Positions 1 through 64,000 of a stretch of DNA of 64,000 nt are shown in pieces (positions within the stretch are counted from its first letter, which is position 1; the number at the start of each line of letters is the position of its first letter). Both the position numbers and the translations under genes were made by a program. The notes beneath the pieces were generated by a model. That model had not been told where the DNA came from. It saw only the letters and a list, made by a program, of their open reading frames with translations, and ran no database searches. Source of the DNA: Bacteroidales bacterium. GTDB lineage: Bacteria > Bacteroidota > Bacteroidia > Bacteroidales > P3. The DNA lies in contig JAFSYK010000071.1 in assembly GCA_017449975.1 (NCBI GenBank), positions 40,970-104,969 of the forward strand, read 5' to 3'.

Positions 1-3000
1 AGTCAACCGTCGGCAAGAAATGGCTAACCGTACCAGTGCCTGTAAAGTTGTAGTTAGATGCGCCATAGCCATAACGCGAACCATTGTCAGCACTATCTGC
101 TGCAAATGTAATCGTACAGTAGCTACCTGAATCCTCCTCATTGTTCTGGAAGGCAATCAGCAGGTTGCCACCATTGTAGATGAAGGGCTCGTCAAGTGTG
201 ACGGTGAAACCACCGGCAATAGAGAAGTCGCTCTGAGAAACCGTGCCATCATAAACCAATGTTGCATTGGCAATGCTATGGAATCCGGCGGCAAGGTCAG
301 CTTCAGTAACCTCCTGCATCCAAACCTTCATGCTCTTGTTGCTACCCATGTTGTTCGTACCGGGGTCCGTGACGTGGTAGTGCAGGCTAAGAATTTCCTG
401 TCCGATCACATTGGTAAGCATCGAAGCGGGATAGAGGGACTGTGTTCCCTGAGGATCATCCATCCACAAGCCATAGATAGGAGCGTTGGTTGTCGTACCG
501 GTACCTTCGGCCACAGTGATGCAGTCGCCAGGAGTGGTGGGCGTGGTGAAGCTGAGGTCGTTGTAGACCTCGCTCTCCGCCTCACCGCAGAGGGCGTAGA
601 GTTCGACCTCATAGGTCGTCTCGGAGTTGAGACCCAGCACCGTGTAGGGATGGCTGTTGACCACCTGGTCAAAGGCCGTCACCGGCTCTTGGTTCTCATC
701 GAGCGACGTCAGCACCAGTCTCCAGGAGGTGGCGGCGCTGAATTCGCCGTCGGTCCAGTCAATGACAGCAGCGTTGAAGTAGGCTGTTGCCTCGGCGTCG
801 ACGACCCACGGACACTCGGGACCCGTGACGAAGCTCACCATCTGCCAGGGGCTTTCACCCTCATCGCCACAGTTGTGACGCACATAGAAGAAGTAGGGCG
901 TCTCGAAGTCGAGGCCGGTGGTGTCGAACTCGTTGGTAGCAGCGAGGTCAACAAACTCTGCCTGAGCCAAAGCAGCTTCGTCGAGCATCGTGGTGGACAG
1001 CACATACTGGGCCGGGCTGTTCTGGTCGTTGGTCCAGGTGAAGTGTGCTGCGTTGCGGTCAGTCATCGTCACCGTCAGGTTGTCAGCCGTGTGGCAGACG
1101 CTGTTGGTACGGAACGTAACCATCACCCACTCGCTGGTACCGTCGTTGTGTGCCGAGTCGAGCTCGCAGTTGGCGCGGACGTAGACATAGTAGTTGGTGT
1201 AAGCCACCAAGTTCTCGAAATCGTAGGAGGTAACATCGGCGTTCGTCGTGAAGGTCGGCTGCACGCCCTCGAAATCGGTAATCGGAGTCTCGCTGAGAAC
1301 AATCTCGTAGCCCGTGAGGTAGTCGCTCTCGGAAGCAGACCATTTCAGCGTGGCCGTCTCGGTACCCAGGCTGTCAATCGTAGCATTGGCAATAACGGCA
1401 CAGCCAAACTCTTCACCACAGAAGTTGAACTTGATAACGGGGCGAGTCGAAGAAGAGCTACCATAATCCACCGATGAAAGATCCGTAATGTCGATGGGGT
1501 TGCTATCGCGGTAGCGGTAGATGGTGCGGTTGGCACCGGCGGTCGAACCGCGAACACTCCAACCGAGAGCGCTTGTTGCAGTGCTGTTGGAAAGCATACC
1601 GACAACAATGTTAGCGGAGCCATCCCACTCGAAGGGCTCGTCGAACTCATAGACACGCCAGCCAGCCTGATAGCTGTTCAGCGTCGGGCCATAGACAAGC
1701 GTCATCTCATCGGCCGGGACGAAGGCGTCAGCGCCGCTGGAAGCGAAAGCACTGTTCGTCGTGGTGCCGATATAGACCGACTGAGTCTTGTCGTAGGTCG
1801 AAGAGGTTCCCGTATACAGGAAGGCAATCGAACGAATCGAACCTGCCTCGACACCTGCGGCAGCCAAATCAGCGGCAGTGTAAATGTGCTGACTGTAGGT
1901 ATTGCCGTAAGAGGTGTAGAGCAGATAAGCCGTCGTCGTGGAGTTGGAGTCACCCACCGTGAAGGTCGTACCCTCTGCAGTGCAGTTATAATAACCCAGC
2001 TTTTTCGTGACAACACGGAGATACTGAGCCAAGGTCCAATCCACGGTACAGGCGTTCTTCAGATAGACATAGATGGTATCGCCACGATCGAGACCAGTCA
2101 ACGTGTAGTTGCGGGTCATGCCTTCGCCAGCCACGTTGATGGTCTGGATGTGCTGCTCGGCAGCCCAAGCGGCGAAGTCGGTGACGGTGGTATCGGAGAC
2201 GATAAGGTCGAAGTTCTCGACAGTCGCGTCACCAATGTTCCAAGTGAGGTCAGCAGAAATACGCGTGGTCTGGGCGGAGAGGTGGTTGGCCGTAGCGCAG
2301 CTCTCGACGGCAACGGTAACCGTCCAGTCGCGATAGATGTTCGTATCCTGTGCGTAGACGCGGAAGACCACCGGTGCGGTGAAGTCAACCGAGTCGCCCG
2401 ACACTACCGTATCGCCGGCAATCTCCACACGCGACACATAGGCCGACGTGGCGAAGAACGGCGTCAGTGCGGTGATATCGGTGCCCGCCATCACGGTAAG
2501 TTCAACCGTGCTGTTGGCGTCGTTGATGACGGCGGTATCCATCTGGAAGCCGGCCGGGTAGTACGGACTCACCGTGAAGGCGGTGATAGCAGTGGCGGCA
2601 CTGAGCGTATGGAACACGGCGTGCTCTTCAGCGTAGTCGCTGACACCATTATCCTGCAGCATACAGTTGCTCATCACCTGCAAATCGTAGTTGGTATCGG
2701 CAGTGAGACCCGTCAACGTGAAACGCACGCTGTCGTTGTTCTCGCCAAAGACCACCACATCGGCAAGGGTCACATCGTAGTAGGCGTTCTGGCCATCCCA
2801 AATGTTCCAAGCCTCAACGTCGGCATTGCCGCGGTGCCAAATCAGCGTAGCGCTGTTGGAGGTCACCGATTCGGCCATGAAGCCGCTGGGACGGAAGCAG
2901 TTGCTCTGGGTACGGAACATGCCGGCAGCCGACCAGTTGCTCCAGCCGTCCTCATAAGGATCGACGTTGCAGTTGGTGCGGACATAGACGAAGTAGTCGG

Positions 3001-6000
3001 TGTTGGGCTCGAGACCCTCAACCACATAGAAAGTATCCTCGATGTCGCTGATAGCATTGACATTCGTGAAGTCCGTCACCTCGTTCTCGGCAGCGATGAT
3101 CAACTCATACGAAGCCACGTGGTCGGCGATAGAAGCCGGCCAGGAGATGATAGCCGAGTTGTTGGTCACATTGTTGGCAGTGGGAGCCTCCATAGTGGGG
3201 CAGGCCGGCATAATACCACAGAGGCCGAACTTGATATTGTGACGTTGGTTATCGACAGCCTTGGATGACCAACTGCTGAACGCATTATTATCGTCGTAAG
3301 TGTTGTCGATTCGGGCATAGGCATGATTGTTGCTACCTGTAGCGGTGAGGTAAGCGTTGACCGAAGCTCCGCCAGATCCTGTCCTGTTGGATGCGACAAG
3401 CACCATCAGGTTGCCACCGGTGTACTCAAAGCCGGTGATGTCAAATTTATTCCAGCCGGAAGAAATCGTAACCGTCTCGTCATAAACCAGTGTAGCGTCA
3501 GCAATCATGTTGTTCCAAACCAAGGTAGAAGTAGCACCAAAAGTAGACTCAGTGGTGTTCTTCAAATAAATCTTGACAGGGATGGTATTCGACGAACTAC
3601 TGGAGTAATTCCAAGAAAGGGAATTGATACTACCCGGCGTCAAGCCATCCGCAGGCGTGAAGATGTAGGCATTGCGCTCATAGCCATAGAAGCCACAGAT
3701 AGGACCATAAGAAGTAGATGTACCATTACCCACGGCGAGTTCGCCGCCTGCAGTCTCACAGTCGTAGCCCAAATCAAGCGTAGTGAAACTATAGACCTCG
3801 CTCCAGTCGCTGGCACCGTAGACTGGACAACTAGTGCGGACGTAGACATAGTAGGTGGTGTTGCGCTGCAGCATGGTGAGCTTAGCCGTATCGACGGCGA
3901 TGTCATCGATGTTGCCGATGAGGCTGGTGAAATCCTCAACCTCCATCGTGTCGTAGTAGATTTCGTAGGTGACACTATCTTCGTAGGGATCGCCATCCCA
4001 GGTGATCGTGGCATTGTACTTGCCAAGCTCGGCTGCATTGATATTGGTGGGAGCGACGCAAGGAACAGGCATCTCGAGCGTATACGACGTGTAGGGGCTG
4101 AGACCCTCAAGTTCGCAGTAGTTCGCCACATAGAAATAATAGGTGTTACCCGGCTGGAGGTTGTTGACCGTCACCGAAGCAGTACCATTTTCATTGTTGC
4201 CAGTGATTTCATCTTCGTCAGTGTAGTTGACCTCATTTAGCGGCGTGTTGCTGACGCAATACTGAAAGTTGTTGTCCTGCGTGGGCTGGCCATTCTCGTT
4301 AGAACCGTTGACCCAGCTGAAGATGGCAGCTGTCTTGCTGATCGGCTCAGCCACGATCTGCTCAGGAACACGGCAGTTCGAGTTGGTCTTGAAGTGGATA
4401 GGATTGCTCCACTCGCTGTAGCCGTCGTCATAGCCGTCGGCGTTGCAACGTGCATGGACATAGAAATCATATTCAGTAAAGGGAGTCAGACCGCTGAGGG
4501 CTGTCGTCATGAGACCCTGTTCGTTCGCCGTAACTTCAATGTCGTTGGCACTAAAAGCAGCGTTTTCGAAATCGGTCGATCCAGCCGTTACGACACGCAC
4601 ATCATAGGTATTGGCGAAATCACCCGTGGAGGGCAGCCACGATGCGATAGCCGTGTTGGTCCCGGGACCCGTCAGCACAACCGTGTCGGCCACAGGAGCA
4701 GGGCAAGCCTCACTACCAAAGCAGAAGGTAACCTTCGGACGGAACGTTGCCGTTTGGGTTTCATCGCCTGTTCCCGCATAGTTATTATCAAAGACCAAAC
4801 GGCTGGAGCCAACGCTCGTTCCCTGGAAATTGCAAGAGCTGTACGAATACTCTCCGTTGTCACTCACCGTCGTGAATTCAACGACCAAATTACCACCCGT
4901 ATATACGAAAGGATGGTCGAAAGTAATGGTCATACCATCAGCGACATTGGCAGTAAGAGTACCATTGTAGACCGTTGTAGCATTGGAGGTCTCAACAAAT
5001 GCACTGCTCACCGAGCTGGTGGTGGTGGTCATCAATTTCACCGTGACGGGAATATGCTCCCAACCGTATGTCTGACCATCATATTCGGAAACGAAAGAAC
5101 TACTACCTTCCGAGACATAGTACTTCATGGATTGAATAGTCTGACCCACAAGGCTAGTCAGCTGACTAGCGGGATAAATTGTCTGCGAGTGGTTGTCGCC
5201 ATCCATATATCCACCGTATAACGGGAAATATTGGGAAGTAGCGGTACCGTTGGCCACTGTCACACAATCGACAAGATCGATAGTAGTGACACTTGTGGTG
5301 GCCCACTCACTGAAAAGATCGCCACAGTTAGCGCGCACATATACATAATAAGTGGTGCCGCGATTGAGATGCGTGATAGTATCGGCCTCCTCGGGGTCAT
5401 ACTCGAAGTCAATCTTCTCGGCGGCAGACAAAGCGGCATCATCCAACTCCACATTGGAGTAGACCAACTGGAAGTTGACGTTCTCGCTCGCAGCGTTCGG
5501 TGTAACAGACAGGACGAAACTGTATTTTTCGACATTAGATACTGCCAATTGGGTCGGACGGGCGCAAAGCTCGTTGACCACCGTGATGATCCATGTCTGC
5601 GAGAGAGCATTGTCCTGAGCCTTCACAGTAATGGTCAACGGCTGACTGAAGTCCGTAGCGGAGGCGATGGTCGTCGGGAAGTTACCGCCGTTGGTGTCGG
5701 CCGTAGCACCCTGGCTCATCGTGAAGTTACCACCCAGCGCGGTGAGATCAGTACCATAAGGCATGGTGACTATCACAGTGTGCTGCAGGGAGTCGATGTC
5801 GGCACTATACTGACCATTGAGGTTAAAAGCGGTGATGTCGGTCTCGTTGTTCTGCGAGGTGAAACTCACCGTAGCGTCAGCCCAAGCACTGTTCTCATTG
5901 TCGCAGACGGTGCGAAGCTGCAGACTGTAGGCCGTGCGGGGGCTGAGACCCATCAGGGTGTAGTACACAGAGTCTGCGTCGACCGTTCCACGCACCACGT

Positions 6001-9000
6001 CGTTGGCACTGACAAGGATGGTCTCCACAACGGGATCACCTTCAGCAGGCGTATAGGTACGCTCAATCTCCCAAGCGCTGCCCTCGCCGTCAATCCAAGC
6101 CAAAGGCACTGCAGTCGAGGTGGCGGTACCCTTGCGGGTGAAGCCCTCGGGCTGATCGCATGAAGGCTGTCCCTCTATCGTCACATCGTCGACAAAAATA
6201 TTGATGGGCTGGGTACCACTGGTGGGACGGTTGCCACGGATGGCAACATAGACCGCACCCACAGGCAAATTAATCTTATGTTTGGTGTATGCGGTCGTAG
6301 CGTTGATATGGGCCACCTCGGTGAAAGTGGTATAGTCGGTCGGATCGGTCATGACACCGATGGTCAATGCACTGTCGAGATTCGACTGACCCTTCACAAA
6401 GATAACCATACGATTCGCCGTTGCGGCGTATTCGGCGGAAATCTGCGGCAGAATGGCCACCTCGGCGGTAGCACCACCGGCGCGCACCGAGTACTGGAGA
6501 GAACGGGAACCTGTTTTGGCGTTGCCAGAAACAACCTTCGGGTAGCTCTCGTCAGCGCTATTGTAGCGAGTCCAGCACCAAGGCAGCGTGGTTGCGCTGT
6601 TGACGTCGTTGGTCTCAAAGGTCATAGCGTAGGGCAGGTCAAAGGCGTCGCAAGCCGTACGGAAATTGATGACGGGTGTCCACTCGCTGGTGTCGCCAAC
6701 AGTGCAGACAGCGGCCACGCGGACCGTGTAGGCGGTGTTGTGAGTCAGACCCGCGAGCGTGTAGGCGATGGTGTTGTCGGCACCGTCCACCTCCATATCC
6801 GCCGAATAGTTGACACGCGCCGTATCGGGATGCTCGGCACCCGCGGCGGTGTATTCAACCAGGTACTGCACCGGACGGTCGGAGTCGTATTCGTTCCAGG
6901 ACAGGTAGACTGAATTCGCGTCAGGCGTACCCGTGCCCAGTTCGGTCAACGGCATGCAAGAGGGGGCCTCCTCGATGCGGATGTCATCGACAAAGGTGGA
7001 GCTACTATAATAGCAATGACCCTCGAAAATCATGAACACCGTACCGGAGATATCCTGCGGTCTGACCGTAATCTGATACTGATACCAACCCGCCGCGCTC
7101 TCTTCCTGCGGATAGGGCAGGTTGTAGTAACGCGAGTAGAGACCTAGGTCGATGGCGTTGGCATCAATTTCGGCACTGTTGTTCAGGTAGACCCGGAAAC
7201 CTTCGTAATTGGTCGTGGTTGCGGAGAAACTTGTCGGACGATACAGCCAGAACGAAATCACATAGCCGTTCTCGGCCGTGGTGCTAAACTGCATCGGCGG
7301 GAAAGCCAACACGGTCTTCGTCACACCATTGGAACTGCTTCCCTTGTCGGGCAGACGCAGAGACTGACTGCCCGTATGCTTGTAATCCGTACCTGTAGCC
7401 CACAGGCGGCCGGTTTGATTAGCACTCGGAGCAATAACAGTGGTCTCGTTTTGCCAGCAGCTGCCAAGGGTATTGGTGGTCGGGCAATTGCTGATGGATG
7501 TACCCGCTGCAAAACCCTCCTCGGTCTCGAAGCCGTAGAAAATGGGGAATTCGGTAATCGATTCGCAGAGTGTGTTGAAACTCAGCGTCGGTGTCCACTC
7601 GCTCATATCCGTCTCACTGCAGAGGCTGCGAACCTTGACGGTGTAGGCAGTGTTGGGATCAAGGCCGTTGAGCACGTAGGAGACCTCGTCGCCCTCCATC
7701 TCCACATCTTCGGCGGTAATTTCAATCGACGCTTCGCCGACCTGCAACTCCCACGCCGCGGCATTGCTGCGGTTGGTCCAGTTGAGCGTCACCGACGTCG
7801 TTGTGAGCGCGCCCTTGGCAAAGTTGAGCGGAGCCATACAGGTCGGCTCGCTGACGCACATGACGAAGCGCATGTTGGGACGATTCGCTCCATTAGAGCC
7901 ACTCGACAACGTAGCACCGCTACTGTAACGGTAGATACAGCGACCCGAGGCAACATTGGTATACTGGAAGTTGTAGGCGGTACCAGAGGGCGTAGGCAAT
8001 GCGGTACGCATCATGCAGACCTTCATGCCTGCACCGGTGTAGACAAACGGCTGATTGAAGATAATCTCATTCCAGCCCGGGACAAAGTCGTAGATGCTGT
8101 CGTACACCAAGGTCATCGAAGAGCGCGCCATGGTATCCGTAGCAGAGGACTGTGACGTACTGGTGGTGTTGGCGAGGTAAATCTTGATGGGCATGCTGAA
8201 CGGGGTGGTGCCCGTGTAGTTCAGTGCAAAGCCTCTCACATCGCCCTCATAGAGGTCGTAACTAGCCAGTTCGTCGGCAGTAAAGAGCGACCAGGAGGCA
8301 CCATACTGATAAGTGGTGCCGGATGAAGTATAGAAAGCATACGTGTAAGTAGAAGATGTACCGTTACCCGCCACAAAGGTACGCGGTGCCATGGGGGCGC
8401 AGTTGGGAGTGGTAGTGGCGGTGACCACCTGCGACCAGACGCTCGGTTCGGGGCTGCAGCTGGCGCGCACGGCGAAGCTATAGGGAGTATAGTCGTCCAG
8501 GTTAGGCACCGTGGCTTCTGTCGAATAAGCGGACATCGTCTCGTAGGAGGTCTCGTCGAGCAGGTTGAAGGTGGCGGTGGGGCCATAGGCCACAAGCCAA
8601 GCACCGGGGTTGGTGGGGTTATTGTCGACCCAGCTGAGGGTGACATCGCCCGAGGTGACAGACTCCACGGTCAGGTCACTCGGCTCAAGGCAGGCAGGCA
8701 TAGCCTCCACGACAAGCTCGTCAATATAGCAGTATTCAGAAGTTGCACCTCCCGTTGTTTCAAACTTAAGGTAGAGGTTGACATTGCTACCAGTGTAGGC
8801 ACTGAGGTCCAACGAGCGCAAGGTCCAGTCCTCGGAACTGGCAACGGCGGGCAGCGTCTCACGGGTGGCACCACCATCGGTGGAAACCTGCACGCTAAAG
8901 ATACCTGTTCCGTTGTACTTGTAGTAGAATTTCAAACGGCTCGGCACCATCAACTGCAGCGTCGGGCTTTTCAATGTGCTATAGTTGCCGGCGGTATTGT

Positions 9001-10846
9001 TCTGAACGCGGAAACAACTACCCTCGTAACCATTGGTGTTGGTACCCCAAGAGACACCCTCGTTCTCTTGTGCCCAACAGTCAATGGTGGAAGTCTGCGA
9101 ACCATTCTCGGCATACGAATGATCATTGTCAACCGTGAAAAGACCGCAGTCTGTACGGAAAGAAACCACCCCGCTCCATGCGCTGATTCCATCATCGGCC
9201 TGAGGATCGCAGATGGTGCGCACGCGTACTTGGTAATTGGTTTTGGATGCAAGGTTAAGAATCTGGTAGGGGTTGCTGTTGATAGCGCCGCTGGAAGTCC
9301 AGTTTTCTCCATCGGTACTATACTCTACCTCCCACGTATTGTCGGTCGGAAGAGCCGGAACCCATGTCACACTAACCTTGTTGGAGTCAATGTTTTCAAA
9401 ATCCAAACCAGTGGGAGCGATACAGTTGGGTCGGGCCGTGATAGCAAACTCATCCAAATAGGAAGTAAGTCCGTACTCACTGATACCCTCCAAAACAACA
9501 TAAGCAAGGCCACCATAGTAGCTGGAGGGAATCACCGCACTGTAGCGATACCAGCCAGCAGCACTCTCGGTATAGGTACCATAGCCAATGCAACGGCAGA
9601 TGTGCATCAGCATTGTACCACCCTCTGTGGAGTTGGGCTGGTTGTTGACCCAGACCTTCACGCCCTCATTCTCTTTAGTTCCCGTGCCACGATACATCCA
9701 GAACGACACCTCATAACCATTGATGGCACCGGCATCGAACGACAACGGCGGAGTGGTCAGGTAAGTGATGGTGGTAGCGTTCATGTCGGGCAGTTTCAAC
9801 GAACCGGTACCTTCATGGATATAATTGGCACCCGTCGTGGAGTTGCGTTGCCAGAGGGAGGTTCCCGGACCATCAATATGCTCGTTGGTCCAGCATTCAA
9901 AACTGAAGGTAGACTCGTTGAAGTTTTCCTCAAAGGGATTTGCGGCGCTCACAGTAACAAAGCTGCACTGCGTCCTGAAGGGATATCTCATTACACCACT
10001 ATAGTCATCCTCTCCGCAAACGCTGCGGACATAAGCTACATAGCTAGTGCTGGGGTCAAGGTTCTCGATATTGACCGACGTGCCAGTTGTTGTTGAAGCT
10101 GTTGTCCAGTCAATATCAGCCTGCGCAACACTCGCCGCCGTATAGAGCCATTCATAACTGATTGCCGTCTCAGAGGCAATCCAACTGAAAGCAGCCGTCG
10201 TGGTTGTCGGAACAACTTCCAAGCCTGTGGGCTTGTAGCAGATGAAACCACTACCCGGAGCATAGGAAAAGGTTGTCTTGGGAATGAAATTCCGCTGGGT
10301 GGCAGAAATGCCATCCAAATTGGAATAATTGTAGCCTTGCACGCTGGCACCGGTTGCAGTAACACCTGCAAAAGTAGCACTCTTATAAGTGCCAATAACC
10401 GTATTGCAGACCTCAACCAACAAGTTTCCACCCAGATAGGTGTAAGGGGTGGTAAACTCGATGGACATCGTGGGCTGCGTGCCATTGAGTGTGCCCGAGT
10501 ATACAGTCTCTGCATCCGCCATGGAAGCAAAACTTGCGGTGGTAAACGTAGTGGCATCAACCTCTGTGATTTTAATCACAAAATTTGCACTACCCCACGA
10601 TGCTTCAGCAGGTGAGGATAAATAGAAGGTGAGGCCCGAAATGGTACCTCCCACCATTTCACCCAGATCATCCGCAGGATAGATAATCTGGCAGCGCAAG
10701 TAAGCGTCTGCATAGTAGCCGTAAACGGGCACGTAACTATTCGTCCCCGTGCCGTCGGCCACTGTCAACTCCAACTGCGCATGAGTTGTCCATGGCACAG
10801 CAAAGGCCACGAGCAACAGCATCCATTGTAATAGATGTTTTCTCAT
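1..10846 (-). CDS. Giant modular secreted surface protein (FN3 / MAM / choice-of-anchor-J-like), 3' end outside window
   Basis: Open minus-strand frame with no stop found from the ATG at 10846 to base 1, so at least 3,615 codons and incomplete at its C terminus. Residues 1-23 form a signal peptide (MRKHLLQWMLLLVAFAVPWT, cleaved after THAQ). The mature part alternates fibronectin-III-like domains (many 'WTP..FRT' edges such as CGEDDYSG and VRTICDPQ) with MAM/choice-of-anchor-J-like blocks (FEENFNES near 9940, FETEEGFAAG near 7570, FETNDVNSATTLPWCW near 6640). A further module with core V.xGTxTxxxPxYGxY...QxIYPAxxL occurs six times, near 10777, 8390, 5270, 3760, 1980 and 520. Such proteins in Bacteroidetes are normally secreted by T9SS and act as adhesins or matrix proteins. 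The C-terminal sorting domain would lie beyond the window edge. No enzyme domain was recognised. Confidence 0.85.
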   Translation of the reverse strand, partial: MRKHLLQWMLLLVAFAVPWTTHAQLELTVADGTGTNSYVPVYGYYADAYLRCQIIYPADDLGEMVGGTISGLTFYLSSPAEASWGSANFVIKITEVDATTFTTASFASMADAETVYSGTLNGTQPTMSIEFTTPYTYLGGNLLVEVCNTVIGTYKSATFAGVTATGASVQGYNYSNLDGISATQRNFIPKTTFSYAPGSGFICYKPTGLEVVPTTTTAAFSWIASETAISYEWLYTAASVAQADIDWTTASTTTGTSVNIENLDPSTSYVAYVRSVCGEDDYSGVMRYPFRTQCSFVTVSAANPFEENFNESTFSFECWTNEHIDGPGTSLWQRNSTTGANYIHEGTGSLKLPDMNATTITYLTTPPLSFDAGAINGYEVSFWMYRGTGTKENEGVKVWVNNQPNSTEGGTMLMHICRCIGYGTYTESAAGWYRYSAVIPSSYYGGLAYVVLEGISEYGLTSYLDEFAITARPNCIAPTGLDFENIDSNKVSVTWVPALPTDNTWEVEYSTDGENWTSSGAINSNPYQILNLASKTNYQVRVRTICDPQADDGISAWSGVVSFRTDCGLFTVDNDHSYAENGSQTSTIDCWAQENEGVSWGTNTNGYEGSCFRVQNNTAGNYSTLKSPTLQLMVPSRLKFYYKYNGTGIFSVQVSTDGGATRETLPAVASSEDWTLRSLDLSAYTGSNVNLYLKFETTGGATSEYCYIDELVVEAMPACLEPSDLTVESVTSGDVTLSWVDNNPTNPGAWLVAYGPTATFNLLDETSYETMSAYSTEATVPNLDDYTPYSFAVRASCSPEPSVWSQVVTATTTPNCAPMAPRTFVAGNGTSSTYTYAFYTSSGTTYQYGASWSLFTADELASYDLYEGDVRGFALNYTGTTPFSMPIKIYLANTTSTSQSSATDTMARSSMTLVYDSIYDFVPGWNEIIFNQPFVYTGAGMKVCMMRTALPTPSGTAYNFQYTNVASGRCIYRYSSGATLSSGSNGANRPNMRFVMCVSEPTCMAPLNFAKGALTTTSVTLNWTNRSNAAAWELQVGEASIEITAEDVEMEGDEVSYVLNGLDPNTAYTVKVRSLCSETDMSEWTPTLSFNTLCESITEFPIFYGFETEEGFAAGTSISNCPTTNTLGSCWQNETTVIAPSANQTGRLWATGTDYKHTGSQSLRLPDKGSSSNGVTKTVLAFPPMQFSTTAENGYVISFWLYRPTSFSATTTNYEGFRVYLNNSAEIDANAIDLGLYSRYYNLPYPQEESAAGWYQYQITVRPQDISGTVFMIFEGHCYYSSSTFVDDIRIEEAPSCMPLTELGTGTPDANSVYLSWNEYDSDRPVQYLVEYTAAGAEHPDTARVNYSADMEVDGADNTIAYTLAGLTHNTAYTVRVAAVCTVGDTSEWTPVINFRTACDAFDLPYAMTFETNDVNSATTLPWCWTRYNSADESYPKVVSGNAKTGSRSLQYSVRAGGATAEVAILPQISAEYAATANRMVIFVKGQSNLDSALTIGVMTDPTDYTTFTEVAHINATTAYTKHKINLPVGAVYVAIRGNRPTSGTQPINIFVDDVTIEGQPSCDQPEGFTRKGTATSTAVPLAWIDGEGSAWEIERTYTPAEGDPVVETILVSANDVVRGTVDADSVYYTLMGLSPRTAYSLQLRTVCDNENSAWADATVSFTSQNNETDITAFNLNGQYSADIDSLQHTVIVTMPYGTDLTALGGNFTMSQGATADTNGGNFPTTIASATDFSQPLTITVKAQDNALSQTWIITVVNELCARPTQLAVSNVEKYSFVLSVTPNAASENVNFQLVYSNVELDDAALSAAEKIDFEYDPEEADTITHLNRGTTYYVYVRANCGDLFSEWATTSVTTIDLVDCVTVANGTATSQYFPLYGGYMDGDNHSQTIYPASQLTSLVGQTIQSMKYYVSEGSSSFVSEYDGQTYGWEHIPVTVKLMTTTTSSVSSAFVETSNATTVYNGTLTANVADGMTITFDHPFVYTGGNLVVEFTTVSDNGEYSYSSCNFQGTSVGSSRLVFDNNYAGTGDETQTATFRPKVTFCFGSEACPAPVADTVVLTGPGTNTAIASWLPSTGDFANTYDVRVVTAGSTDFENAAFSANDIEVTANEQGLMTTALSGLTPFTEYDFYVHARCNADGYDDGYSEWSNPIHFKTNSNCRVPEQIVAEPISKTAAIFSWVNGSNENGQPTQDNNFQYCVSNTPLNEVNYTDEDEITGNNENGTASVTVNNLQPGNTYYFYVANYCELEGLSPYTSYTLEMPVPCVAPTNINAAELGKYNATITWDGDPYEDSVTYEIYYDTMEVEDFTSLIGNIDDIAVDTAKLTMLQRNTTYYVYVRTSCPVYGASDWSEVYSFTTLDLGYDCETAGGELAVGNGTSTSYGPICGFYGYERNAYIFTPADGLTPGSINSLSWNYSSSSSNTIPVKIYLKNTTESTFGATSTLVWNNMIADATLVYDETVTISSGWNKFDITGFEYTGGNLMVLVASNRTGSGGASVNAYLTATGSNNHAYARIDNTYDDNNAFSSWSSKAVDNQRHNIKFGLCGIMPACPTMEAPTANNVTNNSAIISWPASIADHVASYELIIAAENEVTDFTNVNAISDIEDTFYVVEGLEPNTDYFVYVRTNCNVDPYEDGWSNWSAAGMFRTQSNCFRPSGFMAESVTSNSATLIWHRGNADVEAWNIWDGQNAYYDVTLADVVVFGENNDSVRFTLTGLTADTNYDLQVMSNCMLQDNGVSDYAEEHAVFHTLSAATAITAFTVSPYYPAGFQMDTAVINDANSTVELTVMAGTDITALTPFFATSAYVSRVEIAGDTVVSGDSVDFTAPVVFRVYAQDTNIYRDWTVTVAVESCATANHLSAQTTRISADLTWNIGDATVENFDLIVSDTTVTDFAAWAAEQHIQTINVAGEGMTRNYTLTGLDRGDTIYVYLKNACTVDWTLAQYLRVVTKKLGYYNCTAEGTTFTVGDSNSTTTAYLLYTSYGNTYSQHIYTAADLAAAGVEAGSIRSIAFLYTGTSSTYDKTQSVYIGTTTNSAFASSGADAFVPADEMTLVYGPTLNSYQAGWRVYEFDEPFEWDGSANIVVGMLSNSTATSALGWSVRGSTAGANRTIYRYRDSNPIDITDLSSVDYGSSSSTRPVIKFNFCGEEFGCAVIANATIDSLGTETATLKWSASESDYLTGYEIVLSETPITDFEGVQPTFTTNADVTSYDFENLVAYTNYYVYVRANCELDSAHNDGTSEWVMVTFRTNSVCHTADNLTVTMTDRNAAHFTWTNDQNSPAQYVLSTTMLDEAALAQAEFVDLAATNEFDTTGLDFETPYFFYVRHNCGDEGESPWQMVSFVTGPECPWVVDAEATAYFNAAVIDWTDGEFSAATSWRLVLTSLDENQEPVTAFDQVVNSHPYTVLGLNSETTYEVELYALCGEAESEVYNDLSFTTPTTPGDCITVAEGTGTTTNAPIYGLWMDDPQGTQSLYPASMLTNVIGQEILSLHYHVTDPGTNNMGSNKSMKVWMQEVTEADLAAGFHSIANATLVYDGTVSQSDFSIAGGFTVTLDEPFIYNGGNLLIAFQNNEEDSGSYCTITFAADSADNGSRYGYGASNYNFTGTGTVSHFLPTVD

Positions 10847-10986
10847 GATACTAAAATTTTGGTTAAACATAAAGTGAATTAAACAATTATTTCTTTTTGA
10901 TTATTAAATAGATATATAAATATTACGGGATAATATCCTATAATAAGCCTACTCCAAAGGTCTGTATAAAATTTGAAATAAACAAG

Positions 10987-11017
10987 CAAATGGAAGAGAA
11001 AAATTTTCTTCCATTTG
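10987..11017. terminator. Hairpin between hypothetical gene and giant gene
   Basis: Perfect 11-bp inverted repeat (CAAATGGAAGA / TCTTCCATTTG) with a 9-nt AT-rich spacer. It lies downstream of the gene ending at 11078 and upstream of the giant gene on the same strand. It could end the first transcript or be part of the giant gene's control region. There is no clean T-tract. Confidence 0.4.
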
Positions 11018-11077
11018 CGAAGATACTAACAGAGAAATGTTTATAAACAAAATGGCGGTTAACAACCGACCGCTTGT

Positions 11078-11680
11078 TTAGCGCTTCCAGATTTCCACCA
11101 TCTTAGGAAGACTGTCGAGCGGTTGAAAACCCTCCTTCGCGGGGTTCTCGGGGAGGGGGACGGTGTCGACGTAACCCAGCAGAGTTGCGCAATCCACCTC
11201 GCCCATGAGCGCTTCGAGGGTAACATAGATTCCCACCTCGATGTCGTCGGGGTCGGCATCGGCGGGCAAACCTGGCGGCAGCGTGACACGCAGCCCCAAC
11301 AGATCGGGCCGGTCGGCACACTCGAGCGGCTGGTACCACATGCGCGCAGTGTCGAAGCGCAGCTTGTCGAAACGCACGGTGAGCTGTGTGCCCTGCGGTT
11401 GACGGAAGGCGACAAACTCCCACCAGTCGATGTCAGGCGCGGCTTCGACCAACGCCACGACGGCGCGGAAAAGGTCGATGTCGCCTTCGGCGCTGAAGGT
11501 AAGGGTGCGACCATTGGGGCCGGGACGACTCACCTCACAGGTGAGGCCGTCACAATAGGCGGTGAGCTGACGCTGCAACTCGTCGAGCAACGCTTGACGC
11601 TCGGCGTCCGACAGGTCGCCAAGCATGGTGAGGGATTCGGTATGGGCCTGAAACCAGGACCAGAAAGCAGAAGGGTTCAA
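11078..11680 (-). CDS. Conserved hypothetical cytosolic protein, TTG start
   Basis: A 200-residue protein with no signal peptide or membrane segment. It begins MNPSAFWSWFQAH and ends LPKMVEIWKR. It is acidic, with alternating hydrophobic strands (IDWWEFVAFRQ, LTVRFDKLRF, LGLRVTLPPG). From memory, a short FWxWF N terminus of this type occurs in small Bacteroidales hypothetical proteins, so translation probably starts at or just before this point. The only suitable codon is TTG at 11680; the next in-frame ATG is at residue 19. Tandem repeats begin directly upstream (11681-11885), so the original start may have been overwritten. Function unknown. Confidence 0.6.
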   Translation of the reverse strand: MNPSAFWSWFQAHTESLTMLGDLSDAERQALLDELQRQLTAYCDGLTCEVSRPGPNGRTLTFSAEGDIDLFRAVVALVEAAPDIDWWEFVAFRQPQGTQLTVRFDKLRFDTARMWYQPLECADRPDLLGLRVTLPPGLPADADPDDIEVGIYVTLEALMGEVDCATLLGYVDTVPLPENPAKEGFQPLDSLPKMVEIWKR

Positions 11681-11885
11681 GGGTTGGAGGGGTTAGAGGG
11701 TTAGAGGGAATTGAGAATTGAGAGTTGGGAGTTGGTTGGAGGGTTGGACCTATTAGACTTATTAGACTTATTAGACTTATTAGACTTATTAGACTTATTA
11801 GACTTATTGGACCTATTAGACCCATTAGACTTATTGGACCTATTAGCCTTATTGGACCTATTAGACCAATTAGTCCTATTAGTTG
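11681..11885. repeat. Tandem array: GGGTTAGAG/GAATTGA units then TTAGACTTA (period 9)
   Basis: Bases 11681-11746 hold short GGGTTAGAG and GAATTGA/GAGTTGG repeats. From about 11747 a 9-bp unit (ATTAGACTT) repeats about fifteen times, the last third with variants (ATTGGACCT, ATTAGACCC, ATTAGTCCT). The array fills the whole gap between the hypothetical gene's start and the patatin gene's stop. It reads through as LDLLDL on the plus strand, but that is a by-product of the period. Confidence 0.9.
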
Positions 11886-14324
11886 TTAGAAGTTATACCC
11901 AAAGGAGAGGTAGAGTTGTGGGCGGGGATGGAGTGTGGAGCTGGCTATGTCGAGGCTGAGCGGCCCGAAGCGGGTGGTGTAGGCGTAGCGCAGCGCAGCG
12001 CCGACTTCGCCACGGAGGTACTGTGGCTCGAAACGCATGAATTGTTCGATGTCTTCGCCATGGTAGAGGTAGTTGCCGATGAGGGCTAGGTTGTGGTGCC
12101 CTCCCAGACGGATGTGCAGGTCACAACGCAAGATGAGCGCAGCGTCACCCACGATGTGCGGCTTGAGAACACCGAGGAAGGACATCTGCTGGTCGACATA
12201 GCGGCCAGGCAACACGCCACCTACAATGTTGTGGTGGAAACGGTAGATATCGCCCTTCGGTGCCAGCCACCGCAGCGACATGGCAGGCACAACGGTGATG
12301 GCACCGTTGCCAGGGGTGAGATAGCTGACAGCCTGTAGGGCGACAGCACCCCAACGGTTGTGGCGGAAGGAGGGCATGGCGTCGCGACTGCTGTCGGCAC
12401 CGAAGGCGAGGTCGAGCAAGACGAGACTACCCTTGCGGGCGTAGAGCGGCTTATCGAGATTGTCGAAACGGGCATGCACAAAGAAGGCAAACGTATTGTT
12501 GGCACTGCGCGTCGGAAACGAGACATCGTCGCCCAGCAACGAGCGGTAGTGCATCGCCCGGAACTGTGCACCGCAGAGCACATTGAAACGCATAAAATTG
12601 TAGTCGCTCAGGAAGAACCGGAAACGGTGGTCTTCGTAGTTGACATACTGCTCGTCGCCGTCAGATTCGACAAGCGTGTAGTCGGTGCGACCGAAGCGGT
12701 AGTCGATTGTCGCCGTGCCGCGGGAGAAGCCGCTGAGCGACACGCCGGCATAGAGGCGCGGGTTGTAGCTGAGGCGCGCGCGGAGGTCGAGCTTGACACC
12801 CGACAGACGGTTGCGACGCAGGCCCAGGTCGAGCAACAGGAAAGCGCTCTCCTCCGAATCGTAGCGGAAGCCGAGTCCGACGGCATGGGGCGGCGTAGGC
12901 TGCATGTCGACATCGAGGTGGTAGACGTTGTAGCGGTTCGGCATGCCGATGACGGCCAACGTGTCGCCTCGGTTGCCGGTACGCCGCACACGGTAGACGA
13001 TGTTACGGTAGGCACCCGTGGCAGTGAGGTACGCCACACCTCGGTCGAGGTCGGCAGCCGTAACCGGGTGACCCTCGTCGAGGCCGGCACGACGCAACAG
13101 CCAGGCCTCTTCCACCGGCTCGACACCATGGAAGGAGATGCCCGAGATGAGCGCCGTGTCCGTGTAAAGGTTAATGGCCTTAGGGAATTGAGAATTGAGA
13201 ATTGAGAGTTGAGAATTATCGGGAAATTGAGAATTAAAATTTGAGGATTCGAAGACTTTGGTGGCGGCCTCGTAGCCACGACGGACAAGGGTGTCGATGG
13301 CGGCCGTATTGAACGACAAAGTGCTGTAGCCACGGATGTTGGGTCGGATGTAGATGTCGCAGCTCTGACGGTTGGAAGCGGTCTTGCCCGACACGGCAAT
13401 ACTCAACAGCTGGGTAGCGAGCGTGGACAAGGACGACAGCCTGTCGGAATCGATGCGCAGCGAGTCGGCCACCTCGACGCCGATGACGATGTCGGCACCC
13501 ATGGCACGGCAGATGTCGACGGGGAAATTGTTGACCATGCCGCCGTCGGCGAGGACCATGTCACCCATTGTGACGGGGTCGAAAACACCGGGGATGGCCA
13601 TGCTGGCACGGATGGCCTGCGGCAGAGAGCCCGAGCGCAGCACCACCTCGTTGCCAGTGCAAAGGTCGGTGGCGACACAGGCGAAAGGGATGGGCAGGCT
13701 GTCGAACGAACAGCTGTCCTGGTAGCCTACGCTGAGGTTGTTGAAGAGGTTGGTGAGGCTGGAGCCGCCGACAAAGGAGTTGACACGGGCGTAGCGCGCG
13801 CTGTCGGAAGGGCTGAACGAGACCGGCAGGGAGAAGAGCAGCTGGTCTCTGCGCTGCCGCGCCGCGACAGAGCGCACCGACCGGTCGACGGTGCCGCCGA
13901 GGTAGGCGTCCCAGTCGATGTTGGAAATCAGGGTGTCGAGCTGGCCGGCACTGTAGCCCAAGGCATAGAGACCGCCGACGATGGCACCCATGCTGGTGCC
14001 CGCGATGCAGTGGACGGGTATGTTGTGCTCCTCGAGGTAGCGCAGCACACCGATATGGGCGGCACCTTTGGCGCCACCACCGCCCAGCACCAGACCGATT
14101 TTGGGGAATTGAGAATTGAGAACTGTGGTCGGCGACCCTGTGGAGCCAATTGAGCATTGAGAATTTTTGGGGGCCGGAGATTCCGGATTTTCCGGAATTG
14201 CCGAAGTTTCCGGAATTGCCGGATTTTCCGGAATTATTTGCGGCTGCGCGATGGCTACGGAACCCAGGCTTAAGAAAACCAGCAAGGCGCCGACCACAAT
14301 CCATTTATCAAGTTTCATCTTCAT
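11886..14324 (-). CDS. Patatin-like phospholipase with POTRA and outer-membrane barrel (PlpD/type Vd-like)
   Basis: About 812 residues from the ATG at 14324; a longer frame upstream would start at TTG inside a repeat. The signal peptide (LDKWIVVGALLVFLSLGSVA) is followed by a Pro/Glu-rich linker made of repeat DNA. The patatin domain has the oxyanion loop GGGGAKG (about residues 81-87), the nucleophile GTSMG (Ser111) and catalytic DGG (Asp260). Then comes a POTRA-like segment (ISFHGVEPVEEAWLLRRAG) and a C-terminal barrel ending in the aromatic YLSFGYNF. This patatin-POTRA-Omp85-like order is that of PlpD/FplA type Vd autotransporters, which place a lipase at the cell surface; Bacteroidetes versions may stay attached. 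A GAATTGA-type insertion (13183-13250) adds NSQF-rich residues between patatin and POTRA. The stop sits next to the TTAGAC array. Confidence 0.85.
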   Translation of the reverse strand: MKMKLDKWIVVGALLVFLSLGSVAIAQPQIIPENPAIPETSAIPENPESPAPKNSQCSIGSTGSPTTVLNSQFPKIGLVLGGGGAKGAAHIGVLRYLEEHNIPVHCIAGTSMGAIVGGLYALGYSAGQLDTLISNIDWDAYLGGTVDRSVRSVAARQRRDQLLFSLPVSFSPSDSARYARVNSFVGGSSLTNLFNNLSVGYQDSCSFDSLPIPFACVATDLCTGNEVVLRSGSLPQAIRASMAIPGVFDPVTMGDMVLADGGMVNNFPVDICRAMGADIVIGVEVADSLRIDSDRLSSLSTLATQLLSIAVSGKTASNRQSCDIYIRPNIRGYSTLSFNTAAIDTLVRRGYEAATKVFESSNFNSQFPDNSQLSILNSQFPKAINLYTDTALISGISFHGVEPVEEAWLLRRAGLDEGHPVTAADLDRGVAYLTATGAYRNIVYRVRRTGNRGDTLAVIGMPNRYNVYHLDVDMQPTPPHAVGLGFRYDSEESAFLLLDLGLRRNRLSGVKLDLRARLSYNPRLYAGVSLSGFSRGTATIDYRFGRTDYTLVESDGDEQYVNYEDHRFRFFLSDYNFMRFNVLCGAQFRAMHYRSLLGDDVSFPTRSANNTFAFFVHARFDNLDKPLYARKGSLVLLDLAFGADSSRDAMPSFRHNRWGAVALQAVSYLTPGNGAITVVPAMSLRWLAPKGDIYRFHHNIVGGVLPGRYVDQQMSFLGVLKPHIVGDAALILRCDLHIRLGGHHNLALIGNYLYHGEDIEQFMRFEPQYLRGEVGAALRYAYTTRFGPLSLDIASSTLHPRPQLYLSFGYNF
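13183..13250. repeat. In-frame GAATTGA (period 7) array inside patatin gene
   Basis: Four to five GAATTGA units on the plus strand, read on the minus strand as NSQFP..NSQLSILNSQFP. They lie at the junction between the patatin and POTRA parts, and the reading frame stays open. Confidence 0.85.
14104..14236. repeat. In-frame GAATTGA and TCCGGA+NNN arrays after the patatin signal peptide
   Basis: GAATTGA units at 14104-14123 and around 14150-14167. Between 14181 and 14236 lies a period-9 array of TCCGGA (two units degenerate, GCCGAA and GCCGGA) plus a 3-nt spacer. On the minus strand it encodes a three-residue cycle (I-P-E / N-P-E) between the signal peptide and the patatin domain. Confidence 0.85.
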
Positions 14325-14337
14325 TTTTCGATTTGCG

Positions 14338-14362
14338 AATTTCAATTCTCAATTCTCAACTC
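14338..14362. repeat. GAATTGA-type array carrying the MATE gene stop codon
   Basis: GAATTC/TCAATTC units (plus strand TCAATTCTCAATTCTCAACT) between the patatin gene start and the MATE gene end. The TGA stop of the MATE gene (14356-14358) is part of a repeat unit. Confidence 0.8.
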
Positions 14363-15822
14363 TCAACTCCCTTCGGCCCTCTTTCTTTTCTGGGACCGCG
14401 GAATTTGGGCTTGTAGCCTTCGTGGAAGACGGCGCGCTGGCTGAAGAGCAGCACACCCGCCAGCAGAGCTCCGAAGACATCGCTCAGCGTGCAGCTGGCC
14501 CAAACACCGATGAGTCCGTTGCCACCCGATTGCACAAAGAGCATCGGCACCAAATACATCATGGGGACCAAGAACAATACCTGACGCGAGAGACTGGTGA
14601 CGATGGCAATCCACGGCATGTCGATAGACTGGAAGAACTGGGAGTTGATGATAGTGAAAGCAATGAGCGGGAACATGACGGTGAGATAGCGTATGCCCGG
14701 GACACCCAGCTCGATGAGGGTGGCATCAGTGGTGAAACAGCGCAGGATAAGCCGCGGGAAACCGCAGCAGACCACCGTGCCCAGCACACCCGCCACCAGA
14801 CAGACGATGAGGGTGAGACTGTAGACCTGTCGCAAACGGTGGGTGTGTCCCGCACCGTAGTTGTAGCCGGCGATAGGCTGCATGCCTTGACAGATACCCA
14901 TGAAGAGCAGGAAGACGATGAGGCAAGTGGAGTTGATGATGCCGTAGGCCCCCACCGCCAAGTCGCCGCCGTAGCGCAACAGTTGGTGGTTGATGATAAC
15001 GGCGACACCCGACGCGGCAACGTTCATCAGGAAAGGACTGATACCAATGGCAAGGATATTGCGGATAATGTAGCCCTTCGGCGCCCAGGCATGCGCACGG
15101 AAACAGACCGAAGGCGAGGCTTTGCTAGATAGTCTAGAAAATCTAGATAATTTAGAAATTCTAGTTTCGAGCCGTGGCACGAAGTGCCACACAGCGAAGA
15201 GGGAAGCCACACCCATCGAGACGGTGGTAGCCCAGGCTGCGCCGGCAATACCCCAATGGAAGACGGTGATGAAGAGCAGGTCGAGGACGATGTTGAGCAA
15301 CGCACCGCCCGCCAGTATCCACATGGATTTGGTGGGATAGCCCGAGGAACGGATGAGACCGGTGAGGTTGAAAGCCAAGGTGGTGAGGAACATGCCCGGC
15401 AATACTATATACATATAGGTACGCGCGTACGCGAGGGTATCGGGCGAGGCACCGAAGGCCGACAGGATGGAGTCCATGAAGAGGTAGCCGCCCGTTACAA
15501 AGAGGATGCCGAAGAAGAAGGTGAGCAGCATGCTGTTGCCGAGAATCTTCTCCGCCCAATGGATATCTTTGCGACCCAGGACGATGCTCAGTCGTGCCGC
15601 CGAGCCCGCGCCGACCAGAGAGCCAAAGGCATGGATGATGTTCATCACGGGCAGGGTGATGGCCAATCCCGCGATGGCCAGCGGCCCCACATACTGTCCG
15701 AGGATGACACGGTCGGCGATATTGTAGATAGATGACACCAGCTGTCCCACGATGGCTGGCAAGGCGTAGGACCACAACAGTTGCGGGATGGGCCGGGTCT
15801 CAAATTCTTGGGGAGAGGACAT
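14356..15822 (-). CDS. MATE family multidrug/cation antiporter
   Basis: A 488-residue integral membrane protein with about twelve hydrophobic segments, the normal MATE length plus a small insertion. The N terminus (PIPQLLWSYALPAIVGQLVSSIYNIADRVILGQYVG) is typical of the NorM/DinF type, and the second half repeats the fold (ISPFLMNVAASGVAVIINHQLLRYGG, GICQGMQPIAGYNYGAG). It exports drugs or metabolites using Na+ or H+. Between the halves, residues about 218-233 (ISKLSRFSRLSSKAS) are encoded by a TCTAGA array (15120-15170). Homologues have a cytosolic loop there, so function may be kept. The C-terminal stop is in a repeat. Confidence 0.92.
   Translation of the reverse strand: MSSPQEFETRPIPQLLWSYALPAIVGQLVSSIYNIADRVILGQYVGPLAIAGLAITLPVMNIIHAFGSLVGAGSAARLSIVLGRKDIHWAEKILGNSMLLTFFFGILFVTGGYLFMDSILSAFGASPDTLAYARTYMYIVLPGMFLTTLAFNLTGLIRSSGYPTKSMWILAGGALLNIVLDLLFITVFHWGIAGAAWATTVSMGVASLFAVWHFVPRLETRISKLSRFSRLSSKASPSVCFRAHAWAPKGYIIRNILAIGISPFLMNVAASGVAVIINHQLLRYGGDLAVGAYGIINSTCLIVFLLFMGICQGMQPIAGYNYGAGHTHRLRQVYSLTLIVCLVAGVLGTVVCCGFPRLILRCFTTDATLIELGVPGIRYLTVMFPLIAFTIINSQFFQSIDMPWIAIVTSLSRQVLFLVPMMYLVPMLFVQSGGNGLIGVWASCTLSDVFGALLAGVLLFSQRAVFHEGYKPKFRGPRKERGPKGVES
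15120..15170. repeat. TCTAGA-type array in frame inside the MATE gene
   Basis: Units CTAGATAGT, CTAGAAAAT, CTAGATAAT, TTAGAAATT, CTAGTTTCG in period 9. On the minus strand they encode ISKLSRFSRLSSK between the two six-helix halves. The frame is preserved. Confidence 0.85.
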
Positions 15823-15827
15823 GGGTG

Positions 15828-15948
15828 GGAAGGGTTATGGGTTATTGAGTTTTTTTTAGGGGGGGGCTAGATTTTCTAGATTTTCTAGATTATCTAGATT
15901 ATCTAGATTTTCTAGAATTTCTAGAATTTCTAGATTTTCTAGGGCTTC
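15828..15948. repeat. Intergenic arrays: GGGTTAT (period 7) then TCTAGA+NNN (period 9)
   Basis: GGGTTAT units at 15830-15848 and eight to nine TCTAGA+3 units from 15868 to 15942 (spacers TTT, TTA, ATT). The array lies between the MATE start and the acyltransferase stop. There is nothing else in the gap. Confidence 0.9.
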
Positions 15949-16953
15949 CTATTTTACTTCTGATGGGGTTAGATAGAGTTTTTTCAGGGCTTCTTTTTCT
16001 TTTTCGGTTTTGAGCAGGGAGAGGCGGTCTTGCAGCAGTGCGGCGTCGCAGTTGGTGGGATGCAACTTGTAGGCGGCATGGATGCGGCGGTCGATCAGCT
16101 CGGCGACCTGCTGCGGGTCGTCGTGGCAGGCTGCCAACTCGTCGACGGTCAGCGGGTCGTCGACAGCAAGGTGGACATGACCCTTGGGCTGCGTGAGACC
16201 GGTGACGACACTCTGCAGGTCGTCGTCGGGACGCTTGACATAGGGCTGCGGCGCACAGATCTCGCGCACTTTGAGCAAATCGCAGGGCTCCCACTCGTAG
16301 GATATTGCCACAGGGACGATGTGCAACGTCGCCAACGCCTCGGTGAGCGTGGCCCCCTCGGGGGCCGACAGGGCGAACATCTTGACGACGGCGGCATCGG
16401 TACGGTCGTAGCCGTCTTTGGTGCGGCCGTTGCGCTGGGCGATCCATACCGACTGGTGGTCGTCGACGATGGACTGGCGGATATAGTGCGAGGTGGCTGC
16501 CAACACCTGGTAGAAGTCGCGCAACGAGCCACCACGGTCCATGCTGACAAGTTTGTTGAGACGACCCACCTCCGCCATGAGGGGGATGGTGAGCAGATTG
16601 GAGCCGAAGATGACGCGCGGCGTTTCGATATGCTTATGGATAAGCAGCCAGTCGAGCAACATGGCGTCGAGAATGATGTCGCGGTGATTGGAGACAAAGA
16701 GGTAGCGATGCGTGGGGTCGAACCGCTCCGACAGGGTGTAGGTGAATTGGGTCATGGTGTCGGCAATAATGGCGTCGACATGCGGTGCCATCAGCACCCG
16801 CTGGAAGTCGGTAATGGAGGTAAGCCCCATGATGGTGCGGCGCAGTTCCTCCCGGTCATGATAAAACTGGGCAAGGAGCGGCGCCACAGCGGCGTCGTCA
16901 ATCAATCGCAGCAACACTGGCTGCACATCGGAATCAGTATAAGGGAGAAGCAA
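15949..16953 (-). CDS. Glycerolipid acyltransferase (PlsC/PlsB-like)
   Basis: 334 residues, cytosolic face of the inner membrane. Motifs: SNHRDIILD (an acyltransferase His motif with five rather than four residues between His and Asp), FGSNLL, MDRGGSLRDFY, and IAQRNGRTKDGYDRT, corresponding to acyltransferase blocks I-III. Such proteins move an acyl chain onto glycerol-3-phosphate or lysophosphatidate. The neighbour gpsA makes glycerol-3-phosphate, which supports a phospholipid role. The only start codon that keeps the N terminus is TTG at 16953, next to a GGGTTAT array; the first in-frame ATG (MGLTSITDF) is about 40 residues in. Confidence 0.8.
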   Translation of the reverse strand: MLLPYTDSDVQPVLLRLIDDAAVAPLLAQFYHDREELRRTIMGLTSITDFQRVLMAPHVDAIIADTMTQFTYTLSERFDPTHRYLFVSNHRDIILDAMLLDWLLIHKHIETPRVIFGSNLLTIPLMAEVGRLNKLVSMDRGGSLRDFYQVLAATSHYIRQSIVDDHQSVWIAQRNGRTKDGYDRTDAAVVKMFALSAPEGATLTEALATLHIVPVAISYEWEPCDLLKVREICAPQPYVKRPDDDLQSVVTGLTQPKGHVHLAVDDPLTVDELAACHDDPQQVAELIDRRIHAAYKLHPTNCDAALLQDRLSLLKTEKEKEALKKLYLTPSEVK

Positions 16954-16963
16954 GGGGGTGAGG

Positions 16964-17050
16964 GTTATGGGTTATTGGTTATGGGTTATGGGTTATTGAG
17001 GGTTCTAGATTTTCTAGATTATCTAGATTTTCTAGATTTTCTAGATTTTT
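16964..17050. repeat. Intergenic arrays: GGGTTAT (period 7) then TCTAGA+NNN (period 9)
   Basis: GGTTATGGGTTATT units at 16964-16999 followed by five TCTAGA+3 units to 17050. It fills the gap between gpsA and the acyltransferase gene. Confidence 0.9.
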
Positions 17051-17055
17051 CTATT

Positions 17056-18021
17056 TTAGTTTTCGTTGGTTATTAGGTTGTTGATTAGGCGGTGGAATTC
17101 GCGGCGGGCGCTGTTGCCTTGGTAGAGGATGCGGTGGAGCGCCTGGGCGATGGGCATGTCGATTTCGAGCTGGCGACAGATGTGCGCCACGCTGTCGATG
17201 GCGTAGTAGCCTTCGGCCACCATCTTCTGCATGAGACGCGCCTCCTTGGGACTGTAGCCGCGACCCATCAACTCGCCGAAGGTGCGGTTGCGGCTGTGCT
17301 GCGAATAGCAGGTGGCCAGCAGGTCGCTAAGATAGATATAATTGCTCATGTCGCGCTGACGTCCGTCGGCGGTGTAGGCGGTGATGAAGCGATCCATCTC
17401 GCGCAGCACCGCAGCGACCAGAACACCCATGAGGTTATCGCCAAAGCCCAGCGAATAGGAGATGCCGGCGGCGATGGCATAGATGTTCTTCAATGCCGCC
17501 GCTGTCTCGACGCCCTGCATGTCGTCGCTGTAGACGGTGGTGATGACATCGCTGTCGAAAAGGTCGCGCACATGCTCGGAGAGTTTCTTGTCAACAGTGG
17601 CAACCGTGAGATAGGTGAGGCTGCCACGCGCCACCTCCTCGGCATGGGAGGGACCACTCAACACACAGAGTCGCTCTGCGGGCACCAGGTAGCGGTCGGT
17701 GAGCATACGGGTGACGGTGGCACGCTCCTGCGGGATGAAGCCCTTGACGGCAGAGATGATATTCTTGCCCTCGATGTCGGAGGCCTGCAACGGCGCCGCC
17801 GCATCAAGCAAGAAGGCCGACGGGACAACGACGACGATGTCGTCGCACGGTTCGACGACGGCACGGATGTCGCTGGAGACGGTGAGACGACGGTGGCCCT
17901 CACGGAGGTCGACGGCCTTCTGGGGGTCGCGCACCCACCAGAAGATGCGACGGCTGCTCTGACGTGTGAGCAGGTGAACTATTTCTGTGGCCCAGCTGCC
18001 ACTGCCTAAGACTGCGATCAT
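17056..18021 (-). CDS. gpsA: NAD(P)H-dependent glycerol-3-phosphate dehydrogenase
   Basis: 321 residues, normal length. It reduces dihydroxyacetone phosphate to sn-glycerol-3-phosphate for phospholipid synthesis in the cytosol. The N-terminal dinucleotide fold has LGSGSWATEIV; the catalytic domain carries the conserved AAALKNIYAIAAGISYSLGFGDN region with the active-site Lys. The start is ATG at 18021, next to a GAATTGA array that fills the short gap to the M20 gene. With the acyltransferase downstream it forms a lipid-precursor pair, although the repeat-filled gap of about 100 bp makes tight translational coupling unlikely. Confidence 0.95.
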   Translation of the reverse strand: MIAVLGSGSWATEIVHLLTRQSSRRIFWWVRDPQKAVDLREGHRRLTVSSDIRAVVEPCDDIVVVVPSAFLLDAAAPLQASDIEGKNIISAVKGFIPQERATVTRMLTDRYLVPAERLCVLSGPSHAEEVARGSLTYLTVATVDKKLSEHVRDLFDSDVITTVYSDDMQGVETAAALKNIYAIAAGISYSLGFGDNLMGVLVAAVLREMDRFITAYTADGRQRDMSNYIYLSDLLATCYSQHSRNRTFGELMGRGYSPKEARLMQKMVAEGYYAIDSVAHICRQLEIDMPIAQALHRILYQGNSARREFHRLINNLITNEN

Positions 18022-18025
18022 TTAT

Positions 18026-18105
18026 AATTGAGAATTGAGAGTTGAGAATTGAGAATTATTATGTAGGAGGTTCTAGGCATTCCTAGGAGGGCCTAGGATT
18101 GCCTA
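18026..18105. repeat. GAATTGA array and CCTAGG+4 nt array (period 10) covering the M20 gene 3' end
   Basis: GAATTGA/GAGTTGA units at 18026-18056, then hexamers TCTAGG, CCTAGG, CCTAGG, CCTAG spaced by 4 nt (18071-18105). The TAG stop of the M20 gene (18083-18085) and its last residues (QLGNPRPS) are made of this array. Confidence 0.85.
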
Positions 18106-19306
18106 GTTGCGCGCTGGCCTGTGCGGCCTGCGCGGCCTGCGCAGCGTTGTAGGCCACGAGGCCGGCGGCCAGTTCGAGGCTGCGCTCGTCGATGATGAGA
18201 TTCGGACGATGGAGGTTGGAGAAGGGTGTGCCCGGCACATGCACGCCGATGCGGAAGTAACAGGCCGGTATCTTCTGAGCAAAGAAGGCGAAGTCCTCGG
18301 CGGTCATGCGCATATCGAGCCACTGCACCTTGTCGGCGCCGAGATAGTCCACGGCGTTGTCGTGGACATGCTGCGTGCAGGCGTCGTCGTTGAAGACGTA
18401 GGGATAGCCGTAGTCGATGAAGAGGTCACAGCTGCCGCCCATGCTCTCGGCGATGCCTTCGCTCATGCGGCGGATGCGCTCGTGGCATTCAAGACGCCAC
18501 TGCTCGTCGAAGGTGCGGATGATGCCCTCCATCTTCACTTCGTCGGGGATGATATTGGTGCGCCCGTTGCCGTTGATTTTGCCAAAGGAGAGCGTGGTAG
18601 GCATCATGGGTGACGCATTGCGCGACACCAGCTGCTGCAGCGCCACCACGATGTGGCTGGCGATGAGGATGGGGTCGACGCTGAGGTGCGGCGTGGCGCC
18701 GTGGCCTCCCCTACCCTTGACGGTCCAGTAGAGCTCGTCGGTAGAGGCCATATACTTGCCTTTGCGCATTCCCACATAGCCGCAGTCGAGTTCGGGCAGA
18801 CAGTGGAAGGCGTAAATCTCGTCGGGCATTCGCTCGTCGAAGAGGCCGTCGTCCATCATCATGCGCGCACCGCCCGGGTAGAGCTCCTCGGAGGGTTCGA
18901 AGATGAGCATGATGGTGCCATGAAGCTGTTCGCGCAGCTCGCAGAGGATGCGTGCGGCACCCAGCAGCGAAGCGGTGTGCATGTCATGTCCGCAGGCGTG
19001 CATGACGCCCGGGTTCTCGGAAGCATACGGCAGTCCTGTATCTTCATTGAGCGGCAGTGCGTCGTAGTCGGCACGCAGGGCGATGCAGCGGCTGTCGGGG
19101 TCGATACCGCCACGGATAAACGCCATGCAGCCCGTGCCACCGATGCCGGTGCGCGGTTCAAGGCCGAAGGAGCGCAGCCGCTCGGCGACATAGGCCATGG
19201 TGCCGTGCTCCTGCTGCGACAACTCGGGGTGCTGATGCAGCCAGCGCCGCCATTCAACGATGTCGGGGTTGAAGCGGGCAGCCAGCGATTTGATTTGGTT
19301 AATCAT
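18083..19306 (-). CDS. M20 family amidohydrolase / metallopeptidase
   Basis: 407 residues, cytosolic, no signal peptide. Metal-site motifs include HACGHDMHTASLLGAA, EPSEELYPGGARMMMDDG (catalytic Glu-Glu) and the dimerisation segment GRGGHGATPHLSVDPI. It resembles hippurate or N-acyl amino acid hydrolases and N-acetyl-diaminopimelate-deacetylase-like enzymes; the exact substrate cannot be read. The C terminus after MRMTAEDFAFFAQKIPACYFRIG is normal up to LAAGLVAYNAAQAAQAAQAS, then ends in residues encoded by a CCTAGG array. It lies between pyk and gpsA on the same strand. Confidence 0.9.
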   Translation of the reverse strand: MINQIKSLAARFNPDIVEWRRWLHQHPELSQQEHGTMAYVAERLRSFGLEPRTGIGGTGCMAFIRGGIDPDSRCIALRADYDALPLNEDTGLPYASENPGVMHACGHDMHTASLLGAARILCELREQLHGTIMLIFEPSEELYPGGARMMMDDGLFDERMPDEIYAFHCLPELDCGYVGMRKGKYMASTDELYWTVKGRGGHGATPHLSVDPILIASHIVVALQQLVSRNASPMMPTTLSFGKINGNGRTNIIPDEVKMEGIIRTFDEQWRLECHERIRRMSEGIAESMGGSCDLFIDYGYPYVFNDDACTQHVHDNAVDYLGADKVQWLDMRMTAEDFAFFAQKIPACYFRIGVHVPGTPFSNLHRPNLIIDERSLELAAGLVAYNAAQAAQAAQASAQLGNPRPS

Positions 19307-19328
19307 GGGTATTATGTGTCCAGTGTCT

Positions 19329-19350
19329 CATTAGCCGAAATCGGCTAATG
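19329..19350. terminator. Hairpin between pyk and M20 genes
   Basis: Perfect 9-bp stem CATTAGCCG / CGGCTAATG with loop AAAT. It is placed just after pyk and 22 bases before the M20 start on the minus strand. No T-run follows on either strand, so it may be an attenuator or RNA-stability element. Confidence 0.45.
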
Positions 19351-19373
19351 GATTTTCTATTGTTTGCTTTATA

Positions 19374-20780
19374 TTATACTGTTTCTATAGTCATGAAGTT
19401 GCTTTCGCCGACGGAGGGCCGGTTGTGGAAGCCTCCGGAGGTGATGATGATGTCGCCAGGCTGGAGATGCAGCCAGTCGATGGCGACACGACGGCTGTGT
19501 TCGAGCACCGTGTCGATGGAGCCCAGGCTGTCGACATGCAGCGTATAGACACCGTAGTTGAGGGCCAGGCCACGCTCGACATGCTCGTCCTCGGTGAGCA
19601 CCATGATGGGGCAACTGGGTTCGAGGTTGCTGAGCAGACGGGCGCTGACACCCCGCTTAGTGGGCACCATAATCACTTTGGCGCGCAGCTCGTTGGCGGA
19701 GGCGGCGACGTTGTAGCACATACTCTCGGCAATCGTGGTGGCCTTGCCTTTGGCAAAGACATTGGCGTATTCGTGGGCACTCTCGATGTGCTCACAGATA
19801 CGCGCCATGTAAGAGACGGCCTCGACGGGGTACTGCCCCGTGGTGGTCTCGCCCGACAGCATGACGGCGTCGGCACCCATATAGACCGCGTTGGCGATAT
19901 CGGTGACCTCGGCGCGGGTGGGGCGCATGTTGTGCTTCATGCTTTCGAGCATCTCGGTGGCGATGATGCAGACCTTGTTCTTGCGACGACAGGTCTGGAC
20001 GATGCGCTTCTGGTAGACGGGCAGGTCCTCCATCGGCGCCTCGACACCCAAGTCGCCACGCGCCACCATCAGACCGTCGGCCTCGTCGACAATCTCTTCG
20101 AGGTTGGCGATGCCGGTCTGGCTCTCAATCTTGGCGATGATGCGCATATCGGCACGACCCTCATCGGCCAGCAGGCGGCGCACCTGGCGCACGTCGGCGG
20201 CACTGGAGACAAAGGAGCAGGCGATGAAGTCGCCGTCGTGGTGACAGGCGTAGATGATATCGGTGCGGTCGGCCTCGGAGAGGAACGGGATGTCGAGGTG
20301 GACACCCGGCACGTTGATGCTCTTGCGGCTGCCCAGCACGCCACCCTTGTCGACACGGCAGGTGACGCCGTCGGCCTCGCAACTGACGACATGCAGCTCC
20401 ATGAGACCGTTCTCGAGGAGGACGCGGTGTCCGACATTCAGATTGGCGACGACCTGGGGGTGGTTGAGCGAGAAGCACGCGGCGGTGCCTTCGACGTCGG
20501 CACGGACGATGCGGACGGTGGCACCCTCGACCAGCTCCGCGTTGTCGACCATGACGCCATTGCGGAGTTCTGGACCTTTGGTGTCGTACATGATGCCGAT
20601 GGTGCGGTCTGTGCGACGACGCACCTCGTGGACGGCGGCCACAGCCATCTTCTTCTCTTCGGCGGTGGCATGGGAGAAATTGATGCGGGCCACGTTGGCA
20701 CCAGCCATCACCATCTGTTCAAACACATCGGGGTTATAACTGGCGGGCCCGATGCTGGTAACTATCTTAGTCTTTTTCAT
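19374..20780 (-). CDS. pyk: Pyruvate kinase
   Basis: 468 residues, normal length. It converts phosphoenolpyruvate and ADP to pyruvate and ATP, the last glycolytic step. Motifs: TKIVTSIGPASYNP at the N terminus, ARINFSHA, DTKGPELRNG, the signature IIAKIESQTGIANLEEI, ARGDLGVE, and MLSGETTTGQYPVEAV. The C-terminal domain (KVIMVPTKRGVSARLLSNLEPSCPIMVLT) is complete. The start is ATG at 20780. The gap upstream to ileS holds the palindrome GGTCTAATTAGACC (20801-20814), related to the TTAGAC repeat class. Confidence 0.97.
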   Translation of the reverse strand: MKKTKIVTSIGPASYNPDVFEQMVMAGANVARINFSHATAEEKKMAVAAVHEVRRRTDRTIGIMYDTKGPELRNGVMVDNAELVEGATVRIVRADVEGTAACFSLNHPQVVANLNVGHRVLLENGLMELHVVSCEADGVTCRVDKGGVLGSRKSINVPGVHLDIPFLSEADRTDIIYACHHDGDFIACSFVSSAADVRQVRRLLADEGRADMRIIAKIESQTGIANLEEIVDEADGLMVARGDLGVEAPMEDLPVYQKRIVQTCRRKNKVCIIATEMLESMKHNMRPTRAEVTDIANAVYMGADAVMLSGETTTGQYPVEAVSYMARICEHIESAHEYANVFAKGKATTIAESMCYNVAASANELRAKVIMVPTKRGVSARLLSNLEPSCPIMVLTEDEHVERGLALNYGVYTLHVDSLGSIDTVLEHSRRVAIDWLHLQPGDIIITSGGFHNRPSVGESNFMTIETV

Positions 20781-20800
20781 TAGAGGTAGTAGTGGAAGTG

Positions 20801-20814
20801 GGTCTAATTAGACC
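20801..20814. repeat. 14-bp palindrome GGTCTAATTAGACC in ileS-pyk gap
   Basis: A perfect 14-bp palindrome followed by AAATTGGACA. The TTAGAC core matches the tandem array at 11747-11885. It may be a single relic unit of that repeat or an operator for pyk. Confidence 0.5.
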
Positions 20815-20832
20815 AAATTGGACAAATAATAA

Positions 20833-23800
20833 TTAGTTCTTTTTAATCAGTAATTTCAATGTTTCTTTCTCCACCAGTTCAATCTCCTGCGCTTGCGCAT
20901 CGGTGATGTCGGTGCCGGCAGGCAGGATGGTGAGCTCGGTGCAGAGCGTTTCGGTGCAGATGTACTCCTGGAAGGCGCGGATGGCCGCGTCACAGGAGCT
21001 GGCGGTCAACGTGATGTTGATGCGATCGGTGACGTCGAACTGCTCCTTGCGGATGTTCTGCACACGGTTGACGAACTCGCGGGCGACGCCCTCGTTGCGC
21101 AGCGCATCGGTGAGCGTGATATCGAGGGCCACGGTGAGCGCGCCTTCGTTGGCGACCACCCAGCCGGGGATATCCTGCGTGGCAATCTCAACATCCTCCA
21201 ACGTCAGATCGACAGGCTGGCCTTCGACGGTCAAGCTGTAACGACCTTCCGCCTGCAGCGTGTTGATCTGCTGCTGCGAGAAGTTGGCGATGGCGGCGGA
21301 GAGCGCCTTCATAATCTTGCCGTAGCGGGGACCCAGCGTCTTGAAGTTGGCCTTGATGCGCTTGACCAGCATCTCGTCGTCGGGAGCCAGGAACTGCAGC
21401 TCCTTGACGTTGACCTCGCTGAGGATGAGCGACTGCACCGCCTCGACCTGCGCACGGAAGTGGTCGTTGGCGGCCGGCAGCACGATGCGCTGCAGCGGCT
21501 GACGCACACGCAGGTTGTGTTTCTTGCGCAGTGCCAATGTCAGCGAGCTGACACGCTGTGCCAGACGCATGCGCTCCTCGAGGTCGTGGTCGATGAGGGC
21601 GGTGTCGACAGTGGGGAAATCGGCGTGGTGCACCGATGCCACCGTGAAACGGTGTGTCACCGCGTTGAGGTCGAGGAAGAGGCGCTCGGCGAAGAAAGGA
21701 GCGATAGGCGCCATGATGCGGCTCAGCGTCTCGAGACAGGTGTAGAGCGTCTGATAGGCCGAAAGCTTGTCGTCGGTCATCTCGCCACGCCAGAAGCGGC
21801 GACGGCTGAGGCGCACATACCAGTTGCTGAGACAGGCGTCGACAAAGTCGGCGATGGCACGGCCGGCGCGGGTGGGCTCATAGTCGAAATAGGCCGCATC
21901 GACGGTCTGCACCAACGTGTTGAGCTCGCTGAGAATCCAGCGGTCGATTTCGGGACGGCGAGCGGCAGGCAGGTCGGGCTGGCTGTAGTCGAAGCCGTCG
22001 AGGTTGGCATAGAGGGCGAAGAAGCTATAGGTGTTGTAGAGGGTGCCGAAGAATTTGCGGCGCACCTCGTCGACACCCTCCACGTCGAACTTGAGGTTGT
22101 CCCACGGCTGACTGTTGGTAATCATGTACCAGCGGGTGGCGTCGGGACCGTATTTGGAGAGCGTTTCGAAGGGGTCGACGGCGTTGCCGAGACGCTTGGA
22201 CATCTTGTTGCCGTTCTTGTCGAGCACCAGACCGTTGGAGACCACGTTCTTAAAGGCCACGCTGTCGAAGCACATGGTGGCGATGGCGTGGAGTGTGTAG
22301 AACCAGCCACGTGTCTGGTCGACGCCCTCGGCGATGAAGTCGGCGGGGAACTCGGTAGCCTTCAGCGGCTCGCCCATATAATGAATCTGTGCATAGGGCA
22401 TGGCGCCGCTGTCGAACCAGACGTCGATCAAATCGGGCTCACGGCGCATGGGCTTGCCGGAGGCGGAGACCAGGACGACGTTATCGATGTACGGACGGTG
22501 AAGGTCGAACTTGGTATAGTCGGACTTGTCGGACAATTTATACGGGTTCTCCTTCATGAAGCCGGCGGCGACGGATTTCTCAATTTCGGCGTTGAGCTCG
22601 GCAACGCTGCCGATACAGATTTCCTCTTTGCCGTCCTCGGTGCGCCAGATGGGCAGCGGGGTGCCCCAGTAGCGGCTGCGACTGAGGTTCCAGTCGACGA
22701 TATTCTCCAGCCAGTTGCCGAAGCGGCCACTGCCGGTGGCTTCGGGCTTCCAGTTGATGGTCTTGTTGAGCTCAATCATGCGCTCCTTGAGGGCCGTGGT
22801 GCGGATAAACCAGCTGTCGAGCGGATAGTAGAGCACCGGCTTGTCGGTACGCCAGCAGTGGGGATAGCTGTGGCTGTGCTTCTCGCTCTTGAAAAGCTTA
22901 CCCTGCTCCTTGAGCATGACCACCAGCTCGATGTCGAGGCTGATGTCCTTGTCGGTCTTGGTGGCGTCGTAGGCGTTCTTGACGAACTTGCCGGCATACT
23001 TGCTGTATTCTTCAACATTGACGTTGGCCTTCACCCATTCGGGGTCGAGCTCGTCGAGGCAGGCGAAGCGGCCCTGCTTGTCGACCATGGGCATCTGCTT
23101 GCCGTCGCGGTCGAACATCAGCAGTTCGCCGATACCCGCCTTTTTGGCGACGCGGGCGTCGTCGGCACCAAAGGTGGGGGCGATATGGACAATGCCGGTA
23201 CCGTCCTCGGTGGTGACGTAGTCGCCCAGGATTATCCGGAACGAGCCCTTATCGCTGACCTCTTTGGGTTTCACCCAAGGAATCAGCTGATCGTAGTAGA
23301 TACCTTCCAGTGCCGTACCCTTGCAGCGGCTCAGCACTGTGCAGGGGATAAGCTTGCTCTTCTCGTCGGCCTCGCCCTCGGTGAAGAAGTCACCCAGGCG
23401 CGCCTCCGCCATGATGATGCGGCAGTCCTCACCCGTGTAAGGGTGCTTGGTCTCGATCAGCACATAGTCGATATTGGGACCCACGCAGAGGGCGGTGTTG
23501 CTGGGCAACGTCCAGGGGGTCGTCGTCCAAGCGATGGCGTAGGTAGGCAATTGAGTATTGAGAATTGAGAATTGAGAATTATTTGACGCGTCAGCCGAAT
23601 TTTCAATTTTCCATTTTCCATTTTCAATTAGTTTAAACATCGCCACGCAGGTGGTGTCCTTCACGTCGCGGTAGCAGCCGGGCATGTTGAGCTCGTGGCT
23701 GCTGAGGCCGGTGCCGGCGGCGGGGCTGTAGGGCTGGATGGTGTAGCCTTTGTAGAGGAGACCCTTGTCGTAGAGCTTCTTCAGCAGGAACCAGAGCGTC

Positions 23801-24270
23801 TCAATATAGTTGTTGTCGAAAGTGATATAGGGGTTCTTCAGGTCGACCCAATAGCCCATCACACGCGTCAGCTCGTCCCACAGCTCTTTGTATTTCATCA
23901 CCTCCTCACGGCAGGCACGGTTGTAGTCGTCGACACTGATCTTCTTGCCGATGTCCTCCTTGGTGATGCCCAGGTTCTTCTCCACGCCCAACTCGACGGG
24001 CAGACCGTGGGTATCCCAGCCCGCTTTGCGGTCGACAAAGTAGCCCTTCTGCGCCTTGTAGCGGCAGAAGACATCCTTGATGGTGCGTGCCATGACGTGG
24101 TGGATGCCCGGCTTGCCGTTGGCCGACGGGGGACCGTCGTAGAAGACAAAGGCGGGATGGCCCTCGGCCAAGCGCTGTCCCTCCTCGAAGGTGTTGTTTT
24201 CTTCCCAGTAGCGACGGATGTCGTCGCCGATTTGCGTAAGATTCAGGTTTTTGTATTCTTTGTAACTCAT
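20833..24270 (-). CDS. ileS: Isoleucyl-tRNA synthetase
   Basis: 1,145 residues, class Ia synthetase that charges tRNA-Ile. The HIGH-type motif (SANGKPGIHHVMART) is near residue 50 and KMSKRLGN near residue 688. The editing-domain motif WTTTPWTLPSNTALCVG and EGVDQTRGWFYTLHA are present, with a long C-terminal anticodon-binding region. An insertion of about 28 residues (about 214-242, IENGKWKIEN...NSQFSILNTQL) just before WTTTPW is encoded by two tandem arrays (23545-23632) and has no counterpart in usual IleS. Frame and all motifs are intact, so the gene should work. It is followed by pyk and preceded by mfd, all on the minus strand. Confidence 0.97.
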   Translation of the reverse strand: MSYKEYKNLNLTQIGDDIRRYWEENNTFEEGQRLAEGHPAFVFYDGPPSANGKPGIHHVMARTIKDVFCRYKAQKGYFVDRKAGWDTHGLPVELGVEKNLGITKEDIGKKISVDDYNRACREEVMKYKELWDELTRVMGYWVDLKNPYITFDNNYIETLWFLLKKLYDKGLLYKGYTIQPYSPAAGTGLSSHELNMPGCYRDVKDTTCVAMFKLIENGKWKIENSADASNNSQFSILNTQLPTYAIAWTTTPWTLPSNTALCVGPNIDYVLIETKHPYTGEDCRIIMAEARLGDFFTEGEADEKSKLIPCTVLSRCKGTALEGIYYDQLIPWVKPKEVSDKGSFRIILGDYVTTEDGTGIVHIAPTFGADDARVAKKAGIGELLMFDRDGKQMPMVDKQGRFACLDELDPEWVKANVNVEEYSKYAGKFVKNAYDATKTDKDISLDIELVVMLKEQGKLFKSEKHSHSYPHCWRTDKPVLYYPLDSWFIRTTALKERMIELNKTINWKPEATGSGRFGNWLENIVDWNLSRSRYWGTPLPIWRTEDGKEEICIGSVAELNAEIEKSVAAGFMKENPYKLSDKSDYTKFDLHRPYIDNVVLVSASGKPMRREPDLIDVWFDSGAMPYAQIHYMGEPLKATEFPADFIAEGVDQTRGWFYTLHAIATMCFDSVAFKNVVSNGLVLDKNGNKMSKRLGNAVDPFETLSKYGPDATRWYMITNSQPWDNLKFDVEGVDEVRRKFFGTLYNTYSFFALYANLDGFDYSQPDLPAARRPEIDRWILSELNTLVQTVDAAYFDYEPTRAGRAIADFVDACLSNWYVRLSRRRFWRGEMTDDKLSAYQTLYTCLETLSRIMAPIAPFFAERLFLDLNAVTHRFTVASVHHADFPTVDTALIDHDLEERMRLAQRVSSLTLALRKKHNLRVRQPLQRIVLPAANDHFRAQVEAVQSLILSEVNVKELQFLAPDDEMLVKRIKANFKTLGPRYGKIMKALSAAIANFSQQQINTLQAEGRYSLTVEGQPVDLTLEDVEIATQDIPGWVVANEGALTVALDITLTDALRNEGVAREFVNRVQNIRKEQFDVTDRINITLTASSCDAAIRAFQEYICTETLCTELTILPAGTDITDAQAQEIELVEKETLKLLIKKN
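23545..23632. repeat. In-frame GAATTGA and TTTTCCA (both period 7) arrays inside ileS
   Basis: Four GAATTGA units (23551-23580) and four TTTTC(A/C)A units (23602-23630), separated by a unique stretch of about 20 bp. On the minus strand they read IENGKWKIEN and NSQFSILNTQL. They are inserted in frame in the editing domain region. Confidence 0.9.
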
Positions 24271-24294
24271 TGTTGAAGAATTGATCTTATTGAG

Positions 24295-27200
24295 CTAATT
24301 CGTTAAGTGATTTTCGGATAATTCTTTGATGATTTCGTTGGCTTGCTGCATGCTTTTGATGGGTGCCACCCGCAGCGAGAGACGGTTGTCTTTCTCGCGG
24401 AGGCGCGCTGTGGCGGCATGCTGCTGGGCATAGGTGATGAGACGGTTGAAGTGTGCCGACTGGTAGAAGGGGTTCTGCGTGTCGGTGGGGAAGTAGAGCG
24501 ACATGGCGTCGGTTTTGAGCACGATGCGGTCGATGCCGAAGGCTTTGGCTCTGCGACGCAGCGGCACGGTAAGCAACAGCTCCTGCGTAGCCTTGGGCAA
24601 CGGACCGAAGCGGTCGATCAGCTGGTCGCGGTAGCGGTCGACATCGTCGTCGGTGACCAAGTCGGCAATCTGCCGATAGAGCAGCAGACGCTCGCTGATG
24701 CTGGTGACATAGTCGTCGGGGATGAGCGCTTCGAGGTCGGTCTCGACGGTACATTCACGCACGTATTCCTGCTTCTCCTCCGCCTCGCGGACGAAGAGGT
24801 CGTGGAACTCGGACTGCTTCAGCTCGTCGATGGCCTCGGCGAGAATCTTCTGGTACATGTCGTAGCCTATCTCGCTGATAAAGCCGCTCTGTTCGGCGCC
24901 GAGGATGTTGCCCGCGCCGCGGATGTCGAGGTCGCGCATGGCGATATGGAAGCCGCTGCCCACGCTGCCGAACTCTTCAATGGCACGGAGACGCTTGCGC
25001 GCCTCGTCGGTCAGCGTCTCGTAGGAGGGGATGATCATATAGCAGAACGCCTTCTGGTTGCTGCGTCCCACACGGCCGCGCAGCTGGTGGAGGTCGCTGA
25101 GACCGAAGTTCTGGGCGTTATTGACGATCATCGTGTTGGCGTTGGGGATGTCGAGACCGTTTTCGACGATGGAGGTGGCCACCAGGACGTCGATGTCGCC
25201 CGACAGGAAGTGCATGAGCGTCTCCTCCACCTCGTGGCCGTCGAGACGGCCGTGGGCGATGGCGACACGCGCGTCGGGGACAAGCCGGCGCACCAGGTCG
25301 GCCATGCCGTCCATGTTCTCCACCCGGTTGCTGACGAAGAAGGTCTGTCCGCCGCGCGACATCTCATACATGATGGCGTCGCGCACAAGCTCCTCGCTGA
25401 AGGTGCAGACCTCGGTCTGGATGGGCTGCCGGTTGGGCGGCGGCGTCTGGATGACGCTGAGGTCGCGGGCACCCATAAGCGAAAACTGCAACGTGCGGGG
25501 GATGGGCGTGGCGGTGAGGGTGAGACAGTCGACGTTGACTTTCATCTGACGCAGCCGCTCCTTGATGGCGACGCCAAATTTCTGCTCCTCGTCGATGATG
25601 AGCAGTCCCAGGTCTTTGAAATGAACGCTCTTGCCCGTGATGGCATGGGTGCCGATGAGGATGTCGATTTTGCCCTCCTCGAGGTCGTGCAACAGGGCGG
25701 TGCGCTCGCGGGTGGAGCGAAAACGGTTGAGGTAGTCGACCCGCACGGGCATGCCCTGCAGTCGGTCGCGGAAAGTGTTGTAGTGTTGAAACGCCAAGAT
25801 GGTGCTGGGCACCAGCACCGCCACCTGCTTGGAGTCGGCCACCGCCTTGAAGGCGGCACGGATGGCCACCTCGGTCTTGCCGAAACCCACGTCGCCACAG
25901 ACCAGACGGTCCATCGGCGAGGTGGCTTCCATGTCGTGCTTCACATCGAGGGTGGCACGCTGCTGGTCGGGGGTGTCCTCGTAGAAGAACGACGACTCCA
26001 GCTCGGTCTGCAGGTAACTGTCGGCACTATAGGCAAAACCTTTCGACGCCATACGCTTGGCGTAGAGGGCGATGAGGTCTTTGGCAATGTCCTTGACCTG
26101 CTTCTTGGTGCGCTGTTTGAGCACCTGCCAGCTGCTGCTGCCAATCTTGTCGAGGGTGGGCGCCACGCCGTCCTTGCCTACATAGCGGCTGATTTTGTGG
26201 AGGCTGTGGATGCTGATATAGAGGATGTCGCCGTTGCGATAGACCAGGCGTATCACCTCCTGGGAACGACCGTCCTTGGTGATCTTCTCCAAACCCGAGA
26301 AACGTCCGACACCGTAGTCGATATGGGTGACGAAATCGCCCGGCTTGAGTTCAAACAGCTCTTTGAGCGTCAACGCCTCGCGGTTCTGGCGCAGGTCGCG
26401 GACGGTGTATTTATGGTAGCGCTCGAATATCTGGTGGTCGGTGAAGCAGACCCGCTTGCTGTCGTGGTCGACAAAGCCCCCCGCCAGCTGTCCGTTGACG
26501 ATGGCGAGGCCGTCGGTGGAAAGCACCTTTTCGAGACGCGCGCGCTGCTGTTCGCCCGAGACGGTGATAAAGATGCTGTAGTTGCGGTCGCGGTAGTCGG
26601 AAAGCGTCTGCGCCAACAGGTCGAACTGCTTGTTGAAGCGCGGCTGCGGCTCGCTGTGCGCCTCGAGCAGCGTGGCGTTGGAGAAATAGCCGCTGCTGCC
26701 CTGCTCAACGATGCGGCAACGGAGCAGCTGCCGTGTGAAATCCTCGGCGTTGCTGTAGAGTGCGTCGGGCTCGAGGTGGGCAACCGGCGAATGGGCCAAC
26801 GACTCGTAGTGACTGACCGCCGTGGCGTAGCACTTGTCGATACGCTCGGTGAGGAAGAGCAGTCCGTGGAGCCACACCACGTCGGTGGCGGCGAGGTAGG
26901 CCAGCAGCGATACATGCTCGGTGAGGGTGATGCTGTCGGCAGCGTCGCCCGCCAGACGCGGCACAATGCTGACACTGTCGTGACGGCGTGCCGAGAGCTG
27001 CGTGACAGGGTCGAAGCTGCGCAACGAGTCGATGACATCGTCGAAGAGCTCGATGCGGTAGGGCATATCGCTGCCGTAGGAGTAGATGTCGACGATGCCA
27101 CCGCGCACAGCGTACTGGCCCGGCTCGACGACAAAGTCGACACGCTCGAAGTTGTAGTCCTGCATGAGGGCGATGACCTGGTCGATGTCGAGACGGCCAC

Positions 27201-27672
27201 CCTGCGCCAGCTGCATGGTGTGGCGCGACAGGGTGCGCGACGACACCACCTTCTCGGACAACGCCTCGGGATAGGTGACGACGACGATGGGGCGACCCGA
27301 CGAGAGCTGTCGGATGACCTCGGTGCGCTGCAGCTCGTTGGCGTTGTCGACCTCCGACGCCTCGTTTTCGTCACGGTGACTGTAGGGGCGACGATAGGTG
27401 GTGGGGAACAGCAGCACCCGTTTGTGGTCGGCATCTTTTTCGACGTCGTCGAGGAGCGTCTCCATATCGTTGAGCAGATAGAAGGCCTCCTCCTTGTCGG
27501 CTGCGATGAGCAGGTGGGTGCTGCGGCCGTCGGAGGCAAAGAGCGATGCAGCCAGCACCGCGTTGAGCGAACCCGACAACCCGGCCACACGCACACGCGC
27601 CCCCTCGCCATCGAGGGCGGCTGCGAGCGCAGAGACCTGCGCATCGTTACGATAACTGTCGAGTAACTCCAT
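24295..27672 (-). CDS. mfd: Transcription-repair coupling factor
   Basis: 1,125 residues, normal Mfd length. It displaces stalled RNA polymerase and recruits UvrA to lesions. Order: N-terminal UvrB-like module (FPTTYRRPYSHRDENEAS), RNA-polymerase interaction domain (ELKPGDFVTHIDYGVGRFSGLEKI), superfamily-2 translocase with Walker A GDVGFGKTEVA (about residues 593-603) and DEEQ box (about 691), helicase motifs TATPIPRTLQFSLMGARD and QLRGRVGRSNQKAFCY, and the C-terminal TRCF domain. It starts with ATG at 27672, 24 bp from ileS downstream. A TAnnTTTG promoter lies 24 bp upstream. Confidence 0.97.
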   Translation of the reverse strand: MELLDSYRNDAQVSALAAALDGEGARVRVAGLSGSLNAVLAASLFASDGRSTHLLIAADKEEAFYLLNDMETLLDDVEKDADHKRVLLFPTTYRRPYSHRDENEASEVDNANELQRTEVIRQLSSGRPIVVVTYPEALSEKVVSSRTLSRHTMQLAQGGRLDIDQVIALMQDYNFERVDFVVEPGQYAVRGGIVDIYSYGSDMPYRIELFDDVIDSLRSFDPVTQLSARRHDSVSIVPRLAGDAADSITLTEHVSLLAYLAATDVVWLHGLLFLTERIDKCYATAVSHYESLAHSPVAHLEPDALYSNAEDFTRQLLRCRIVEQGSSGYFSNATLLEAHSEPQPRFNKQFDLLAQTLSDYRDRNYSIFITVSGEQQRARLEKVLSTDGLAIVNGQLAGGFVDHDSKRVCFTDHQIFERYHKYTVRDLRQNREALTLKELFELKPGDFVTHIDYGVGRFSGLEKITKDGRSQEVIRLVYRNGDILYISIHSLHKISRYVGKDGVAPTLDKIGSSSWQVLKQRTKKQVKDIAKDLIALYAKRMASKGFAYSADSYLQTELESSFFYEDTPDQQRATLDVKHDMEATSPMDRLVCGDVGFGKTEVAIRAAFKAVADSKQVAVLVPSTILAFQHYNTFRDRLQGMPVRVDYLNRFRSTRERTALLHDLEEGKIDILIGTHAITGKSVHFKDLGLLIIDEEQKFGVAIKERLRQMKVNVDCLTLTATPIPRTLQFSLMGARDLSVIQTPPPNRQPIQTEVCTFSEELVRDAIMYEMSRGGQTFFVSNRVENMDGMADLVRRLVPDARVAIAHGRLDGHEVEETLMHFLSGDIDVLVATSIVENGLDIPNANTMIVNNAQNFGLSDLHQLRGRVGRSNQKAFCYMIIPSYETLTDEARKRLRAIEEFGSVGSGFHIAMRDLDIRGAGNILGAEQSGFISEIGYDMYQKILAEAIDELKQSEFHDLFVREAEEKQEYVRECTVETDLEALIPDDYVTSISERLLLYRQIADLVTDDDVDRYRDQLIDRFGPLPKATQELLLTVPLRRRAKAFGIDRIVLKTDAMSLYFPTDTQNPFYQSAHFNRLITYAQQHAATARLREKDNRLSLRVAPIKSMQQANEIIKELSENHLTN

Positions 27673-27695
27673 CCTATTATAAAAATAATAAATTG

Positions 27696-27703
27696 CAAAA
27701 ATA
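27696..27703 (-). promoter_or_regulatory. Bacteroidetes -7 box for mfd
   Basis: TATTTTTG on the minus strand, 24 bp before the mfd ATG, within an AT-rich divergent spacer shared with porX. It matches the TAnnTTTG consensus. Confidence 0.6.
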
Positions 27704-27818
27704 CGAAAAAAAGAGAAATGACGTTTTTAGTAAAAGACATTCGGATTCTCCCACTTTCGGAGATTCGAAATAATGTCCCTACAAACCTATCAACCCTACA
27801 ACCCTCAAACCCTATATC

Positions 27819-29366
27819 ATGAAAATTCTTTGGGCTGACGACGAAATTGATTTACTGAAACCGCATATCCTCTTTCTGGAAGAACGTGGCTACCAGGTGA
27901 TACCGGTCACCAGCGGCAACGACGCGCTGGACGCCATGGCGGAGGAACAGGTGGACCTGGTTTTTCTCGACGAGAACATGCCTGGCATGAGCGGACTGGA
28001 CACACTGACCGCCATCAAAGAGCAGCACCCCAACCTACCCGTGGTGATGATCACCAAGAGCGAGGAAGAGCACATCATGGAAGAGGCGCTGGGCAGCAAG
28101 ATTTCCGACTACCTTATCAAACCCGTGAACCCCAAGCAGATACTGCTGACCATCAAGAAGCATACCGAGGCCCGCAGACTGGTGAACGAGAAGTCGATGA
28201 TGAACTACCAACAGGAGTTCCGCGAGATTGGCATGCGGCTGATGGATCCACTGGACTACAACGACTGGATAGAGCTCTACAAGCGACTGGTATACTGGGA
28301 GATTGAGCTGTCGAACAACGACGACGAAAATATCCGCAACATCCTGCAGTCACAGAAACAGGAAGCCAACCGCCAGTTCTGCCGTTACTACGAGCGCAAC
28401 TATATCGACTGGCTCAAGGGCGCGAGCGAGAAACCGACGCTGTCGCCCATGGTGCTGCGCGAGCGCATGATGCCGTTGCTGAACGACAAACGGCCCACCT
28501 TCCTGATTGTCATCGACAACTTCCGCTATGACCAGTGGAAGCACCTGCAGCCGCAGTTTGAACAGCTGTTCCACGTCGAGACAGACTCCATCTATTACAG
28601 CATCGTGCCCACAACGACCCAGTTTGCCCGCAACGCCATGTTCGGTGGTCTGATGCCGTCGGAAATCGAACGCAAATATCCGCAGTACTGGGTCAACGAG
28701 GACGAAGAGGGGTACAAAAACCAGTTCGAAAACGAGCTGCTGGAAGAGAACCTGCGCCGCAACGGCATCCAGATACGCCACAGCTACAACAAGGTGCTCA
28801 ACGCCCAGTACGGACTGCGTTTGGCCGAGGATGTAAACAAGTTGATGCACAACCCGTTGAATGTGATTGTCTACAACTTCATCGACATGCTGTCGCACGC
28901 CCGCACCGACTCGAACATTGTGCGCGAGCTGGCCGCCGACGAGCGCAGCTACCGGTCGGTGACCCGCTCCTGGTTTGAGCATTCGCCGCTGGTGGAGCTA
29001 CTGAAGAACCTGTCGGAGCGCGACGTGAATGTACTGCTGACCACCGACCACGGATCGGTGCGTGTGGACCGTCCCGTGCGTGTACGCGGCGACAAAGAGG
29101 TGTCGGTGAACCTGCGCTACAAACAGGGACGTCTGCTGGAATACAACGCCAAGGAGGTGTTTGAGGTGAAAGACCCAACGAGCATTTTCTTGCCCAAACG
29201 GCACATCACCTCACCCTATATCTTCGCCCACGAGAACGATTTCTTCGCCTACCCCAACAACTACAACCAGTACGTGCAGTACTACGACAGCACCTTCCAG
29301 CACGGCGGCATCTCGATGGAAGAGGTGATGATACCGTGGGTGGAGATGAAGAGCAAGAAGAGTTGA
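27819..29366 (+). CDS. porX: PorX-type response regulator with PglZ phosphatase domain
   Basis: 515 residues. Receiver domain residues 1-120 with the acidic pair D7/D8, phosphoacceptor D51 (FLDENMPG), T79 and K101 (LIKPVNP). The C-terminal PglZ/alkaline-phosphatase-like domain includes IVPTTTQFARNAMFGG (catalytic Thr region), FIDMLSHART and LLTTDHGSVRV (metal ligands). In Porphyromonas and Flavobacterium PorX partners PorY and controls type IX secretion. This fits the T9SS sorting domain seen in the protein encoded at 31689. The start ATG follows a CCCTACAACCCTCAAACC repeat, and the 3' end abuts a TCTAGA array converging with tex. Confidence 0.92.
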   Translation: MKILWADDEIDLLKPHILFLEERGYQVIPVTSGNDALDAMAEEQVDLVFLDENMPGMSGLDTLTAIKEQHPNLPVVMITKSEEEHIMEEALGSKISDYLIKPVNPKQILLTIKKHTEARRLVNEKSMMNYQQEFREIGMRLMDPLDYNDWIELYKRLVYWEIELSNNDDENIRNILQSQKQEANRQFCRYYERNYIDWLKGASEKPTLSPMVLRERMMPLLNDKRPTFLIVIDNFRYDQWKHLQPQFEQLFHVETDSIYYSIVPTTTQFARNAMFGGLMPSEIERKYPQYWVNEDEEGYKNQFENELLEENLRRNGIQIRHSYNKVLNAQYGLRLAEDVNKLMHNPLNVIVYNFIDMLSHARTDSNIVRELAADERSYRSVTRSWFEHSPLVELLKNLSERDVNVLLTTDHGSVRVDRPVRVRGDKEVSVNLRYKQGRLLEYNAKEVFEVKDPTSIFLPKRHITSPYIFAHENDFFAYPNNYNQYVQYYDSTFQHGGISMEEVMIPWVEMKSKKS

Positions 29367-29370
29367 GAGT

Positions 29371-29441
29371 TTCTAGAAAAACTAGATAATCTAGAAAATC
29401 TAGAAAATCTAGAAAATCTAGAGCTTCTAGAAAAACTAGAC
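29371..29441. repeat. TCTAGA+NNN array between convergent porX and tex
   Basis: About eight units of TCTAGA with spacers AAA, ATA, AAA, GCT and so on (period 9; two units are ACTAGA). The array fills the convergent gap, and the TAG stop of tex (29436-29438) lies inside the last unit. Confidence 0.9.
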
Positions 29442-31562
29442 TTTCAGGCTCAGGGATATTCTTTTTCTTCTCAGGTCCACTTCCAGGACTTTGACTTTCA
29501 CCTGTTGGTGGAGGTGTACGACCTGTGCGGGGTCGGTGACGCGGTGGTGGGCCATCTGACTGATGTGGACCAGTCCGTCGTGGTGGACGCCGACGTCGAC
29601 GAAGGCGCCGAAGGCGGTGATGTTGGTGACGATGCCCGGCAACACCATGTCGGGTTTCAAATCCTCGATGGTGTTGACACTACGGTCGAACTCGAACACT
29701 TCGAACTGCGCCCGCGGGTCACGCCCGGGCTTGTCGAGCTCGGCCAGGATGTCGCGCAACGTGGGCATACCGCACTCTTCCGTACAATAGCGCTGCAGGT
29801 CGATGCGGCCACGCAGCTCGCGGTCGGCCATCAGTTGTTCGACACCGCACCCCAGGTCGGCGGCCATACGCTCGACAAGGGCGTAGCGTTCGGGATGCAC
29901 CGCACTGCGGTCGAGTGGGTTGGCACTGTCGGCGACCCGCAGGAAGCCCGCACACTGCTCGTAAGCTTTGGGACCGAGACGCGGCACCTTGAGCAGGTCG
30001 CGACGACTGAGGAAAGGCCCCTCGTCGGTGCGGTATTCGACGATGCGGTCCGCCAAGGCCGGACCGATGCCGCTGACATAGCTGAGCAACTCCGGACTGG
30101 CGGTATTGAGCTCGACACCGACACTGTTGACGCAAGAGACGACGGTGTCGTGGAGCCCCTCCTGAAGCAGGTGTTGGTCGACATCGTGCTGGTACTGGCC
30201 CACGCCGATGCTGCGGGGGTCGATCTTGACCAACTCGGCCAAAGGATCCATGAGACGGCGACCGATGCTGACGGCGCCGCGCACGGTGATGTCGCAGTCG
30301 GGAAACTCACGGCGTGCCACCTCGCTGGCACTGTATACGGAGGCGCCGCTCTCGCTGACCATGACGACGACCGGCTGTTTGTGGAAGGCACAACGGCGCA
30401 CCATATCCTCGGTCTCACGGCCCGCGGTGCCGTTGCCGATGGCGACAGCGTCGACGGAGAACTCGTCGGCCAACATCACCAGCCGTTCCATGGCGGCACG
30501 CTCCTCGCGGACGGAAGCAAAGGGATAGATGGTGTCGAAATGCAGCAGGTCGCCATGCTCGTTGAGACAGACCACCTTGCATCCCGTGCGAAAGCCAGGG
30601 TCGATGGCCATGACACGCTTGCGGCCCAGCGGCGACGCCCGCAGCCGCGGGCGCGGGGTGGTGGCAAAGATACGGATGGCCTCACGGTCGGCACGCTCTT
30701 TCACCTGACGGTAGAGCTCGGTCTCAAGCGACGGCGCCAACAGGCGATGGTAGCCGTCGTCGACCGCTTGCGCCACCTGGTCGGCAGCGGCATTGTGACC
30801 CTGCACAAATTGGCTGTGGAGCACTTTGAGCGGCTCCTCGTCGGTGGCCGGCAGCAGGTGCAGGCGCAGCAACCCCTCGTCAGCGCCACGGAAGATGGCC
30901 AACACACGGTGAGACGGCGCTTTCTGCACCGGCTCGGACCAGTCGAACCATGATTCGTATTTGGCCGCCTCCTCGATTTTGGTACGCACCACGCTGGAGG
31001 TCAGCAGAGCGGTGCGACGGAAGATGTTGCGCACACGGCTGCGGGCGAAAGCATCCTCGCTGACCCGCTCGGCGATGATGTGACGCGCCCCCTGCAGGGC
31101 GTCGTCGACGGTGGGAACCCCCTTTTCGGCATTGACAAACGGCTGGGCGAGGGCGACGACATTGCTGTCGCGCTGCTGCATCAGCGCGTCGGCCAGCGGC
31201 TCCAGCCCCCGCTCGATGGCGATGGAGGCATAGGTGCGGCGACGCGGCTTGAAGGGCAGATACAGGTCCTCGAGTTGCGTCATCGTCGCTGCCTCACGGA
31301 TGCGCTGTTCCAGCTCGGGCGTCAGCTTGTCCTGCGCACGGATGGCGTCGAGGATGAAGGTGCGTCGCGCATCGAGTTCGCGCAAGCGCAGCAGCTGGTC
31401 GCGGATGGCGGCAATCTGCACCTCGTTGAGAGAGCCCGTAACCTCCTTGCGGTAGCGGGCGATAAAGGGGATGGTGGCACCCTGGTCGAGCAACTCGATG
31501 GTCTTGGCGACCTGTCGCACTCCCAACCCGAGAGCGGCGGCAATGGTATCGGCGTAATTCAT
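29436..31562 (-). CDS. tex: Tex family RNA-binding transcriptional accessory protein
   Basis: 708 residues from the ATG at 31562 (MNYADTIAAALGLGVRQVAKT); a longer frame to 31682 overlaps the promoter region and is not used. Tex order: N-terminal helical region (TIPFIARYRKEVTGSLNEVQI), YqgF/RNase H-like domain (RVMAIDPGFRTGCKVVCLNEHGD), helix-hairpin-helix pair (SPELLSYVSGIGPALADRIV, LLKVPRLGPKAYEQCAGFLRV) and C-terminal S1 domain (GIVTNITAFGAFVDVGVHHDGLVHIS). It is a conserved cytosolic nucleic-acid-binding protein affecting transcription. The TAG stop is inside a TCTAGA array. Confidence 0.95.
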   Translation of the reverse strand: MNYADTIAAALGLGVRQVAKTIELLDQGATIPFIARYRKEVTGSLNEVQIAAIRDQLLRLRELDARRTFILDAIRAQDKLTPELEQRIREAATMTQLEDLYLPFKPRRRTYASIAIERGLEPLADALMQQRDSNVVALAQPFVNAEKGVPTVDDALQGARHIIAERVSEDAFARSRVRNIFRRTALLTSSVVRTKIEEAAKYESWFDWSEPVQKAPSHRVLAIFRGADEGLLRLHLLPATDEEPLKVLHSQFVQGHNAAADQVAQAVDDGYHRLLAPSLETELYRQVKERADREAIRIFATTPRPRLRASPLGRKRVMAIDPGFRTGCKVVCLNEHGDLLHFDTIYPFASVREERAAMERLVMLADEFSVDAVAIGNGTAGRETEDMVRRCAFHKQPVVVMVSESGASVYSASEVARREFPDCDITVRGAVSIGRRLMDPLAELVKIDPRSIGVGQYQHDVDQHLLQEGLHDTVVSCVNSVGVELNTASPELLSYVSGIGPALADRIVEYRTDEGPFLSRRDLLKVPRLGPKAYEQCAGFLRVADSANPLDRSAVHPERYALVERMAADLGCGVEQLMADRELRGRIDLQRYCTEECGMPTLRDILAELDKPGRDPRAQFEVFEFDRSVNTIEDLKPDMVLPGIVTNITAFGAFVDVGVHHDGLVHISQMAHHRVTDPAQVVHLHQQVKVKVLEVDLRRKRISLSLKV

Positions 31563-31644
31563 AGTGGATAAAAGAATTATGAGAACGGAGAGAGACCCGT
31601 ATCTGAAAACAAAGATAAGAATTTTCCGATAAGCATTTTTTTTG

Positions 31645-31652
31645 TATCTTTG
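31645..31652 (+). promoter_or_regulatory. Bacteroidetes -7 box for the Omp28-like gene
   Basis: TATCTTTG preceded by a T-rich tract, 36 bp before the ATG at 31689. It matches TAnnTTTG; the 5' leader would be about 30 nt and AT-rich. Confidence 0.6.
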
Positions 31653-31688
31653 CGTCGAAATAAAAATATAACAAATAATCATTAAGCT

Positions 31689-34022
31689 ATGAAAAGATTC
31701 ATACCTTTTGTTCTTTGCATTGCAGCGTTGGTTTCATTTGCCAATGCGCAATCGTTTAGTTTTGTGTTCAACAACACAACCTATCAGCATCGCGACACGA
31801 TGACCTATTACGTGAACAACGGAACGGCCGTCATGGAGGGCGTCACGTTTCACAACAACACCGCCAACACGATGGATGTCATTGCATCGCTCAACGCGAT
31901 GGAGAACAGCAACGGCATTGTGGTGACCGGTACCTCCAACGGAAGTGTGAGCAATGCGAACTATTACACCGCCAACTTCTCTGTCGCTGCCGATGAAGGC
32001 AACAGCGACTGCTCCTTCCATCTCTCAGTGCCGACAAACCTTGCCATGGCTGATACCAGCTGGTTCTACCTGTTGGTGTCGGACTATGCCGCCGGCAACC
32101 CCGACTCGTCGGCAGGCTCGTATGTATTTGTCCGTATGGTCATCACTCCCAGCGAGGGCTACAGCATCTTCTCGGAGGATTTCAACTCGATGACCAACAT
32201 CTCGAGCTATTTCTACACCCTGCCTGAAGGCTGGACCACCATCGGTGACGGACAGGCGAACTATAGCAACTATTCGAGCTTTGGCGACAGCTGGATTGGA
32301 TTGAATGTCTCGGGCATTGGTCTCGTGGCCGCCAGCACCTCCTACCTGTCGTCGGGTTCCGCCACGGCCAACCGCTGGCTCATCACCCCCTCCATCTACA
32401 TCCCCACCGAGGGCTTCAGCTTGGTCTTCAAACTCTACGGCAACAGCGACAGCTACCCCGAGAGCATGAAAGTCATGATTTCCACCACCACCAACGATCG
32501 GACTGCTTTCAGCACCACTCTTTTGAATGTGCCCACCGTTCCCGCAGGTGAAACGCTGCGTATTATCGACCTTTCGGCCTACGCCGGACAGAATGTCTAT
32601 ATCGCATTCGTGAACTGTGGCACCAACGGCTACTATGTCTGCATTGACGATGTGATGGTGACCGTCCCTGTCCAGAACGAGATTGTCCTCACCGGCTTGA
32701 CGCTGCCCGGTCAGGCACCCAACAACGGCTCTATTTCCATCAAGGGTACTGTGAAAAACAACGGTGCGTCTCCGCTGACCAACTACGCGGTGCAGTACAC
32801 CGTCGACGGTGTCACCTCTCCCACCTATGTGGTGTCCAACATCAATGTGGGAACCAGCCAAACCCATACCTTCACCCACAACGTGCCCTACCAGCCCACC
32901 ACGCTGGGTGAGCACACCATCACCGTCACGGTGTCGGACCCCAACGGTGTGGCCGACAACACCCTTGACAACACCCTCAGCGGCACTGTCAACGTCTATG
33001 ACGGTAGCCATGCCGTGCAGCGCACCGTGCTGATGGAGAACTTCACCACCGCCCAGTGCGGCAACTGCCCGTCGGCCCACGTCCGCATCAAGAATGCCCT
33101 CCAAGGCCGTAACGATGTCATCTGGGTGGCTCACCATGTGGGCTATGGCACCGACACCTGGACCCTCAACGCCAGCAACACGCTGACCCGCTTCTACGCT
33201 GCCAACAGCACCTACGCTCCCGCGCTGATGCTCGACCGTACGCATTTCACCGGCGCCGCCTTCTCGGACGGAAGCAGCAGCAATGCCCCCGGCCCCATCT
33301 TCTTCCCCTCGAGCGATGTGGGAACCGCTATCCAGACCGCTGCCGATCAGCCCGCTTTCCTGACCGTGGCGCTCAAAAACACGCATTACGATGCCGCCAC
33401 CCGTGAGTTGACGACGACGGTCAAAGTGAATGTGCTGACCGACCTGAATATGTCGGATCCCCGTGTGTCGCTCTACCTGATTGAGGACAGCCTCTACGGC
33501 CAGCAGTCGGGTGCCAACACCAGCAACTACCAGCACGACCATGTGATCCGTGCCGCCATCAGCGACATCACCGGTGACGCCAACATCCTCACGTCTGTCA
33601 CGGAAGGCACCGAGGAGGAACACACCTACACCTACACGCTGAACAGCAGATGGAACGCCAACCACTGCCGCTTGGTGGCCTTCGTGAACAACTACAGCAC
33701 AAGCAACGTCAACGACTGCAAGGTGATGAACTCGACCATCTCGGCCTATCTGCGTGACGGCGATGTAGGCATCGACGATGTGGATCAGACCTCGCTGCGC
33801 ATCTACCCGAACCCCACCACCGACTTCAGCATCCTGGAGTGCGAGAACGGCATCCGCGAAGTGGTTGTCATCAACACGCTGGGTCAGGAAGTGATGCGCC
33901 AGCTGCACGACGGCAGCAACCAGGTGCGTATCGAGACCGCCACGCTGCCCGCCGGCGTCTACCTGGTGAAGGTGCGCAACGGCCAGACCGAAGCCATCCA
34001 ACGCTTGACGGTGACCCGATAA
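31689..34022 (+). CDS. T9SS-exported protein: choice-of-anchor J, CARDB-like and Omp28-like domains
   Basis: 777 residues. Signal peptide MKRFIPFVLCIAALVSFANA. A choice-of-anchor-J/MAM-like domain is at about 155-335 (FSEDFNSMTNIS...GLNVSG...ITPSIYIP). A CARDB-like Ig domain is at about 340-435 (SIKGTVKNNGASPLTNYAVQ). An Omp28-related thioredoxin-like domain starts at about 445 (VLMENFTTAQCGNCPSAH, CxxC near residues 457-460). A type A T9SS C-terminal sorting domain (LRIYPNPTTDFSIL...LPAGVYLVKVRNG...IQRLTVTR) completes it. It should be secreted across the outer membrane and attached to the surface or released. It is the direct evidence in this window that T9SS cargo is made. Confidence 0.92.
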   Translation: MKRFIPFVLCIAALVSFANAQSFSFVFNNTTYQHRDTMTYYVNNGTAVMEGVTFHNNTANTMDVIASLNAMENSNGIVVTGTSNGSVSNANYYTANFSVAADEGNSDCSFHLSVPTNLAMADTSWFYLLVSDYAAGNPDSSAGSYVFVRMVITPSEGYSIFSEDFNSMTNISSYFYTLPEGWTTIGDGQANYSNYSSFGDSWIGLNVSGIGLVAASTSYLSSGSATANRWLITPSIYIPTEGFSLVFKLYGNSDSYPESMKVMISTTTNDRTAFSTTLLNVPTVPAGETLRIIDLSAYAGQNVYIAFVNCGTNGYYVCIDDVMVTVPVQNEIVLTGLTLPGQAPNNGSISIKGTVKNNGASPLTNYAVQYTVDGVTSPTYVVSNINVGTSQTHTFTHNVPYQPTTLGEHTITVTVSDPNGVADNTLDNTLSGTVNVYDGSHAVQRTVLMENFTTAQCGNCPSAHVRIKNALQGRNDVIWVAHHVGYGTDTWTLNASNTLTRFYAANSTYAPALMLDRTHFTGAAFSDGSSSNAPGPIFFPSSDVGTAIQTAADQPAFLTVALKNTHYDAATRELTTTVKVNVLTDLNMSDPRVSLYLIEDSLYGQQSGANTSNYQHDHVIRAAISDITGDANILTSVTEGTEEEHTYTYTLNSRWNANHCRLVAFVNNYSTSNVNDCKVMNSTISAYLRDGDVGIDDVDQTSLRIYPNPTTDFSILECENGIREVVVINTLGQEVMRQLHDGSNQVRIETATLPAGVYLVKVRNGQTEAIQRLTVTR

Positions 34023-34050
34023 ACGACTATAAAAACCTTTGAAGAACAAC

Positions 34051-34647
34051 ATGAAGAAAGTTCTGCTAACGGTGGCACTGGTTGCCACTCTGACAACGAC
34101 CTTCGCTCAGGAGGTCAGCTCACGCGCCAAAGCCATGCGCATCATGAAGTTTGCCCGACCGGAGTATCAGGTGAAAGACATCAAGGTACTGGTCGACACA
34201 ATGACCGTGTATGCGTTGAACGAACAAGTGGTATATCCCTTTGGCAAGTGGAACAGCATTGAACAGTACATCACCGACGGCCAGCTGCGCTGGGACCGCG
34301 AAGTGGGCTACAAACACTATCTGGACTCGATGCATGTGTCGGTCAACACCCTGAAAAGACTGGACGGCAGCGAGATTGATGTGTTCCGCAGCATTTCGAC
34401 GGGACTCATGGAGATTCTTGCCGCCCACATCACCGACCCCGAGGTGTCCTTTGTCAACGGGCCGCATCCCGGCATGACCAAGGCCGATGTATTCAATGTC
34501 TTCTTCGACACCTATCCCACCTCCTACACCCAGGACATCACAGTACTGAAAGTGGTGTCGGGCGCACACGAGGTTGAACAGGTGTATACCTTCAAGGGGC
34601 AACGGCTACGCCTCATCGAGGTGCGGAGCCGCTACAAATACTATTGA
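34051..34647 (+). CDS. Small secreted protein of unknown function
   Basis: 198 residues from the ATG at 34051 (MKKVLLTVALVATLTTTFAQ, cleavable signal peptide); an upstream TTG at 34039 is less likely. The mature part is mixed alpha/beta with no Cys, no lipobox and no recognised domain (RAKAMRIMKFARPEYQVKDI, DGQLRWDREVGYKHYLDSMH). It lies 28 bp after the T9SS-cargo gene on the same strand and ends at a strong terminator, so the two are probably co-transcribed. It lacks a sorting domain, so it is likely periplasmic. Function unknown. Confidence 0.75.
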   Translation: MKKVLLTVALVATLTTTFAQEVSSRAKAMRIMKFARPEYQVKDIKVLVDTMTVYALNEQVVYPFGKWNSIEQYITDGQLRWDREVGYKHYLDSMHVSVNTLKRLDGSEIDVFRSISTGLMEILAAHITDPEVSFVNGPHPGMTKADVFNVFFDTYPTSYTQDITVLKVVSGAHEVEQVYTFKGQRLRLIEVRSRYKYY

Positions 34648-34652
34648 TTACA

Positions 34653-34684
34653 AAAAAGAGCGCCGCAAATGCGGCGCTCTTTTT
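34653..34684. terminator. Intrinsic terminator (bidirectional)
   Basis: Stem AGAGCGCCGC / GCGGCGCTCT, loop AAAT, flanked by A-run on the left and T-run on the right. It is a textbook Rho-independent terminator ending the 31689-34647 unit. Confidence 0.9.
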
Positions 34685-34762
34685 AAATCTAGAAGCCCTA
34701 GAAAATCTAGAAGCTCTAGAAAATCTAGATAATCTAGACCATCTAGAAAATCTAGAAAAAAC
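34685..34762. repeat. TCTAGA+NNN array before nadD
   Basis: Eight units of TCTAGA (one CCTAGA) with spacers AGC, AAA, AGC, AAA, TAA, CCA, AAA. The array lies directly after the terminator and 22 bp before the nadD start. Confidence 0.92.
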
Positions 34763-34783
34763 CAAAATCCACAATTCTCTCCC

Positions 34784-35365
34784 ATGTATCGCAAGGTTGG
34801 TCTTTTCTTCGGTTCTTTCAATCCCATCCATGTAGGGCACTTGATTATTGCCAACACCTTTGTCGGGCGCACCGATCTGGACGAGGTGTGGCTGGTGGTG
34901 TCACCCCAGAACCCTTTGAAGCAACAGAAAAGTCTGCTGGCCGACTACCACAGGGTGGAGATGGTGCGCCGTGCCGTGGAGGACAACGACCGGCTGCGGG
35001 TGTGTGACGCAGAGCTGAAGCTGCCTGTGCCGTCGTATACCGTGCTGACGCTGGCGCATCTGGGCGAGCAATACCGCGACAAGGAGTTTTCGCTGATAAT
35101 GGGTGGCGACAACCTGGCGTCGTTTGAGCGCTGGCGCAACTACGAATACATCTTGGAGCACTACCCTATCTATGTTTATCCGCGTCCCGGATTCGACAAC
35201 TGTCCGCTACGCGACCACCGCAACGTACACCTGGTGGATGTCCCCATGATGAATATCTCTTCCAGCGACATCCGCGAGCGGATTCGACGTGGCGAATCGG
35301 TGCAGTATCTACTCACCGAACCGGTGCATCAGTATCTAAGAGAGATGCACTTCTATGAAAAGTAG
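34784..35365 (+). CDS. nadD: Nicotinate-nucleotide adenylyltransferase
   Basis: 193 residues, normal length. It transfers AMP from ATP to nicotinate mononucleotide in NAD synthesis. Motifs: GSFNPIHVGHL (the GxFxPxHxGH nucleotidyltransferase box) at residues 10-20, MGGDNLASFERWRNYE, and the C-terminal ISSSDIRERIRRGESVQYLL. It starts with ATG at 34784 right after a TCTAGA array. No TAnnTTTG box was seen close upstream, so the promoter may lie within the array or the gene may be read through from upstream. Confidence 0.96.
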   Translation: MYRKVGLFFGSFNPIHVGHLIIANTFVGRTDLDEVWLVVSPQNPLKQQKSLLADYHRVEMVRRAVEDNDRLRVCDAELKLPVPSYTVLTLAHLGEQYRDKEFSLIMGGDNLASFERWRNYEYILEHYPIYVYPRPGFDNCPLRDHRNVHLVDVPMMNISSSDIRERIRRGESVQYLLTEPVHQYLREMHFYEK

Positions 35366-35371
35366 AAGGGG

Positions 35372-35477
35372 ATTCTAGAGTTTCTAGAGTTTCTAGATAT
35401 TCTAGATATTCTAGAGTTTCTAGAGTTTCTAGAGTTTCTAGATAATCTAGATATTCTAGATGTTCTAGAAACTCTAG
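35372..35477. repeat. TCTAGA+NNN array (longest copy) between convergent nadD and AKP gene
   Basis: About twelve TCTAGA units with 3-nt spacers (GTT, GTT, TAT, TAT, GTT x3, TAA, TAT, TGT, AAC), strict period 9. It is the clearest example of a constant palindromic hexamer with a variable spacer. It fills the convergent gap. Confidence 0.93.
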
Positions 35478-35485
35478 GATAAAAA

Positions 35486-36721
35486 TTATTTCTTCTTTGT
35501 GGCCGGCTTTTTGGCAGCGGGCTTGGCGGGTGCTTTTGCGGCAGGCTTGCTTGCGGGCTTGGCCGTCGACTTAGCGGGTGCCTTGGGTGCCGGTTTCGCA
35601 GTGGGTTTGCTGGCAGGCTTGGCAGGCGCTTTGGCAGCGGGCTTACTGGCCGGTTTGGCAGGCGCTTTGGCTGCGGGCTTGGCTGCAGGCTTGGCCGGTG
35701 TTTTGGCGGCAGGCTTAGCGGCGGGTTTGGCTGCGGGCTTGGTGGCGGGTTTGGCCGGTGTTTTGGCGGCGGGTTTGGCGGCGGGCTTGGCCGGAGCCTT
35801 GGGTGCCGGTTTGGTAGCAGGCTTGGCAGCCGTTTTAGCGGGGGCCTTGGCTGCGGGCTTTGCCGCGGGCTTTGCCGCGGGTTTGGCGGCAGGATTAGCG
35901 GCCGATTTAGCGGCGGGCTTTGCCGGTGCTTTAACCGTTGTTTTAGCAGCAGGCTTGGCGGGCGCCTTCGCGACAGGCTTGGCAGCCGTTTTAGCGGGTG
36001 CTTTGGCAGCAGGCTTTGCAGCGGGTTTAGCTGCGGGTTTTGTAGCGGGCTTGGCGGGAGCCTTCTTCACGGCAGCTTTGGCGGCCGGTTTGGCAGATGA
36101 TTTCTTGGGTGCGGATTTGGCCGTGGACTTGGCAGGAGCAGCGTCGAGAAGGCCGCCACCGAGCAGTTCGGCATCGATGTCGTCCAGATCCTCCGCCGTG
36201 GGCTCCAGCTCATCGTCGGCGTCATCGTCGTCGGGTTCATCGTCCAGGTTGTCGTCGGGCTCGTCCTCATCGTCGGCATCGAAAGCAGCCTCGATTTCAC
36301 GGCCTGCGCTGGAACGTTTTTCAATATCGGATTTCGACGATTTGTCGCGTTGGAAGACATCTTCGTAATCGCCATGCTTGAGCGTGCGCTCCGTGTGGTT
36401 GGGATTGCCGTCGTCGTCTTTGTCCATCACCTCGGAGATGGAGTCGTAGTCATCGTCTTTGTCGTCACCCTCGAAGAGACCCTTGTCAAGGTCGTCGTCG
36501 CTGAGGGCGGCATCGATTTTGACATCAAACTTGACCATATAGGAGCAGTCTTCGGTCTCAAAGGGAACAACGAAAATCGGGTCCCCATTGGGCTTCAAGA
36601 TACGTTGCAGATAGTCTCGGTAGCCTTCGGGATAAAGCTCCTTGAATTGTTCAACCAGTTCTTCAGAAAGGTTCTTGTAACTGACAATCAGTCGTTTTTT
36701 AGTTTTTGAGGCAGCACTCAT
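35486..36721 (-). CDS. Histone H1-like protein: conserved head, acidic middle, Lys/Ala/Pro tail
   Basis: 411 residues from the ATG at 36721 (MSAASKTKKRLIVSYKNLSEELVEQFKELYP); a longer frame to 36790 crosses the promoter and is not used. Residues 1-100 are a folded head (DPIFVVPFETEDCSYMVKFDV). Residues 100-200 are strongly acidic (EDEPDDNLDDEPDDDDADDE). Residues about 205-411 are repeated AAKPAAK/APAKPA with KKK at the end. Tails like this bind DNA non-specifically in bacterial H1-like proteins, while the head resembles proteins conserved in Bacteroidetes. It could be a nucleoid protein; DNA binding is inferred. The tail is repeat-prone DNA. The promoter is TTTG-N20-TATACTTG just upstream. 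Confidence 0.8.
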   Translation of the reverse strand: MSAASKTKKRLIVSYKNLSEELVEQFKELYPEGYRDYLQRILKPNGDPIFVVPFETEDCSYMVKFDVKIDAALSDDDLDKGLFEGDDKDDDYDSISEVMDKDDDGNPNHTERTLKHGDYEDVFQRDKSSKSDIEKRSSAGREIEAAFDADDEDEPDDNLDDEPDDDDADDELEPTAEDLDDIDAELLGGGLLDAAPAKSTAKSAPKKSSAKPAAKAAVKKAPAKPATKPAAKPAAKPAAKAPAKTAAKPVAKAPAKPAAKTTVKAPAKPAAKSAANPAAKPAAKPAAKPAAKAPAKTAAKPATKPAPKAPAKPAAKPAAKTPAKPATKPAAKPAAKPAAKTPAKPAAKPAAKAPAKPASKPAAKAPAKPASKPTAKPAPKAPAKSTAKPASKPAAKAPAKPAAKKPATKKK

Positions 36722-36738
36722 GGCAGTATATTTTGATG

Positions 36739-36746
36739 CAAGTATA
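36739..36746 (-). promoter_or_regulatory. Bacteroidetes promoter for the AKP protein gene
   Basis: TATACTTG (near TAnnTTTG) 18 bp before the ATG at 36721, with TTTG (36767-36770, minus strand) 20 nt further upstream as the -33 element. It supports the shorter start. Confidence 0.55.
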
Positions 36747-36786
36747 GCAAATGATTTGAAAAAGTACAAAGATTTTGCATGTTTTT

Positions 36787-38679
36787 TCACACGACGAGAA
36801 TACTCTCATCGTCCTCGATGCGTAAATTCTTCATAATGAAATCGCGACGTTCAACGCTATTTTCACCCATATAGAAGCGCAACACGCCGGGAATATCAAA
36901 GTCTTTATGCAGCATGACCGGGTCGAGCCGCATATCCTGGTCGATGAAACCCTTGAACTCGTCGGGCGAGATCTCGCCCAAACCTTTGAATCGGGTGATT
37001 TCGGCGTTGGGTGTCGACGCGATGGCCGCCACACGTTCCTCCTCGGTGTAGCAGTAGTGCGTCACCTTTTTGTTGCGGACACGGAAGAGCGGCGTCTGCA
37101 GGATATAGACATGGCCCGTGCGGATGAGTTCGGGATAGAAACGCAGGAAGAAGGTGAGCAGCAGCAGACGGATGTGCATGCCGTCGATATCGGCATCGGT
37201 GGCGATGACCACGTTGTTGTAGCGCAGGTTTTCGATACCGTCGTCAATGTCGAGGGCGTTGTGGAGCAGGTTGAGCTCCTCGTTCTTGTAGACCTCGGCC
37301 TTGGAGATGGAGTAGGTGTTTTTGGGTTTACCGCGCAAGCTGAACACCGCCTGCGTCTCCACGTCGCGGCTCTTGGTGATGCTACCGCTGGCGGAGAGAC
37401 CCTCGGTGATGAAGATGGTGCTCTCGAGACGCCGCGGATGGTTGCTATTGTAGTGGACATGGCTGTCGCGCAGCTTGGAGTTGTTGAGATTGGCACGTTT
37501 GCTGGCCTCGCGCGCCAGTTTCTTGACGCCCGCAATTTCCTTGCGTTCTTTCTCGTTGCGGATGATTTTCTGCTGCAACGCCTCGGCGGTGTCGGGATTC
37601 TTGTGAAGATAATTGTCGAGGTGGGTCTTCAGCATGTCGTAGACATAGGTCTTCAGCAGCGGACTGTCGTAGTTGCCATCCTTGTCGGGCGGTGCCATGT
37701 GGGTCGAGCCCAGCTTGGTCTTGGTCTGCGCCTCGAAGACCGGTTCTTGGATGCGCACACAGAGCGCACAGACCAAACCTTGACGAATGTCCTCGGGCAC
37801 ATACTCCTTCTTATTGAAGAACTCTTTCACCACACGGGCATAGCCCTCGCGGAAGGCACTCTGGTGGGTGCCGCCCTCGGTGGTATGCTGACCGTTGACA
37901 AAGGAGTAGAAATAGTCGCTGCTTTGGCCGTTGACATGAGTGAACGCCGCTTCGAAGTCGCCGTCGTGGATATGGATGACGGGATAGATGGGATCGGTCT
38001 CCATATTGTTCTCCAACAGGTCGAGCAGACCGTTTTTGGAATAGTAGCGCTTGTCGTTGTAGTAGAGGGTGAGTCCCCGGTTGAGGTAGCAGTAGTTCCA
38101 TACGCGACGCTCCACGTACTCGTTGATGAAATGGTAGTTGCCAAACAGCTGTGCGTCGGGCACAAACTCGACATAGGTTCCGTTGGCCTCGCTGCTGGCG
38201 ATGATGCCGCTGTCGGAGACCAGCTTGCCTTTGGAGAACTCGGCGATGCGACACTTGCCGTCGCGCACCGCCATTACCTTGAACTCCGACGAAAGGGCGT
38301 TGACCGCCTTGGTACCCACACCGTTCAAGCCCACCGACTTCTGGAACGTCTTGTTGTCGTATTTGGCACCCGTGTTCAGCTTGCTCACCGCGTCGATGAC
38401 GCTGCCCAGCGGAATGCCGCGACCGTAGTCGCGGATGGCCACACGGCGGTCGGCGAAGTGGACCTTCACCTCGATTTTCTTGCCGAAACCCGAAGTAAAC
38501 TCATCGATGGCGTTGTCGATAACTTCCTTGATAAGGACATAGATGCCGTCGTCGTGGGAGGATCCGTCGCCCAGCTTGCCGATATACATACCGGGGCGCA
38601 GGCGGATGTGTTCCATATCTTCGAGATGGATAATACTCGACTCGTCGTAGTTGGCAGTGGTGGGTATCAATTCTTCCAT
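36787..38679 (-). CDS. parE: DNA topoisomerase IV subunit B (ParE/GyrB type)
   Basis: 630 residues, typical of Bacteroidetes ParE. It is the ATPase subunit of the enzyme that unlinks daughter chromosomes, acting with ParC. GHKL ATPase motifs: [10 protein letters not shown] (Mg-binding Asn), [23 protein letters not shown]. The TOPRIM domain is at [13 protein letters not shown] and [19 protein letters not shown]. The C-terminal segment [24 protein letters not shown] is normal. parC is not adjacent in this window. The promoter TATTTTTG lies 50 bp upstream. Confidence 0.93.
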
Positions 38680-38728
38680 AGGTCAGTATAATACGATAGC
38701 ATAGCAACGGTCGTTTCAACCGTTGGTG

Positions 38729-38736
38729 CAAAAATA
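38729..38736 (-). promoter_or_regulatory. Bacteroidetes -7 box for parE
   Basis: TATTTTTG on the minus strand, 50 bp before the parE ATG. An inverted repeat CAACGG...CCGTTG (38705-38726) lies between it and the gene, in the predicted leader. Confidence 0.6.
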
Positions 38737-38853
38737 CATATTATGCAGCTACCGATTCGCCCACAATAAAAGTTTTTTTATCACCGAAATGTTGAAAACT
38801 GGTATCTGCCCGTCACTATTCACCAATCACTACGAACGAATCACTATTTTTCG

Positions 38854-38861
38854 TATCTTTG
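38854..38861 (+). promoter_or_regulatory. Bacteroidetes -7 box for tRNA-Leu
   Basis: TATCTTTG, 14 bp before the first base of the tRNA. Direct repeats of TCACTATT (38814-38821 and 38841-38848) lie just upstream. Confidence 0.6.
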
Positions 38862-38875
38862 CACCCCGAAAAGAT

Positions 38876-38957
38876 GCGGATATGGCGTAATTGGTAGCCG
38901 CGCTAGACTTAGGATCTAGTTCCTCACGGAGTGGGGGTTCGAGTCCCCCTATCCGCA
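38876..38957 (+). tRNA. tRNA-Leu, anticodon TAG
   Basis: 82 nt, class II with a long variable arm. Acceptor GCGGATA pairs with TATCCGC; discriminator A; CCA is not encoded. The anticodon stem CTAGA/TCTAG encloses loop CTTAGGA, giving anticodon TAG (reads CUA and other CUN). T arm GGGGG TTCGAGT CCCCC. It has its own promoter and is followed at once by a very stable hairpin. Confidence 0.96.
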
Positions 38958-38965
38958 CTGAAACC

Positions 38966-39001
38966 CAGCGGGGGCTGCTTCGGTTGAAGCAGCCCCCGCT
39001 G
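38966..39001 (+). terminator. 16-bp stem hairpin after tRNA-Leu
   Basis: Perfect stem CAGCGGGGGCTGCTTC / GAAGCAGCCCCCGCTG with loop GGTT, 9 bp after the tRNA and 20 bp before the GH5 gene's ATG. It probably ends the tRNA transcript or blocks readthrough into the gene. No T-run follows (AATAAAG). Confidence 0.7.
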
Positions 39002-39021
39002 AATAAAGAAGAGACAACGCC

Positions 39022-40338
39022 ATGCGTAATTTCCTCCTGACAATAATCATCGCCGCAGCGCTGTGCGGCGGATGCAGCCACCGCGAAAGCCACCACGACG
39101 CCGACTTTGTCCGTGTTGCCGACGGACATTTTGTGCTGGGCGACAGCAGCTATACCTTTGTGGGCTGCAACCTGTGGTACGGCGCCATCCTGGGCAGCAC
39201 GGGCGAAGGCGGCGACCGCCAGCGGCTGTGCCGCGAACTGGACGACCTCTGCAACCTGGGTGTGAAAAACCTGCGTGTGCTGGTGGGCGCCGAGGGCACG
39301 AGCGACCGCAGCGACCATATCCGTCCTGTGCTGCAGCCACAGCCCGGCGTGTACAACGACACGCTGCTGGAAGGGCTGGACTACCTGATGCAGGAGCTGG
39401 GACGACGCGGCATGAAAGCGGTGCTTTACCTAAACAACGCCTGGCAGTGGAGTGGCGGTTTCGGCACCTATCTGGAGTGGGCCGGCGCAGGTCCCGTGGC
39501 ACCGCCCGACGACTGGGAGGGCTACTGCCAATACCACAGCCAGTTTGTGCGCAACGACAGCGCCCGCGCCATGGCGCTGCGCCACACACAGTTTATTGTG
39601 TCGCGGACAAACAGCTTGACAGGACAGCGCTATGCCGACGACCCCGCACTGATGGCATGGGAAATTAGCAACGAGCCCCGCGCCTTTGCACGCGACAGCG
39701 CAACCAAACAGGCCTTTGTGGAGTGGATTGCCGAGCAAGCACACACCATCAAAGCCATCGACAGCCACCATCTGGTGACCACCGGCAGCGAAGGCCTCTA
39801 CGGCTGCGAGGTGGATTTGGCGCTCTTTGAGCAGGTGCACGCCCTGACCGACATCGACTACCTGTGCATCCACATCTGGCCCTTCACCTGGAACTGGATG
39901 GGCACCTTTGCCTCGCCGAGCACCGCAGCCAAAGCCGCCAATACACCCGGCACGGTGACGGACAGCCTGTCGGCAGCCTGTCGGCGGACACAGGAATATA
40001 TCGACCTCCACATCCCCGTGGCGCAACGGCTGGCCAAGCCGCTGGTGATAGAAGAGTTCGGCTATCCGCGCGATGAATTCGAGATTGCCACCACTTCGAC
40101 CACGGCGGCACGTGATCGCTACTACGACTACATCCTGCAACAGGTGGGTCACGGCGTGGACGGTTGCAACTTCTGGGCCTGGGGCGGCAGCGCCGACGTG
40201 CGGCATCCCTTCTGGCAGCAGGGCGACGACTACACCGGCGACCCCGCACAGGAGGAGCAGGGACTCTATTCTGTCTTCGCCAGCGACACTTCAACCTTGT
40301 CAGTTCTCAGAAAATACGTACCTTTGCAAAAGTTTTAA
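39022..40338 (+). CDS. GH5-like glycoside hydrolase lipoprotein (beta-mannanase/cellulase-like)
   Basis: 438 residues. Lipoprotein signal MRNFLLTIIIAAALCGGCSH with lipobox LCGGC. The (beta/alpha)8 clan-A features are FVGCNLWYGAIL, NLGVKNLRVLVGAEG, VLYLNNAWQWSGG, the acid/base motif WEISNEPRAF (Glu near 218) and the nucleophile motif VIEEFGYPRDEF (Glu near 346), then CNFWAWGG. This is typical of endo-beta-mannanase-like GH5 enzymes (close to subfamily 7), so it probably cleaves beta-mannan or a related glycan at the cell envelope; substrate not proven. It is a single gene with no SusC/SusD neighbours. The promoter of the next operon (TACCTTTG, 40319) lies inside its last codons. Confidence 0.85.
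   Translation: MRNFLLTIIIAAALCGGCSHRESHHDADFVRVADGHFVLGDSSYTFVGCNLWYGAILGSTGEGGDRQRLCRELDDLCNLGVKNLRVLVGAEGTSDRSDHIRPVLQPQPGVYNDTLLEGLDYLMQELGRRGMKAVLYLNNAWQWSGGFGTYLEWAGAGPVAPPDDWEGYCQYHSQFVRNDSARAMALRHTQFIVSRTNSLTGQRYADDPALMAWEISNEPRAFARDSATKQAFVEWIAEQAHTIKAIDSHHLVTTGSEGLYGCEVDLALFEQVHALTDIDYLCIHIWPFTWNWMGTFASPSTAAKAANTPGTVTDSLSAACRRTQEYIDLHIPVAQRLAKPLVIEEFGYPRDEFEIATTSTTAARDRYYDYILQQVGHGVDGCNFWAWGGSADVRHPFWQQGDDYTGDPAQEEQGLYSVFASDTSTLSVLRKYVPLQKF
40319..40326 (+). promoter_or_regulatory. Bacteroidetes -7 box for the metal-efflux operon
   Basis: TACCTTTG, 40 bp before the ATG at 40366 and inside the 3' end of the GH5 gene. It gives the efflux operon its own start. Confidence 0.6.
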
Positions 40339-40365
40339 CGACTGGTGCTTTCAAATCATACCGAC

Positions 40366-40701
40366 ATGAAAAAGATGAAACAGATATTGACACTGCTGCT
40401 GACAGCTTTCTATCTGTTTTATTTTGCCGGTACCCATTTCTTCGTTCACAGCCATTTCATCAACGAGCGTATCGTGGTGCACTCGCACCCCTTTGCGAAA
40501 AGCAACCACACGCACACGACGCTGGAGATACAGCTGATTGACGAGCTGTCGAACGACACCTGCACCACCGAAGACGGAATGCCCACGCTGTCGCCGCAGT
40601 ATAGCGGCCAGTGGCAGTATGCTGTCGTCTCGACAGCCGTCGTCGTTGTCGACAACGGAGCTGTGCGCCGACTGCGCGCCCCACCCCACCCCGCCTGCTA
40701 A
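40366..40701 (+). CDS. Small His-rich membrane/periplasmic protein heading an RND operon
   Basis: 111 residues from the ATG at 40366. One N-terminal hydrophobic segment (ILTLLLTAFYLFYFAGTHF) is followed by His-rich THFFVHSHFINERIVVHSHP and SNHTHTT. The spacing HSH-x(9)-HSH suggests metal binding, consistent with its place before a heavy-metal efflux set. From memory, similar short His-rich proteins precede CzcB/CzcA genes in other Bacteroidetes. It has no recognised domain. The C terminus (RRLRAPPHPAC) ends near the next gene, with about 100 bp between. Function inferred only. Confidence 0.65.
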   Translation: MKKMKQILTLLLTAFYLFYFAGTHFFVHSHFINERIVVHSHPFAKSNHTHTTLEIQLIDELSNDTCTTEDGMPTLSPQYSGQWQYAVVSTAVVVVDNGAVRRLRAPPHPAC

Positions 40702-40802
40702 ACGCGTGGCACAACGCGACACCGTCCATTGGCGGCGGTATCGCCATTTTCCTTGTATTTTCGTTTGTTTAACGACGAGCAATCCTCGTAAAAAGAGACA
40801 TA

Positions 40803-41918
40803 ATGTATCGTATTGTAATTCCCCTATTATGTATGGGTCTGCTCACCGCCTGTGGCGGTGCCAGCCAGACCAGCAACGACACCGAGACAACCGAGGTCGT
40901 CGTGAGCGGCGACACGCTGACCGTCAACGCCGCCTCGCCCATACTCCAACGACTGGTGGTGGCTCCCGTCGAGATGGAAGACCACGCCATGACACTGCAC
41001 ACCTCGGGTGTGGTGACTGCCGTACCGACGGCCTACGCCGAGGTGGCGGCACCTTTCGCCGGACGGGTGCAACGCTCGCTGGTTCAAATCGGCCAGCAGG
41101 TACGCGCCGGCGCACCGCTCTTCGAGCTGAGCTCGTCGGACTATTACGAAATAGTTAAGAGCTACCGACAGGCACAGTCGGAGCTGGCTGCTGCCAAGAA
41201 GCAGATGGAGCGTGTGCGCGACCTCAACAGCAACAAGGTGGCCTCGAACCGCGAGTTGGAAGAGGCGCAGCTGGACTACCAGAACAAGCTGGAGGAGTTC
41301 CGCCACGCCGAATCCGTGGCCAAAGAATACCAGATTGACGTCACGCACGCCGAGGTGGGACAGCCCATGACGGTGCGCACCCCTATCTCGGGACGTGTGC
41401 TGCGCAACGACCTAGTGAGAGGCGAATACATCAAAGAGGACGCCGACAGCAAGCTGGTGGTGGCCGACCTGAGCAAGGTGTGGGTGAAAGCCAACATCAC
41501 CGAGAGCGAGGCGGTGCTGACAGACCGTGTGGAGCATGTCGAGATACGGCTGGTGGCCCGTCCCGACAGCGTCATCAGCGGCCGACTGGTGTTCCGCGGC
41601 GGCATGCTGGACGAGGAGACACGCACCATGCAGACCATCATCGAATGCGACAACCCCCGCGGACTGATGATGCCCAACATGTATGCCAAGGTGCTGCTGA
41701 CCACGCCGAGCAGTCGCTGCGTGACGGTACCCAAGAGCGCTGTGTTGCAAGGCGAGGATGCACGCTATGTGCTGCGCAAAGTGGGCGACAACCGCTTTGT
41801 GCGTACCACGGTGAAGGTGCAAAGCGCCGAAAACGGACAACTCATCGTCACCGAGGGTCTGACGCCAGAGGACGAGATTATCACGGAAGGTGCCATGTAT
41901 CTAATAGACTACAGATAA
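40803..41918 (+). CDS. RND efflux periplasmic adaptor (CzcB/CusB-like) lipoprotein
   Basis: 371 residues. Lipoprotein signal MYRIVIPLLCMGLLTACGG (lipobox LTAC). Adaptor order: lipoyl-like half-motifs (VAAPFAGRVQRSLVQIGQQVRAGAPLFEL and TVRTPISGRVLRNDLVRGEYIKED), a coiled-coil hairpin (SELAAAKKQMERVRDLNSNKVASNRELEEAQ), a beta-barrel and a membrane-proximal domain. It links the inner-membrane pump to the TolC-type channel. The pump gene follows after 3 bp, so they are translationally coupled. No metal-binding Met cluster of CusB type is obvious at the N terminus. TATTTTCG near 40755 is only a weak promoter candidate. Confidence 0.93.
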   Translation: MYRIVIPLLCMGLLTACGGASQTSNDTETTEVVVSGDTLTVNAASPILQRLVVAPVEMEDHAMTLHTSGVVTAVPTAYAEVAAPFAGRVQRSLVQIGQQVRAGAPLFELSSSDYYEIVKSYRQAQSELAAAKKQMERVRDLNSNKVASNRELEEAQLDYQNKLEEFRHAESVAKEYQIDVTHAEVGQPMTVRTPISGRVLRNDLVRGEYIKEDADSKLVVADLSKVWVKANITESEAVLTDRVEHVEIRLVARPDSVISGRLVFRGGMLDEETRTMQTIIECDNPRGLMMPNMYAKVLLTTPSSRCVTVPKSAVLQGEDARYVLRKVGDNRFVRTTVKVQSAENGQLIVTEGLTPEDEIITEGAMYLIDYR

Positions 41919-41921
41919 GCG

Positions 41922-44900
41922 ATGATAGAGCGAATTATACGTTTTTCGATGCAACACAGGGCGCTGACCGCCGCCCTGTTTGGCGTGCTGGCCATGGCCG
42001 GCATCATCGCCTGGAGCTCTCTCTCCATCGACGCCTACCCCGACATATCGGACACCACAGTACAGGTGGTGACCCAGGTGCCGGGACTGGCCGCCGAGGA
42101 GATGGAGCAGCAAATCACCATCGCCGTGGAACGTGCGGTGAACGGCATTCCCAACCTCATCACCATGCGCAGCAAGAACTCCTTCGGACTGTCGACGGTG
42201 GTGCTGGTTTTCGACGACGGTGTCGACGACTACTGGGCGCGACAGCGTGTCAACGAGCGACTGAGCGGACTGGAACTGCCCTACGGCGCCGTGCCCGAAC
42301 TGAACCCGCTGACAGCCCCCACCGGCGAAATATACCGCTACATCGTGGAGAGTCCCGACGGCAGCGCCGACCTGCGCACGCTGACCGACATACACAAGTG
42401 GACCATTATCCCCTACCTGCGGCAATTATCGGGCGTGGCCGACGTGAGCAACTACGGCGGAATCACGACCCAGTACCAGATTGAGCTGTCGCCCGACCTG
42501 ATGCGCGAATACGGCGTATCGCTGGCCGACATCACCGAGAAGGTGGATCAGAACAACACCAACGCCGGCGGCAGCCTGCTGATGGAGGGCGACCTGAGCT
42601 ATGTCATCCGCGGCATCGGCATGATTGACGATCTGGAAGGATTGGGCAACATCGTGGTGAAATCGCACAACGGCGCCCCCGTCTTCCTGCGTCAGCTCGG
42701 CACACTGAAATACGGAAACCTGGAACGCAAAGGCGTGCTGGGCTACAGCGACGACGAACGCGACTACGACGACGCCGTGGAGGGCATCGTGCAGATGCTG
42801 CGTGGCGAGAACCCCTCGGAGGTGCTCGACGCCATCCACATTGCCGTTGACGAGCTGAACAACGAGGTGTTGCCCGACGGGGTGCGCATCCGCCCGTTCA
42901 TGGATAGAACCAACTTAGTGGGCGAGACCTTGAAGACCGTGTCGCACACCCTGCTGGTGGGCATGCTGCTGGTCATCGTGGTGCTGATGCTCTTCCTGCG
43001 CAACCTGCGTGGCGCCCTCATCGTGGCCATCACCATCCCGCTGGCACTGCTCATCGCCTTTGTGCTGATGAAGGTGAGCGGTGTACCCGCCAACCTGCTG
43101 TCGCTCGGTGCCATCGACTTCGGCATCCTGGTCGACGGTGCCATCGTGATGATGGAGACCGTGCTGCGCGAACGCGAGAGCAATCCCACACACATGCTGA
43201 CGACCCAGCGCATCAGCCAGCGGCTGGGCTACGTGATGCGCTCCATCTTCTTCTCGACGCTCATCATCATCGTGGCCTATCTGCCCCTCTTCGCCTTCGA
43301 GCACATGGAGCGCAAGCTCTTCACCCCGATGGCCTACACCGTGGCCTATGCGTTGCTGGGCGCCCTGCTGACCGCCATGCTGCTGACGCCGGGCCTCTCC
43401 TTCTCCGCCTTCCGCAAGCCTGGCAAGACACGCCACAACCGCTGGCTGGAGCGTTTCACCGCCTACTACCACATCACCGTGGGTCGCGTCATCGAGAACG
43501 GCCGCATGGTGATCGCCGTGCTCATCGTAACACTGCTGGGATCGGGTGTGCTGTTCACCTTCATCGGCAAAGACTTCCTGCCGCCACTCGACGAGGGCTC
43601 CATCTGGATACAGGTGCAGCTACCCTCGGGACTCTCGCTGGAGCGGTCGAACCAGATGGCGCAGGAGTTGCGCAAGAAGATGAAACAGTTCGACGAGACC
43701 TCCTATGTGATGACCCAGCTGGGACGCGACGACGAAGGAGCGGAGAGCTTCTCCATGTCGCACATCGAGGTGGGCATCGGACTGAAACCCTACAACACCT
43801 GGAAGAGCAAGCGCACCAAGGCCGAACTGGTGGAGGCAATGGCCGACACCATTGCCAAGATGCCCGGCTACTCGGCGGGCTTCTCGCAGCCCATCATCGA
43901 CATGGTGATGGACCAGGTGGCCGGCACCCACAGCGACCTGGCACTCAAGATATACTCCAGCGACCTGTATGAGAGTCGCCACATCGCCGAAGAGTTGGTG
44001 AAGATACTGTCGGACATCGAGGGTGCCTCGGATGTCGCCGTCGACCAAGAGCCGCCGACGCCGCAGCTGCAGATTGTCGTCGACCGGCAACGGGTGGCAC
44101 AATACGGCCTCAACGTGGCCGACGTGGCCGAGCTCATCGAGTTGGCCATCGGCGGCAAAGCCATCTCGCAAATCTATTCGGGCAGCAAGGTCTACGACGT
44201 GACCTGTCGCTATGCCGACGAGACACGTGACACGCCCGAGAAAATCGCCGCGCTGACGCTCACCAACGCCGAAGGGGTGAAGGTGCCCCTCTCGGCCGTG
44301 GCCGACATCCACACCACGCTGGGCCCCAACACCATTATGCGCGAAGCCAACAAACGCTACTGTCTGGTGCGCATCAACCTGCGCGGCTCCGACCTGTCGA
44401 CCTTCGTCGACGAGGCCAACCGACGCATCGACGCGCAGCTGCATTACGACAAAGAAAAGACGACGCTGCACTGGGCCGGACAATTTGAAAACCGCAACCG
44501 TGCCTTCTCACGACTGGCGCTGGTGCTGCCCTTCGTGCTGGCCGTCATGTTCCTGCTGCTCATCCTGGCCTTCGGCAACGTGCGTCACGCCACCCTGCTG
44601 ATGAGCGTCATCCCGCTGGCACTCTTCGGCGGACTGCTGGCGCTGTTCCTGCGCGGCATGACACTCAACGTGTCGTCGGCGGTGGGCTTCATCGCCCTCA
44701 TCGGCGTGGCCATCCAGAACGGCGTCATCATGATTTCACATATCAACGCATTGCGCGACGAGGCACTGGATTTGCGCAGCGCCGTCATCGATGGCGCCAC
44801 ACACCGTCTGCGCGCCATCCTGCTCACCGCCACCGTGGCGGTGCTGGGACTGCTGCCCGCCTCCATCTCGACAGGCATCGGCAGCGACGTGCAGCGTCCC

Positions 44901-45017
44901 CTGGCCACCGTCATCGTATACGGACTGATATTCGCCACCATCATCACCCTGTTTATCCTGCCGACGCTGTACTACATGACAGAACGGCGGAGAGAAGAAA
45001 GAAAGGAGAAACGATGA
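41922..45017 (+). CDS. Heavy-metal RND efflux pump (CzcA/CusA family)
   Basis: 1,031 residues with twelve membrane segments in two repeats. The N terminus IERIIRFSMQHRALTAALFGVLA and IDAYPDISDTTVQVVTQVPGLAAEEMEQQITIAVERAVNGIPN is of the HME-RND type. The proton-relay motif GAIDFGILVDGAIVMMET carries Asp, Asp and Glu in the expected spacing. It is proton-driven export of divalent or monovalent metal ions. The exact metal cannot be read. It overlaps the outer-membrane gene by 4 bp (ATGA). It belongs to the four-gene transport operon 40366-46267. Confidence 0.95.
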   Translation: MIERIIRFSMQHRALTAALFGVLAMAGIIAWSSLSIDAYPDISDTTVQVVTQVPGLAAEEMEQQITIAVERAVNGIPNLITMRSKNSFGLSTVVLVFDDGVDDYWARQRVNERLSGLELPYGAVPELNPLTAPTGEIYRYIVESPDGSADLRTLTDIHKWTIIPYLRQLSGVADVSNYGGITTQYQIELSPDLMREYGVSLADITEKVDQNNTNAGGSLLMEGDLSYVIRGIGMIDDLEGLGNIVVKSHNGAPVFLRQLGTLKYGNLERKGVLGYSDDERDYDDAVEGIVQMLRGENPSEVLDAIHIAVDELNNEVLPDGVRIRPFMDRTNLVGETLKTVSHTLLVGMLLVIVVLMLFLRNLRGALIVAITIPLALLIAFVLMKVSGVPANLLSLGAIDFGILVDGAIVMMETVLRERESNPTHMLTTQRISQRLGYVMRSIFFSTLIIIVAYLPLFAFEHMERKLFTPMAYTVAYALLGALLTAMLLTPGLSFSAFRKPGKTRHNRWLERFTAYYHITVGRVIENGRMVIAVLIVTLLGSGVLFTFIGKDFLPPLDEGSIWIQVQLPSGLSLERSNQMAQELRKKMKQFDETSYVMTQLGRDDEGAESFSMSHIEVGIGLKPYNTWKSKRTKAELVEAMADTIAKMPGYSAGFSQPIIDMVMDQVAGTHSDLALKIYSSDLYESRHIAEELVKILSDIEGASDVAVDQEPPTPQLQIVVDRQRVAQYGLNVADVAELIELAIGGKAISQIYSGSKVYDVTCRYADETRDTPEKIAALTLTNAEGVKVPLSAVADIHTTLGPNTIMREANKRYCLVRINLRGSDLSTFVDEANRRIDAQLHYDKEKTTLHWAGQFENRNRAFSRLALVLPFVLAVMFLLLILAFGNVRHATLLMSVIPLALFGGLLALFLRGMTLNVSSAVGFIALIGVAIQNGVIMISHINALRDEALDLRSAVIDGATHRLRAILLTATVAVLGLLPASISTGIGSDVQRPLATVIVYGLIFATIITLFILPTLYYMTERRREERKEKR

Positions 45018-46267
45018 AAAAGAAAACAATAGGAGCCCTCATCATGCTGCTGGCCGCCTCGTGGCCGCTGGCAGCACAGCAGCTGGACTATGAATCCTAC
45101 ATACAACGCGTGATGGAGCACAATGCCGGCTACCGCGCCGCACAGATGGAACTGCCCATCGCACAATCCGAGCTCAAACAGGCACGGATGTTCAACGACC
45201 CCACCGTGTCGTTCAGCTACGGCAACAACAGCGACTGGGACATCGCCATGGGCCAGTCGGCGGAGCTGGAGGTCAGCAAGAGTTTTTCGCTGGGCAAACG
45301 CCGCAGCCGCATGAATGTGGCGAAAGAGAACATCAAGGTGCAAGAGGCCGGTTTGCAGGACTATGAACGCAACCTGCGCGCCGACGCCACAGTGGCCTAC
45401 CTCTCCGCCCTGCTGGCACGCGAGACGGCACTAATCAGCCGGGACTATGCCGACAACATGCGGACGCTCTACCACAGCGACAGCCTGCGTCACAGCCGTG
45501 GCGACCTGTCGGAGATAGACGTGACGCAGAGTCGTCTGGAGTCCACCGTGGCACAGCAAGAGTGCATCGCGGCACAAGCCGCCTACCGCAACGCGCTGGC
45601 ACGACTGGATTGGATGATGGGAGACCCCACACGGGGCACGCAGGAGGTTGGCGGGACGCTGACGCGACAGCACACGCTAGTCGACCTGCAACAGCTGTTG
45701 CAGACCTGTGCCGCCCAACGGCCCGACATCATCCAGGCCCACCATCAAGCGGAGGCAGCGGAACGTGAGCTGCGACTGACACGGATAGAGCGCATCCCCG
45801 ACATCGACCTGTCGGTCGGCATGAGCCACAGCACCCGCGTGAGAAACGAGGAGGCGCCGGCGCCACCCTTCAACGGCTACACGATAGGCGTGAGCCTGCC
45901 ACTGCCCGTGTCGACCCTCAACCGCGGCGAGGTACAGGCGCAGCAATACCGTGTGCAGCAGGCCTCTTCGGAAGCCGAAGCCGCACGTCACACCGCCCAG
46001 GTCGAAGTGATGGAAGCCTACAACGACTATGTGTCCGCCATGACGCGTGCCGACGCCTACAGCACAGAAATCATAGAGCAGGCCCGACAGGTGCTGGACG
46101 GCAAGATGTACGCCTACCAGCGGGGCGAGACCTCTCTGCTGGAGGTGTTGAACGCACAACATCTATACCTCGATATTCAGCAGGAATATGCCAACAGTCT
46201 TTACGAATGCATGAAATGCTGGGTGGAGCTGAACCGCAGTATCGGCAGCATATCTTATAACCTATAG
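45014..46267 (+). CDS. TolC-family outer membrane efflux channel
   Basis: 417 residues. Signal peptide MKKKTIGALIMLLAASWPLAAQQ. Two OEP repeats (LDYESYIQRVMEHNAGYRAAQMELPIAQSELKQARMFNDPTVSFSYG; DLQQLLQTCAAQRPDIIQAHHQAEAAERELRLTRIERIPDIDLSVG) form the alpha-helical trimeric duct. No lipobox is seen. The ATG at 45014 overlaps the pump's stop, so expression is coupled. It completes the tripartite metal exporter, and the regulator gene follows 3 bp after its stop. Confidence 0.93.
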   Translation: MKKKTIGALIMLLAASWPLAAQQLDYESYIQRVMEHNAGYRAAQMELPIAQSELKQARMFNDPTVSFSYGNNSDWDIAMGQSAELEVSKSFSLGKRRSRMNVAKENIKVQEAGLQDYERNLRADATVAYLSALLARETALISRDYADNMRTLYHSDSLRHSRGDLSEIDVTQSRLESTVAQQECIAAQAAYRNALARLDWMMGDPTRGTQEVGGTLTRQHTLVDLQQLLQTCAAQRPDIIQAHHQAEAAERELRLTRIERIPDIDLSVGMSHSTRVRNEEAPAPPFNGYTIGVSLPLPVSTLNRGEVQAQQYRVQQASSEAEAARHTAQVEVMEAYNDYVSAMTRADAYSTEIIEQARQVLDGKMYAYQRGETSLLEVLNAQHLYLDIQQEYANSLYECMKCWVELNRSIGSISYNL

Positions 46268-46270
46268 AAT

Positions 46271-47128
46271 ATGACCCGACGACTCTTCACCAGCAACATG
46301 AAGCTGGCCGACATCGTGAGCGCCAACCACAACCTGATACTGCTCCTGCCGCGCTTCGGTCTGCGACTGGGTTTTGGCAACCGCAGCGTGAAAGAGGTGT
46401 GCAACAGCGGCAACGTGGATGTGGATTTTTTCCTGCTCATCTGCAACATCTATACCTTTGACGACTACCTGCCCGATGCCGAGGAGCTGAGCCACACCAA
46501 TCTACAACAGCTGGTGCCCTACCTGCGCGCCTCGCACCGCTACTATATTGACGAACGGCTGCCACATCTGCAGCGACACCTGAGCCACCTGACCGACGAC
46601 ATGGAACCCTCGGTGGCGCATCTGATCAGCCAATTCTTTGAGGATTACCGCCAAGAGTTGGCGGGACATTTCCAAGAGGAGGAGAAACGGCTGTTCCCCT
46701 ACATCGAGCGACTGCAGCAAGGCGAGAAAATCGCCGACCGCGTGACCAACTATTTTGTCGACTCACACCGCAGCATCAAAGACAAGCTGACAGACCTGAT
46801 GCAGCTGCTCTACAAGTATCTGCCCGGCGACAGCATGAACGAAGAGCTGATTGAGCTGGTGTTCGACATCCTGCAGCTCACCGAAGACCTGGAGAAGCAC
46901 ACCCTCATCGAAGAACGGCTGCTGATGCCTGCCGACGACTACGAGCTAAGCGACCGTGAGAAAGAGGTGCTGCTACTGGTAGCAAAAGGGCTCAGCAGCA
47001 AAGAGATCGCCGACAAGCTCTGCGTATCGATCCACACCGTCAACTCCCACCGAAAAAACATCAGCCAAAAGACCGGCATCAAATCAGTCGCCGGCCTCGC
47101 CGCCTACGCCATGATTTGCAAACTTTAG
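46271..47128 (+). CDS. Hemerythrin-domain LuxR-type transcriptional regulator
   Basis: 285 residues, cytosolic. Order: residues 8-60 resemble the DUF542/ScdA N-terminal domain (MKLADIVSANHNLILLLPRFGLRLGFG, then CNSGNVDVDFFLLICN). Residues 75-215 look like a hemerythrin-like bundle with HYYIDERLPHLQRHL, ELAGHFQEEEKRLFPY, DSHRSIKDKL and KHTLIEERLLMP as candidate di-iron ligands. Residues 222-285 are a LuxR HTH (LSDREKEVLLLVAKGLSSKEIADKLCVSIHTVNSHRKNI). The combination points to oxygen, NO or iron-state sensing coupled to transcription. It is the last gene of the efflux operon (3-bp gap), so it may regulate that operon or report stress. Inferred; targets unknown. Confidence 0.88.
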   Translation: MTRRLFTSNMKLADIVSANHNLILLLPRFGLRLGFGNRSVKEVCNSGNVDVDFFLLICNIYTFDDYLPDAEELSHTNLQQLVPYLRASHRYYIDERLPHLQRHLSHLTDDMEPSVAHLISQFFEDYRQELAGHFQEEEKRLFPYIERLQQGEKIADRVTNYFVDSHRSIKDKLTDLMQLLYKYLPGDSMNEELIELVFDILQLTEDLEKHTLIEERLLMPADDYELSDREKEVLLLVAKGLSSKEIADKLCVSIHTVNSHRKNISQKTGIKSVAGLAAYAMICKL

Positions 47129-47174
47129 AGGGTTTTATTAGTTAATACCGTAGGGGCGTACCCCCGTGTATGCC

Positions 47175-47345
47175 CAACAACAAGTAGTTAAGTAGACAGG
47201 AGTTAAGTAGTTAAGGCGAATGAATGGTTATAGGTTATTAGTTATGGGTTATTGAATTAGGTAGTTAAGGCCGTAGGGGCGTACCCCCGTGTACGCCCGA
47301 TTCACAAGATTTCGCGAGGCGGAACGCCGAGCAGGAGAAAATATA
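47175..47345 (+). repeat. Composite intergenic repeat, copy 1
   Basis: About 165 bp matching in reverse complement the segment 56070-56245. Modules in order: TAGTTAAGTAGACAG repeats, GGCGAATGAATGG, GGTTATTGG/GGGTTATTGAATTAGG, GTAGTTAAG, GTAGGGGCGTACCCCCGTGTACGCCCG, and CAAGATTT...GAGCAGG. The two copies are similar but not identical. Confidence 0.85.
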
Positions 47346-47462
47346 GTTATAAACCACGCCGAAGGCTGGAGAACGAGAAATATACAATACTGAATAACAC
47401 AATATTACGACACAAACAATAAAAAAAAGAAAAAAAGTAGTCGCTAATTGAAAAAAATGTAG

Positions 47463-47470
47463 TAATTTTG
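47463..47470 (+). promoter_or_regulatory. Bacteroidetes -7 box for rpmG
   Basis: TAATTTTG, 89 bp before the rpmG ATG. It is preceded by an A/T-rich stretch with TTGAAAA about 20 nt upstream. Confidence 0.6.
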
Positions 47471-47558
47471 CACCCGCTTTTGAGAGTCAGACTGTGGATT
47501 GTTGATGCTCTTTCCCGGGTGAAATCAAAGCGGTCAAAACACGTCAAAAGAACAAGTT

Positions 47559-47747
47559 ATGGCAAAGAAAAATAAAGACGCAAGAGTTCAGGTCATCCTG
47601 GAATGCACCGAACAGAAGAACAGTGGTGTTCCCGGCATGTCGCGCTACATCACCACCAAGAACAAGAAGAACACTCCCGACCGTCTGGAGCTGAAGAAGT
47701 ACAATCCCTTCTTGAAGAAAGTAACCGTTCACAAAGAAATCAAGTAA
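47559..47747 (+). CDS. rpmG: Large ribosomal subunit protein bL33
   Basis: 62 residues, [20 protein letters not shown] then the rest of the fold ([25 protein letters not shown]). It lacks the paired Cys-x-x-Cys of zinc-type L33 (only one Cys). The start ATG is 89 bp after a TAnnTTTG box. It is followed 17 bp later by a DUF4295 gene, the usual Bacteroidetes partner. rpmB (bL28), which in many relatives precedes it, is absent immediately upstream: 47129-47558 holds no such frame. Confidence 0.95.
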
Positions 47748-47764
47748 AGTAGGAGAAACGCACT

Positions 47765-47920
47765 ATGGCAAAGAAAGTTGTTGCAACCCTGAAAACCTCT
47801 ACGGGCAAGAGCTACGCAAAGATCATCCGCATGGTCCGTTCCCCCAAGACCAACGCCTATATGTTCCAGGAGGAAATCGTTCCCTCTGAAGAAGTACAGG
47901 AGCGTCTGAAGAAGAAATAA
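47765..47920 (+). CDS. DUF4295 family small protein (ribosome-associated in Bacteroidetes)
   Basis: 51 residues, MAKKVVATLKTSTGKSYAKI... ending EEVQERLKKK. It starts 17 bp after rpmG and ends at TAA 47920, followed by an intrinsic terminator. Basic, Lys-rich, with no Cys. The family is nearly always next to rpmG in Bacteroidetes and is thought to act with the ribosome; that is family knowledge, not seen directly. Confidence 0.9.
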   Translation: MAKKVVATLKTSTGKSYAKIIRMVRSPKTNAYMFQEEIVPSEEVQERLKKK

Positions 47921-47977
47921 ATCTCCACTACAGGAGTCCTGGTAGGAAAAGGATTTTTTTCATAAGCTTTTGTTTTT

Positions 47978-48012
47978 ATCCCCTCGGAAGCAATTCCGAA
48001 GGGATTTTTTTT
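47978..48012 (+). terminator. Intrinsic terminator after rpmG-DUF4295
   Basis: Stem ATCCCCTCGGAA / TTCCGAAGGGAT with one mismatch and loop GCAA, then a run of T's (48005-48012). Confidence 0.88.
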
Positions 48013-48101
48013 GTCCTGGTTTCTGCAAACACGCAGCCTATTTAGCACAACGTTTCACCCCTACCCTAACCCAGAAAGAAGCACCCACCAATCAAATAAT
48101 G

Positions 48102-48152
48102 CCATTTTGACATTAAAATAGACCACTTTTGTCTTATTTTCTGTCAAAATGG
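48102..48152. promoter_or_regulatory. 11-bp inverted repeat, likely activator site for hsp20
   Basis: CCATTTTGACA (48102-48112) and TGTCAAAATGG (48142-48152) are a perfect inverted repeat with 29 nt between. It sits 14 bp before the sigma-54-like promoter, as an activator site or operator would. Confidence 0.55.
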
Positions 48153-48165
48153 CTGATATTTTATA

Positions 48166-48182
48166 CTGGCACAGGCATTGAT
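48166..48182 (+). promoter_or_regulatory. Sigma-54-type promoter for hsp20
   Basis: CTGGCACAGGCATTGAT matches the -24/-12 pattern TGGCAC-N5-TTGC with correct GG-to-G spacing (12 bp) and a single change (GA for GC at -12). No TAnnTTTG box lies between it and the gene 90 bp downstream. Confidence 0.5.
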
Positions 48183-48272
48183 AACTCCTAAGTGAAGTCG
48201 AACAAGAAACGACGACAGAAAGCAAAACAAAACAACAAATCAATAAACAATTAAAAATAGGAGATTCAAGCC

Positions 48273-48722
48273 ATGTTAGTAGCAAGAAGAAATCAAGATT
48301 TAATGCCCTCGCTGTTCAACGAACTCCTGGACTGGAACAACTGGAACAACGGCCTCTGGAGCGAAACGCACCACACGACGCCGAAGATGAACGTCAGTGA
48401 GACCGACAAGAACTACGAGCTGGAGATCTGCGTGCCGGGCCTGAAGAAAGAAGACCTCAACATCAGCATCGACCCCGACAACAACCTGGTGGTGGAGATG
48501 GTGCAAGAGGAGAAATCGGACGACAAGCAGAAGGAGAACGGTCGCAAGTACCTGCGTCGCGAATTCAGCCGGATGCAGTTCAAGCAGATGATGACGCTGC
48601 CCGACAACGTGAAGAAAGAAGACATCAAAGCACGCGTCAACGACGGCATCCTCTACATCGAACTGCCCAAGGTTACCGAGCAGGAAAAGAAAGCCCTGTC
48701 GCAGACAATACAGATCAACTAA
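48273..48722 (+). CDS. Hsp20 / alpha-crystallin small heat-shock protein
   Basis: 149 residues. A Met-rich head (MLVARRNQDLMPSLFNELLDWNNW) is followed by an alpha-crystallin domain (MNVSETDKNYELEICVPGLKKEDLNISIDPDNNLVVEM) and the C-terminal ARVNDGILYIELPKV. It acts as an ATP-independent holdase for unfolding proteins. The ATG follows the leader TAGGAGATTCAAGCC, whose AGGAG is an unusually good Shine-Dalgarno for this phylum. The leader is preceded by a sigma-54-like promoter and an 11-bp inverted repeat, so stress-dependent activation is likely. It is a single-gene unit. Confidence 0.94.
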   Translation: MLVARRNQDLMPSLFNELLDWNNWNNGLWSETHHTTPKMNVSETDKNYELEICVPGLKKEDLNISIDPDNNLVVEMVQEEKSDDKQKENGRKYLRREFSRMQFKQMMTLPDNVKKEDIKARVNDGILYIELPKVTEQEKKALSQTIQIN

Positions 48723-48749
48723 AACAACAAGTTCTTCTGACTGCAGAAA

Positions 48750-48783
48750 CAGCGGGAGCGGACCCAAGGGGCCGCTCCCGCTG
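48750..48783. terminator. Hairpin downstream of hsp20
   Basis: Stem CAGCGGGAGCGG / CCGCTCCCGCTG, loop of about 10 nt (ACCCAAGGGG), 28 bp after the hsp20 stop. There is only a weak T-run after it. The rest of the 48723-49021 gap holds no gene; the glsA promoter lies at its end. Confidence 0.6.
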
Positions 48784-48980
48784 CTATTATTAATCCCAAA
48801 AACATCAGAACGCAGGTGACACTTGGCACTGTCCACAGGTCTCTTTTGTTTCTGATGCAAAAGTACGACAGCCGAAGCACCCACACAATAGCCAAAAGTA
48901 GTGATTGTTCCCTTCAAAGTTTAACGTTTCATTGTTGACAAAAAAGAAAACGACACAGAAAAAATATATATAAATACTTC

Positions 48981-48988
48981 TAATTTTG
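48981..48988 (+). promoter_or_regulatory. Bacteroidetes -7 box for glsA-glsB-engB
   Basis: TAATTTTG, 34 bp before the ATG at 49022. It rules out the upstream TTG at 48986 as the true start. Confidence 0.65.
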
Positions 48989-49021
48989 CACAGAAGAGTT
49001 TCCTACCCTTTCTGCACAACG

Positions 49022-49885
49022 ATGGAAGACAAGACGATAGAAATTGGCCCGAAGCATATCGACCTGGAGAAGATTCTGGCCAACAAAAAAATCAAGGTTC
49101 CACGCCTGCTGTTGCGCTGGATGCACCGGCTGCTACATGTCGACGAGATGAACGCCGCCATCTACAACAACCGCCATCTCACGGGCATCCCCTTTGTCAA
49201 CGCCTTCTTCGAAGGCAAGGAGCCCTACAACCTGGGAGTGACGCTGGAGGTGGTCAACGCGGAAAACGTCCCCACCGACGGCAACCCCATCATCGCCGGC
49301 AACCACCCGCTGGGCGGTCCCGACGGACTGGCGGTGATGTCGGCCGTGGGCCGCAGACGCAGCGACATTCAGTTCCCTGTCAACGACTTTCTCATGTACC
49401 TGCCCGGGCTGGCGCCACTGTTCGTCCCCATCGACAAGGTACACCGCAACACCCGTAACGCCAACGCGCTGGAACAGGCCTTTGCCGCCCAAAACGCACT
49501 GCTCTATTTCCCCGCCGGACTCTGCTCCCGCAAACAGAAAGACGGCAGCATCCGTGACTTGGAATGGAAGCCAACGGTTATCAAGAAAGCGCAGCGTTAC
49601 CAGCGCGACATCATCCCCTTCTTCTTCGATGCACTGAACCGTCCGCGCTTCTACCGTATCGCCCGACTGCGGAAACGGCTGGGCATCAAATTCAACTTCG
49701 AGATGGCGCTGCTGCCCGCCGAGATGTTCGCCCAACGGGGCAAAAAGATGCGCATCGTATTCGGGAAGCCGATTCCTTACACCGTCTTCGACCAGCGCCA
49801 CACCGCCGCAGAGTGGGCGGCTCTGTTGCGCGAGCATATCTACAGACTGCAAGTCAACCCACTGGTAGCATTCAACCCCGCATAA
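49022..49885 (+). CDS. glsA: Glycine-lipid O-acyltransferase-like protein (GlsA type)
   Basis: 287 residues from the ATG at 49022 (MEDKTIEIGPKHIDLEKILANKKI). PlsC-like motifs: GNHPLGGPDG (His and Asp of the acyltransferase site, five residues apart), FVPIDKVHRN, YFPAGLCSRKQKDG, and FFDALNRPRFYRIARLRKRL. In Bacteroides, GlsB N-acylates glycine and GlsA O-acylates the product to make glycine lipids. The next gene is the GNAT partner, 19 bp downstream, so this is almost certainly the same pair. A general 1-acyl-glycerol-phosphate acyltransferase is less likely because of the pairing. Confidence 0.82.
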   Translation: MEDKTIEIGPKHIDLEKILANKKIKVPRLLLRWMHRLLHVDEMNAAIYNNRHLTGIPFVNAFFEGKEPYNLGVTLEVVNAENVPTDGNPIIAGNHPLGGPDGLAVMSAVGRRRSDIQFPVNDFLMYLPGLAPLFVPIDKVHRNTRNANALEQAFAAQNALLYFPAGLCSRKQKDGSIRDLEWKPTVIKKAQRYQRDIIPFFFDALNRPRFYRIARLRKRLGIKFNFEMALLPAEMFAQRGKKMRIVFGKPIPYTVFDQRHTAAEWAALLREHIYRLQVNPLVAFNPA

Positions 49886-49904
49886 CCCAACAATCATCAG
49901 ACCC

Positions 49905-50996
49905 ATGGATACACACATCGACACCTCGTATATCCGTCCGCCGGTAGACCGCAAGCTCATCAAGGAAGAATTGAACCGCAAGCTCTTTCTTCGCAAGACG
50001 AACTACGGCGGAAAAGAGATCTATGTCACCACCGCCCACCTCTCGCCCAACATCATGCAGGAGATCGGCCGTCTGCGCGAGTTGAGCTTCTGTCTGGACG
50101 GCGGCGGCACCGGCAAAGACTGCGACATCGACGAGTTCGACATCATGCCCGAGCCCTACTGCTTCAAGCAGCTGTTTGTGTGGAGTCCGGAGGACGAGGA
50201 GATTGTCGGCGGCTACCGTTTCATCCACGGCAGCAACATGATGCACAAAGACGACGGCACCATCATGACGCCCACGGCAGAGCTGTTCCACTACTCGGAG
50301 ACCTTCGTCAACGAATACCTCCCCTACACCGTGGAGCTGGGTCGCGCCTTCGTGCAGCCCGTCTTCCAGCCCAGCAACGACCGCAGCAAGGGACTCTACT
50401 CGCTCGACAACCTGTGGGACGGCCTGGGCGTGCTGGCCTTGGAGATACCCGAGACCCGCTACTTCTTTGGCAAAATAACCATGTACTCGCAGATGAACCA
50501 GCGGGCCAAAGACCTGATACTTTACTTCTACCAAAAACACTTCCCCGACCGTGACGGACTGGTACGCCCCTTCGAGCCGCTGCTCATCCAGTCGGACTAC
50601 AACGAGTTGGTGCGCATGTTCAACGGCAACAACTACAAAGAGGACTATCAGATACTGCTGCACCAGGTGCGCCAGCAAGGCTGCACGGTGCCCGCTATGA
50701 TCAACGCCTACATGCGCCTGTCGCCGACCATGCGCTCCTTCGGCACCGCACTGAACCACGAATTCGGCGAGACCGACGAGACCGGCATTCTGGTGACGTT
50801 GCGCGACATCGACCCCGAGAAACGCAAACGCTATGTAGAGAGCTACGAACACAAAAACCGAATTTTCGACCGCACACGCCTGTTCCGCATCAACATTCGC
50901 CGGATGCCGTGGTGGCGGAAGCAGAGCGACCAAGAGGAGCTGGACAACCTACGGCTCCTGAAACGACTTAAACGCAGAAGGGAACGCGACAAATGA
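49905..50996 (+). CDS. glsB: Glycine N-acyltransferase-like GNAT protein (GlsB type)
   Basis: 363 residues of the GNAT/hemolysin-like (OlsB-related) fold. Segments include IMQEIGRLRELSFCLDGGGTG, FDIMPEPYCFKQLFVWSPEDEEIVGGYRFIHG, FHYSETFVNEYLPYTVELGRAFVQPVFQPSNDRSKG, LRDIDPEKRKRYV. Paired with the glsA-type gene and overlapping engB by 4 bp (ATGA), so the three form one transcription unit. Predicted reaction: transfer of a 3-hydroxy acyl chain from acyl-ACP to glycine. The role comes from the known Bacteroides pair; no catalytic residue is confirmed here. Confidence 0.82.
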   Translation: MDTHIDTSYIRPPVDRKLIKEELNRKLFLRKTNYGGKEIYVTTAHLSPNIMQEIGRLRELSFCLDGGGTGKDCDIDEFDIMPEPYCFKQLFVWSPEDEEIVGGYRFIHGSNMMHKDDGTIMTPTAELFHYSETFVNEYLPYTVELGRAFVQPVFQPSNDRSKGLYSLDNLWDGLGVLALEIPETRYFFGKITMYSQMNQRAKDLILYFYQKHFPDRDGLVRPFEPLLIQSDYNELVRMFNGNNYKEDYQILLHQVRQQGCTVPAMINAYMRLSPTMRSFGTALNHEFGETDETGILVTLRDIDPEKRKRYVESYEHKNRIFDRTRLFRINIRRMPWWRKQSDQEELDNLRLLKRLKRRRERDK

Positions 50997-51595
50997 TAAT
51001 CAAAAGCGCCACATTCGTCATCAGCAACAGCGACTACCGAAAATGTCCCTCCGACGGGCTGCCTGAGTACGCCTTCATCGGAAGGAGCAACGTGGGCAAG
51101 TCGTCGCTCATCAACATGCTCACCGGTGTCAAAGGGCTGGCCAAGACCAGCAGCCGTCCCGGCAAGACGCAGCTGATTAACCATTTCCTCATCAACAAAC
51201 AGTGGTATCTGGTCGACCTGCCCGGCTACGGCTACGCACAGACCTCGAAAAGTTCGCGCCAGCACTGGCAGAAGATGACAGAGCAATACATGCTGCACCG
51301 CGAAGCGTTGACTAACGTCTATGTACTGGTGGACTCACGCATCGAGCCACGCCCCATCGACCTAGAGTTTATCAATTTCCTGGGCGCCAACGGCATCCCG
51401 CTGAGCATCGTGTTCACCAAGACCGACGGTGAGAAACAGCGTGAAGTCAGCGCAAATATCAACCGCTTCAAATCGGCTTTGCTCCAGCAATGGGAGGAAC
51501 TGCCCGACATAATGCTGACCTCGTCGTCCACCGGCTACGGACGCGACGCACTGCTGAACCATATCGAGAGCATCAATTCAGCAGTTAGCGGTTAG
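50993..51595 (+). CDS. engB: Ribosome biogenesis GTPase EngB/YsxC
   Basis: 200 residues, P-loop GTPase needed for large-subunit assembly. Motifs: GRSNVGKSSLINML (G1), VDLPGYGYAQ (G3), TKTDGEKQ (G4), SSSTGYGRDALL (G5). The G2 region (SSRPGKTQLINHF) is intact. The start overlaps glsB's stop. The TAG stop lies within a GTTAGC repeat (GCAGTTAGCGGTTAGCAGTTAGG), followed by CCTAGG and CCTTTCAAA arrays. Confidence 0.95.
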   Translation: MIIKSATFVISNSDYRKCPSDGLPEYAFIGRSNVGKSSLINMLTGVKGLAKTSSRPGKTQLINHFLINKQWYLVDLPGYGYAQTSKSSRQHWQKMTEQYMLHREALTNVYVLVDSRIEPRPIDLEFINFLGANGIPLSIVFTKTDGEKQREVSANINRFKSALLQQWEELPDIMLTSSSTGYGRDALLNHIESINSAVSG

Positions 51596-51758
51596 CAGTT
51601 AGGCAATCCTAGGAAATCCTAGGCAGTCCTAGCAGATAGTGATTACCCTTCAAACCTTTCAAACCTCTTAAACCTTTCAAACCTCTCAAACCTCTCAAAC
51701 CTTTCAAACCCTCAAACCCTTCAAACCCTTTAAACGTTAAACATTAAACGTTAAACGA
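51580..51758. repeat. Array cluster: GTTAGC, CCTAGG+4, CCTTTCAAA/CCTCTCAAA and TTAAACG units
   Basis: From 51580 GTTAGC units straddle the engB stop; CCTAGG hexamers with 4-nt spacers at 51607-51632; CCTTTCAAA/CCTCTCAAA units (period 9) at 51648-51720; TTAAACG/TTAAACATT units to about 51758. No gene in this gap. Confidence 0.88.
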
Positions 51759-51773
51759 CAACTAAAAGCAACT

Positions 51774-53243
51774 ATGAGAAAAATAGCCTTTGTCTTTTTG
51801 TTTCTTTTTTCCGCAATCGTAGGCCCCAACGCCAACGCGCAGACGGTGGCAGCCATCAAACAGAGCGTCAACGAAGTGCTGAAGAGTGCCGGCATGAACC
51901 ATGCCTCCCTCTCGGTCTCTGTATACAACATCACCAAGAAAGAGACCGTGTACAGCTACCAGCCGCAGATGTCGCTCATCCCCGGCTCGCTGAGCAAACT
52001 GTTCACCACCGCCATCGGCTTCGAGCAACTGGGCAGCTCGTTCCGATTCAAGACCGTGCTGGCCTACGACGGCTTCATCGACCAGAGAGGCACGCTGAAC
52101 GGCAACCTGTATGTCATTGGCGGCGGCGACCCCATGCTGGGCTCCTACCGCTTCCAACAGACGACACCCGACACCCTTTTCGCACAATGGACGGCGGCGC
52201 TGAAAGGACGTGGCATCCATCACATCAACGGACGCATCTTCTACCATACAGGCATCTTCGACAACAAGCCGTTGCACGACTCCTGGAACTGGGGCGACGT
52301 AGGCAACTACTACGGTGCCGGCGCCTATGGCCTGAACTTCCACGAGAACATGTACTTCGTCTACTTCAATCCGGGCAAAGATGCCGGCTATCCCGCCACG
52401 GTGGCACAGATAGAACCCAAAGCGTTGAACGTGCGCGGCTACAACGAGGTGACGACCGCCGGCAGAGGCACCGGCGACCAGGTGGTCATCTATGGCGACC
52501 CCGGCAACAGCATCCGTCGCTACTGCGGCACCGTGCCGCTGGGTAAGGAGAACTTCCCCGTGCGCGGCGCCATGCCGTCGCCGCCGCGGAGCTGCACGGA
52601 ACTCTTTGCCGACTACCTGCGCACACACGACATCCCCGTGTCGAACAACGTGGCGGAGAGCACCACCCTGCCCTCCAATCTGACCACGCTGCTGGAGCAC
52701 CACTCCAACACCTACTACGTCATTGCGCAATACACCAACCAGACCAGCAACAATATCTACGCCGAGAGCATCTTCAAATACCTGGGCTACAAAGCCTACA
52801 CCAAAGGAACATTTGAGAACGGCCGTAAGAACATCAACCAATACTTCAAAAACAACAACCTCAACGCCAGTGGCGTGCAGATTGTTGACGGCTGCGGCCT
52901 TTCGCGCAACAACCTGGTGACGACCGACTTCGTCTGCCGTTTCCTGACCCTTATCCAAGGCAAGGAGGAATACAGAGACTTCCGCAACTCGCTGGCCAAA
53001 GTGAACGAGAGCGGCACAGCCCGCAACATACTGAAGGGCCTGCCCAAGGGCATCGAAGTGTCGCTGAAGAGCGGCACACTGGACAACGTGAAAGCCTACG
53101 CCGGCTACGTCACCAACGAGCAAAACGAGACGCTCTGCTTCTGCATCATCAGCAACAACCACACCTGCAGCAACGCCGACATCAAGGCCAAGATGGAGAA
53201 GATGCTCCGCCCCATCGCGCTGTATAAATCCAGCAGCAAATAG
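51774..53243 (+). CDS. dacB: D-alanyl-D-alanine carboxypeptidase/endopeptidase (PBP4/DacB, S13)
   Basis: 489 residues. Signal peptide MRKIAFVFLFLFSAIVGPNANAQ. Serine-peptidase active site SLSK (PGSLSKLFTTA), SRN (VDGCGLSRNNLV) and the KSG triad (LKSGTLDNVKAYAGYVT) in the expected order, with a large insert domain between SxxK and SxN typical of S13. It trims peptidoglycan stem peptides in the periplasm. It is convergent with mreB and ends at a hairpin terminator shared by the two. Confidence 0.95.
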   Translation: MRKIAFVFLFLFSAIVGPNANAQTVAAIKQSVNEVLKSAGMNHASLSVSVYNITKKETVYSYQPQMSLIPGSLSKLFTTAIGFEQLGSSFRFKTVLAYDGFIDQRGTLNGNLYVIGGGDPMLGSYRFQQTTPDTLFAQWTAALKGRGIHHINGRIFYHTGIFDNKPLHDSWNWGDVGNYYGAGAYGLNFHENMYFVYFNPGKDAGYPATVAQIEPKALNVRGYNEVTTAGRGTGDQVVIYGDPGNSIRRYCGTVPLGKENFPVRGAMPSPPRSCTELFADYLRTHDIPVSNNVAESTTLPSNLTTLLEHHSNTYYVIAQYTNQTSNNIYAESIFKYLGYKAYTKGTFENGRKNINQYFKNNNLNASGVQIVDGCGLSRNNLVTTDFVCRFLTLIQGKEEYRDFRNSLAKVNESGTARNILKGLPKGIEVSLKSGTLDNVKAYAGYVTNEQNETLCFCIISNNHTCSNADIKAKMEKMLRPIALYKSSSK

Positions 53244-53263
53244 TAAGCACACCTTTATAAAAG

Positions 53264-53295
53264 ATGAGGCCGCCTCCGAAAGGAAGCGGCCTCAT
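53264..53295. terminator. Convergent terminator between dacB and mreB
   Basis: Stem ATGAGGCCGC / GCGGCCTCAT with inner TCC-GAAA-GGA hairpin. It lies 21 bp after the dacB stop and 20 bp after the mreB 3' end on the other strand. Confidence 0.75.
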
Positions 53296-53314
53296 TGCTT
53301 ATGTAGCCTGACGC

Positions 53315-54340
<1,026 letters not shown>

Positions 54341-54442
54341 TTTTGGAACTAAAAGCTAAAAACTAAAAACTAAATGTTTAATGAATCTAACAAAAAATAT
54401 ACGTGAAACCGTGAAAAAGGTTTCAAAAAATTACCTGCTTCA

Positions 54443-55963
54443 TTAGTGTTTGAAGTGGCGGACGCCGGTGATGGCCATGCCCATGTGGTGCGCCTCACAG
54501 TAGTCGATGCTGTCTTGGTCATGGATGGAGCCGCCGGGGTGCGCCACGGCGACGATGCCCGCGTCGTGGGCAATCTCGACACAGTCGGCGAAGGGGAAGA
54601 AGGCGTCGCTGGCCATGACGGCACCGTTGAGGTCGACGCCGAACGACTGTGCCTTGGCGATAGCCTGACGCAACGCGTCGACACGCGAAGTCTGACCCGT
54701 GCCCGAAGCACAAAGCTGTCCGTTCTTGGCCAGCACGATGGCGTTGCTCTTGGTGTGCTTCACCAGAATGGTGGCAAACGCCAGATCGGCGGCCTGCTGG
54801 TCGGTGATGGGCGTCGAGGTGACACTCTTCTTCATCTCGTCGACCTGCGGCACCACCGTGTCGCGGTCCTGCACCAGCACACCGTTCAGCACATTACGGA
54901 ACATTTGTTTGGGCATCGCAAAAGCTTTGCGACGCAGGATGATGCGATTCTTCTTGCCTTTCAACACTTGCAAAGCGTCGTCGTCATAGTCGGGGGCGAT
55001 GCAGACCTCGAAGAAAATCTTGTGCATCTCTTCGGCCACCTCCTTCGTCACCTTGCGGTTGGTGACCAGAATGCCGCCAAAAGCGCTGACGGGGTCACCT
55101 GCCAAGGCATCCTTCCAGGCCTCCAACAGACTGTCGCGGCAAGCCATGCCACAAGCGTTGTTGTGCTTGAGGATGGCGAAAGCCGTCTGCTGGAAATCGT
55201 CGATCAAGCAGCACGCCGCGTCGATGTCGCCCAGGTTGTTGTAGGAAATCTCCTTGCCGTTGAGCTTGTCGAAGCAGCCGTCGATGTCGCCAAAGAAGAG
55301 GCCCTGCTGGTGGGGGTTCTCGCCATAGCGCAGCGGCGTAGCCTGACGTACCGACTGCTGGAACACCGGCATCTTCTCCGTCTCGTTGAAGTGGTTGAAG
55401 ATGGCTGAGTCGTAGTGCGAGCTGACAGCGAAAGCGTAGGCCGCGAAGCGGTGACGCTGCTCGAGAGTGGTACAACCCTGCTGGGCGTTGTAGATCTCGA
55501 GGAACTCGGCGTAGTGGTCGACAGCGGGGACGATGACCACGTCGTTGAAATTCTTGGCGGCGGCGCGGATGAGCGAGATGCCGCCAATGTCGATTTTCTC
55601 GATAATGTCCTGCTCAGCAGCACCGGAAGCCACCGTCTGCTCAAACGGATAGAGGTCGACAATCACCAGGTCAATTTCGGGAATCTCGTATTCCTTCAGC
55701 TGCTCGCCATCACTGAACATATCGCGACGACTGAGGATGCCGCCGAACACCTTGGGGTGCAACGTCTTGACACGACCGCCGAGAATCGAGGGATAGCCCG
55801 TGAGGTTCTCGACCGCCACCGGCTCGATGCCGAGGTCTTGGATGAATTTCTGGGTGCCACCCGTTGAATAGATGGTGACGCCGTTGGCATGAAGGGCGCG
55901 GACGATAGGCTCCAGTCCGTCCTTGTAAAACACCGAAATTAAGGCTGATTGTATTTTCTTCAT
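54443..55963 (-). CDS. purH: Bifunctional AICAR formyltransferase / IMP cyclohydrolase
   Basis: 506 residues, normal length; last two steps of IMP synthesis. The N-terminal cyclohydrolase domain (ISVFYKDGLEPIVRALHANGVTIYSTGG, LTGYPSILGGRVKTLHPKVFGGIL) is followed by the C-terminal formyltransferase with KHNNACG, GDPVSAFGGI and ASDAFFPFADCVEIAHDAGIVAVAHPGGSI. In many Bacteroidales purH is next to mreB, as here. It starts with ATG at 55963. The upstream gap to pfkA is filled by the composite repeat. Confidence 0.97.
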   Translation of the reverse strand: MKKIQSALISVFYKDGLEPIVRALHANGVTIYSTGGTQKFIQDLGIEPVAVENLTGYPSILGGRVKTLHPKVFGGILSRRDMFSDGEQLKEYEIPEIDLVIVDLYPFEQTVASGAAEQDIIEKIDIGGISLIRAAAKNFNDVVIVPAVDHYAEFLEIYNAQQGCTTLEQRHRFAAYAFAVSSHYDSAIFNHFNETEKMPVFQQSVRQATPLRYGENPHQQGLFFGDIDGCFDKLNGKEISYNNLGDIDAACCLIDDFQQTAFAILKHNNACGMACRDSLLEAWKDALAGDPVSAFGGILVTNRKVTKEVAEEMHKIFFEVCIAPDYDDDALQVLKGKKNRIILRRKAFAMPKQMFRNVLNGVLVQDRDTVVPQVDEMKKSVTSTPITDQQAADLAFATILVKHTKSNAIVLAKNGQLCASGTGQTSRVDALRQAIAKAQSFGVDLNGAVMASDAFFPFADCVEIAHDAGIVAVAHPGGSIHDQDSIDYCEAHHMGMAITGVRHFKH

Positions 55964-56069
55964 TGTACGATAATTTATATATTTGATTTCTCCCGCCTTG
56001 GCGTAATCTGTTAATCTGGACTCCGTCCCCGGGATTTTGTATCTGCTGATTCTTTGTTTTTTTTCCTGC

Positions 56070-56245
56070 TCGCGCTTCGCACTCGCAAAATCTTGTAAAT
56101 CTTGTTCATCGGGCGTACACGGGAGTACGCCCCTACGGTCTTAACTACCTAATTCAATAACCCATAACCAATAACCTATAACCATTCATTCGCCTTAACT
56201 ACTTAACTACTGTCTACTTAACTACTGTCTATTAACTACTCTAAA
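56070..56245 (-). repeat. Composite intergenic repeat, copy 2 (inverted)
   Basis: Reverse complement of the 47175-47345 element with the same order of modules, including GGGCGTACACGGGAGTACGCCCCTACGG at 56110-56137. Arms of about 165 bp, roughly 85-90 percent alike by eye. It fills the 297-bp gap between pfkA and purH; no gene in the gap. Confidence 0.85.
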
Positions 56246-56260
56246 CCACTAACCACTGAA

Positions 56261-57361
56261 TCAATCTCCGAACGCGATGCCCAATCCTTTGGCGGTATGC
56301 ACCAGACGGCTGTCGGGACTGACGAGGTTTTGTGTACGCACGGCCTCGGCCAGCGGGATGCCGACGATGTCGGGATGGTGGTATGCCACCATCTGACCAA
56401 AGCGACCGTCCATCACAAACTCCATGGCGCGCACACCGAACTCCGATGCCAGCACACGGTCGAAAGCAATAGGGGTGCCACCGCGCTGCAGATGTCCGAG
56501 AATGGTGTAGCGGATGTCGTGTTCCACGCCAGCGGCCTTAAGGTCGGCGGCAAGCTGTTCGCCCACGCCGCCCAGCTTGATGTGCTGGTAGCCCACCTCG
56601 TCGGAGACGGCGCCCGTGACGCTACCGCCGCGAGGCTTGGCGCCTTCGGCGACAACGATGATACAATAGCCTCGACGCTTGTCGTATCGCTGCGCTATCT
56701 TCTCCTTCACACGATCGATATCGTAGGGTATCTCGGGGATGAGACAGACATCGGCACCGCCGGCGATGGCGCTGTGGAGCGCAATCCATCCTGCGTCGCG
56801 TCCCATCACTTCGAGGATGAACACACGGTTGTGCGACGCTGCCGTCGTCACCAGCTTGTCGATGGCGTCGGTACAGATCTGCACCGCTGTCTGGAAGCCG
56901 AAAGTGTAGTCGGTCATCGACAGGTCGTTGTCGATGGTCTTGGGCACACCCACAATGTTGAGACCCTTCTCATAAAGTCCCAACGAGATGCGCTGCGAAC
57001 CGTCGCCGCCAATGTTGATGACGGCGTCGACGCCGATATAGCTGAGTTTGCGCAGCATCTCGTCGCTGCGGTCCACTGTGGTCCAGCTGCCGTCGGGCTG
57101 CCGCACCGGCCAGGCAAAGGGGCCACCCTTGTTGGTGGTGCCGAGGATGGTGCCGCCCTGTATCTGGAGGCCTTCCACCCGCTTCTCATCGAGCTCAATA
57201 ATCTCCGTAGGCTCGCGCAACACGCCGTTGAACGACTCCACACAGCCCACCACTTCCCAGTCGGTGGTCTGCGAGGCACGTTTCACGATGCCGCGGATGA
57301 CCGCATTGAGACCAGGGCAGTCGCCGCCGCCCGTCAATACCATTACACGTTTCAATGCCAT
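56261..57361 (-). CDS. pfkA: 6-phosphofructokinase
   Basis: 366 residues. The N terminus VMVLTGGGDCPGLNAVIRGIVKRA, the substrate site NIGGDGSQRISLGLYEKG, PKTIDNDLSMTDYTFGFQTAVQ and EVMGRDAGWIALHSAIAGGADVCLIPEIP are all typical. The GGDGS loop (Gly at the ATP/PPi position) predicts ATP use, but PKTIDND has Lys where strict ATP enzymes have Gly, as in mixed actinobacterial types; the phosphoryl donor is therefore unclear. It catalyses the committed glycolytic step. The promoter TATCTTTG lies 66 bp upstream. Confidence 0.94.
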   Translation of the reverse strand: MALKRVMVLTGGGDCPGLNAVIRGIVKRASQTTDWEVVGCVESFNGVLREPTEIIELDEKRVEGLQIQGGTILGTTNKGGPFAWPVRQPDGSWTTVDRSDEMLRKLSYIGVDAVINIGGDGSQRISLGLYEKGLNIVGVPKTIDNDLSMTDYTFGFQTAVQICTDAIDKLVTTAASHNRVFILEVMGRDAGWIALHSAIAGGADVCLIPEIPYDIDRVKEKIAQRYDKRRGYCIIVVAEGAKPRGGSVTGAVSDEVGYQHIKLGGVGEQLAADLKAAGVEHDIRYTILGHLQRGGTPIAFDRVLASEFGVRAMEFVMDGRFGQMVAYHHPDIVGIPLAEAVRTQNLVSPDSRLVHTAKGLGIAFGD

Positions 57362-57427
57362 AAAAAACTTTTGATAACAAACGGATAGCCATATTTTAGC
57401 CCTCGCAATGAACTAAAATATGACTTA

Positions 57428-57435
57428 CAAAGATA
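57428..57435 (-). promoter_or_regulatory. Bacteroidetes -7 box for pfkA
   Basis: TATCTTTG, minus strand, 66 bp before the pfkA ATG; divergent from the box at 57501. Confidence 0.6.
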
Positions 57436-57500
57436 CAAAAATGTTTCCAAAAAACAGTGGTTTTTCATAAAATCACATTGCAAAAAACATGGGAATTATG

Positions 57501-57508
57501 TACCTTTG
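57501..57508 (+). promoter_or_regulatory. Bacteroidetes -7 box for the beta-CASP gene
   Basis: TACCTTTG, 31 bp before the ATG at 57539, with TTGCAAAAAACA about 20 nt upstream as a possible -33 element. Confidence 0.6.
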
Positions 57509-57538
57509 CAACATTGAAACACCAAACATAATTGTAAA

Positions 57539-58939
57539 ATGAAACTGGAGTTTTTAGGCGCGACGCAAGAGGTGACGGGCAGCAAGCATCTGATCACCAC
57601 CAAGAAAGGACTAAAGATACTACTGGACTGCGGCATGTACCAAGGCAAAGGTCTGGAGACCGACGCCATGAACCGCGACCTGGGCTTCGACCCCAAGGAG
57701 ATTGACTACCTCATCCTGTCGCACGCCCATATCGACCATTCGGGACTCATACCCTATATTTATAAACTGGGCTTCAACGGCACGGTGCTCTGCACCCCCG
57801 CCACCCGCGACCTCTGCTCCATCATGCTGGCCGACGCCGGCCGCATCCAGGAGTCGGATGTGCACACCTTCAACAAGAAACGCAAAGCACAGGGCGAGCC
57901 GCCGGTAGAACCCATCTATACCATGGAGGATGCACAGGCCTGCATGAGCTGTTTCATCAGCGTGCCCTACCGCAAGAAATTCAACATCGAGGGCGAAGCT
58001 ACCGTGGAGTTCTTCGACGCGGGCCATATCCTGGGTAGCGCCTGCGTCTGCCTGGAAATCAAAGAAGGACGCAAAACCATCCGGCTGGGCTTCACGGGCG
58101 ATATCGGCCGCTACGACAAGCGCATCCTGAAAAACCCCGAACCGTTTGCACAGGTGGACTACCTCATCATGGAATCGACCTACGGCGACCGGCTGCACAC
58201 CTCGATAGAAAACGCCGAACAGGAGCTGCTGATGGCCGTGCTGGACACCTGCACCAAGAAGAAAGGCAAGCTCATCATCCCCAGCTTCGCTATCGGTCGC
58301 GCACAGGAAATCATCTACGCCCTCGACCGACTGGAGCATGCCAAGCTGCTGCCCGACATCGATGTCTTTGTCGACAGTCCGCTCAGCGTCTCCGCCACCA
58401 ACATTATGCGCCTGCACACCGAGTGCTTCAACGAGGATGTACTGGAATATATGACCCAAGACAGCGACCCCTTCGGTTTCGACCGCCTGCACTATATCCA
58501 GACCATCGCCGAATCGAAGACCCTCAACGTGCGTCACAAGCCCTGCGTCATCATCTCTGCCTCGGGCATGATGGAGGCCGGACGCGTGAAGCACCACATC
58601 GCCAACCACATCGAAAACCCCTCCACCACCCTGCTCTGTGTGGGCTACTGCGAGCCCTCGACGCTGGGTGCGAAAATCATGCGTGGCGACAAGACCGTAT
58701 CCATCTTTGGACGCCTCCACAGCGTGCGCGCCGAGTTGCGCCGCATCGAATCGTTGTCAGGCCACGGCGACTACAGCGAGATGATGCGCTACATCGGCTG
58801 CCAGAACAAGAAAAAGCTGAAACGCATCTACCTTGTCCACGGCGAAGCCGAGACGCAGCAGAACTTCCGCGAGCGTCTGCTCAGCGATGGATGGAAAGAT
58901 GTGGAAGTGGCCACCTTCCGCCAGACAGTGGAACTGTAA
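57539..58939 (+). CDS. MBL-fold beta-CASP exoribonuclease/RNase (YSH1/CPSF-like)
   Basis: 466 residues, cytosolic. Metallo-beta-lactamase motif HAHIDHSG (di-zinc site) at residues about 61-68, FFDAGHILGS, GFTGDIGRYDKRIL, then beta-CASP motifs SSFAIGRAQE-like IPSFAIGRAQEIIYALDRL, SPLSVSATNIM, CVIISASGMMEAGRVKHHI and LSGHGDYSEMMRYI. This family degrades or processes RNA. It starts with ATG at 57539. The PspC gene follows 18 bp after the stop and probably shares the transcript. Confidence 0.93.
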   Translation: MKLEFLGATQEVTGSKHLITTKKGLKILLDCGMYQGKGLETDAMNRDLGFDPKEIDYLILSHAHIDHSGLIPYIYKLGFNGTVLCTPATRDLCSIMLADAGRIQESDVHTFNKKRKAQGEPPVEPIYTMEDAQACMSCFISVPYRKKFNIEGEATVEFFDAGHILGSACVCLEIKEGRKTIRLGFTGDIGRYDKRILKNPEPFAQVDYLIMESTYGDRLHTSIENAEQELLMAVLDTCTKKKGKLIIPSFAIGRAQEIIYALDRLEHAKLLPDIDVFVDSPLSVSATNIMRLHTECFNEDVLEYMTQDSDPFGFDRLHYIQTIAESKTLNVRHKPCVIISASGMMEAGRVKHHIANHIENPSTTLLCVGYCEPSTLGAKIMRGDKTVSIFGRLHSVRAELRRIESLSGHGDYSEMMRYIGCQNKKKLKRIYLVHGEAETQQNFRERLLSDGWKDVEVATFRQTVEL

Positions 58940-58957
58940 ACAACTAAACAATACACC

Positions 58958-59167
58958 ATGGACAACAACTACGTCCGCTTCACCCGCAGCACCACTGACC
59001 GCCGTATCGCCGGTGTCTGCGGCGGCATTGCCAAGTATCTAAACATCGACCCGGTAGTTGTACGCATACTGTTTCTCATTGCGCTCATCTGCGGCAGTTT
59101 CGGCTTTTGGGCCTACCTCATCGTATGGATTGCCGCCCCGGAAGACAACCGTATAGGGAATCAATAA
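58958..59167 (+). CDS. PspC domain membrane protein
   Basis: 69 residues. The PspC domain SARRIAGVCGG-type segment (TTDRRIAGVCGGIAKYLNID) is followed by one hydrophobic segment (ILFLIALICGSFGFWAYLIVWIA) and a short tail. PspC proteins sit in the inner membrane and take part in phage-shock or envelope-stress responses. It is 18 bp after the beta-CASP gene and ends the unit. Confidence 0.9.
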   Translation: MDNNYVRFTRSTTDRRIAGVCGGIAKYLNIDPVVVRILFLIALICGSFGFWAYLIVWIAAPEDNRIGNQ

Positions 59168-59263
59168 AGCACCGCAACAAAAAAACGAGCAGCTCGACAA
59201 TAGAACATACAACTCCCCTCCATCAATCCGAAATGGAGAAGGGAGGAAGGTGAATGCTGATAG

Positions 59264-60388
59264 CTACAGCCGGCTGAGCCACAAGTCCAAGAAACGGTCA
59301 TATACGATATATCCATCCTTCAATCGATAAACCAGTTCCTTGTCACATAGTGCCGCGAGAGCGGTCTGAACGCTACTGGCCGATGAGAGGGCGTATCGTT
59401 TTAGAAAATCTTTTGACGTTGGCTCCTTGACAAGGGACTCTTTGGCTATTGCTTTGAGCAGAGCAAACTGATTACTCGTCATAAATTGTATCAGGCTCTC
59501 ATATTGTGGAGCCTTGCTCTCTACTACAGATAGAATTGTGCCATGCAACTGCGCGACACTGTCCACCTTTTTGTAGGACTCATAAAGTCGATTCAATACC
59601 GATTGAATATACCACGTATATCCATCAAAAATAGCATATAGCTCATGGAACACCTCCCTGCTGAGTCTTCCACCTCTTCTCTCAAAGAAACGATTGGCAA
59701 ACAAGTAATACGTCTCTTCCTGCAAAGGCATCAGATTCATCAAATCGGTACTTTGATAGAAAGGTCGTTTCGGCGACGCAAACATTTCAGACATCAGATG
59801 CTGCTTGCTGCCGGAAAAAACAAAATGCACGTGGTTCGCAAACTGAATATATGACCGAAGCAGAGCCTCTGTTCCCGATTCTGGATATTCCGTTATCTGC
59901 TGAAACTCATCAATGGCAATAAATATTTCTTTGTTGGTCGCATTCAAATAATCAAATATGTTCTTAATCGATGATTCCGTCTGCGACGGCTCAACACTCA
60001 CCGTTACGTTGGGCAGACCCGTCATATTGTCAATACCGACAACTGGACGCAATGCGCCTAAAATGTTCATTATTTTCTTACCCAAAGACTTTCCATTTGA
60101 CAAAACTGTGGTAAACACGGCTGAAGCAAGCATATTGACAAACTCCCGCTGATTCTTGGTCGAAAAAACGTCAAGATAGATGCACACAGCATCCTTCTTT
60201 TCCGTTTTTATTTGGTGAAAGGCATTCCAAATCAGCCCTGTTTTCCCCAACCTTCTAGGAGAAATCAGCGTGACATTTCGACCATTTTCAAGTGATGAAA
60301 TCAAATTTTGAGTCTCATCCATACGGTCGCAAAAATAATCAGGCCCACAATAACCCTGACAAATAAAAGGATTTACAATATTCTTCAT
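59264..60388 (-). CDS. P-loop ATPase (archaeal-ATPase/AAA type), accessory
   Basis: 374 residues from the ATG at 60388 (MKNIVNPFICQGYCGPDYFC); a longer frame to 60502 runs through the promoter and is unlikely. Walker A SPRRLGKTGL (residues 43-52); Walker B IFIAIDEFQQI; sensor-type FSGSKQHLMSEM; a C-terminal winged-helix-like tail (LLKAIAKESLVKEPTSKDFLKRYALSSASSVQTAL). This layout belongs to STAND-like archaeal ATPases common in Bacteroidetes, often of unknown role. The promoter TACTTTTG at 60454 and a cluster of ACGTAA motifs precede it. No partner gene is adjacent. Confidence 0.88.
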   Translation of the reverse strand: MKNIVNPFICQGYCGPDYFCDRMDETQNLISSLENGRNVTLISPRRLGKTGLIWNAFHQIKTEKKDAVCIYLDVFSTKNQREFVNMLASAVFTTVLSNGKSLGKKIMNILGALRPVVGIDNMTGLPNVTVSVEPSQTESSIKNIFDYLNATNKEIFIAIDEFQQITEYPESGTEALLRSYIQFANHVHFVFSGSKQHLMSEMFASPKRPFYQSTDLMNLMPLQEETYYLFANRFFERRGGRLSREVFHELYAIFDGYTWYIQSVLNRLYESYKKVDSVAQLHGTILSVVESKAPQYESLIQFMTSNQFALLKAIAKESLVKEPTSKDFLKRYALSSASSVQTALAALCDKELVYRLKDGYIVYDRFLDLWLSRL

Positions 60389-60420
60389 CGTACGAAAGTC
60401 TTTAGTATTACCCTTGTCTA

Positions 60421-60466
60421 TTACGTAAATTACGTTACGTATTTTACGTAATGCAAAAGTACGTAA
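60421..60466. promoter_or_regulatory. ACGTAA motif cluster and -7 box upstream of the first ATPase
   Basis: TTACGTAA at 60421-60428 and 60444-60451, TTACGTTACGTA at 60430-60441, TACGTAA at 60460-60466, around the -7 box TACTTTTG (60454-60461, minus strand). The palindromes lie in the predicted leader or over the start site, as operators would. The 11-mer TATTTTACGTA (60440-60450) recurs in the leader of the second ATPase gene. Confidence 0.5.
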
Positions 60467-60606
60467 AAAATTTGGATCAGAAAAAGAAGAATTGTAATCC
60501 ATTCGGATTATTTTCGCATGGAAATAACTCCGAACGTGACTGGGAGGCCGGCCTACTGGATATAAAGAGGTGGGAGTAGCGAATCTATATCAACAAACGA
60601 CTGCTG

Positions 60607-61185
60607 TCACTTGTCGAGCACCTCGACGAGCGTCAAACCGCCTTGTTTGCCAATCTCGTAAAGCGGGAAGGCGTTGTCGCCATGTATCAGATTTGAGAGC
60701 AGTGCCGTATGGCCGAGGGCGAAGAACGAGGACTGGAAAGTGTCGCCGACAACCAGCTTGGTCTGCTCGCTAGCGACAACGCGGAAAGTGTCGTTGCCCA
60801 GATATTCCGCCACACACTCGCGACACGGGTTCCAGCGTAGACACACCCGCTGCCCTGTCAGCAAAGCGCTGGCCGAGACGTGTACGCCCAACACCACATC
60901 GCTGGACTGGTTCTGAGGACCGTCGCCGTGGTGCTGGCAGAAATCCGCATAGTCGCGGTAGCAGAGGCTGCGTGCCAGCACGTTAAGCGTCTCCATTCGG
61001 GGTTCCACCGTCTCGCCGCCATAATGGTAGAGACGCTTGAGGGTATTGACACCCACCGTTTGACGGGTGCGGTTGCGCACAAACACCGACATGATGAGGA
61101 AATCGCCCGGTCGCGTAGCTTCACAGCCCGTCGCCTCGCACAGCAGACGTTTCAAGGTCTCGATATGTTGTTCATCGTTTTTCAT
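60607..61185 (-). CDS. Bacteroidetes hypothetical protein with HTH-like N terminus
   Basis: 192 residues from the ATG at 61185 (MKNDEQHIETLKRLLCEATG). The N-terminal part (VNTLKRLYHYGGETVEPRMETLNVLARSLCYRDYADFCQHH) looks like a helical DNA-binding-type fold. The C-terminal part (GQRVCLRWNPCRECVAEYLGNDTFRVVASEQTKLVVGDTF) is beta-rich and resembles a conserved Bacteroidetes family of unknown role. A TACTTTTG box lies 5 bp before the ATG, which would make the transcript nearly leaderless. Function unknown. Confidence 0.7.
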   Translation of the reverse strand: MKNDEQHIETLKRLLCEATGCEATRPGDFLIMSVFVRNRTRQTVGVNTLKRLYHYGGETVEPRMETLNVLARSLCYRDYADFCQHHGDGPQNQSSDVVLGVHVSASALLTGQRVCLRWNPCRECVAEYLGNDTFRVVASEQTKLVVGDTFQSSFFALGHTALLSNLIHGDNAFPLYEIGKQGGLTLVEVLDK

Positions 61186-61189
61186 AAGG

Positions 61190-61197
61190 CAAAAGTA
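61190..61197 (-). promoter_or_regulatory. Bacteroidetes -7 box very close to start of 60607-61185 gene
   Basis: TACTTTTG ends 5 bp before the ATG at 61185, so transcription would begin at or inside the start codon (leaderless) unless a further start is used. Confidence 0.4.
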
Positions 61198-61291
61198 AAC
61201 AAAAACACCCGACCGAAGAAATCCATTCTGACCCTTTTCTTGAAGAAAATACAAGCCGCCTCCATCAGTCCGGAAAAGACCAACGGGAGAA

Positions 61292-61330
61292 TTGTAACCG
61301 ACAAATACAATATGAATTTGTCGGTTACAA
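61292..61330. other. 15-bp perfect inverted repeat
   Basis: TTGTAACCGACAAAT (61292-61306) and ATTTGTCGGTTACAA (61316-61330) with a 9-nt spacer. It lies between the hypothetical gene and the left repeat flanking higBA. It could be a palindromic operator or a hairpin; no T-run. Confidence 0.6.
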
Positions 61331-61380
61331 CCACTAAGTGCATATAATATTTCTCGATTTCAAATGCAGTTCGCATTGTT

Positions 61381-61475
61381 CCGCAGCACTACAGCACCTC
61401 CAATAAGCCATAGGTGCCTATTGAATCACAGGCCGACAGCACCACCATCAGACCGAAGACAACTGGAGGGAGGAA
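61381..61475. repeat. Repeat flanking higBA, left copy
   Basis: GCACTACAGCACCTCCAATA..CCATAG...CACAGGCCGACAGCACC..ACTGGAGGGAGG. Homologous (about 70 percent by eye, with gaps) to 62267-62370 in the same orientation. On the minus strand it could encode a remnant ending YGLLEVL-stop. Confidence 0.7.
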
Positions 61476-61534
61476 AAAGGATTGGATGGCGTAGCCGATG
61501 GCTACCAAGAAGTCACTGGGACTTGAAATCAAAA
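61385..61534 (-). pseudogene. Possible gene remnant ending YGLLEVL-stop
   Basis: Minus-strand frame without a clear start: FVILISSPSDFLVAIGYAIQ, then FFLPPVVFGLMVVL, then DSIGTYGLLEVL and a stop near 61385. The ending resembles that of the gene at 60607 (GLTLVEVLDK). It may be the 3' remnant of a related gene. Weak evidence; no function given. Confidence 0.3.
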
Positions 61535-61846
61535 TCACAAAACTGCAGCCACACGGCTGATGGTGGCCAATCGACGAGCGAAAACATTATTGCGACGAGC
61601 AGAAATAATGTCGTATCTCGTCTGCATCACTAACAAAGGCTCTGCATCAACATCCAAAGCAGCGGCTATCAGCATAGCCATCTCGGTATTCAATGCACGC
61701 TTGCCGTTAAGCACCTCATTCAGCTGGCTACAAGAGACCCCTATTTGCTCGGCCAACATGCGTTGTGATACACCACGATACTCAATTTCATCTTTGATTA
61801 CCTCACCCGGGTGGGTTGGGACAAAGGGTTCTATCTTGTTCATCAT
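61535..61846 (-). CDS. higA: HigA-type antitoxin (XRE HTH)
   Basis: 103 residues, N-terminal HigA signature FVPTHPGEVIKDEIEYRGVSQRMLAEQIGVSCSQLNEVLNGKRALNTEMAMLIAAALDV. It binds DNA and neutralises the partner toxin. Its ATG overlaps the toxin's TAA (TAATG), so translation is coupled. Toxin-first order is that of higBA. The C-terminal tail ARRNNVFARRLATISRVAAVL is short and unusual. Confidence 0.92.
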   Translation of the reverse strand: MMNKIEPFVPTHPGEVIKDEIEYRGVSQRMLAEQIGVSCSQLNEVLNGKRALNTEMAMLIAAALDVDAEPLLVMQTRYDIISARRNNVFARRLATISRVAAVL

Positions 61847-62163
61847 TATTGGTAATGGTTGCTTAATTCCGTAATATTACATATTGTAGCAATGGTCTCA
61901 CCCTCTTTTACCCATTCTTCAAACTCAATTCTATATTGATTGTTCACTCTGACAGACGACAATCCTGACTTGTCTCCCGCCAGTTTTTCATAGCGCATCA
62001 AATTATACTTGGCAAGCGACAGCGTATTAGGCAATGCATACATCAAATCCACCACTTTAATATACTTTTTTATCACCTGTGGCTGGAACCTGTGTTTCTT
62101 ATCGTTGCAACTCCCTCGTTCATATAATTGCCTAAGATATTCTTTATCAAACAGTATCTCCAT
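61846..62163 (-). CDS. higB: HigB/RelE-type toxin
   Basis: 105 residues, RelE-fold RNase: YLRQLYERGSCNDKKHRFQPQVIKKYIKVVDLM at the N terminus and SSVRVNNQYRIEFEEW in the core (Arg/Tyr of the RelE site), ending ICNITELSNHYQ. HigB cleaves mRNA on the ribosome when free. The promoter TATATTTG lies 24 bp upstream. The cassette sits between two homologous direct repeats. Confidence 0.9.
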   Translation of the reverse strand: MEILFDKEYLRQLYERGSCNDKKHRFQPQVIKKYIKVVDLMYALPNTLSLAKYNLMRYEKLAGDKSGLSSVRVNNQYRIEFEEWVKEGETIATICNITELSNHYQ

Positions 62164-62186
62164 TATCTCATTCAGCGTTCACCATG

Positions 62187-62194
62187 CAAATATA
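62187..62194 (-). promoter_or_regulatory. Bacteroidetes -7 box for higBA
   Basis: TATATTTG, minus strand, with GTTTG just upstream; 24 bp before the higB ATG. Confidence 0.6.
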
Positions 62195-62266
62195 CAAACA
62201 AAAATAGCAAATTCGCAAAAAAGTGAAGATTAATCATTTTTCACTATGCCATTTGGCAACATTCTA

Positions 62267-62370
62267 TAGCATTACAGCACCTCCAACAAGCCATAGCTGT
62301 CTATAGGGGCGCAGATCACAGGTCACAGGCCTACAGTACCTCCACCAAGCTGAAGATGGCGGGAGGAAGG
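62267..62370. repeat. Repeat flanking higBA, right copy
   Basis: GCATTACAGCACCTCCAACA..CCATAGCTGTCTATAGG...CACAGGCCTACAGTACC..GCGGGAGGAAGG, same order as the left copy at 61381-61475. It starts directly after the stop of the second ATPase on the minus strand. Confidence 0.7.
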
Positions 62371-62388
62371 AAGAAAGCTTCATAACCG

Positions 62389-63666
62389 TCAATCTTTCAG
62401 ACAGCCTATGGGAACCACCAGTATTCCGTCGGTTCGTTTATATGCCCTCTCTCCGACAGCGGTAAGTATCATGCTGAACGATGGCGATTTCATCCGTGTG
62501 GTATCAATCTTCGCCGTCAATTTGCTGAGATTTGCAGCACCTTCGGCAACGAGTCTTTCTCCACCAAGTTTTACCTCGACCAAGCCATAGTGTCCGTTGG
62601 GAAGATGAACAACAGCATCGCACTCCAATCCGTTGGCATCTCGATAATGGTACACTTTTCCACCCATTGCATCGGCATAGACCCGCAAATCACGTACACA
62701 TAACGTCTCAAACATCAAACCGAATGTATTGAGGTCGTTAATCAAATCCGACGGTCCTAACCCTAATGCGGTAGTAGCCACCGACGGATCGACGAAATAG
62801 CGTGTGTCGGTGGTTCGGATGGCCGTCTTACTACGCAAATTTGGGTTCCACGCCGTCATATCTTCTATAACAAATATTTTGCGAAGCGCACCAAGGTATG
62901 ACTCAATGGTGTTGTCGCTCATTTCTGTGGATTCATTGGCTTCCAAGTCTGCTTTGATGACACTGATGGAGACTTGCGAACCCTGGTGACGGGCATAGGA
63001 GCGCATCAGTCTATGCGCTCGATTGGCGTTACGAGCGACCTCGTCCACGCGAGAGATATCCGATTGCACAATGGCACGGAAGTACTCCTGGATTTGTGCC
63101 AAAGCAGCACGCGGAGACTTCTTGGTCACGGCTTTAGGCCATCCTCCACGACAAGTGACGTAAGCCACTTGATACAGGTTCAGCGGATTGATTCCCGATA
63201 CCGTCGCATTGTCTGCAAACAATGCCGACAAACCAACCTCACCACTTGACTCGCCTGACTCCCACAAGGTCATGGGGCGCATAGTCAGCCAACCAAAGCG
63301 TCCCGCACCCGAATGTTTTACTCGACTCATATCAGCGGGTACAGCCGACCCAGTAAGCATGAACTGACCATCATCATCACGGTGATCCACCTCGAACCGG
63401 ATAGCATCCCACAACTGCGGGGCAAGTTGCCATTCGTCTATCAACCTTGGGGTAACACCTGACAACAATTGATTGATATCCGTCTGCGCCAGTTGCAAAT
63501 TTTGTTCCATTGTCGATGGATTGTCCAAATATAGAACACTTCCCGCCTGCTGCTCCGCCGTAGAGGTTTTACCACAAGCTTTTGGCCCTTCAATCAAAAC
63601 AGCACCAATTGATTCCAATTTAAACCGCAACAGGCTATCCACGATACGTTGCCGATACTTGACCAT
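62389..63666 (-). CDS. AAA ATPase with C-terminal DUF4143 domain
   Basis: 425 residues from the ATG at 63666 (MVKYRQRIVDSLLRFKLESIG); a longer frame to 63807 covers repeat DNA and is not used. Walker A EGPKACGKTSTAEQ (residues about 26-37), Walker B-type RLIDEWQLAP, sensor MLTGSAVPADMSR. The C-terminal DUF4143 part has ECDAVVHLPNGHYGLVEVKLGG, a PD-(D/E)xK-like arrangement (D...ExK). Such ATPases are common accessory genes in Bacteroidetes, with unknown role. The leader shares TATTTTACGTA with the first ATPase gene. No partner adjacent within the window. Confidence 0.9.
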   Translation of the reverse strand: MVKYRQRIVDSLLRFKLESIGAVLIEGPKACGKTSTAEQQAGSVLYLDNPSTMEQNLQLAQTDINQLLSGVTPRLIDEWQLAPQLWDAIRFEVDHRDDDGQFMLTGSAVPADMSRVKHSGAGRFGWLTMRPMTLWESGESSGEVGLSALFADNATVSGINPLNLYQVAYVTCRGGWPKAVTKKSPRAALAQIQEYFRAIVQSDISRVDEVARNANRAHRLMRSYARHQGSQVSISVIKADLEANESTEMSDNTIESYLGALRKIFVIEDMTAWNPNLRSKTAIRTTDTRYFVDPSVATTALGLGPSDLINDLNTFGLMFETLCVRDLRVYADAMGGKVYHYRDANGLECDAVVHLPNGHYGLVEVKLGGERLVAEGAANLSKLTAKIDTTRMKSPSFSMILTAVGERAYKRTDGILVVPIGCLKD

Positions 63667-63701
63667 TATTTTACGTATTTCTTGTTCAAAATGCAAAAAT
63701 A
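63667..63701 (-). promoter_or_regulatory. Promoter and shared TATTTTACGTA motif of second ATPase
   Basis: TATTTTTG (63694-63701, minus) as -7 box, followed by the 11-mer TATTTTACGTA (63667-63677) next to the start codon. The same 11-mer is in the leader of the gene ending at 59264. Confidence 0.5.
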
Positions 63702-63737
63702 TATAAAATATTATAAAATAAAAATTTAATTTATAAA

Positions 63738-63806
63738 ATTGGTCGATTTGAGGCATTTTCATTGGTCGATTTGAGGCATTTTCATTGGCCAATTTGAGTT
63801 TTTTCA
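63738..63806. repeat. Three 23-bp direct repeats
   Basis: ATTGGTCGATTTGAGGCATT+TTC at 63738-63760 and 63761-63783 (identical), and a diverged third copy at 63784-63806. Head to tail, no spacers. They lie 40 bp upstream of the second ATPase's promoter. Confidence 0.9.
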
Positions 63807-63838
63807 AGAGTAGTCACAATATATCTGTACTACGCGCG

Positions 63839-63976
63839 AAAAGTAGACACGGAAAATAATTTTTAAAAGTTATTATTTTCCAAAGTAGACACCGGCATTT
63901 TTTTTGCCGCGTATCGTTTTACAAAAGTAGACATTTTTCAATTTTTTTCAAGGATTTCTTTTTTGAAAGTTGACAC
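63839..63976. repeat. Four AAAGTAGACAC repeats spaced exactly 42 bp
   Basis: AAGTAGAC begins at 63841, 63883, 63925 and (as AAGTTGAC) 63967, three intervals of 42 bp. Between copies 1 and 2 lies a 10-bp inverted repeat (GGAAAATAAT / ATTATTTTCC, 63851-63881), and between 2 and 3 a 5-bp GC stem with T-loop. The reverse strand reads TGTCTACTTTT, which resembles the multiple terminal repeats of IS21-family ends. No transposase is in the window. Confidence 0.8.
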
Positions 63977-64000
63977 GCTTACGCAAGTATCCGAGTTATC

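Follow-up and report, generated by a model that had tools for sequence, protein, structure and literature searches.

REP elements are dispersed extragenic palindromes thought to be propagated by RAYT transposases, and the arrays described here resemble the REP/RAYT pairs (REPtrons) in that they are dispersed and extragenic and flank a protein gene. In the accessible text of PMC3733652, REPs are 20–40 bp palindromes carrying GTAG/CGTC tags, whereas our arrays are 9-bp tandem units with a CTAG core and, set against that description, contain no tagged palindrome of 20–40 bp. The gene that recurs at their flank encodes a four-helix protein of the TIGR04258 family ('four helix bundle suffix'), not a RAYT tyrosine transposase. 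The DNA uptake sequences of the Neisseriaceae have species dialects and are placed at gene ends, as are the CTAG arrays; unlike uptake sequences, however, the CTAG arrays are tandem and oriented to transcription.

In fold and in weak sequence matches, the TIGR04258 proteins resemble the 23S rRNA intervening-sequence proteins (IVP/S23; PF05635, TIGR02436) and the DGR protein Avd, but they have an extra TIGR04258 suffix; moreover, IVP/S23 and Avd are tied to rRNA inserts or retroelements, whereas TIGR04258 is here tied to CTAG arrays. A title cited in PMC10053308 describes Xcc0516, a relative, as five four-helix bundles. From the same order, Porphyromonas gingivalis has the BrickBuilt minisatellite-MITE, which is also made of dispersed tandem repeats; in the main text of PMC4596501, however, its units are 23 nt long, without spacers and with inverted-repeat ends, and 'CTAG' does not occur there. 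No paper describing the TIGR04258 family or the CTAG repeat was found in the open-access literature, and together the arrays and the four-helix gene hint at an undescribed pair of putative binding sites and binder.

The window (the whole 64,000-nt stretch of DNA that was analysed) belongs to a genome of 2.31 Mb in 103 contigs, G000, presumably that of a gut Bacteroidales. A preliminary description had placed arrays of the palindromic hexamer TCTAGA with variable 3-nt spacers at five sites, all of which we found again with shifts of at most a few bases. The window contains 30 copies of TCTAGA-N3-TCTAGA, versus 0 in 100 dinucleotide-preserving shuffles. The array at 35375..35477 (12 units at 9 bp, unstranded, with 11 exact TCTAGA units running from 35374 to 35469) lies in the convergent gap between a nadD-like gene, 34784-35365(+), and 35486-36790(-). 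Within 35372-35477 the spacers GTT, TAT, TAA and TGT vary as had been described, and the AAC spacer stands before a degraded TCTAGG unit. A second array, 34689..34755 (+) (8 units; exact TCTAGA run 34688-34756, 7 units), ends 28 nt ahead of the nadD start and begins 3 nt after a hairpin, GAGCGCCGC...GCGGCGCTCTTTTT, located behind the gene 34039-34647(+). The array at 29373..29439 (8 units, unstranded; exact run 29372-29431, 6 units) is flanked by 27819-29366(+) (response regulator/PglZ) and, on its other side, by a convergent tex-like gene, 29436-31682(-), whose stop codon it overlaps.

On the minus strand, the array at 17005..17044 (5 units; exact run 17004-17045, 5 units) starts 11 nt past the stop of a G3P dehydrogenase-like gene, 17056-18021(-), and has the sense spacers AAA, AAA, TAA and AAA, while that at 15867..15942 (9 units; exact run 15875-15934, 7 units) lies 6 nt past the stop of 15949-16953(-), ahead of a MatE gene. 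A sixth 9-bp CTAG array, 15125..15164 (-), with 4 exact units and one CTAA, is found within this MatE gene, 14356-15822(-). Units at the array ends often keep just CTAG (GCTAGA, CCTAGA, TCTAGG). Altogether, 46 of the 68 CTAG tetramers of the window fall in 9-bp arrays, and these 68 compare with 243 expected by base composition and 134 by a Markov estimate. A period-9 array of TCCGGA/TCCGGC plus N3 at about 14174..14235 (-), which has A-rich sense spacers and the same layout with a different core, and two unstranded period-10 arrays, one of CTAG at 18073..18106 (4 units) and one of the TCCTAGG type at 51609..51632 (3 units), look like variants of the CTAG arrays. No Rfam family matched at gathering score in window positions 14000-37000.

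The window also holds other gap minisatellites of period 7 and 9, with units AATTGAG, GGGTTAT, GACTTATTA and ACCTTTCAA, at 11747-11882, 16962-16996, 18026-18057, 23549-23629 and 51645-51735; such repeats are present in relatives too, some of them as inverted arms. Two of its open frames were also noted: 35486-36790 (-) encodes an acidic protein with a long Ala/Lys/Pro repeat tail and no Pfam match at 1e-5, and 2-10762 (-), of more than 10.7 kb, leaves the window start and corresponds to a giant protein.

Beyond the window, G000 gave 121 matches to three-unit TCTAGA arrays, and the three-unit pattern of the reversed palindrome AGATCT gave 0 in the 41 genomes searched, G000 among them. The pattern CTAG-N5 repeated five times was found in 59 of 121 genomes of the genus, with up to 208 matches (G877), versus none of the 121 for the GATC control. 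The hexamer had been taken as the constant unit; a constant core with free spacers is indeed what we see, but in relatives only CTAG at the 9-bp period is constant. We therefore rejected the palindromic hexamer as the unit, since its flanking letters differ between genomes and do not covary, matching each other less often than in shuffles (416/678 versus 430.9 ± 4.9). At the places listed, the flanks form dialects: mainly TCTAGA in G000, G808 and G824, ACTAGT in G821, mixed ACTAGA/ACTAGT in G812, and CTAGC-rich in G892. A loop-closing covariation was withdrawn as well (218/314 versus 205.3 ± 3.4 in 59 arrays; 393/561 versus 396.1 ± 4.1 in 100 arrays).

Among the 16 palindromic tetramers, CTAG is the least frequent in 735 kb of sequence from the genus (41 stretches, of which 20 come from array-rich genomes): it occurs 470 times, and 250 of these occurrences fall in the 20% of sequence called noncoding. 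Pairs of CTAG are spaced 9 bp apart in 173 cases, 10 bp in 7 and 11 bp in 7, and each of the other spacings from 5 to 17 occurs 0–3 times. Vsr repair was considered and rejected: it is absent from 4 of the 5 genomes with at least 100 matches (p 0.019, at a post hoc threshold), but there is no overall trend (p 0.95). Among 193 arrays, 1358 of 1391 units keep CTAG and 33 units lack it, a retention inflated by selection because CTAG served to find the arrays; agreement in the middle spacer columns is only 64–67%. This retention of CTAG amid varying spacers upholds the earlier view that the arrays are not simple slippage. Core variants in sense-oriented arrays (CCAG 9 and CTAA 2 versus CTGG 2 and TTAG 0) do not favour G-U pairs, and a wobble-protected core was rejected. 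At four loci (L198, L221, L230, L238) CTAG arrays lie in called genes and are translated as Thr/Ser-Ser-X repeats; CTAG is retained there despite available synonymous codons.

Many gut bacteria carry 9-bp CTAG arrays, just behind or between genes. A scan of the collection returned at least 115 array stretches; among the matches listed, 97 have titles that mostly name Prevotella and other Bacteroidales, often with a sample name pointing to rumen or gut, and the titles of the other 18 name Victivallales, Lentisphaeria, Kiritimatiellae or Verrucomicrobia. A scan of viral contigs for CTAG-N5 gave at least 119 stretches. The distribution is patchy: generic arrays occur in 13 of 384 genomes drawn across the order (GATC control in 3), a few of which, such as G506, G457 and G554, have arrays that repeat one unit almost perfectly, and the four-unit TCTAGA form occurs in 3 of 393 genomes of the order and 1 of 395 across the phylum.

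The expected preference for gene gaps was borne out with a simple purpose-made gene caller: of 131 arrays, 79 lie in co-directional, 21 in convergent and 4 in divergent gaps, 7 in genes and 20 at edges, and the background gaps of at least 20 nt in those sequences number 368, 52 and 55, respectively. The 79 co-directional arrays start at a median of 14 nt past the upstream stop and end 46 nt ahead of the next start, and often the array fills the interval from the stop codon to a short A-rich leader. Among the 81 arrays of the genus set the preference is weaker: 46 are co-directional, 7 convergent and 6 divergent, while 18 fall in genes and 4 at edges. On the sense strand, Bacteroidales spacers contain 52% A versus 29.5% in matched gaps, and 58 arrays have A>T against 11 with A<T (background 88:85; p 1e-6); the bias was not seen in Verrucomicrobiota, in the five arrays that could be oriented. 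The GC-rich stem and U-run of an intrinsic terminator were not found on the sense strand of the arrays, the 3′ sides of which are A-rich (AAAA in 17/46). Likewise, no terminator-like site overlaps the three arrays in 27001-37000, in a scan that also misses a plain T-run hairpin before 34689. A role as spare in-frame stop codons was rejected, since the TAG frames found up to 60 nt from a stop divide 38:27:24 (p 0.16).

Conservation of position in relatives, which the preliminary description had named as support for function, was seen at one place and not at another. The nadD gene of G000 has arrays on both sides, and none of 29 orthologues has one within 140 nt upstream and 150 nt downstream; nadD, with both its flanks, was the one dispersed site tested, the matches to gene B, divergent and partly paralogous, being left out. 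Several of the nadD-orthologue gaps that lack CTAG hold other tandem repeats by eye, some as inverted arms. In family f141 (L459-L467), several CTAG arrays form the middle part of a large hairpin whose arms are of the GATTAGAG/CTCTAATC type. The conserved array stands instead at the TIGR04258 gene of another bacterial family, f135, where one array is common to three genomes at the same place, before a gene of 197 aa (195 aa in one). A search of 31 genomes of f135 gave five in which the array accompanies the gene. In another five the match is confined to the upstream gene, and the locus has neither array nor family match, one of these loci ending with its contig just behind the gene; two genomes carry the TIGR04258 gene at a different place, where an array likewise precedes it. 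Leader arrays of the five f135 species share 94% identity, every CTAG letter being fixed, compared with 44% for the gap, 93% for the upstream gene coding sequence and 87% for that of the TIGR04258 gene. In four of the five, a stem is predicted in which spacers 1 and 3, both fixed, pair with each other and spacer 2, which varies, is left as a loop. Three stretches of Prevotella nigrescens (11, 50 and 50 kb) contain 4, 5 and 6 CTAG, of which 4/4, 4/5 and 0/6 are in 9-bp arrays; the second array forms a 21-pair hairpin.

The f135 protein has a match to NCBIfam TIGR04258, with weaker ones to TIGR02436 and Pfam 23S_rRNA_IVP. All 17 proteins scanned, 11 of them encoded near a CTAG array and 6 not, reach 54–76 bits against TIGR04258, above its curated 40-bit cut-off; 14 of the 17 pass the 24-bit cut-off of TIGR02436, and 1 of 10 that of PF05635. 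The predicted fold is a four-helix bundle matching 2gsc, which has 5 chains, and 2rld, with a weaker match to 4dwl. A profile search of open frames in the available stretches gave 35 hits, many of them repeats of one place, and 30 of these have an array within 400 nt. For 21 array-bearing genes, listed because of their array at one per place with the P. nigrescens gene added and an 82-aa fragment match beside an array (L212) left out, the array is 5′ in 19, 3′ in 8 and on both sides in 6; this tally is biased since most stretches were picked for arrays. G000 itself has a TIGR04258 gene on contig 48 with arrays on both sides. The profile search found no such gene in the window, and none was seen in the 18 Verrucomicrobiota-type stretches among the matches listed.

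Thirteen places were found by gene match alone. Three have a 9-bp array (G902, G498 and P. nigrescens), one a 10-bp run, namely three CTAG across the end of the third TIGR04258-type gene of G498 (L509, 2385-2408), and nine have neither, meaning that arrays accompany one branch of the TIGR04258 family rather than all of it. In four of the nine (L493, L499, L500, L501) the TIGR04258 domain is fused to the GTPase MeaB; three (L507, L508, L510) are of similar length, L496 is cut by the locus end, and L502 is a distant viral-contig protein. The contig of L502 also contains 9-bp TCGGAC-type repeats (1038-1153, 2062-2101, 4991-5028), at least two of them in coding linkers, which we note as a lead only. 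A tblastn search of phage records with one family member gave 0/50,697. In the less biased converse, the gene adjoins the array in 7 of at least 115 array stretches, among the matches listed, and of five gene clusters with four or more members TIGR04258 alone is enriched beside arrays.

At about even odds (a probability near 0.5), we propose that the arrays are recognition sites of the TIGR04258 protein, read in their RNA form. One CTAG every 9 nt would make a tandem site for a dedicated TIGR04258 protein, presumably a helical bundle of the 23S-rRNA-IVP/Avd-like type that is extended at its C terminus. The protein's own gene would be the founder unit, with the array in its 5′ leader best read as a putative autoregulatory site, and in some genomes the arrays would have spread to tens of transcribed gaps, mostly behind stops or between co-directional genes, where they may be targets of the same protein. 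The site would act mainly in RNA, with CUAG arrays in leaders or 3′-UTRs being bound, possibly as hairpins with A-rich loops; the binder would be an oligomer, and its binding may alter translation or decay of the mRNA. TRAP, the trp RNA-binding attenuation protein, is an 11-mer that reads KAG about every 5 nt. Only at the level of the proposed mechanism would the two be alike, in that an oligomer would read short leader sites that contain UAG and are set in tandem, whereas TRAP has another fold and a 5-nt spacing and the system proposed here has 9 nt and putative binding. The RRM protein RbpB was rejected as a reader, as the accessible part of PMC11697453 gives no UAG motif for it.

The same protein could instead read duplex DNA, with dimers or oligomers that bind palindromic CTAG operators set in tandem and repress the gene, and with the arrays elsewhere serving as roadblocks or nucleoid sites. 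The sole universal letters, CTAG, do form a perfect dyad and are the rarest palindromic tetramer, and several members have a leucine-zipper-like C-terminal helix, with weak Pfam bZIP_1 matches in two (E 0.0013–0.0014). However, the f135 members and L111 have arrays without the zipper, the spacers are oriented to transcription, and arrays stand in convergent gaps or too near the next start for much promoter room, so that we consider a DNA site unlikely.

A REPtron-like origin, with selfish repeats propagated with the help of the TIGR04258 gene and without a regulatory role, is in our view quite unlikely. It would suit the arrays on both sides of 6 of the 21 listed genes, the patchy, high-copy and species-specific dialects, and the lack of conserved position at nadD, but the protein is a predicted four-helix bundle without a nuclease match in domain and fold searches, the spacers differ from copy to copy, and conservation of the f135 leader array is seen in genomes that match just once. 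A RAYT link was rejected, as Y1_Tnp is present in 74 of 121 genomes and does not track array number (p 0.45).

RNA structure alone, with self-complementary hairpins that shield or insulate mRNA ends (REP/BIME-like) and an accidental protein link, could be argued from the folding itself. The RNA fold z-scores are −3.7 to −8.7 for five window arrays, with medians of −4.3 in 45 genus arrays and −3.3 in 79 TCTAGA arrays; the inverted tandem repeats seen by eye in several gaps without CTAG point the same way. The dimeric site or RNA hairpin suggested in the preliminary description may apply, as arrays fold far better than shuffles, but the antisense RNA more often folds better than the sense RNA (26:14 and 51:20) and the core variants show no preference for G-U. 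Spacer complementarity in 13 leader arrays is not beyond chance except at lag 3, a value reached by 12 of 500 shuffles. Because the antisense more often folds better, the flanks do not covary and G-U is not retained, structure by itself is insufficient and CTAG itself must matter; comparable GATC/AGATCT arrays are moreover absent or rare, and the arrays adjoin one gene family. We consider structure alone highly unlikely as an explanation. Neutral minisatellite slippage in gene gaps, already disfavoured, might account for the other period-7 and period-9 arrays of the window, the duplicated spacer blocks and the fast turnover, but it is scarcely credible given that CTAG is retained while spacers differ, that core and period are identical in Bacteroidales and Verrucomicrobiota-type records, and that one array is conserved inside a diverged gap.

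Recognition of the arrays as RNA by the TIGR04258 protein, our preferred explanation, is itself weakened because 9 of the 13 gene-match places have neither array type, because dispersed arrays are not kept at nadD (0/29), and because there is no flank covariation or general spacer complementarity and the antisense more often folds better. It is further weakened since the palindromic core also suits a DNA-binding dimer and since the A bias was not seen in the five Verrucomicrobiota arrays.

Taken together, a wider picture may be sketched, which we put forward tentatively and regard as on the doubtful side: a new post-transcriptional system in which an oligomeric Avd/IVP-type bundle would wrap mRNA via a CUAG every 9 nt and control its own leader and scattered, fast-turning targets in many gut species, with a flank dialect co-evolving with the protein and the genome otherwise kept free of CTAG. 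If true, it would provide a job for the named but unexplained TIGR04258 family, as well as a role for helical-bundle IVP proteins beyond rRNA inserts and retroelements. It would also explain why uncultured Bacteroidales of the gut have hundreds of repeat arrays, and give a reason for the avoidance of CTAG in these genomes.
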